This document shows positions 1 through 29,308 of a DNA stretch of 29,308 nt, in pieces. Every line of letters begins with the position of its first letter. The first letter of the stretch is position 1. The stretch spans positions 1 to 29,308 of the forward strand of contig DVLP01000310.1 in the NCBI GenBank assembly GCA_018715445.1, written 5' to 3'. This stretch comes from Candidatus Avipropionibacterium avicola. GTDB taxonomy: Bacteria > Actinomycetota > Actinomycetes > Propionibacteriales > Propionibacteriaceae. The translations under genes were made by a program, and so were the position numbers. The notes under the pieces are model-generated. The model did not search any database, had not been told where the DNA came from, and saw only the letters and a program-made list of their open reading frames with translations.

Positions 1-853
1 ACACCAGTGCCACCAGCAGTTCCGGATCGACATCGGGGTCGGTCCGTTCGAACCACTGCAGCACGTCGATCGGGCCCCCGCTGTCCACACCCGCACCGGA
101 ACCAACCACATCGGCCAGCAACAGTGCACCATCCACCCAGCGTGCGGCGGTCCCCGGGTGGGCCCAGTCCAGGAAGGACACCTGACCGGACTCAGCATCG
201 ACCAGGATGTTGTCCGCCCGCAGGTCCATGTGGGACAGCACGGCATCGTCCCCACCGTCGACCACCCTGCCGAGCTCGATCTCACGATCGACCCAGCGCA
301 GGGCGCGTTGCTGCCAGGGATCGGTCTCGTCGAGCACGATGTCCTGCCAGGCCGTCAGTGTGGCCGTCAGACCCGCCGATCCGTCCCAGGCCACCGGCGC
401 CAGCACCGGCCGGACCTCGTCCCAGGCCCGCACCACGGTGTCGAGTACCGCGGGAGACCACGGATGGGGCGGGGTGATCCCGGCCCGGGCCTCGAGGAGG
501 TTGACCCGCCACAGCGATCCGTTCACGGACTCGATGTCGGTGGTGGCCCACAGCTCGGGGATTGAGCGGTGCCGCGGCAGTTGGCCGGCGACCTCGGCCT
601 CACGCCGATACATCTGTCCACCCTGAGGATTGGACGTCACGTCGATCGCCTTCACGAAGCCCGTACGACGTGAGCCGGGGACCACGGCGGCCGCCCCGGT
701 CGCCATCCCACCCACGCAGTCACGCACCGATCCACCGATGTCGCCAACGGTGTGGGCCACCCAGGTGTGGATCTCCGGCGGCAGCTCGGACCACAGGGTT
801 CGCTCGGCATGCAGGTAGGTGTCCGGCGGCGTCTCCATGATCGGCCATTCCAT
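1..853 (-). CDS. APH-fold phosphotransferase, partial (3' end beyond window)
   Basis: The minus strand is open from the ATG at 853 to the window edge (284 codons seen, no stop). The protein carries the kinase-like phosphotransferase signature: a catalytic loop HMDLRADN (H-x-D-L-R-x-D-N, Brenner-type) followed about 15 residues later by FLDWAHPG, the metal-binding Asp position. These are the marks of the aminoglycoside phosphotransferase / choline kinase-like superfamily; the substrate cannot be told. The start is supported by GAGG about 6 nt upstream; a second ATG lies five codons on. It follows the SorC-type regulator gene on the same strand by 48 bp, so the two may be cotranscribed. Alternatives are a homoserine or fructosamine-kinase-like member of the same fold. 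Confidence 0.8.
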   Translation of the reverse strand, partial: MEWPIMETPPDTYLHAERTLWSELPPEIHTWVAHTVGDIGGSVRDCVGGMATGAAAVVPGSRRTGFVKAIDVTSNPQGGQMYRREAEVAGQLPRHRSIPELWATTDIESVNGSLWRVNLLEARAGITPPHPWSPAVLDTVVRAWDEVRPVLAPVAWDGSAGLTATLTAWQDIVLDETDPWQQRALRWVDREIELGRVVDGGDDAVLSHMDLRADNILVDAESGQVSFLDWAHPGTAARWVDGALLLADVVGSGAGVDSGGPIDVLQWFERTDPDVDPELLVALV

Positions 854-901
854 CGCAGGCCCTCGTCGGCAGCAACCGGATATCGCGCTGGCCGATGCGG
901 C

Positions 902-1861
902 TCAGTCGGACTCGGCGAGCAGGCCTCGGGCCAAGGATTCGTCGACCACAAGGCGATCGACCAGTCCGCCGCGGATCGCTGCTCTGATGGCCGTGACGGA
1001 CTCTGCACCTCGAGACATCGCCACCACCATGGGGATCGCGCGCGCCTGATCGAAGCTGATGCCGACGGTACGGTCGGCGAACCCTCCGTCCACCGGATGC
1101 CCGTCAGCGTCGAAGACCAGTCCCATGGACTCCCCGACACCGCCGGCATCGGCGACGGCACGGCGATCCTGCTCACTCACCGCATCATGGATCGTCGACA
1201 GCCCGGGCAGCCACGCGCCCACGCTGCACAGCGCCACGGTCACGCGAGGGATCATCGCCAAGGCCCTGGCCACCTCGGGTTGCTCCCGTACGGCACGGGC
1301 CGCCTCGGCCGTGGTCATCACCAGGGGCGTGTGGTAGTAGCTCACCTCACCACCCGCGACGGCCGCTGCTCGGCGGGCCACGTCGTAGGCCGAGTTCTCC
1401 CCGGGCACGACCAGGGCACCACACAGTTGGACGACCGGGATCCGGGGCAGTTCGGTCAAGGCCTCGACGCTGTGGTGGATGGCCCGCGACCACGGCAGGC
1501 CCAGGACGTCCTCGGCGGTCAGGATCCTTTGCAGGACACGGGCTGCGGCCTGTCCGACCAGACGCGCCGACCGGTCCCGGCCCCCGTCGGTCCCGCGCAC
1601 CACGACGCATTCGTCCAGCCCCAGGTGTTGCTCGAGCTCGCGGGCGAGCGGATCGCTGTCGGGGTCACGCACCTCGATCCGGACCAGTCCGAGCTCACGG
1701 GACAGCTCCAGCAGGCGGGCGACCTTGAAGCGGCTGATCCCCAGCGACCGACCGATGTCGACCTTGCTCTCGTCATCGAGGAAGTACCGTCGTGCGACCG
1801 TGGCGGCCAACTGGGCCTCCTCGTCCACGCGGGCCGTCGTGGCCCTTCTGTGCTGAACCAT
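902..1861 (-). CDS. SorC/DeoR-type sugar-binding transcriptional regulator
   Basis: 319 aa. Residues about 15-60 form a helix-turn-helix (DESKVDIGRSLGISRFKVARL) typical of the SorC/DeoR N-terminus, and the remainder matches the SorC sugar-binding domain, with the family-like stretch around LCGALV and the C-terminal AIRGGLVDRLVVDE. Such proteins sense a sugar phosphate or polyol and control a neighbouring catabolic operon. The start at 1861 is preceded by a strong GGGAGGAG. The gene is divergent from the mannitol-dehydrogenase operon, with 105 bp between the starts and an inverted repeat that could be its operator. Inference: it regulates the polyol operon, as SorC-type MtlR proteins do in other actinobacteria. 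Confidence 0.88.
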   Translation of the reverse strand: MVQHRRATTARVDEEAQLAATVARRYFLDDESKVDIGRSLGISRFKVARLLELSRELGLVRIEVRDPDSDPLARELEQHLGLDECVVVRGTDGGRDRSARLVGQAAARVLQRILTAEDVLGLPWSRAIHHSVEALTELPRIPVVQLCGALVVPGENSAYDVARRAAAVAGGEVSYYHTPLVMTTAEAARAVREQPEVARALAMIPRVTVALCSVGAWLPGLSTIHDAVSEQDRRAVADAGGVGESMGLVFDADGHPVDGGFADRTVGISFDQARAIPMVVAMSRGAESVTAIRAAIRGGLVDRLVVDESLARGLLAESD

Positions 1862-1925
1862 CGCCGCTCCTCCCGGTGCGCCCGATCCCTTGACACCATC
1901 GGTGACCCACCACCATACTCACATG

Positions 1926-1943
1926 TGAACGCAATGACGCTCA
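1926..1943. promoter_or_regulatory. Candidate SorC-regulator operator
   Basis: An imperfect inverted repeat, TGAACG-N6-CGCTCA (arms TGARCG/CGYTCA, one mismatch), lies between the divergent regulator and dehydrogenase genes, ending 23 nt before the dehydrogenase ATG. Its position suits repression of the operon by the SorC-type protein. Short arms make this only suggestive. Confidence 0.4.
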
Positions 1944-1966
1944 TCTGAGCACTAGGAGAGTGCGCC

Positions 1967-3433
1967 ATGGCCCAAGCCCCTGGACACGACGAACTCCACA
2001 AGCCTGCGGTCGACTGGGATCGTGCGTCTGTGACGCCGGGCATCGCCCACTTCGGTGTCGGTGGCTTCCATCGCGCCCACCAGGCGGTCTACACCGATGA
2101 CCTGCTCGCGGCCGGTCGGGATCAGGACTGGGGCATCATCGGTATCGGCACCATGCCCGGCGATGCGCGGATGCGTGATGCCCTGGCCCAGCAGGACCAC
2201 CAGTACACGGTGGTCGTCAAACATCCTGACGGTCAACGCGAGGCCCGCCCGATCGGCTCGATCATCGGCTACCACCATGCACCCGACGATCCCGAGGCCG
2301 TCCTTGCCCTGTTGGAGGATCCGGCGATCCGCATCGTCAGCCTCACCATCACCGAAGGTGGCTACCACCTCCACCCGACCACCGGTGAGCTCGATCCCAG
2401 CGACCCGAGCCTCGCCCACGACATCGCCGGTGAGACCCCCGTGCGCAGCGTCTTCGGCTATCTCGTCGAAGGTCTGCGGCGTCGACGCGCGGCAGGCACC
2501 CCGCCGTACACGATCCTGTCGTGCGACAACCTGCCCGGCAACGGAGAGATCGCCGAACGGATGATCTGCGCCTTCGCCGAGCTGGTCGACCCTGAGCTCG
2601 CGCGCTGGATGCGTGATGAGGTGAGCTTCCCGAACTGCATGGTCGATCGGATCACCCCAGCCACCACCGACGCCGACACGGCTGCGCTGCGGGAGGCCGG
2701 CATCGACGATGCCTGGCCCGTGGTCTGTGAGCCCTTCCGTCAGTGGGTCATGGAGGACAAGTTCACCGCCGGTCGACCGACCTGGGAAGCGGCCGGCGCC
2801 CAAGTCGTCGACGATGTCGGCCCCTACGAGTTGATGAAGCTGCGGCTGCTCAACGCGTCACACCAGGCCATCGCCTACCTCGGACATCTCGACGGACACC
2901 GGTATGCCCATGAAGTCTCCAGCGACCAGCTGTATCGCGACTTCCTGATGGGCTACATGGAGCAGGAGGCCACCCCCACCCTGCCAGCGGTCCCCGGTGT
3001 CGACCTGGTCGACTACCGCCAGACCCTGCTCGACCGCTTCGCCAGTCCAGCCATCAGCGACCCCCTCGCCCGGCTGGCGGCCGAAGCCTCGGACCGGATC
3101 CCGAAGTTCCTCCTCCCAGTGATCCGTGCCAACCTCACCAGCGGCGGACCGATCGACCGGTCCGCCCTGGTGGTGGCGGCCTGGGCCCGCTACTGCGAGG
3201 GCACCGACGAGCAGGGTGCACCGATCGACGTCGTGGACCGGTTGGCCGAGCCACTGATGGCCGCAGCGGCCCGGCACGACGACGACCTGCTCGCCTTCCT
3301 CCGCAACGAGGACCTCTTCGGTGACCTGGTTGACAAAGCCCGCTTCACCGAGCGCTACCGCGAGTTGCTGGGCCAGCTCCGTACCGACGGTGCCCACGCC
3401 ACGGTGTCCCGCCTCGTCCAGGACCTGTCATGA
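1967..3433 (+). CDS. Mannitol 2-dehydrogenase / polyol-specific long-chain dehydrogenase
   Basis: 488 aa, the normal length for this family of NAD-dependent mannitol 2-dehydrogenases (mannitol to fructose) and fructuronate reductases. The Rossmann-type N-terminus shows GVGGFHRAHQA at 30-40. The catalytic signature KLRLLNASH is at 291-299: by family knowledge Lys291 is the general base, with Asn296 and His299 assisting. CDNLPGNG at 186-193 is the conserved substrate/cofactor segment. AGGAGAG at 1954-1960 serves as ribosome site. It is first in an operon with a solute-binding protein (ATGA overlap) and an NCS1 permease. The exact polyol (mannitol, arabitol, sorbitol) or a uronate is not decidable by eye. 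Confidence 0.9.
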   Translation: MAQAPGHDELHKPAVDWDRASVTPGIAHFGVGGFHRAHQAVYTDDLLAAGRDQDWGIIGIGTMPGDARMRDALAQQDHQYTVVVKHPDGQREARPIGSIIGYHHAPDDPEAVLALLEDPAIRIVSLTITEGGYHLHPTTGELDPSDPSLAHDIAGETPVRSVFGYLVEGLRRRRAAGTPPYTILSCDNLPGNGEIAERMICAFAELVDPELARWMRDEVSFPNCMVDRITPATTDADTAALREAGIDDAWPVVCEPFRQWVMEDKFTAGRPTWEAAGAQVVDDVGPYELMKLRLLNASHQAIAYLGHLDGHRYAHEVSSDQLYRDFLMGYMEQEATPTLPAVPGVDLVDYRQTLLDRFASPAISDPLARLAAEASDRIPKFLLPVIRANLTSGGPIDRSALVVAAWARYCEGTDEQGAPIDVVDRLAEPLMAAAARHDDDLLAFLRNEDLFGDLVDKARFTERYRELLGQLRTDGAHATVSRLVQDLS

Positions 3434-4782
3434 AGCCCCGAGGTCTCATGAAACATCGCTGGGCAATCATGGTGGCCGTCGTGCTGGTGGCCGCCATGGC
3501 TGCCTGTGCCCCCGCCGACGAGCAGGCCGACGACAACACCCTGACGATCGCCGTGGTCGACAATCCTGACCTGGTGAGGATGCAGGAGCTCGCCAGCCAC
3601 TTCACCGACCAACATCCCGAGATCACTCTGGAGTGGGTCACCCTCAGCGAGGGCGAGCTGCGTCAGAAGGTCAGCACCGACGTCGCCAGTGGAGCGGGCC
3701 AGTACGACGTCGTGGCCCTCGGCGCCTACGAGACCGCGATCTGGGCCGAACGTGACCTCCTGGTGCCGATGGACGGGCTCGATCCCTCCTACGACGTCGA
3801 CGACCTGCTCCCCACGGTCCGCCAGGCCCTCTCGTACGAAGGCCAACTCTTCGCCCTGCCGTTCTACGCCGAGTCCTCCTTCACCATGTATCGCACCGAT
3901 CTGCTCGAGGAAGCCGGACTGCGCATGCCCGACAACCCCACGTGGGACTTCGTCGTGCAGGCCGCCCAGCGAATGGGCGACCTGGGAGAGACCTCCGGAG
4001 CCTGCTTGCGCGGCGTCCCCGGGTGGGGCGAGAACATGGCGCTGGTGACCACGATGGCCAATGCCTACGGCGGCCGGTGGTTCGACGAGCAATGGCAACC
4101 CCAGTTGACTTCCGAGGCCTGGCAGCAGGCCCTGCAGACCTACTTGGCCCTCGGGGCGGAGGCACCCGACGGCGCGGTCGAGCGAGGGTTCTCCGAGAAC
4201 GCTCAGCTGTTCGCCGACGGCAAGTGTGCGATCTGGGTCGACTCCACAGCGGCGGCGGCCCAACTCGCCGACCCGGATCGATCCTCGGTGGCCGACACGG
4301 TCGGATTCGCTCCGGCGCCGACGGCGGGACACGACCGCAACAGCGCTTGGCTGTGGGCGTGGTCCCTCGCGGTCCCGGCCAGCTCCCAGCAGCAGGATGT
4401 CGCCAAGCAGTTCGCCAGCTGGGCCACCTCGACCGAGTACACCGAGCTGGTCGCCGAGCAGTACGGCTGGGTGAACGCTCCCCCGGGGACCCGCAGCTCG
4501 CTCTACGAGCGCAGTGATTACACCGAGGAGGCCGACTTCGCTGAGCTGGTGCTGCAGGCGATCAGCCAAGCCGATCTGGACAACCCGACGGTCGAACCCG
4601 TCCCCTACACCGGCATCCAGTATGTCGCGATCCCTGAGTTCCAAGGGATCGGCACCGCGGTGGGCAACCAGGTCGCCGAGGCCCTCACCGGTCAGGTCAG
4701 TGCCCAGGATGCCCTGCAGAACTCCCAGTGGGTGACCGAGAAGGTCATCCAACGGACACGCCTGACCAACGACGACCAGTGA
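3430..4782 (+). CDS. ABC-type sugar/polyol solute-binding lipoprotein
   Basis: 450 aa. The N-terminus is a lipoprotein signal peptide: KHR, a hydrophobic core, and AAMAAC with the lipidated Cys at 26. The mature part has the pattern of family 1 extracellular solute-binding proteins, with an early segment of the type TIAVVDNPDL, YDVVALGAYE around residues 95-104 and YGGRWFDE in the middle. It would capture a sugar or polyol outside the membrane. The ATG overlaps the dehydrogenase stop (ATGA), with AGGA 6 nt upstream; a second in-frame ATG at 3448 behind GAGG is possible and gives a more typical signal peptide. Oddly no ABC permease or ATPase gene follows, so it must use components encoded elsewhere or have another role. 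Confidence 0.9.
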   Translation: MKPRGLMKHRWAIMVAVVLVAAMAACAPADEQADDNTLTIAVVDNPDLVRMQELASHFTDQHPEITLEWVTLSEGELRQKVSTDVASGAGQYDVVALGAYETAIWAERDLLVPMDGLDPSYDVDDLLPTVRQALSYEGQLFALPFYAESSFTMYRTDLLEEAGLRMPDNPTWDFVVQAAQRMGDLGETSGACLRGVPGWGENMALVTTMANAYGGRWFDEQWQPQLTSEAWQQALQTYLALGAEAPDGAVERGFSENAQLFADGKCAIWVDSTAAAAQLADPDRSSVADTVGFAPAPTAGHDRNSAWLWAWSLAVPASSQQQDVAKQFASWATSTEYTELVAEQYGWVNAPPGTRSSLYERSDYTEEADFAELVLQAISQADLDNPTVEPVPYTGIQYVAIPEFQGIGTAVGNQVAEALTGQVSAQDALQNSQWVTEKVIQRTRLTNDDQ

Positions 4783-4805
4783 TCGACGACGAGCCCGGGA
4801 GAGCC

Positions 4806-6608
4806 ATGAGCACCGAGACTTCGGCACCGGCCGACAGTGATGACGTCAAGGCCGAGTTCAGTGATCTGGCCGCCCTCGACCCTGAGCAGCTTCCCGTCCC
4901 GAAGCATCGGCTCCACGGCGCTGGTCACTTCGCCGGTCTCTACGGAGCTGAGCATGTGGCCGCCACCGAGTTCGTCATCGGGGCGACCTTCGTCGCCCTC
5001 GGTGCCGGGATCTGGGACATCCTGATCGGGTTGATCATCGGCAACCTGCTGGCCACGTTGAGCTTCCGCTTCATCACCGCACCGATTGCGGTCAAGTCTC
5101 GGCTGAGCTTCTACGCCTACATGCACCGCATCGTCGGGGATTCGGTCTCGAGGGTCTACAACGGGGCCAATGCGGTGATCTTCGCGGTGATCTCAGCGGC
5201 GATGATCACCGTTTCGGCCACCGCCGTGCGGCGCCTCTTCGGGATCCCGGGGCAGGAGCAGGCCTACCCGACCCATCTCGGCTTCGTCGCGATCACGGTG
5301 CTGTTCAGCGTCGTCGCCGTACTGGTGGCGGTGGTCGGGTTCAACGCCGTGGCCGAGATCGCGTCCCTGTGCGCCCCCTGGCTGATGTTGCTCTTCACCG
5401 TCGGCGGGATGGTGCTGCTGCCCCAGCTCATCGAGTCGATCAACGGCACCACCACGCTGGACGGCTTCGGTGGCTTCGTGGATGTGGCCGGAGCCACCGT
5501 CTTCACCGGGATCAATGCCGACGGCGAGCCGGGGATCGGTCTCCTCGAGGTCGTCGGATTCGCCTGGGCGGCCAACACCTTCGCCCACTTCGGGCTGGTC
5601 GACATGGCTCTGTTGCGCTACGCCAGGAAGTCCTCGTACGGCTACGCCACGGCCACCGGCATGATGTTCGGCCACTACGTGGCGTGGATCTCGGCCGGGC
5701 TGATGGGCGCAGCGGTGGCCTGGATCACCGCCACCAGCATCGCCGTGCTCGAGCCGGGTGACGTGGCGTGGCATGCCCTGGGCGCCACCGGCTTCATCAT
5801 CGTGGTGATCGCCGGCTGGACCACGGCGAACCCCAACATCTATCGCGCCGGCCTGGCAGCCCAGTCGGTGTTCCCGAAGGTGTCACGCACCAAGGTGACC
5901 ATCCTGGTCGGAGTGATGGTCGCGGCCACCAGCGCCTTCCCCTTCTTCTATCGCAGTGTGCTGCCGGTGCTGACCTATGCCGGTCTCGTCCTGGTCCCCC
6001 TGGGCGGCATCGTCTTCGCCGAGCACTATCTGTTCCGTCGACTGGGCCTCACCAAGTACTGGTCACGCTTCAAGGGCGTGAAGCACAACATGCCGGCCTT
6101 CATCGCCTGGGCCGCGGCCCTGGTGGTCGGCTTCGGGCTCAACATCCTCCAGGTCATCCCGTACTACTACCTGTTCATCCCTGCCTGGATCACCTCCATC
6201 GTGGTCTACACTGTGCTGGCCAAGGGGGCCGGCGCCAGCCAGGAGTACCCGGAGCAGCAGAGCGAGGACGACCGCTTCGACGCGCGGGTCAAGCGATACC
6301 ACGACCAACTGGCCAAGACCGAAGACGTCACGCACTTCAAGGACCGCTCCGTCCTGGGGCGACTGCTTCTCGTGGTGTCGGTGGTGGCGCTGGCGATCAT
6401 CTTCGTCTTCGCCTTCCGTGTGCTGTTCTTCAGCCCGGATCTGTACCACTACTACGTCAACCGGGAGCAGTTCTACGTCGCGACCCTGGTCGGCACGATC
6501 GTCTACTTCGTCGCGGCCTACACCCGCCAGCAACGCACCAAGTGGCTGCGCAAGCGCGCGGAGGCCAGCTCCGGGAGGACCCCTCCCCCGCGTGACAACA
6601 CCCGCTGA
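4806..6608 (+). CDS. NCS1-family (purine/cytosine-type) permease with C-terminal extension
   Basis: 600 aa from the ATG at 4806 (GGGAGAG just upstream); an upstream GTG/ATG frame extension to 4728 is rejected because it overlaps the preceding gene and lacks a ribosome site. A charged N-terminus (about 45 aa) leads into GLYGAEHVAATEFVIGATF and then about 12 hydrophobic segments in the NCS1 pattern, including GWTTANPNIYRAGLA near residue 340. After a polar loop of about 70 residues, two more hydrophobic segments (about 520-545 and 560-580) follow, an addition to the usual NCS1 core. It lies 23 bp behind the solute-binding protein gene. The operon suggests import linked to polyol use, but NCS1 members carry nucleobases, hydantoins and related compounds; the substrate is open. 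Confidence 0.82.
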   Translation: MSTETSAPADSDDVKAEFSDLAALDPEQLPVPKHRLHGAGHFAGLYGAEHVAATEFVIGATFVALGAGIWDILIGLIIGNLLATLSFRFITAPIAVKSRLSFYAYMHRIVGDSVSRVYNGANAVIFAVISAAMITVSATAVRRLFGIPGQEQAYPTHLGFVAITVLFSVVAVLVAVVGFNAVAEIASLCAPWLMLLFTVGGMVLLPQLIESINGTTTLDGFGGFVDVAGATVFTGINADGEPGIGLLEVVGFAWAANTFAHFGLVDMALLRYARKSSYGYATATGMMFGHYVAWISAGLMGAAVAWITATSIAVLEPGDVAWHALGATGFIIVVIAGWTTANPNIYRAGLAAQSVFPKVSRTKVTILVGVMVAATSAFPFFYRSVLPVLTYAGLVLVPLGGIVFAEHYLFRRLGLTKYWSRFKGVKHNMPAFIAWAAALVVGFGLNILQVIPYYYLFIPAWITSIVVYTVLAKGAGASQEYPEQQSEDDRFDARVKRYHDQLAKTEDVTHFKDRSVLGRLLLVVSVVALAIIFVFAFRVLFFSPDLYHYYVNREQFYVATLVGTIVYFVAAYTRQQRTKWLRKRAEASSGRTPPPRDNTR

Positions 6609-6618
6609 GCTCGTCCGG

Positions 6619-7254
6619 TCACCGGCGATGCTGGACCACCAGGTCTGCGACCTGCGGTGCCGCCATCGCCGTCCCGACCAACCAGGCAGCCCCGTCGTCG
6701 AGGATCGACTGGTGTGGTGCCGACAGGTGGTGCAACAACATGCCGTCCACCAGGGCCAGCACCATCCGTGCGACTGAGGCACCCTCCCGTGGATCACCAC
6801 CGGGCAGGACGCCGGACAACGACTCGGTGGTCCGGGCGACGAACTCGTCACGTCCGCGGGCGATCACGTCCTGCAGACCAGGCCGCGACGCCGCATGCAG
6901 GTAGAGCTCGAAACGAGCCCGCACCAGGCCCGGTCGCTCAAGCATCTCGCGGACCACCGCATCGGCGCGTCGCCACACCTCGGCGGGGACCTCACCACTG
7001 TCCATCGCTGCCTCAACCAGGTCGGTGGGCACCACCAGCACGCTGACGACCTCCACCTCGACCATGTGCTCCACGACCCCGGCAATGAGTCCGTCGAGGG
7101 AGCCGAAGTGGTACTTCACGGTGCCCTGGGACACCCCGGCCCGCTGTTCCACACGACGGTGGGTCACTGCCCGCAGCCCGTCCTCGGCCAGCAGGGCGAC
7201 CGCGGCCGTGACCAGGTCGCGCCGTAGCTGTGCGGTCACCTCGATTCGCGTCAT
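6619..7254 (-). CDS. TetR-family transcriptional regulator
   Basis: 211 aa from ATG 7254 (MTRIEV). Residues about 8-55 form the TetR DNA-binding domain: AAVALLAEDGLRAVTHRRV, then a recognition helix GVSQGTVKYHFGSLDGLI. The C-terminal ligand-binding half is helical and specific to the protein. A GTG at 7278 would add 8 codons and start inside the palindrome; I prefer 7254, although neither has a clear ribosome site, so a leaderless message is likely. The gene is divergent from a cytochrome P450, with 28 bp between the preferred starts, and is convergent (10 bp apart) with the NCS1 permease gene. Inference: it represses itself and the P450. Confidence 0.88.
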   Translation of the reverse strand: MTRIEVTAQLRRDLVTAAVALLAEDGLRAVTHRRVEQRAGVSQGTVKYHFGSLDGLIAGVVEHMVEVEVVSVLVVPTDLVEAAMDSGEVPAEVWRRADAVVREMLERPGLVRARFELYLHAASRPGLQDVIARGRDEFVARTTESLSGVLPGGDPREGASVARMVLALVDGMLLHHLSAPHQSILDDGAAWLVGTAMAAPQVADLVVQHRR

Positions 7255-7270
7255 GGGGACAAGCGTAGTA

Positions 7271-7290
7271 GTTTCCACACTCGTGGAACC
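7271..7290. promoter_or_regulatory. TetR operator palindrome overlapping the P450 start
   Basis: GTTTCCAC-ACTC-GTGGAACC: 8-bp arms with a single mismatch around a 4-bp spacer. It lies between the divergent TetR and P450 genes and contains the GTG start of the P450 in its right arm. The size and place fit a TetR dimer site controlling both promoters. Confidence 0.7.
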
Positions 7291-8605
7291 AATTCAGTCT
7301 GAGAACCTCGCTGTCCGGCTCGGTGCCCGGGTGCGCTACCCGTTGGCCGACAGCCTTCTCCGGCTGTACCGACGGCGCGGATCGGTCACCTCGGTGGGCG
7401 GCCGACGCGGCTACACCTATCTCCTGGGCCCGGAGGCCAATCAGTTCGTCTTCGCGCGCTCCGGGTCGTTCCGATGGGGTCGAGCGCTGGACTTCCTGCG
7501 ACCGGTCGACGGCGAGACCTCGATGCTGTTGAGCGACGGCGACGACCATCGGCGACGGCGCCGCCTCGTCGAGCCCGGCCTGCATCACCGCCGGATCGCC
7601 GACCACGTCCCGACCATGGCCGCCAACGCCGACGCCGTGATCGACCAGTGGCACCCCGGCGAGGAGCACGACGCCTTCGCCCAGTTCCGGGCGGCGATCC
7701 GGCGCACCACCCTCGACACCCTCTTCGGCCCGTCCCTCGCCTCCGACGCACAGTGGCTCGGTGAGGACCTGCAGGTGATGATCGACCTGTGTGACGCCCT
7801 GCCCCAGGTGGTCGGGACGCGGCGACGTCTGCGCACCCCGCTGTGGCGCCGCGCGATGGCTTCCCGCGACCGGGTCGATGCCCGGATCCATGCCGAGATC
7901 GCGCGGGTCCGTGGCCTCGGGGCCGGTGCAGAGGCCTCGATCATGGACACCCTGGTCCACGGTCGCGACGGCGACGGCGCCGGGCTGGCCGACGAGGAGA
8001 TCCGCGACCAGGCGGTCACGCTGATCGTCGCCGGCTACGAGACCACCAGTGCACTCCTGGGCTGGGCGCTGCACGCCATGCTCGCCCAACCTGAGGTCTG
8101 GGCCCGAGCCGCTGAGGAAGTCGCCACGGTCGTCGGTGACGCCCCGCCCACCGCCGGCCAGGTCCGGGCGATGCCGTACCTCAACGGCGTGGTCAGCGAA
8201 GCGTTGCGCCTCTGGGCTCCTGTCGTGGTGCTGGCCCGCTGGCTCGCCGAGCCGATCTCCTTTGCCGGCAAGGACATCCAACCGGGACGCTCGGTGGTGA
8301 TCAGTCCGTACCTCACCCATCGACTGCCCGAGCTGTGGCCCGAGCCGCTGGAGTTCCGTCCGCAACGTTGGATCGAGGGTGACGCCTTGCACCGCAAGCC
8401 GAAGCCGTACGAGTACCTTCCGTTCGGCGGTGGCGCCCACCGGTGTGTCGGTGCGGCGATGGCGGTGACCGAGGTTGCGGTGATGCTCGCCCGGATCCTG
8501 GCACGGACCGACATCTCCCTCGTGCCACAACGGATCCGGCCGCGCAGCATGGTCACGATGAAGCCACGCGACGGTGTGCGGATCCGGGTGCAATCGGTCC
8601 GGTGA
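7283..8605 (+). CDS. Cytochrome P450
   Basis: 440 aa from GTG 7283 (MEPIQSENLA). All P450 landmarks are present: the I-helix oxygen-activation motif AGYETTS at 250-256, the K-helix E-x-x-R as EALR at 306-309, and the heme-binding loop FGGGAHRCVG at 381-390 with thiolate Cys388. No membrane anchor, so a soluble monooxygenase needing ferredoxin and reductase from elsewhere. The frame is open further upstream but this would run over the TetR gene, and the GTG is inside the shared palindrome; no ribosome site precedes it, suggesting leaderless translation. Substrate unknown; the look (ETTS, HRLPELWPEP) is of the CYP102/CYP4-like or CYP110/CYP120-like group of actinobacterial P450s. Confidence 0.93.
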   Translation: MEPIQSENLAVRLGARVRYPLADSLLRLYRRRGSVTSVGGRRGYTYLLGPEANQFVFARSGSFRWGRALDFLRPVDGETSMLLSDGDDHRRRRRLVEPGLHHRRIADHVPTMAANADAVIDQWHPGEEHDAFAQFRAAIRRTTLDTLFGPSLASDAQWLGEDLQVMIDLCDALPQVVGTRRRLRTPLWRRAMASRDRVDARIHAEIARVRGLGAGAEASIMDTLVHGRDGDGAGLADEEIRDQAVTLIVAGYETTSALLGWALHAMLAQPEVWARAAEEVATVVGDAPPTAGQVRAMPYLNGVVSEALRLWAPVVVLARWLAEPISFAGKDIQPGRSVVISPYLTHRLPELWPEPLEFRPQRWIEGDALHRKPKPYEYLPFGGGAHRCVGAAMAVTEVAVMLARILARTDISLVPQRIRPRSMVTMKPRDGVRIRVQSVR

Positions 8606-8608
8606 GCC

Positions 8609-9583
8609 TCAGCGCTGGTCCCACCAGCGCAGCACCCGCAGGGCCCAGAAGGTGATCCACTTCGACGGCTCCCCGCCCGGTGCGTCGACGTGGAACCACA
8701 CCGCCCCGGGGTGGCGTCGCGCCTGCAACCAGGTCCCGTCGGGTTGCCGCTCGGCCCGGATCAGCTCAATCGCCTCACCCACACGGGGATCGCGATCACG
8801 CTGTTCCAAGGCGCTGGCCCGCCGGAAGTGGTCCGCGGCACGCAGCACGTTGTAGTACCAGCGGAACGGATAGCCGAACTGCACGGTCCACGGCGCCACC
8901 GACTCCCCGGTGGAGCGGCGCCGGTGCAAGTGGCGCTGCAGCAGGTACTCCTCACCGGCGTGCCGGGCCTGACGACTCCGACTGGTCCCGCCGGTGGCCT
9001 CCTCGAAGCTCACCAGTCCGTCGAGGGCGTTCAGGGTCGAGTGGTACGAGGACACCCGTGCACCCTCGACCCAGTCGCAGTTCCAGCCGCCGTCGTCCAG
9101 GCGGTGCTCGACCAGCCAGTCGACCAGCGGCTCCACGGGGACGCCGAGCCACAGCCCGTTGGCCACGGTGAAGGCATTGATGCAGCAGTCCACCTCGCCC
9201 TGCCAGTACGGAAGGTCCTCGTACTCCCAGCGGCAGTGCTCGGCCAACAGCTCCGGGGTCCGACGGGCGACGAGCACCGCCGGGTCGAGACCCCACTCCC
9301 GCAGTGAGTTCAACGCCCAGGTCGTCGCAGTCCAGGGTTGGGCCATCTCGTCGTCGCTGTCGCGGTCGATCCCGACCGGACGCTTCGGGAAGTATGCACC
9401 GCCGGCCCACTGCCCGTCCTCGTCCTGGACCGCCAGCAGCTCCGCTCCGAATCCCTCGCTCGCCACCCGGGCACGGGTGGCCTGCCACTGCGTCGCGTCG
9501 GCATCCAGCAGGTCTCGCTCGACCTGCCAGCGCAGCGCCGGGTCGGAGTCGAGCAACCAGGCCGTGATGTCGTCGTTGATCAT
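8609..9583 (-). CDS. Squalene-cyclase / prenyltransferase-like alpha-alpha toroid protein
   Basis: 324 aa. The sequence is helical with recurring short motifs of the terpenoid cyclase / protein prenyltransferase beta-type repeat: DEDGQWAGGAYF near 54-65, LDDGGWNCDW near 163-172 and RQPDGTWLQ near 283. It is half the length of true squalene-hopene cyclases and I see no DXDDTA protonation motif, so catalysis of triterpene cyclisation is unlikely; many actinobacterial genes of this kind are annotated only as squalene cyclase-like. Its ATG overlaps the stop of the CrtA-like gene (ATGA), implying translational coupling. It ends 3 bp from the convergent P450 gene. Function not known; a binding or carrier role for an isoprenoid or other small molecule is conceivable. 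Confidence 0.65.
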   Translation of the reverse strand: MINDDITAWLLDSDPALRWQVERDLLDADATQWQATRARVASEGFGAELLAVQDEDGQWAGGAYFPKRPVGIDRDSDDEMAQPWTATTWALNSLREWGLDPAVLVARRTPELLAEHCRWEYEDLPYWQGEVDCCINAFTVANGLWLGVPVEPLVDWLVEHRLDDGGWNCDWVEGARVSSYHSTLNALDGLVSFEEATGGTSRSRQARHAGEEYLLQRHLHRRRSTGESVAPWTVQFGYPFRWYYNVLRAADHFRRASALEQRDRDPRVGEAIELIRAERQPDGTWLQARRHPGAVWFHVDAPGGEPSKWITFWALRVLRWWDQR

Positions 9584-10296
9584 TCAGCCAGCGTAGTGCC
9601 CGGGCGCGCGACAGGGACCAGATCGGTACGACCCTGCCAGGATCCGTGCTCCGACAGAGCTCGGAACCGCAGGGTCGTGAACTCGTGGTGGAAGTCGCGT
9701 CGCTCCCGTTCGGCCATCCCGTCGACGTGGTGTCGCGCCTGTGGTCCCTGACCACGGCCGTGGACCATCGAGACCATCTCGCGCAGGCTGCGCCACACCG
9801 TGAAGGTCGAGATCGTCCGCGGCGGCCGCATGGCCGCCAGGGCCAGGGTCGTGCCGGGATCGTCACGCACCTGCCGCTCCACCGGACGCCCCCAGCGCAG
9901 GAACCGAGGGACCTGCGGGATCCGCATCCGGGCGATCGTGACCGCCACCACCGGCTCGTCCGGCTCGAGCTTGGCGTGACCGGTGAGAAGGTCGTCGACC
10001 GCGGCGACGTGGCCCCAGGTCCGTACGTGGGCCAGCCGCACGTGCCAGCCGTCTGCCAAACGGCGACCGAAGCGGTCCCGGTCGAGGAACTCCTCGAGCG
10101 CCGACTCATCAGCCCACACGGCAAAGGTGGCGCACCGGCGCAGCTGCATCCGCCGTGGTGACACCACCGGGGCACCGAGCTCCATCGCCGCCATCACCTC
10201 GATGTGGAGCAGGCCGGGGGCACTCGGTCGACGCAGCAGCGCCCGCGCAGTGACGGCGGCCGGAAGCTCGGCCAGGTGGAAGCTGACCAGGCTCAT
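9580..10296 (-). CDS. Spheroidene monooxygenase (CrtA)-like protein
   Basis: 238 aa from ATG 10296, which overlaps the LacI stop as ATGA. The layout fits the CrtA/spheroidene monooxygenase-like family: an N-terminal SFHLAELP, FAVWADESALEEFL at 58-71, and the C-terminal FTVWRSLREMVSM at 165-177 followed by H-rich, W-containing tail (HHEFTTLRFRALSEHGSW). CrtA introduces a keto group into carotenoids in purple bacteria; homologues are common in actinobacteria without carotenoid genes and their role is not established. Here no carotenoid gene is nearby. The longer start at 10350 would overlap the LacI gene by 58 bp and is not favoured. It sits between the regulator and a cyclase-like gene in one tight operon. 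Confidence 0.7.
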   Translation of the reverse strand: MSLVSFHLAELPAAVTARALLRRPSAPGLLHIEVMAAMELGAPVVSPRRMQLRRCATFAVWADESALEEFLDRDRFGRRLADGWHVRLAHVRTWGHVAAVDDLLTGHAKLEPDEPVVAVTIARMRIPQVPRFLRWGRPVERQVRDDPGTTLALAAMRPPRTISTFTVWRSLREMVSMVHGRGQGPQARHHVDGMAERERRDFHHEFTTLRFRALSEHGSWQGRTDLVPVARPGTTLAE

Positions 10297-11309
10297 GGGT
10301 TGGCGACTCCCCCGTGCCCGGCGGAGGATTCCCGCACCACCAAGGACCATCCGACCGTTTGCCGCTGCGGCCCTTCCTGGGCGTCGCTGACGGCCTGCAG
10401 GGCGATCGTGGCGATCTCGGCGCGGTTCGGTGAGATCGTGGTGAGGGTCGGGTTCGACGCTCGTCCGTACGGGATGTCGTCATGGCCGACGACGGCGATG
10501 TCATCGGGCACGTCCAGACCGGCCCGCTGCAGCCCGCGGATCAGCCCCAGGGCGATCCAGTCGGTCACGCAGAAGACAGCATCGGGGCGCTCCTGGAGCT
10601 CGACGATCCGGCGGGCGGCCGATTCGCCGTCGTCACCGCTGATCCCCGTCGTCTCGAACTGCAGGTCCGACGAGACAGGGCATCGCGCTGCGGTGAGGGT
10701 GTCGTGCCAACCCTGCCAACGAGCGTTGGAGGCGTTCAGGTTGGTCCCGACGATCGCGACCCGGCGTCGGCCGGTGTCGAGCAGGTGTTCCACTGCGGCG
10801 CAGGCCGCGGCCAACCGGTCGATCGCGACCGAGGTGACCGAGTCGGGCCAGTCCCGGTCCCCCAGCAGCACCAGGGGCAGCGTTGACCTGCGGGCTTCGA
10901 TGTCATCGCGGTCCAGGGTCGTGGGGCTGAGCACGATCCCGTCGATCCGTTGACCGAAACTGCCCTCCAGGGCGGCAAGTTCACGCTCGCGGGAGCCGTG
11001 GGTCTGCTCGACCACGAGATGGAGCCCCATCGCTTCGGCGGCATCGAGCATCTGCTGGGCCAGGGAGGCGAAGTAGGGCATCTCGAGCTGGGGCACGACC
11101 AGTGCCACCAGACCGGTGCGGCCCCGAGCCAGGTTGCGGGCCACCAGGTTCGGTCGGTAGCCCAGCTCGGCCACCGCCTGCTCGACGCGCTCGCGGGTCC
11201 CGGCCGAGACGTGCACGTAGCCGTTGACGACATTGGACACCGTCCGCATGGAGACCCCTGCCCGTTCGGCGACGTCGACCAGACGTGGGTGGCTGGATCT
11301 GCGGCTCAT
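10293..11309 (-). CDS. LacI-family transcriptional regulator
   Basis: 338 aa, normal for the family. The N-terminal HTH reads LVDVAERAGVSMRTVSNVVNG with hinge helix YRPNLVARNLARGRT near 52-66; the remaining part is the periplasmic-binding-protein-like effector domain (LVALVVPQLEMPYFASL, IDGIVLSPTT, DDIAVVGHDDIPYG, NPTLTTI). It would sense a sugar. It lies 18 bp behind a solute-binding protein gene and overlaps the CrtA-like gene by ATGA. The perfect palindrome with a central CG at 14176-14191, upstream of the operon and of the divergent MFS gene, has the form of a LacI-family operator, so local control of the sulfatase operon is likely. Confidence 0.95.
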   Translation of the reverse strand: MSRRSSHPRLVDVAERAGVSMRTVSNVVNGYVHVSAGTRERVEQAVAELGYRPNLVARNLARGRTGLVALVVPQLEMPYFASLAQQMLDAAEAMGLHLVVEQTHGSRERELAALEGSFGQRIDGIVLSPTTLDRDDIEARRSTLPLVLLGDRDWPDSVTSVAIDRLAAACAAVEHLLDTGRRRVAIVGTNLNASNARWQGWHDTLTAARCPVSSDLQFETTGISGDDGESAARRIVELQERPDAVFCVTDWIALGLIRGLQRAGLDVPDDIAVVGHDDIPYGRASNPTLTTISPNRAEIATIALQAVSDAQEGPQRQTVGWSLVVRESSAGHGGVANP

Positions 11310-11327
11310 CGGGCCATTCCACCACGG

Positions 11328-12599
11328 TCACCCGCCGAGGGCCCGTTGCGCCTCCTCCAGGAAGGTGGTGGCGGCATCGGCGGCGCTCGCCTTGCCGAAG
11401 CCGACGGACTCGTTGGCACGGGTGAAGGCCGACAGCAGCTCACCGTAGCCGGTGGGCCACGGGCCGGGAGCCGGTCCGGCGAGCTCGGCGTAGTCGTCGA
11501 TGTAGTCGACTGCGGCCCGGGTCGCCCGGTCCGCGTGAGCCAAGCTCTCCCGGGCGGCCTCGGTGGGTGGCACGCCCAGCAGCAGTCCGATCACGTCAGT
11601 GGCCTCGGCATCGTTGATCAGGTGATTGACCAACTGTGCCGCAGCATCCGGGTTCGCGGCGTTGGCGGAGATGCACCAGAAATCGAGCGCCTTCACGAAC
11701 AGCCCGGAGAAGTCACCCTTGGTCTTCTGCGGCATGGGTGACACCTCCACGGAGCCGTCGCGGATGAGCGGCTGGTAGAAGGTCACCTGCTGCACCCAGC
11801 CGGAGGTGAGGGCGGCGTCGCCGGTCGACATCGGGTTGGTCTCGAAGTCACCCCCGGCCGCGGTGACATCGGACGGCGGTGCCGCCTTCGCCTTGCGCAG
11901 CTCGTCCCACAGCGTGAACCACTGGGCGATCACCTCCGGGGTGAGCTGCAGCGATCCGTCGTCGGCGAACTGGTTGCCGACCTCCTGACGGGCGTAGACA
12001 TCGAACATCTGGAAGTTGCCGCCCATGTCGGTCGTGCCGTACTTGCCCGTGTCGGTGGCGAATTCGGTGACCCAGTCGCGGAAGTCGTCCCAGGTCCACT
12101 CGACCGGCACCTCGGCTCCGGCGTCACTGACCATCGACCGACTGGAGAAGATGGCCGGGGCGATGGAGCTCTGGCCCACGCCGTACAGGGTGCCGTCGAC
12201 CAGACCGGAGCCACGGACATCCTCGTCCAGCAAGGACAGGTCGAGACCGTTCAACGCGCTCACGTCGGCGAAGACTCCACGACTGGCGTACTCGACGAAG
12301 TAGGTCATCGACATCCGGAAGACATCCGGTGGTTCACCGGCAGCGGTCTCGGTGGCGAGCTTGTCCCAGTAGTCGTTGAAGGCCACGCCGGAGCCGATGG
12401 CGGTGACACCGTCCTGGGCCTGCGACCACGAGTCCAGCACCGCGTTCATCGCTTCGTGCACCGGGGCGCCGCCGTACCAGCTGACCATCAGCTCGCCGCT
12501 GTCGGCCCGTCCGGAGTCGGCTCGACACCCACCGGCAGCCAGGGCGAGACCGGCTGCCGCTCCCGCGCCCAGCAGGCTACGTCGATCAATCGTGGGCAT
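11328..12599 (-). CDS. Extracellular solute-binding lipoprotein (ABC sugar type)
   Basis: 423 aa. The signal peptide begins DRRSLLGAG, a Tat-like twin-Arg context, and ends AAGGC, so export as a Tat-dependent lipoprotein is plausible with Cys25 lipidated. The mature part resembles family 1 sugar-binding proteins: LMVSWYGGAPVHEAMN, PPDVFRMSMTYF, WTWDDFRDWVTE, TGDAALTSGWV. It starts 3 bp after the sulfatase stop, with AAGGA inside the sulfatase 3' end, and precedes the LacI gene. As with the polyol operon, the partner permease and ATPase genes are absent. The likely cargo is a sulfated or otherwise decorated sugar released by the sulfatase (inference). Confidence 0.9.
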   Translation of the reverse strand: MPTIDRRSLLGAGAAAGLALAAGGCRADSGRADSGELMVSWYGGAPVHEAMNAVLDSWSQAQDGVTAIGSGVAFNDYWDKLATETAAGEPPDVFRMSMTYFVEYASRGVFADVSALNGLDLSLLDEDVRGSGLVDGTLYGVGQSSIAPAIFSSRSMVSDAGAEVPVEWTWDDFRDWVTEFATDTGKYGTTDMGGNFQMFDVYARQEVGNQFADDGSLQLTPEVIAQWFTLWDELRKAKAAPPSDVTAAGGDFETNPMSTGDAALTSGWVQQVTFYQPLIRDGSVEVSPMPQKTKGDFSGLFVKALDFWCISANAANPDAAAQLVNHLINDAEATDVIGLLLGVPPTEAARESLAHADRATRAAVDYIDDYAELAGPAPGPWPTGYGELLSAFTRANESVGFGKASAADAATTFLEEAQRALGG

Positions 12600-12602
12600 G
12601 AC

Positions 12603-14132
12603 TCACTTCCTTGTCCCGGAGCGGTGCCCCGTGTCGTCGGACGATGGCGGTTCGGCCCACCGCCAGTTGTGGGCCGCGATCCGGGGGGTGTAGCGACCCA
12701 CCGGCAGGTCGTCACCCAGCCGCATCATCCAGCGGGCCAGCCACTGGGTCAGCTCGGCGAGGGTCGCGGCGTGCTCCGGATCGTCGGCGAGGTTGGTGAC
12801 CTCCGCCGGATCACGGTCGAGGTCGTACAGCCAGGTGGTGCCGGCCTGATCCATCACCAGCTTCATCGACCCTCGCTGCACCGAGCGTTCCTGTCCCGAC
12901 TGGGTGACGCTGTTGAGTTCGTCGAATGTCCTGCCCTCGTAGGGGAAGTGAAGCTCGGGCCTGGCGTCGGCACCGTACTCGAGCCCGCCGTAGCCGAGCT
13001 CGACGTAGCCGGTGGTGAACTCCTCGCCCGGGTCACGACTGTCGTCGAACAACGGAGTCAGGTCCCGCCCTTGGACGCCGATCGGCAGCTCCTGGTCGAT
13101 CAGTCCGCAGATGGTGGGCATCACGTCGACGATCGAGACGCACTCCTGACGCACCTGGCCGACCGGCACACCCGGACCGGCCATCACCAGCGGGATGCGG
13201 GTCAGCACCTCCGGCAGGCCGGCACCCTTGCGCTGCAGGCCGTACTCGCCCACGTAGTCGCCGTGGTCGGCCAGGAAGACCACGATCGTGTTGTCGAGGT
13301 GGGGGCCCAGCCCGTCGAGCAGGCGGGCGATCTGGTCGTCGACCATGCGCAACATGCCCAGATAGGTCGACAGGTAGCGGCGCCAGTGCTCGTCATAGCC
13401 GGGACGCTTGGACTCGATGAGCTCGCGCAACCATCGGTATCGCCAGGAGAGCTGGTCGACCACCTCCGGACCCGCGTGGCGCTGATGGCCCTCGGCGAGC
13501 TCGGTGAACATCGACCAGTACGGCTCCGGGGCCTGGTACGGATTGTGCGGCTCGGGGAAGGACACCCAACAGAAGAAGGGAACCTCGCTCGGCCCGTCCG
13601 GTCGTGCGGCGTGGATCTCGGCCAACGCATCGTCCACGATCCGGTGCGGCAGCTGCGCCTCGACCGGGTACGGCGTCGCCTCCTCGGCCACGGAGTGGTC
13701 CAGCTCGCCCAGCCACTGGTCGAACTGGGCGTGCACCGGGTCCCGTTCGGGTCCGTTGGTGTGCATGTAGGGGCCGCTGAAGTGGTCGACGGCGTCGGCC
13801 TTGCGGTGCATGTGCGGCTTGCCGTGGAAGAACGTCTCGTAACCGGCCCGGTCGAACACGTCGATCAGGTCCTCGCCGAAGAAGGCCTCGCGGTCATTGG
13901 AGTTCTGCCGGACCTGGTGGGCCGAGGGATAGCGCCCGGTCAGCAGGCTGACCCGGGCCGGGACACAGGCCGGAGCCGAGGTGTGGGCCCGTTCGAAGCT
14001 CGTGCCACGGGCAGCCAGGCCGGTCAGGGTCGGCATCACCGTCGGGCCGTACCCGTCCGGGTCGGTGAGGTCGGCCCGGTGCTGGTCGGTCATCACCCAC
14101 AGCACGTTGGGCCGGGATCGATCGGGGGCCAT
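12603..14132 (-). CDS. Type I sulfatase (formylglycine-dependent)
   Basis: 509 aa from ATG 14132, with GGAGCAGGAG upstream; the frame extension to 14198 would cover the operator and is not used. The N-terminus PNVLWVMTDQHRAD has the metal-binding residues of the alkaline phosphatase superfamily. The sulfatase signature is C-x-P-x-R at 56-60 (CVPAR, followed by VSLLTGRYPSAH); Cys56 would be converted to formylglycine by a maturase encoded elsewhere. DHGDYVGEYG in the middle gives further metal ligands. There is no signal peptide, so it appears cytoplasmic. It heads an operon with a solute-binding protein and LacI regulator, which fits catabolism of a sulfated carbohydrate. Other possibilities are a choline-sulfatase-like or phosphonate monoester hydrolase-like enzyme. 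Confidence 0.92.
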   Translation of the reverse strand: MAPDRSRPNVLWVMTDQHRADLTDPDGYGPTVMPTLTGLAARGTSFERAHTSAPACVPARVSLLTGRYPSAHQVRQNSNDREAFFGEDLIDVFDRAGYETFFHGKPHMHRKADAVDHFSGPYMHTNGPERDPVHAQFDQWLGELDHSVAEEATPYPVEAQLPHRIVDDALAEIHAARPDGPSEVPFFCWVSFPEPHNPYQAPEPYWSMFTELAEGHQRHAGPEVVDQLSWRYRWLRELIESKRPGYDEHWRRYLSTYLGMLRMVDDQIARLLDGLGPHLDNTIVVFLADHGDYVGEYGLQRKGAGLPEVLTRIPLVMAGPGVPVGQVRQECVSIVDVMPTICGLIDQELPIGVQGRDLTPLFDDSRDPGEEFTTGYVELGYGGLEYGADARPELHFPYEGRTFDELNSVTQSGQERSVQRGSMKLVMDQAGTTWLYDLDRDPAEVTNLADDPEHAATLAELTQWLARWMMRLGDDLPVGRYTPRIAAHNWRWAEPPSSDDTGHRSGTRK

Positions 14133-14175
14133 CGTTGTGCTCCTGCTCCGTCGGTTGTCTCGAGTCTGACACAGA

Positions 14176-14191
14176 TTTGCAGCGCTGCAAA
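14176..14191. promoter_or_regulatory. LacI-type operator, perfect 16-bp palindrome
   Basis: TTTGCAGCGCTGCAAA is a perfect palindrome with central CG, the usual architecture of LacI-family sites. It is 43 bp before the sulfatase start and 25 bp before the MFS start, so one bound dimer could control both directions. The LacI regulator is encoded in the leftward operon. Confidence 0.8.
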
Positions 14192-14216
14192 GAGTCACCG
14201 TGTGAGGATGGCTGAC

Positions 14217-15599
14217 ATGGTGAGCGACAGTCGACCACGGGTCCCCCGACTCCTGGTGGCCACACTCGCTGCGGGTACCTTGCTCAACCCGCTGAACAGT
14301 TCGATGATCGCGGTCGCACTGGTCCAGTTGCAGGAAGCCTTCTCGATCGGCGTCGGCACCGTCACCTGGCTGATCTCCGGCTTCTATGTCGCGGCAGCGG
14401 TCGGCCAGCCACTGATGGGCCGGCTCGTCGACCAGTTCGGAGCCCGACGGTTGTTCATGGCAGGCCTGGTCCTGGTGCTGCTCACCTCCGCAGCGATGCC
14501 CTTCGTCCCCAACTTCTGGTGGCTGGTCGCGCTGCGGGCCGTGCAGGCCCTGGGCACCTCGACGGCGTACCCGGCCGCGCTGGTCCTGATCCGTGCTGCC
14601 ACACCCGGCAAGGACGCACCCGCCGGCGCGATGGGGATCCTGGCCATGGCCGGCTCCACCTCAGCCGCGCTCGGCCCGGTGATCGGCGGTGTCCTGGTGT
14701 CCTTGGCCGGCTGGCAGGCCGTCTTCCTGGTCAACGTCCCGTTCACCCTGGTCGGCCTGCTGCTGGCGAGCCGGACCCTTCCCCGTACGACGCCCGACCG
14801 CGCCGACACCGGTCCGCGGTTCCGCGGACTGCTCGCCGAGATCGACCTGCCCGGGATCGCCTTGTTCACCATGACCCTGGTCTCGGTGTTGTTGTTCCTC
14901 CTGTCCTTCTCGACCGAGCCGCGCTGGTGGTGCCTCCCGATCTTCCTGCTGGGACTGGTGGCCCTGATCATCCGTGAGCGAGCCGTACCGACCCCGTTCC
15001 TCGACGTGCGGGGACTGGCCGCGAACCCGGCCCTCACTTCGGTGCTGGTGCAGCAGGCGACCATCCAGCTGGTCTTCTACTGCGCGTTCTTCTCACTGCC
15101 GATGTGGTTGGAGTCAGTGCGGGAGTTCGAGACTGCGGCCGCCGGGGCCTTCGTGCTGCCGATCGCCGGACTCGGGGTGCTGACGATCCCGCTGGCGGCC
15201 CGACTGATCGACCGGCGCGGATCCCGCGCGGCGCTGGTGCTCGGCTCGGTGGTGTTGTTGACCGCCACCATCGGCATGCAGGTGCTCGACGATGCCACCC
15301 CGATCCTGGTGATCGTCGGATTCATGGTGCTCTTCGGGATCCCCAACGGGTTCAACAACCTGGGCCTGCAGACCGCGCTCTACACCGCCACGCCGGCAAG
15401 TCGGACCGGATCCTCCGGAGGGCTGTTCCAGACCTTCCGCTACCTGGGAGCCATCAGCGCGACCGCCGTGATCGGCATGATCTTCGAGAACGACCTCACC
15501 AGCGCAGGCCTGCACCGCCTGGGTCTGGTGATGAGCGCCGGCGCGATCGTCGTTCTCGTCCTGGCATTGACGATCCGCCGCCACCGAGTGGACGCCTGA
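14217..15599 (+). CDS. MFS transporter, DHA2-like drug/metabolite exporter
   Basis: 460 aa from ATG 14217 (GAGG 9 nt upstream; an ATG at 14208 is too near that ribosome site). The protein is a string of hydrophobic helices with the MFS landmark GRLVDQFGARRLFMAG between helices 2 and 3 and the DHA2-type motif LGPVIGGVLVSLAGWQAVFLVNVP in helix 5 region. The N-terminus LLNPLNSSMIAVAL fits motif D1 of this family. The likely role is proton-driven export of a drug or metabolite, or facilitation of sugar uptake given its context. It shares the LacI-type operator with the sulfatase operon, hence perhaps part of the same response. It is convergent with the phosphotransferase gene (31 bp between stops). 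Confidence 0.9.
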   Translation: MVSDSRPRVPRLLVATLAAGTLLNPLNSSMIAVALVQLQEAFSIGVGTVTWLISGFYVAAAVGQPLMGRLVDQFGARRLFMAGLVLVLLTSAAMPFVPNFWWLVALRAVQALGTSTAYPAALVLIRAATPGKDAPAGAMGILAMAGSTSAALGPVIGGVLVSLAGWQAVFLVNVPFTLVGLLLASRTLPRTTPDRADTGPRFRGLLAEIDLPGIALFTMTLVSVLLFLLSFSTEPRWWCLPIFLLGLVALIIRERAVPTPFLDVRGLAANPALTSVLVQQATIQLVFYCAFFSLPMWLESVREFETAAAGAFVLPIAGLGVLTIPLAARLIDRRGSRAALVLGSVVLLTATIGMQVLDDATPILVIVGFMVLFGIPNGFNNLGLQTALYTATPASRTGSSGGLFQTFRYLGAISATAVIGMIFENDLTSAGLHRLGLVMSAGAIVVLVLALTIRRHRVDA

Positions 15600-15630
15600 C
15601 CCGCGCCCGATCCCCGAGCTCGTCGAGGGG

Positions 15631-16560
15631 TCACAACCCTGCGTCAGCCAGCACATTCCGTCCGACCGCGACCTGGGCGGCACGCCGACCCGGCAGGGTG
15701 TGCCAGTAGTACCAGACCATCAGCGAGATGCACAGCGCCCAGGCTCGACCCTTCGCCCAGGTGGTGTCGTCGACGCCGAGCCGTTCACGGAACAGTTCCC
15801 GACCTGCCGGGTCCAGCACCTGCCACGCCACCACCAGGTCCACCGTCGGATCACCGACCGAGGGACCGAAGTCCAGCACCGCAGCGAGGCGACCGTTCCG
15901 GACCAGGAGGTTCTCCCCGGTCAGGTCACCGTGGTACCAACACGCCGTCGTGGTCTCGGCGGCCCCTGGTAGTCGGAGTGCTTCCTCCCACAGGTGTTCG
16001 GCAGCGTCGAGGTCGTAGCCGAAGTCGCCGAGGGCTCGACAGCGGGCCAGGTTGTCACGCACGGCTGGGTCCAGATCAGCCAGTGCGGTGCCCCGGTACG
16101 ACCTCGGCAGGTCGCTCTCCGGCAGGTCAGTGGGAATGGGTGCCGCTCGCAGGGACTGGATGAACGCGGCGAGGTCTTCGGCCAGCTGCTCGCTGTCCGA
16201 CGGTGGGCCGTCCGGCAGTACGACCTCGGGATGGTCGCCGGCGATCCAACGGACCACGGACCAGTGTTCGCTGTAGATCGGTGTCGGTTGGCCGACCGCG
16301 ACCACTTCCGGGACGGGCACGGACAGCGCCGGGGAGAGCCTCGGGGTCCAGTGCGCTTCGGCCAGGATCATGCGTGATCCCCCGGGTTGGCGCGGCAGTC
16401 GGACCAGCAGGTCCTGGCCGAGACGGAACAGGACATTGGTCGACCCGGTCGACTCGAGTCGCGTCAGCGGCAGCCGGGCCCACGGACGATGGTGGGACTC
16501 CAGCAGGCCCCGCACCAACGCGTCGTCGATCACGAGCTCGTCGTCATGGAGTCGGGGCAC
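15631..16560 (-). CDS. Aminoglycoside phosphotransferase family protein
   Basis: 309 aa from GTG 16560. The protein has the full APH-type layout: an N-terminal lobe with VLFRLGQDLLVRLPR, the catalytic loop WYHGDLTGENLLV (H-G-D-x-x-x-x-N) and the metal-binding VLDFGPSVGDPTVDL. The start MPRLHDDELVIDDALV resembles the common MHADE...D..LVRRLL beginning of this actinobacterial family, which supports the GTG; an in-frame TAG 60 nt upstream limits extension. No good ribosome site is visible. Members of this family are mostly of unknown substrate, with only some giving antibiotic resistance. It is divergent from the PLP-enzyme gene with 67 bp between. Confidence 0.88.
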   Translation of the reverse strand: MPRLHDDELVIDDALVRGLLESHHRPWARLPLTRLESTGSTNVLFRLGQDLLVRLPRQPGGSRMILAEAHWTPRLSPALSVPVPEVVAVGQPTPIYSEHWSVVRWIAGDHPEVVLPDGPPSDSEQLAEDLAAFIQSLRAAPIPTDLPESDLPRSYRGTALADLDPAVRDNLARCRALGDFGYDLDAAEHLWEEALRLPGAAETTTACWYHGDLTGENLLVRNGRLAAVLDFGPSVGDPTVDLVVAWQVLDPAGRELFRERLGVDDTTWAKGRAWALCISLMVWYYWHTLPGRRAAQVAVGRNVLADAGL

Positions 16561-16627
16561 CCGGTCAGTCCAGCGGATCGGTCTCGGCAGGTCAATCGGT
16601 TTCTCCCCAGACTTCTACGCTGGAGCG

Positions 16628-17593
16628 ATGTTGACTGCTGAAGCCCTCGCCGAAGCCACCTCGCTCGTCGGCCGGCACGTCCCGGTGACGCCCTGTTACC
16701 GATGGCCCCTGCTCGAAGAGGCAACCGGGACGCACACCTGGGTCAAGCACGAGGACGCCACCCCGACCGGGGCCTTCAAGGTGCGCGGCGGGTTGGTCTT
16801 CGCTGATCACCTTGCTGCGGCGAGCAGTCCACCAGCGGGACTGATCGCTGCCACGCGCGGCAATCACGGGCAGTCAGTCGCCTTCGCCGCCCAGCGTCAT
16901 GGGCTCCCGGCCACCATCGTCGTACCGGAGGGCAACAGCACCGCCAAGAACAACTCGATGCGGGCCTTCGGTGCCGAGCTGGTGATCCACGGCCACGACT
17001 TCCAGGAGTCGTTGGAGCATGCCACGGCACTGGCTCGCGAACGGGACCTGGTGTTCGTCCCGTCCTTCCACCCCGACCTGGTGGCCGGGGTGGCCACCGG
17101 GGCGGCCGAGCTGCACGCACAGGCCGGACCGCTCGACGTCGCCTATGTGCCGGTCGGTCTCGGGTCAGGGATCTGTGCCCACATGGCGGTGCGAGACCTT
17201 CTCGGGCTCGACACCGAGATCGTCGGCGTCGTGGCTGACGGTGCACCGACGCATGCCCTGTCGTACGAGGCCGGCCGCCCGGTGCCGACCGAGTCGGCCG
17301 ACACCTTCGTCGACGGGGTCGCCACGCGGACACCGGTGCCGGACGCCGTCGCCGCGATGGTGGCCGGGGTGTCCCGCTTCGTACGGATCAGTGAGGCTGA
17401 TGCCCTGGAGGCGATGCGGCTGATGTGGCACACCACCCGCCACATGCCGGAGCCGGCCGGTGCCCTGTCGTTGGGCGGGTTGTTGGCCGATCAGCATCGA
17501 CGTCCGGGCCTGCGCTGTGCAGTGATCCTGTCCGGTGGCAACTGTGACGACGACCTGGTCCGTGCGGTCGCCTCGGGTGATCATGCCCGATAG
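16628..17593 (+). CDS. Threonine/serine dehydratase-like PLP (fold II) enzyme
   Basis: 321 aa from ATG 16628. The PLP lysine lies in TGAFKVRGG (Lys51), as in threonine dehydratases; ATRGNHGQSVAFAAQ at about 80-94 binds the substrate carboxylate; VGLGSGICA near 181 is the phosphate-binding glycine loop; LSGGNCD near 305-311 is the final cofactor contact. It lacks a regulatory C-terminal domain, so it is the catabolic or short type, deaminating threonine or serine, possibly acting on hydroxyaspartate. GGAG ends only 2 nt before the ATG, which is tight; TTG at 16631 cannot be excluded. Its 3' end overlaps the convergent VOC gene by 13 bp. Confidence 0.88.
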   Translation: MLTAEALAEATSLVGRHVPVTPCYRWPLLEEATGTHTWVKHEDATPTGAFKVRGGLVFADHLAAASSPPAGLIAATRGNHGQSVAFAAQRHGLPATIVVPEGNSTAKNNSMRAFGAELVIHGHDFQESLEHATALARERDLVFVPSFHPDLVAGVATGAAELHAQAGPLDVAYVPVGLGSGICAHMAVRDLLGLDTEIVGVVADGAPTHALSYEAGRPVPTESADTFVDGVATRTPVPDAVAAMVAGVSRFVRISEADALEAMRLMWHTTRHMPEPAGALSLGGLLADQHRRPGLRCAVILSGGNCDDDLVRAVASGDHAR

Positions 17594-17961
17594 AGGCAGA
17601 AGGGATGTCCTTCCGGATCGATCAGCACCCGGACATCCTCCTGCGGCTGGAACTCCGCCAGTCGTGCACCCAGGGCGACGGCATCCTCGGTCGCCCCGGC
17701 CAAGTCGTTCACCGCGATGTCGAGGTGGAGTTGCATCCCCGGTCGACCGGCCTCGCCCGGCCACACCGGCGGCTCGTGGTGGGGCTCGAGTTGGACCGCG
17801 AGGTTGAACGGGTGCCCGGGCATGCCCAAGGTCACCCAGGTCTCCTCGTCGTCGCTGAGCTGCCACCCCAACAGGTCGGCCCAGAACCGTCCCAGCGCTC
17901 TCGGGTTGCGTGCTCCCAGCACGGTGCCGAGCCAACCGTCCTTGCTCCGTCCGCGGATCAT
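17581..17961 (-). CDS. VOC-family (glyoxalase/bleomycin-resistance fold) protein
   Basis: 126 aa from ATG 17961, chosen for the strong AGGAGG 6 nt before it; the longer start at 18003 lacks this. The sequence shows the two beta-alpha-beta-beta-beta units of the vicinal oxygen chelate fold: an N-terminal GARNPRALGRFWADLLGW, a central LHLDIAVNDL and the C-terminal VLIDPEGHPFCLYRA. The last is typical of the VOC glyoxalase-like group. The substrate is unknown; many single-copy actinobacterial members have no proven activity. Overlaps the dehydratase 3' end by 13 bp in convergent orientation. Confidence 0.9.
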   Translation of the reverse strand: MIRGRSKDGWLGTVLGARNPRALGRFWADLLGWQLSDDEETWVTLGMPGHPFNLAVQLEPHHEPPVWPGEAGRPGMQLHLDIAVNDLAGATEDAVALGARLAEFQPQEDVRVLIDPEGHPFCLYRA

Positions 17962-18086
17962 GGGGACCTCCTGTCCGTGCCCGACCGGCCTCGGCCGGGT
18001 CACCGACCTCCACGGTAGACCGGGTCGGCTCGGTCCGGGCCAGGTGACACAGCATGGCTGGTCCGCGACACACAGGGTCGGGTTGG

Positions 18087-18121
18087 TTGCGGGCCGCTCC
18101 GGTTCACTCTAATCTGGAACC
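18087..18121 (+). promoter_or_regulatory. Possible ahpC promoter in the 276-bp gap before it
   Basis: The stretch 17962-18237 has no convincing gene. It holds TCTAAT at 18108-18113 (5/6 to a -10 box), a weak TTGCGG at 18087-18092, and an inverted repeat GGTTC-N11-GAACC at 18101-18121 spanning the -10. The last could be a regulator site. The leader to ahpC would be about 115 nt. All parts are weak. Confidence 0.3.
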
Positions 18122-18237
18122 AGTCAAAAGTCGGGGTGGGTCATGGGTCCACCAAGGTGTCCTTGCAGGGGTGCAGGTCGGAACCGCGCACCCCGAGGCT
18201 TCTGCCACACACGCAACGAGCAAGGAGAACCTCGCGC

Positions 18238-18801
18238 ATGTCCATGATCAACCAGACCATCGGTGAGTGGAAGGCGACCGCCTTCGTCAACGGGGAGTTC
18301 GTCGACTACTCCTCCGCCGATGTCGCCGGCAAGTGGGCGATCTACTTCTTCTATCCCGCCGACTTCACCTTCGTCTGCCCGACCGAGCTGGGCGACCTGG
18401 CTGACCATCACGAGGAGCTCAAGGGCCTCGGGGTCGAGGTGTTCTCGGTCTCCACCGACACCCACTTCACCCACAAGGCCTGGCACGCCTCGTCGGACAC
18501 CATCAACAAGATCACCTACCCGATGTTGGGCGACCCGACCCACGCCATCTCGCGCCAGTTCGACGTGCTGCGTGAGGACGAGGGCCTGGCCAACCGCGGC
18601 ACCTTCCTGGTTGATCCGGACGGCGTCGTGCAGTTCTTCGAGATCACCGCCGAGGGTATCGGCCGCAACGCCGCCGAGCTGGTCCGCAAGGTCAAGGCCG
18701 CGCAATACGTGCGCAACCACCCGGGCGAGGTCTGCCCGGCCAAGTGGGAAGAGGGCGAGGACACCCTGGCCCCGTCGTTCGACCTCGTGGGCAAGATCTG
18801 A
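18238..18801 (+). CDS. ahpC: Alkyl hydroperoxide reductase C (typical 2-Cys peroxiredoxin)
   Basis: 187 aa, exactly the usual AhpC length. The peroxidatic Cys47 lies in DFTFVCPTE and the resolving Cys166 in GEVCPAKW; Thr44 and the later Arg120 (NRGTFL) complete the active site. It reduces hydrogen peroxide and organic peroxides in the cytoplasm. AAGGAG at 18222-18227 stands 10 nt before the ATG; a second ATG six bases on is an alternative. The TGA overlaps the ahpF ATG (TGATG), so the reductase is translationally coupled. The sequence is of the AhpC/AhpF-dependent type seen in many bacteria, not the mycobacterial AhpC/AhpD type. Confidence 0.97.
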
Positions 18802-20384
18802 TGCTCGACCCGACCTCGCTCGAGCAGCTCAGCTCGGTCCTGACGAACCTGCGCGCACCCATCGAGCTTGTCAGCACACTGGATGAGTCCCCCAAGGGCG
18901 TCCAGATGGCTGAGCTGCTCGACGAGGTCGCCACCACCTCGGACAAGGTGACCCATGTGCGTACGGGGGACGACGCGCGTCGCCCGTCGTTCCGGATCGT
19001 GCGCTCCGGCACCGATGTCGAGGTGACCTTCGCCGGGTCTCCCCTGGGACATGAGTTCCCGTCGTTGATGTTGGCGATGCTCCATGTCAGCGGACATCCG
19101 CCCAAGATCGACGCCGCCATGGTGGAGCAGATCCAGTCGCTGGACACCGACCTCCACTTCGAGACCTATCTGTCGCTGACCTGTCAGAACTGCCCCGATG
19201 TGGTGCAGTCACTCAACATCATGAGTGTGCTGAACCCTCGCATCACCCACACCGCGATCGAGGGCGGCACCTTCGAGGCCGAGGTCAACGACCGCAACAT
19301 CCAGGCGGTCCCGACGGTGTACCTCAACGGGGAACTGTTCGGCAGCGGGAGGATGTCGCTGGCCGACATCCTGTCCAAGGTGGACGACTCCCATGAGGAG
19401 AAGGCGGCCGCGCAACTGGCCGAACGGGATCCTTACGAGGTCCTGGTCGTCGGCGGTGGACCCGCCGGTGCAGCCGCAGCGCTCTACACCGCCCGCAAGG
19501 GCATCCGGACCGGCATCATCACCGACCGGTTCGGCGGGCAGCTGCTCGACACCATGGCGATCGAGAACTATCCCTCCATCACCCACACCGAGGGCCCCCG
19601 GATGGCTGCCGACCTGCAGCAGCACGTCCAGGCCTACGACGTCGACGTGATCACCTCGGTGCAGGCCTCGCAACTGGTGCCGGCCGAGACCACCGGTGGC
19701 ATGCACACCGTCGAGCTCACCAACGGCGCCCAGCTGACCAGTCGGTCCGTGGTGATCGCCTCGGGGGCTCGCTGGCGCACGATGGACGTCCCGGGCGAGC
19801 AGGAGTACCGCAATGCCGGTGTCACCTTCTGCCCGCACTGCGACGGCCCGCTGTTCAAGGGCAAGCGCGTCGCGGTGATCGGGGGCGGCAACTCCGGCGT
19901 CGAGGCCGCGATCGACCTGGCCGGGATCGTCGGTCACGTCACGGTCGTGGAGTTCCTCGACGAGATGAAGGCCGACCAGGTGCTGCAGGACAAGCTCCGC
20001 AGCCTCCCGAACGTGGACGTGCTGCTGGGTCGACGCACCACCGAAGTGGTCGGCGACGGGACCCGGGTGACCGGGCTGGCCCACGCTCCACGCGACGGTG
20101 GCGAAGCCGTCGTCACCGAGCTCGACGGAGTGTTCGTCCAGATCGGACTGCTGCCCAACACCGAATGGGTCGCCGACGTCCTGGATCGCAACCAGCACGG
20201 GGAGATCCTGATCGACAGCCGCGGCGCGACCAATGTCGCGGGTGTCTTCGGCGCCGGTGACTGCACGACGATCTCGTACAAACAGATCACCACGGCCAGC
20301 GGATCCGGAGCGACCGCGGCGCTGACCGCCTTCGACCACTTGATCCGGTCGTCGGTCGACGACGGTGCCCTGGTGGAGGCCTGA
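18801..20384 (+). CDS. ahpF: Alkyl hydroperoxide reductase subunit F (NADH:AhpC reductase)
   Basis: 527 aa, normal for AhpF. The N-terminal tandem thioredoxin-like domain has CQNC at 128-131; the FAD domain begins with VVGGGPAGAAAALYTARKG near 216; the thioredoxin-reductase-like redox centre is CPHC at 344-347; the NADH-binding VAVIGGGNSGVEAA follows; and FGAGDCTTISYKQI near the end binds FAD. It passes electrons from NADH to AhpC. The ATG overlaps the ahpC stop. A strong terminator follows, so ahpCF is a two-gene unit. Confidence 0.97.
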   Translation: MLDPTSLEQLSSVLTNLRAPIELVSTLDESPKGVQMAELLDEVATTSDKVTHVRTGDDARRPSFRIVRSGTDVEVTFAGSPLGHEFPSLMLAMLHVSGHPPKIDAAMVEQIQSLDTDLHFETYLSLTCQNCPDVVQSLNIMSVLNPRITHTAIEGGTFEAEVNDRNIQAVPTVYLNGELFGSGRMSLADILSKVDDSHEEKAAAQLAERDPYEVLVVGGGPAGAAAALYTARKGIRTGIITDRFGGQLLDTMAIENYPSITHTEGPRMAADLQQHVQAYDVDVITSVQASQLVPAETTGGMHTVELTNGAQLTSRSVVIASGARWRTMDVPGEQEYRNAGVTFCPHCDGPLFKGKRVAVIGGGNSGVEAAIDLAGIVGHVTVVEFLDEMKADQVLQDKLRSLPNVDVLLGRRTTEVVGDGTRVTGLAHAPRDGGEAVVTELDGVFVQIGLLPNTEWVADVLDRNQHGEILIDSRGATNVAGVFGAGDCTTISYKQITTASGSGATAALTAFDHLIRSSVDDGALVEA

Positions 20385-20404
20385 GCCACCGCACCACACC
20401 AGTT

Positions 20405-20442
20405 CGAGGGGCGTCCCGCACACCGCGGGGCGCCCCTCGTTT
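20405..20442 (+). terminator. Intrinsic terminator after ahpF
   Basis: A 15-bp stem (left arm 20405-20419, right arm 20425-20439) with one G-T pair, a 5-nt loop and then TTT. The arms are CGAGGGGCGTCCCGC and GCGGGGCGCCCCTCG. It ends 58 bp after ahpF and could also act on the opposite strand for the Abi-like gene. Confidence 0.85.
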
Positions 20443-20463
20443 GTCAGTCGAGCCCCGACGAAC

Positions 20464-21039
20464 TCACCTCTTCAACGGATACCGTTCAAGGAGAGTAGGC
20501 ACTCCACTGCTTGCCTCTATGTAGCCCTTCAGGTCCGGATCCAGATAGCCGGCGAGATCGGTGAGGTCGTCGTACCGCGCTGCAACATCCGCCGACCAGA
20601 TCCGATGGTGGTGACCGATCCGATTGCGAATGGTCCGCAATCTCGCGACCCGGTCATGAACCGTTGCACGAGCACGGTCGGGCGCGCCGGGAAAGGCTGC
20701 GGCGAGGTCTGGCCACAGGAACGTCTGCTGCTTGGAGAGCATCTGGTGCCAGAACCCAAACGGAAGCTCGGACACAATCTGGTTGCCGTCAACTCTCTTG
20801 TGGTTCCTTCGCACCCGCTTCTGCGCTTCCTGGATCTCGAGGTAGGGATGATTGTGCCGTCCATGACCTCGCGCATCACGGCCCAGCTCCCGTGCGTCAT
20901 CGAAGACCCACAGGCTTGAGCGCAGTCTCCTCCTGTGCCGCTGCGCCAGTCGCCGATCAATCGCATTGCGCAGCGCCACTTCAACATGCCCCAGCGACTC
21001 CCAGAACGTCGATGCGAGCGTGGCATTCCACTCGTACAA
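20464..21039 (-). CDS. Abi-like HEPN-domain protein, N-terminally short
   Basis: 191 aa from TTG 21039. The sequence follows the Abi_2/Abi-like family: YEWNATLASTFWESLGHVEV, VALRNAIDRR, then ELPFGFWHQMLSK in the middle, and the HEPN ribonuclease motif R-x4-H as RNRIGH at 138-143, then ...PDLKGYIEASSGVP near the end. By family knowledge these are abortive-infection proteins with predicted RNase activity. The family usually has 25-30 more N-terminal residues before Y-x-W-N; here a TAG 12 codons upstream of the TTG closes the frame, so the start may be lost or in another frame. It overlaps the PIN gene 3' end by 59 bp. Intact function is uncertain; the C-terminal core is complete. Confidence 0.75.
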   Translation of the reverse strand: MYEWNATLASTFWESLGHVEVALRNAIDRRLAQRHRRRLRSSLWVFDDARELGRDARGHGRHNHPYLEIQEAQKRVRRNHKRVDGNQIVSELPFGFWHQMLSKQQTFLWPDLAAAFPGAPDRARATVHDRVARLRTIRNRIGHHHRIWSADVAARYDDLTDLAGYLDPDLKGYIEASSGVPTLLERYPLKR

Positions 21040-21655
21040 GATGACCCAGAAGCGCCTCGCAGCGGATGCAGACTACGCCTCGGAAGATCGTGCTCGGCTG
21101 GTCTGGATCAGCCTGGGCCGGTGCCGTGTCGTAGGCGCCGGCGAACTGTCCGGTCAGTCGGGGATGTCTGAGGCCGAGCATCCGGTGGATCTCGGAGGCC
21201 GTGCGCGAGGGGCTCTTCTGCACGGCCGCGAGCAGGTCAACCCCCTCCACGTACGCCCGTTCGGTGAATCGTGACGCCATGAAGTATTCCGGGTTCACCG
21301 CGCTCAGCCCATGCGCCAAAAGGTCATCGAATGCAAAGGAATCCGCGTCGGTCGTGATCAGATGCCTGGCTCCCGCACGGATCGCGTCAGCGAGCACCTG
21401 CCGATCCTCAGGCGTACTGGTCACCAGACCTTCTGTGTGCGGCGCGGTTGGCGACAGTTCGGTGCCCAAAATCTCCTGGCGCACGATCGATGTCCGCGAT
21501 GCCCGGCCGCGAGCATGCCGATCGGCCTCAGCCTCGACGTGCCTCGACCACGTCCACCGCAGGCCATCCGCACGCGCACCCGCGATCAGCAAGGTGCGTG
21601 TGATAAGTGAGGCAAGGGCATTCGCGTCCAGGAAGAGCAGCGGCGCTTCACTCAC
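20981..21655 (-). CDS. PIN-domain toxin (type II toxin-antitoxin-like ribonuclease)
   Basis: 224 aa from GTG 21655, which overlaps the end of the antitoxin remnant by 8 bp. PIN features are visible: FLDANALA with Asp10, an acidic HVEAEAD near 39-45, and a late acidic pair in GARHLITTDADSFAFDDL (Asp103, Asp105). The conserved TPEDRQVLADAI precedes it. PIN domains are Mg-dependent RNases of toxin-antitoxin systems. The C-terminal 45-50 residues after AGAYDTAP look unlike family sequence and run over the Abi-like reading frame, so the native stop may have been lost. Its antitoxin is broken, so the toxin is either unexpressed, inactive or neutralised by another copy. Confidence 0.8.
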   Translation of the reverse strand: MSEAPLLFLDANALASLITRTLLIAGARADGLRWTWSRHVEAEADRHARGRASRTSIVRQEILGTELSPTAPHTEGLVTSTPEDRQVLADAIRAGARHLITTDADSFAFDDLLAHGLSAVNPEYFMASRFTERAYVEGVDLLAAVQKSPSRTASEIHRMLGLRHPRLTGQFAGAYDTAPAQADPDQPSTIFRGVVCIRCEALLGHLVRVECHARIDVLGVAGAC

Positions 21656-21725
21656 CGAGCAGCTCGGCCTCGATGTCGGCGGCGGACGCTTCAGCCATGC
21701 GGCGCATGAGTTGGGACTGCTGCAT
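21648..21725 (-). pseudogene. Antitoxin C-terminal remnant before the PIN gene
   Basis: A 25-codon open stretch, beginning with an ATG at 21725 and ending in TGA overlapping the PIN start. It reads MQQSQLMRRM followed by AEASAADIEAELLGE. Its position, its overlap with the toxin gene and the amphipathic acidic tail fit the C-terminal toxin-binding end of an antitoxin. The DNA-binding N-terminus is missing because the IS remnant starts 10 bp upstream. Confidence 0.55.
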
Positions 21726-21735
21726 GGATGATGGA

Positions 21736-21758
21736 TGACAGTTGGGGTGTCAGGCCGC
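21736..21758 (+). repeat. 23-bp inverted repeat, left copy
   Basis: TGACAGTTGGGGTGTCA plus six more bases; exact inverse of 29135-29157. It is the outer end of the IS3-type element and bounds the 7.4-kb segment. Confidence 0.9.
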
Positions 21759-21860
21759 AGGGCCCGCGGCGGGGTTCATGATGGCCTCGTGCTCGATGGG
21801 GTCAATCGGCCCAGCCGAGCCTGTCGGTGGTGGTTGCGTTCGATACACGTGATGGTCGGC
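21736..21860 (-). mobile_element. Left IS3-family remnant (transposase 3' end and terminal repeat)
   Basis: On the minus strand this encodes the end of an IS3 transposase, close to that at 29143: ATCGAACGCA..., then LGRLTPIE-like bases with a 1-bp loss (frameshift), then EAIMNPAAGPAA and the stop at 21750. The first 23 bases (starting TGACAGTTGGGG) are identical in inverse to those ending at 29157. A 9-bp deletion is also visible against the right copy. The rest of the element is gone; similarity fades near 21860. Confidence 0.85.
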
Positions 21861-22008
21861 CTCCAGGCGCCATCGGACGCTGATGCCCCACGTCCGCGGA
21901 ATCTCTGGTGGCAGATCCTCCCCGGAAGGGAGATACTCGAGCCACGGTCTCAACCCGCCGGGGTACCGTACTGTCGCGGGCCCGCTCGCCGAGTCCGAGA
22001 CAGCGCAC

Positions 22009-22029
22009 AAGGAGCAAGGAGCAAGGAGC
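22009..22029 (+). promoter_or_regulatory. Triple Shine-Dalgarno tandem repeat before the 598-aa gene
   Basis: AAGGAGC is repeated three times without interruption and runs straight into the ATG at 22030. The last copy leaves only 1 nt between GGAG and ATG, the middle one leaves 8 nt, which is near optimal. The decided start at 22030 rests on this. The stretch 21861-22008 upstream holds no gene I can support and presumably the promoter. Confidence 0.8.
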
Positions 22030-23826
22030 ATGACGTCAGTTGCCCCCCACCCGATCATCGATCTCGTCGACGTCGTCTGCTCCCGGATCGAGGGACTGGC
22101 CCCGGAGGCCAAGGACTACGAGGCTGAGGGCGATCCGTGGGGTGTCTGCGCCTTCCTGATCGAGCCGAGCGCGGACGCGTACCACGTCACGGTGGCGAAA
22201 CTGATCGGCCGCGAGCTGCGGACCGACGAGATCGGCATTCCCGCTGAAGCGAAGATTGGGGCGCTGGCGACCGAGTTCGTCACTGCGTTCGCCGAGGAGC
22301 AGGGCGACCTCGAACCGACGCAGGCTATCCAGATCGAGTTCGAGCGCGATCGTCGAAGGGTCATTGTGCGGTACCGCTCTCCGAACCGTTGGGGTAGTCC
22401 ACGGTCGGGGTGGGCCGCCTACACAATGGCCGAGCATCCCGAGATCGCCGGGCCGCTCGATGAACGCTGGAACATTGCCTCGGAGGAGGAACGGCAGGCG
22501 CAGCAGATGATGCGCGACCAGACCGATTCCTATGCGAGTCTGCGCGAACAGATCGAGGACAGCCAGATGTTCCTCGACGAGGTCCGCGCTCGCGTCGTCC
22601 CCGCCTCTGACCAGGCGGAGGTCGAGCGGTATCGCCATCAGAACGGCGACGAGGCCGTCACTGAATGGATCGACCACGCCGCGTTCATCGCCGAGGGCGG
22701 CTTCCTGGAGCTTCATGCTCGCCTTTTCGAGCTCCAGTACACCCGAGGCGACGACCTCCCGACGCTGGTTCGCCGGCTGGAAGAGTGGCACCGCGACACC
22801 ATGCGTGCGTTCCGGCTGTTCGAGCACCGGGCAGGGACGACGGAGTTCGCCACACCCACCCACCATCGTGAGTACTTCGCCATCAAGACCTGTGTCGACC
22901 TGATCTTCGTCGCCACCGTGCTCGGTCGCGCCGACATCGCTCGCGAGATCCTGGATCATCCCGCGATCTCTCATCTGCCGTACCGCCAGTTCGACTCCCT
23001 CGCGGTCGCCCACGGGGTGCCGCAGGACTCCGACCTTCACGCGGATCGCTCGAACGTCTGGCACGAGGACCCACGAAGCAGGCTGTGGCTGAAGGTCGCC
23101 GCTTCGACGCCGGGACGGCGACAGGCAGCGTTCACCAAGTTCGTCCGCTCGTGGCGAGAGGAACTCGCGAAGAAGCGCTGGCGCCAGACGTGGAACTGGG
23201 AAGGTGCCATGCTCGCCGTCCTCTTCGACCTGGATGACAGCGAGGTCCGCGACACCGCCGGCTACCCGGCCGACCTGGTCGACTGCGCCCGCAGCCAGGG
23301 AGTACCGGCTCTCGCCCCAGGCGTGCGGCTGCCGGGACCATGGAAGAAGCCCACCCCGCCGAAGGTCCTCGAACCCGCACGTACCCGCGACCCCCTTACC
23401 TCTCACACCGAGGGTGACGAGCTGCCACTGGCCGACTTCGCCACGCTCCTCACCCCGGTCGACGGTGACCCGGTCCCCGCCACCGATCTCGACGCGCTCC
23501 TCGACGCCGCCGTCGAGACCGGCACCATCCACCTCGTCGACTCCAGCGCTATCGACCGCACCGAGCTCGGCGAGATGCTCCAACTCACCTGCCGCATCGC
23601 CGGCCTCCCCTCCCCGGGCCGGATTCCGGCCCAGATACCCAAGTCCACCCCGAAGGCGCTCACCAAGTTCGACACCTGGCTCGAATCCGTCGGCGTACGC
23701 CTCCTCCAGGTCGATGTCGACTCCGGCGACCATTTCATCGCCCCCGTGCTCGCCGCCGACCACGCCGCTATCGCCGGCCGCACCTGCGCCGGCGTCCGAC
23801 TGATCTCCGCCGACCAGATCCGGTGA
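22030..23826 (+). CDS. Multi-domain immunity-like protein (YezG/DUF600-like + PoNi DUF1910/1911 + DUF6630-like)
   Basis: 598 aa, soluble, no signal peptide or membrane segment. Residues 5-150 resemble the YezG/DUF600 immunity family (short alpha-beta domain ending in a WAAYTMAEHPEIA-type stretch). Residues 160-425 match PoNi immunity proteins: DUF1910-like ELHARLFELQYTRGDDLPTLV at 227-247, then DUF1911-like FTKFVRSWREELAKKRW at 368-384 and WNWEGAMLAVLFDLDDSEVRD with GYPADLVD up to 418. After a Pro-rich linker, residues 540-598 resemble DUF6630 (FDTWLESVGVRLLQVDVDSGDHF). By family knowledge PoNi proteins neutralise PoNe DNase toxins. The neighbouring 1390-aa gene starts 19 bp downstream. No toxin is present. 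Domain calls are by eye; PoNi is the surest. Confidence 0.75.
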   Translation: MTSVAPHPIIDLVDVVCSRIEGLAPEAKDYEAEGDPWGVCAFLIEPSADAYHVTVAKLIGRELRTDEIGIPAEAKIGALATEFVTAFAEEQGDLEPTQAIQIEFERDRRRVIVRYRSPNRWGSPRSGWAAYTMAEHPEIAGPLDERWNIASEEERQAQQMMRDQTDSYASLREQIEDSQMFLDEVRARVVPASDQAEVERYRHQNGDEAVTEWIDHAAFIAEGGFLELHARLFELQYTRGDDLPTLVRRLEEWHRDTMRAFRLFEHRAGTTEFATPTHHREYFAIKTCVDLIFVATVLGRADIAREILDHPAISHLPYRQFDSLAVAHGVPQDSDLHADRSNVWHEDPRSRLWLKVAASTPGRRQAAFTKFVRSWREELAKKRWRQTWNWEGAMLAVLFDLDDSEVRDTAGYPADLVDCARSQGVPALAPGVRLPGPWKKPTPPKVLEPARTRDPLTSHTEGDELPLADFATLLTPVDGDPVPATDLDALLDAAVETGTIHLVDSSAIDRTELGEMLQLTCRIAGLPSPGRIPAQIPKSTPKALTKFDTWLESVGVRLLQVDVDSGDHFIAPVLAADHAAIAGRTCAGVRLISADQIR

Positions 23827-23845
23827 CCCCCAACAGGAGCCAGGA

Positions 23846-26800
23846 ATGACCGAGGACCTGGACCTGCAGGCGGCCAACGAGGTCGGCGAGGAGAAGCTGC
23901 CGCTCACTCCAGACACGATCGCGACGTTCGCGACGCAGATGCTCGCGATGCCGTGGCAGGAATCCGACGACCCGGACGACCCCGTGGTGATGTGGCACCT
24001 CGGCGGATACGAGGGCTCCTCCGCGTTCGGGTTCCTCCACGTGATGGTGCTCGGCGAGGAGGCCGAGCCGGCCGAGCTGGCGGAACTGACCCCGCCGACG
24101 ATCGCCGCGTTCACCGAGCGTTGGGGCCAGCCCGAGCGGACCGAGGTGGCAAGCCTGCCGGAGTTCGACCCGTCGAACCCGACCGGACCGTCGATGCTGC
24201 GGTTGATGGCGGATCATGTGGGGACGACCGGACTGCACTGGTGGCCGGCGGGCCCGGACCGATTGTTCATACTCGGCGTCCGCGAGGAAGAAGCGAAGCC
24301 GAGCCGCCTGGTCGAGTTCTGGGTGGTTCCGCCCGGCCTGCTCGAGCAGCAGGAGAGCCCCGAACCGGCCGTGTCCGACAGGGCCGACCGCGGCACCGGG
24401 TCCGCGCGTACGCTTCAGCACCTCCTGGACGAGGAGGCCCGGACCGTCCTCGGACGCCGCACCGCGGCGCAATGGCATGAGGTCATGCGTACCGTCGACG
24501 AGGCGGGCCGCAGCCGCGGAGGTATCAGTTGGGCGGCAGAGCCCGAGCACCACGGCTTCGAGTTCAGACAGTGGTCCGACGGTGCCGGGTCCGTCGCGGG
24601 CTGGTTCTTCGCGCCCGACGGCCAAGTGCTGCTCACCGTCTTCGACCATGAGTCCGCCCTGAACCTGCTTCCCGAGCACCGCGACGATTTCCAGGTCCAG
24701 GACCGGATGTACGACGGTTTGGCGCCGGAGCTAAGACAGCTGCTGCACAACCCGCCGCTGAGCTCGGACTTGACGATCGACGAACACCACATGGCTGCTT
24801 TCATGATCTGGTCCTCCGGCATCTTCGTCTACGACGGCGAGACCTGGTCGGCGGCCCCCGGACTGGCCGCGTGCATGACGAAGACCCCGGAGCTGTTCCA
24901 GACTGACCGAGACGGTTTCCTGAACAACGCCCGCGGGCAACTCGTCGGGCTGGCCGAGACCGGGCTGCCGCTGGTCCTCGACGCGATCGAGGCGGAGTAT
25001 GCCCGACTCGCGAACGACGCCAGCACCGCACCAGCGACCTCCCTCGAGGGCACCTCAACACCGCCGCCCTTGGACGACTTCGTCATCTCCGCCGCCGAGC
25101 AGATGGTCGAGCTGCCGTGGCCGGAGTCCGCGGACCCGGACGAGCACCCGGCCTGGAAGATCGAGAAGCTCAGCGGGCGCACGGCGTACGGGATCGCCCA
25201 CCAGCTGAAGTTCGGCTGGGACGTGACCCGCAGCGAGAAGACGCTGAGCGCTGAGCGGCTTGCGGCAATCGACGCGCGATTCGGAGCACACCAGGCGCTC
25301 GACCTCAATGCGCTTCCCGAGTATGACCCCACCGCCGAGATTCTCGACATGCGTGCCCTGCTGGCGTTGATCCTGCGCGACACGGGCGCCACCCGGGCAC
25401 TGCGATGGCAGGCGACCGGCCGCCGCATCCTGCTGGCCGGTATCGAGGACGACCCCGGCGGCCTCGTGGCACAGCTCACCCGCCGTACACCCGCGGGGGC
25501 GGAACGGCTCACGGGCCTCGTGGTGGTTGCGCCTGAGATGTTCGAGGCGCCGTCGGAATCACCCAACCTCACCACCATGGCGCTGCCCGTGATCGCGGAC
25601 TTCGCGATGCGCTACTCGTGGACCGACGAGGAGCGGGAAGCGTTCCGATCGCCGCCGTACCCGCTGCCGGCAGGATTGGTCCCGGCGATCGAGGCACTCG
25701 AGGCGGCGCTGCCGGCCGATCACGACGAGCGACGGCGGGAGTTGATCGCCCGGGCGGATGAGACGTACGTCCCCTCCTCGTTCTTCTCCGGCGCCCGCCG
25801 ACCGATGGCGCGTACCGGACTGCCTGCGGTGGTGCTGGAACTGATCTCGGACGGTGTGCTCTTCGCTGACATGGACGAGGTCGAGTTCCTGCTCACTACC
25901 GTTCATGACCTGGACCTTCCGGAAAGGGACCGCGACGCGGTGCGACACGAGCTGCTGCGTCGACTGGTCGAAGTGCATCTTCTGGGCGGCGACCTCAGCT
26001 CGGCGCTGAATGCCGCCGAACGGATGAGCACGGTGGCCTGTGTCAGTGGCCACCTGGGCTGGCGCGAGGTAGCTGCCTACTTCGCCGCGACCGGCAGCCC
26101 GACCGAGTTCCTCGACCGGTGGGACCGCTACGATGCCCATCAGGACCTCAGCCAGCTCCGTCGGCTCCAAGAGCGACTCGTCCGGACGGTGGCGATCCAT
26201 GAGGGCTGGCGCGCCGCGATCGAGGTGGCTGAGGACCGCCGGTTCGGCGCCGCGTTCCGACGGCACGCGTTCTACGCGCGTGCGTACGGTTACGACGACC
26301 TGATCACGTTGTTCTCCGGCGAGGCCGCCGGCGTCCTGGACGAGACCGGCGAACTGCACGCCCTGGTCGCGGCGGCGAGCGCCGAGACCCCGCGGCCGCC
26401 GACGGCGGACCACCGCGGCGCCGAGGAGCTCCTGGCACGGATCAGCGCACTCGACCCGGAGAGCAACGGCGAGGCGATGCGAGCACGCGACGGACTGCTG
26501 TTCTCACTGCAAGGCGCGGTCGGCGAGGAAGAGACGTTGAGCCGACTGCGGGCGCAGCTGCGGACCCCGCAGTGGGGCCCAGAGGCGACGCAGGTGGTCG
26601 ATGCTGGGGCGGACGGGCCGGTCCGTCGCACCCACATCGTGATGTCCAACAGCGAGAGTACTGGGCCACTCCTCGACAACCTGCGCCCCTACCCCGAACA
26701 GATCCGATTCGCCCTGAACCAGATGAACGGGGACACGTTCTGGGAGTACCGCCTGTGGCGGGCGCCTGCGGACGCGAACCTGCTCGAGACGCTGCCCGAC

Positions 26801-28018
26801 TCCGGCGGGTACCTGCAGTGCGGCGGCCGTGCGGAGGCGATGACCCTGCAGTGGCGCCGGCTGGACGCCGATGGGGTCACGCACCAGTACGCCGTCGGCA
26901 AGTCCGACGTACCGCAGGACGCGCCCGCCGTACACTTCGCCGCCCGGACCGGCGGATCGGTCGGGGACGTACCCGCCGATCAGGTCTTCACCGCCGACGA
27001 GGCCGCACGCGTGGTCCATCACTACTTCCTCACCGACACGGTCCCCGACAGCTACCGGCTCAGTCCGATCAGCTCGTGCTGTAGGACGCACGACCACCCC
27101 AGCTGCGAGGGACGATCGTCGCCGCCCGGCCGGACATTGGAGTTCGCGGACCGCAACCTCAAGATCGGCGTACTCCAGGAGCTGATGGACCAGGGCCGCC
27201 TGCCCCGCTTCGACTGGGCCGAGTTCGCCGCCTCGCAGCAGATCGACCTCGACGAGAGCGGGGTGCTCGGTACGGCGATTCCGGAGGCGCTGGCGTACGT
27301 CGACGCCGTCTCGATCACCCCGGAACTCGCCGAGCACGTCACCAGCATCGAGATGAAGGCGAGCAATGACATCTACGTCGAGCTCTCGCTGGACTGGAAC
27401 GGCGAGGACGACCTGTTCGACGTCAGCACCCTCACCGACCTGCGTCATCTCCCGCGGCTTCGGTCGGTGGAGCTGCTGTACGACCTGGTCGACCCTGATC
27501 CGGCCCTCCTCGACGAGATCGCTGCCGCACGCGACCACGGTATCGACGTCCGCTATGCCGACGAGTGGTCCGGCCGCGTGCCCGATGACCCCTCCGGGAG
27601 GAGGCCCTGGAGCGTTCGGGATCGACGTCCTGAAACCCCCGATTCCACGCGAGCTGGAGCGACGCCGAAGACCGCCGAACAGCCCTCCGAGATGACGGTC
27701 GCCGCCGCCGCGCCCGGCGGCTGGTTCCTGCTGAGCCAGGGCGTCGACCTGTTCCTGGACGCGCGCTACAGCATCGGCGCCGCGTTCGACGGCTCGCTGC
27801 TGTTCCGGCTCTCCCCGGCCGAGAAGGCGGCGTACACCCTGGACGGCGACGCGTACCTCAGCAGGCTCGCCATGCGCATCCACGACGAATCGCTGTGGAG
27901 ACATGGCCGGCCGTTCTACAACCGCGATCTGTACCGCGGCGAGAAACGGAAGCACTATCGGCAGCAGGCGTCGGGGGCGATCGCGGCGTGGCGGGACGAC
28001 GCGTCCCCGGGATCCTGA
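23846..28018 (+). CDS. Giant multi-domain immunity-like protein with DUF6892 and duplicated N-terminal domain
   Basis: 1390 aa; AGGAGCCAGGA precedes the ATG. Soluble, no signal peptide. Residues 20-165 and 410-568 are two copies of one domain: QMLAMPW/QMVELPW, DPDDP/DPDEHP, SLPEFDP/ALPEYDP, FILGV/LLAGI. Residues 185-390 are an unrecognised mixed domain; 570-915 is Ala/Leu-rich and helical. Residues 928-1075 have the strand and Gly pattern of Imm1-like proteins (YLQCGG, QYAVGK, HHYFLTD; weak). Residues 1097-1215 are a clear DUF6892: FADRNLKIGVLQELM, FDWAEFA, IPEALAYVD, WNGEDDLFDV. Residues 1283-1390 (GGWFLLSQGV, FYNRDLY, AIAAWR) are another unnamed domain, joined by a low-complexity linker that may come from a frameshift fusion. 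Most likely an immunity partner of the upstream gene. Confidence 0.7.
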   Translation: MTEDLDLQAANEVGEEKLPLTPDTIATFATQMLAMPWQESDDPDDPVVMWHLGGYEGSSAFGFLHVMVLGEEAEPAELAELTPPTIAAFTERWGQPERTEVASLPEFDPSNPTGPSMLRLMADHVGTTGLHWWPAGPDRLFILGVREEEAKPSRLVEFWVVPPGLLEQQESPEPAVSDRADRGTGSARTLQHLLDEEARTVLGRRTAAQWHEVMRTVDEAGRSRGGISWAAEPEHHGFEFRQWSDGAGSVAGWFFAPDGQVLLTVFDHESALNLLPEHRDDFQVQDRMYDGLAPELRQLLHNPPLSSDLTIDEHHMAAFMIWSSGIFVYDGETWSAAPGLAACMTKTPELFQTDRDGFLNNARGQLVGLAETGLPLVLDAIEAEYARLANDASTAPATSLEGTSTPPPLDDFVISAAEQMVELPWPESADPDEHPAWKIEKLSGRTAYGIAHQLKFGWDVTRSEKTLSAERLAAIDARFGAHQALDLNALPEYDPTAEILDMRALLALILRDTGATRALRWQATGRRILLAGIEDDPGGLVAQLTRRTPAGAERLTGLVVVAPEMFEAPSESPNLTTMALPVIADFAMRYSWTDEEREAFRSPPYPLPAGLVPAIEALEAALPADHDERRRELIARADETYVPSSFFSGARRPMARTGLPAVVLELISDGVLFADMDEVEFLLTTVHDLDLPERDRDAVRHELLRRLVEVHLLGGDLSSALNAAERMSTVACVSGHLGWREVAAYFAATGSPTEFLDRWDRYDAHQDLSQLRRLQERLVRTVAIHEGWRAAIEVAEDRRFGAAFRRHAFYARAYGYDDLITLFSGEAAGVLDETGELHALVAAASAETPRPPTADHRGAEELLARISALDPESNGEAMRARDGLLFSLQGAVGEEETLSRLRAQLRTPQWGPEATQVVDAGADGPVRRTHIVMSNSESTGPLLDNLRPYPEQIRFALNQMNGDTFWEYRLWRAPADANLLETLPDSGGYLQCGGRAEAMTLQWRRLDADGVTHQYAVGKSDVPQDAPAVHFAARTGGSVGDVPADQVFTADEAARVVHHYFLTDTVPDSYRLSPISSCCRTHDHPSCEGRSSPPGRTLEFADRNLKIGVLQELMDQGRLPRFDWAEFAASQQIDLDESGVLGTAIPEALAYVDAVSITPELAEHVTSIEMKASNDIYVELSLDWNGEDDLFDVSTLTDLRHLPRLRSVELLYDLVDPDPALLDEIAAARDHGIDVRYADEWSGRVPDDPSGRRPWSVRDRRPETPDSTRAGATPKTAEQPSEMTVAAAAPGGWFLLSQGVDLFLDARYSIGAAFDGSLLFRLSPAEKAAYTLDGDAYLSRLAMRIHDESLWRHGRPFYNRDLYRGEKRKHYRQQASGAIAAWRDDASPGS

Positions 28019-28216
28019 TCGGCCGAACGGACCACCGGCTGTTCAGAGTCCAGTGGGGACGCGCCGATGGCCATGGTCGGATCTTGGTCGAGGAGATCGA
28101 TGCGCCCTCCGCGGGCAGGCCAGTGAGGTTCCGGTGACGGAAACGCCGTGGGATCTGCCTCGAGGACGTATGCGAGGTCGTCGCGTTCGTCGCGCAGATC
28201 CTCGAGGTCCGCGCGA
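28019..28216. other. Intergenic stretch with possible gene relic on the minus strand
   Basis: No gene is supported. On the minus strand, 28100-28215 reads as ADLEDLRDERDDLAYVLEAD with codon-third GC bias, but has no plausible start and runs on into the 3' end of the giant gene. On the plus strand a short frame ends at 28137. A degraded remnant is possible. Confidence 0.25.
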
Positions 28217-28357
28217 CTGATCGAGCTCGTCCCAGGCTGGTCCGAGACGACCTGGCGTGACTGGCTGGACGAGCGGGGCCAGAGGTTCCGGGAGGGAATC
28301 GAGATCACGGCGTCTGATTCGTTCCAGGGATACAGGCGCACGATCGATGAGCACCTC
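28217..28357 (+). pseudogene. ISL3-family transposase fragment
   Basis: About 47 codons that read LIELVPGWSETTW, RDWLDERGQRFREGIEI, then ASDSFQGYRRTIDEHL. This is the ISL3 pattern (V-P-G-R-S, W-L-x-x-R, D-P-F-x-G-Y) from the middle of the transposase; neither end remains. It is joined in frame to an IS3 fragment within one uninterrupted reading frame. Confidence 0.6.
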
Positions 28358-28492
28358 GAGATCGCGACCGCGGAGTACATCAACCGGTTCAACCATCGAC
28401 GACTCCACGACGGGATCGGCATGATCCCGCCCGTCGAGCTCGAGGACATCTACCATCACCACCAGACCGTGCCGGCGACCGCTGGCGCGGCA
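28349..28492 (+). pseudogene. IS3-family transposase C-terminal fragment
   Basis: About 47 codons reading LEIATAEYINRFNHRRLHDG, then IGMIPPVELEDIYHH and HQTVPATAG. FNHRRLH and the P-P-x-E-x-E sequence mark the C-terminus of an IS3 OrfB. This is a different IS3 lineage from the following one. No stop of its own is seen at the expected point; the frame runs on into unrelated bases. Confidence 0.75.
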
Positions 28493-28521
28493 CTTTGCGA
28501 GCCTCTCACAAACCCTGGGCG

Positions 28522-29143
28522 ATTCAGTTCGGGAAGAAGCGTGGCAAGAACGGAAAACGACCAGGCCCACCAGTCCACGATGACCTGGTCAAGCGTGACT
28601 TCTCCGCCGATGACGCCAACGAACTGTGGCTCCCCGACATTCCCCCACACTCCGCGCGGGAGGTGCCCCCTCCGAGCACTGGACCGATGAGGGCAAGCTC
28701 TACCTCTGCGCCATCAAGGACGGGTTCTCAGGCCGGATCGTCGGCTACTCCATGGACAGCCGGATGAAGGCGCGCCTCGCGGTGAACGCCCTGGACAACG
28801 CGCTATCCAGGCGTCGCGACGCCGCCGGTTGCATCGACCGATTGAACCCAAGCAGTTCAGGTCACGGAAGTTCGTGCACGCCTTGAACCGTCATCACCTC
28901 ATCGGATCGATGGGCCAAGTCGGTGCTGCCGGGGACAATGCTGCGATGGAATCGTTCTTCGCGCTGCTCCAGAAGAACGTGCTCGACCGCAAGCGTTGGC
29001 GGACCCGAGAGGAGCTACGGATCGCGATCATCACCTGGATCGAACGCACCTACCACCGTCGTCGCCGGCAGGCCCGTCTGGGCCGATTGACCCCCATCGA
29101 ATACGAGGCGATCATGAACCCGGCCGTGAGCCTCGCGGCCTGA
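28522..29143 (+). pseudogene. IS3-family transposase (OrfB-type), frameshifted
   Basis: The protein is spread over three frames: KKRGKNGKRPGPPVHDDLVK to LPDI (first catalytic Asp, about 28636), then from 28674 EGKLYLCAIKDGFSGRIVGY to RRRDAAGCI (to 28835), then from 28853 QFRSRKFVHALNRHHLIGSM to the stop at 29143. The Glu is in AAMESFF (28949-28951). The second catalytic Asp in the usual H-S-D-R-G-S-Q is lost by a deletion near 28836-28852. At least two frameshifts plus that loss make it inactive. The end matches the left remnant. Confidence 0.88.
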
Positions 29144-29157
29144 CACCCCAACTGTCA
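29135..29157 (-). repeat. 23-bp inverted repeat, right copy
   Basis: Exact inverse of 21736-21758 and end of the IS3 element; it begins with the last codons of the transposase (GCG GCC TGA). Confidence 0.9.
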
Positions 29158-29162
29158 CCTAA

Positions 29163-29308
29163 ACGTGCGGCAGTCCCGAGCTGCTGTTCGGCCCGTCCAC
29201 CGCTGAGCAGCGGGCGCTGCTGGATCCCCTCCCGGAGGGCGTCAGCGTCGTCAACGGAATCGACCGCGACACCGCCGGCGTCGCGGTCATGTTCGCGAGC
29301 AACGGGTC
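29163..29308 (+). CDS. Truncated gene of unknown function, 5' end lost at IS junction
   Basis: Open from just after an in-frame TAA at 29160-29162 to the window edge. It reads GSPELLFGPSTAEQRALLDP, then PEGVSVVNGIDRDTAG and VAVMFASNG. High GC at third positions and the even composition suggest real coding. No start codon with ribosome site is visible, so the IS end seems to have cut away the 5' part, or the gene lies on in another form. I do not recognise the family. Confidence 0.45.

Follow-up and report, generated by a model that had tools for sequence, protein, structure and literature searches.

A candidate orphan polyimmunity operon encoding two multidomain proteins in a variable genomic island

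Two adjacent genes, referred to here as A and B, are best read as an orphan polyimmunity operon, a reading that we regard as probable. It is based on the occurrence of a PoNi domain in A and of a DddI-like domain in B, on the toxin-linked relatives of the latter, on the lack of Rhs repeats, on the soluble nature of both proteins and on their absence from a genome of the same genus. The window, i.e. the whole stretch of DNA analysed (29,308 nucleotides), is an entire contig of a 3.25-Mb assembly of 469 contigs.

Layout of the gene pair

Gene A (22030..23826, + strand; 598 aa) was delineated from its ORF, Pfam matches, a family alignment (A1) and the coding pattern, and gene B (23846..28018, + strand), which encodes a multidomain protein of 1390 aa, from its ORF. 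Both genes are complete, lie on the same strand and are separated by 19 bp, with an AGGAG site ahead of the B start; the two adjacent genes are present exactly as the original prediction had described them. Their frames are unbroken across 6 kb, and codon-position GC follows the pattern of genuine high-GC genes. Three tandem copies of a Shine-Dalgarno-like AAGGAGC motif (22009-22029) immediately precede the start codon of A. The two proteins are acidic and devoid of membrane stretches (maximum 19-residue hydropathy of 1.5 for A and 1.4 for B); judging from these sequence properties, they are soluble, cytosolic proteins.

The Pfam scan covered eight ORFs of the window, the remaining ORFs being judged by eye from their translations. 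Among the ORFs scanned, the four closest to the operon (an Abi_2 gene, a PIN-like gene and two transposase pieces) showed no polymorphic toxin domain, and a search of the assembly (91% complete) for Rhs repeats was negative. The operon was thus found to be without a toxin gene, as originally claimed.

Domains of A and B

Protein A comprises an N-terminal unit with no family match, defined by the family alignment (residues 1-165; 22030..22524, +), a PoNi_C (DUF1911) domain (residues 345-416; 23062..23277, +), which scores 25.1 bits against a Pfam cut-off of 25, and a DUF6630-type C-terminal unit (residues 488-581; 23491..23772, +), which in A itself is below the Pfam threshold. A 5.8-billion-entry search, in which the best 7995 candidates were scored, returned seven matching proteins, including a near-copy of A (P0004); A and these seven proteins make up the eight rows of A1. 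All eight rows match both PoNi_C (best E-value 6e-10) and DUF6630 (best E-value 3e-8) at E-values up to 0.1. The A1 profile retrieved from the PDB PA2201 (2FEF) and the DUF1911 proteins 9waq and 9vy2, which are described as structures of the PoNi protein VP14460 (PMC13377157). DUF1910, the other half of the full PoNi that had been predicted, has no Pfam match in A, and a homologous stretch preceding PoNi_C is kept across A1. The assignment of the C-terminal end to DUF6630 holds weakly, through the family rows.

The PoNi-DUF6630 core was found again in Microbacterium, in Frigoribacterium and in a Ruania MAG. The extra N-terminal unit is present in A, P0004, P0005 and P0006, and is therefore common to two of the six more distant relatives (P0005 and P0006). 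No PDB match below an E-value of 0.69 was obtained for residues 1-165. A YezG/DUF600-like (Imm36) region had also been proposed, and this label found no support: neither A nor B has a Pfam match to it at E-values up to 5, the family model has no match in the genome of origin, and hhalign gave probabilities of 0.1-0.2% with shallow profiles of 3-4 sequences (0.2% for residues 1-165 of A against a 4-sequence YezG profile).

Protein B can be divided into seven units, all encoded on the + strand. The first, D1 (residues 23-173; 23912..24364), is a predicted alpha/beta domain (pLDDT mostly 70-89) and is followed by D2 (residues about 184-395; 24395..25030), recognized from its sequence relatives, and by D3 (residues 411-574; 25076..25567). 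The middle of the protein (residues about 581-915; 25586..26590) is helical in a low-confidence model (whole-model mean pLDDT of 57). Next come a DddI/Imm1-like domain defined by its predicted fold (residues 930-1075; 26633..27070), DUF6892 (residues 1098-1228; 27137..27529), and a C-terminal unit aligned with nine relatives (residues 1264-1383; 27635..27994), for which no Pfam match over cut-off was found. DUF6892, which had been predicted, is the sole domain named in B by Pfam at cut-off (109 bits against 24.6).

D1 and D3, which were missing from the original domain list, share 28% identity (BLASTP E-value of 9e-16). Their alignment score stands 22 s.d. above shuffled sequences (300 shuffles), and the other 20 pairs among seven units all stand at 1.2 s.d. 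or less; on this sequence comparison, D1 and D3 are duplicated copies of a single domain within B.

DddI (Imm1) provides immunity to the deaminase toxin DddA. Residues 930-1075 of B are predicted by modelling to fold like DddI, and it is through this fold that the Imm1-like segment of the original prediction survives. Because the Imm1 Pfam score of the segment (15.4 bits) is under the 22.4-bit cut-off, no Imm1 match was found in the genome of origin, and profile-profile comparison to Imm1 was negative (hhalign, 0.2%), we do not file the segment as an Imm1 member. It also differs from DddI in forming part of a 1390-aa protein, with no toxin gene alongside. Rhs, nuclease or WXG100 genes lie 0.4 to 3.9 kb from its relatives in four of the nine loci, two of which are probably one shared locus, as found from the part of the neighbours that was scanned.

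No relative of full-length B other than B itself emerged from the 5.8-billion-entry search (best 7996 candidates scored). Parts of B nevertheless match differently built proteins in at least 18 of the 198 genomes of the family and at least 25 of 293 genomes drawn from the order, the genome of origin included in both counts and the best few candidates being scored in each genome. The units of B thus mix and match, as immunity domains of polymorphic toxins do. For the middle of B, these searches yielded no relative. On plasmids of Streptomyces and Tsukamurella, relatives of D2 occur as stand-alone proteins. A 516-aa protein that carries the D2 unit in another setting (L061:3450-5000, +) is a further candidate of the same kind as A and B. 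In a family of proteins of ~380-400 aa (L042, L043, L046 and L073), it is the C-terminal unit of B that forms the end, and those of L046 and L073 have no Pfam match. As for A, no protein beyond A itself was found in the 198 family genomes, with up to six candidates scored in each.

Known immunity systems and predicted action

Polyimmunity proteins were proposed in silico from sequence in 2012 (Zhang et al. 2012, PMC3482391); they are described as containing up to 10 immunity domains. Their operons comprise two or three genes, most often with no toxin among them, and polyimmunity loci are at times near recombinases. A and B fit this class in their layout: several domains of candidate immunity type are combined in one polypeptide, and the two tandem genes lie on one strand, separated by a short gap, without a toxin gene and beside pieces of mobile elements. 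On the other hand, SUKH, SuFu, Imm33 and similar domains usual in the class were not detected by Pfam in A or B, PoNi (Imm-PA2201) and Imm1 are outside the common combinations given in the survey section of that paper, and most units of A and B have no assigned family. A single immunity-type fold is established per protein (PoNi in A, along with DUF6630; the DddI-like domain in B), i.e. two in the operon. The pair had been presented as undescribed: the kind was already described in 2012, and what stands is that the search yielded no second protein resembling B over its full length and that the domain combination is unusual within this known kind.

As regards PoNi, the protein was reported to bind its toxin directly and to rescue E. 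coli; cross-protection between a Bacillus pair and a Vibrio pair was absent, the PoNi tested being toxin-specific (PMC6688995). A resembles these proteins in its PoNi_C domain and its PDB matches. It differs from them in its additional N-terminal unit and DUF6630-type end, in a DUF1910 part unseen by Pfam and in the lack of a PoNe gene among the neighbouring ORFs scanned; that study allows for PoNi genes without a partner. The pair also recalls the acquired interbacterial defence clusters and orphan immunity genes of Bacteroidales, some of which are on mobile DNA (PMC12247911, PMC10470768). The A and B units differ from these in being fused into two proteins, in what the kinship pattern marks as a probable actinobacterium of the Propionibacteriales. 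In Bacteroidales, orphan immunity genes are separate genes.

In the mechanism that we propose, a competitor's toxin domain delivered into the cytosol would be bound and blocked by the matching module of A or B. Through its PoNi part, A is predicted to act against a PoNe-type DNase. The DddI-like part of B, whose putative immunity role is drawn from its modelled fold, would counter either a deaminase like DddA or some other toxin borne on Rhs or WXG100 proteins. D1/D3, D2, DUF6892, the C-terminal unit of B, the DUF6630-type unit and the N-terminus of A may cover further toxins, a role suggested by the company they keep. Since two of the about ten units in A and B are immunity-like by this evidence, and since the PoNi tested are toxin-specific, the broad-range shield originally put forward is a hypothesis. 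It is conceivable, albeit doubtful, that D1/D3, D2, the C-terminal unit, the A N-terminus, DUF6630 and DUF6892 each represent a new immunity family, A and B being a modular antidote library. If so, fusion into giant proteins would enable a single transcript to guard against many attackers, and five or more new immunity families would be named at once. The units without an assigned family are testable candidate immunity families by association, and constitute the value of the pair. Because two modules have known or modelled targets (PoNe-type DNases and DddA-like deaminases), the neutralisation of several unrelated toxins by a fused protein is directly testable. Among the papers listed in literature searches, none was seen to pit a polyimmunity protein against several unrelated toxins. 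For a Xenorhabdus bacteriocin, a multidomain immunity protein has been characterised against its own toxin (PMC4745447).

A and B might instead have another intracellular job, as a protein-protein scaffold or in stress or regulatory functions, the immunity-type folds being present and unused for immunity. This we consider unlikely. In its favour, a family match is lacking for several of the units, the resemblance to immunity proteins is confined to the PoNi and DddI-like parts, and homologues of the Tdi5b immunity protein have been reported in clusters unlinked to antagonism (PMC13392607). Moreover, the neighbourhood survey of homologues, which points to toxins for the DddI-like relatives, placed the relatives of D1, D2, DUF6892 and the C-terminal unit mostly among ordinary genes. 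Genes in the fetched loci were called with a simple script rather than a standard gene finder (it mis-called at least one gene, the A relative in L071), and the tally took in two called genes on each side, omitting genes of more than 1300 aa or fewer than 60 aa, those truncated by the end of a locus, and the whole of L063 and L066. Among the 25 of 142 neighbour families listed, no toxin family was found near the relatives of DUF6892 (nine loci), of the C-terminal unit (eight loci plus L073) or of D1 (four loci), nor among the families listed near those of D2 (L061 and two of six plasmid records); a tally limited to 25 of the 142 families and to two genes per side could overlook toxins near these relatives. 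Three large genes by DUF6892 relatives, scanned singly, encode an SMC protein, a carboxypeptidase and an ABC/FtsX protein, not toxins.

DUF6892 has a loose tie to type VI secretion. On two Rhizobium plasmids, a DUF6892 protein is encoded about 3.5 kb from the immunity genes of a T6SS island, which are Tdi1/GAD-like in both, with SUKH in one and polymorphic toxin type 15 in the other. DUF7256 accompanies DUF6892 in the one Rhizobium plasmid protein scanned. Three of the fetched loci (L101, L105 and L106) represent T6SS islands on Rhizobium plasmids; they hold Tdi1/GAD-like genes and, close by, a DUF6892 protein, SUKH being in L101 and toxin type 15 in L106. In Frigoribacterium sp. JB110, one of the three A-relative loci, a 399-aa protein bearing the C-terminal unit of B is encoded some 3 kb away from the A relative; such proximity is expected by chance at about 0.002 in three loci, a rough figure derived from a density of 20 non-self matches in 197 genomes of another family with best-candidate scoring.

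Against another intracellular job, one operon holds two different immunity-type folds. The patchy presence of the genes (pieces of B in the family genomes counted above, A in its own only) and their placement in a variable island are furthermore ill-suited to a core function.

The variable island and its borders

A 123-bp remnant of an IS3 3' end (21736..21858, - strand) lies to the left of the operon, inverted relative to the one on the right, where a degraded, frame-broken string of IS3/ISL3-type remnants (28148..29170, + strand) adjoins a truncated gene. The IS end common to both borders gave no third match in the assembly, which is fragmented and may have lost repeats. The degraded ends bear out the IS-flanked segment that had been predicted; its mobility may be supposed from them.

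On its right-hand margin, the window carries this truncated copy, without the first 15 codons, of a 125-aa gene that is shared with a genome of the same genus (G001). In G001, this gene (88% over 42 aa) and AhpC-AhpF (DNA 89.5% identical) are separated by 7.7 kb in which no DNA match was detected, which places the cassette in a variable island. Bounded by ahpF and the 125-aa gene, the island spans 18110-29303 in the window and 4972-15136 in the G001 locus (L112). The latter holds different genes, among them transposase pieces and a nucleotidyltransferase-like gene, as judged by eye. Neither A nor B was found in G001, and the operon was probably acquired.

These borders bear on a second alternative, which we find quite improbable: A and B could be the leftover of a larger toxin-immunity locus that lost its toxins, had its flanks trimmed by IS insertions and is under no present selection. 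The degraded IS ends on both sides, the missing codons of the right-edge gene and the lack of Rhs repeats in the assembly would agree with such a history. It accounts poorly for the intact frames of A and B and their normal codon-position bias, and the fusion of many units with an internal duplication speaks for an array under selection. Moreover, 23 and 35 member sequences make up the protein clusters of B and A, respectively, with one listed contig each.

That A and B belong to an anti-phage defence island, acting with the Abi_2 and PIN-like genes immediately upstream, is very improbable, as these genes are on the opposite strand and beyond the left IS end, no PADLOC model matches A or B at an E-value of 0.01, and no B relatives were found in viral contigs or phages. 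The two neighbours, an Abi_2/PD-T4-5-like gene (20464-21039, - strand) and a PIN-like gene (20981-21655, - strand) whose score is under the cut-off of the model, overlap by 59 bp and possibly form a phage-defence or toxin pair of their own in the variable island.
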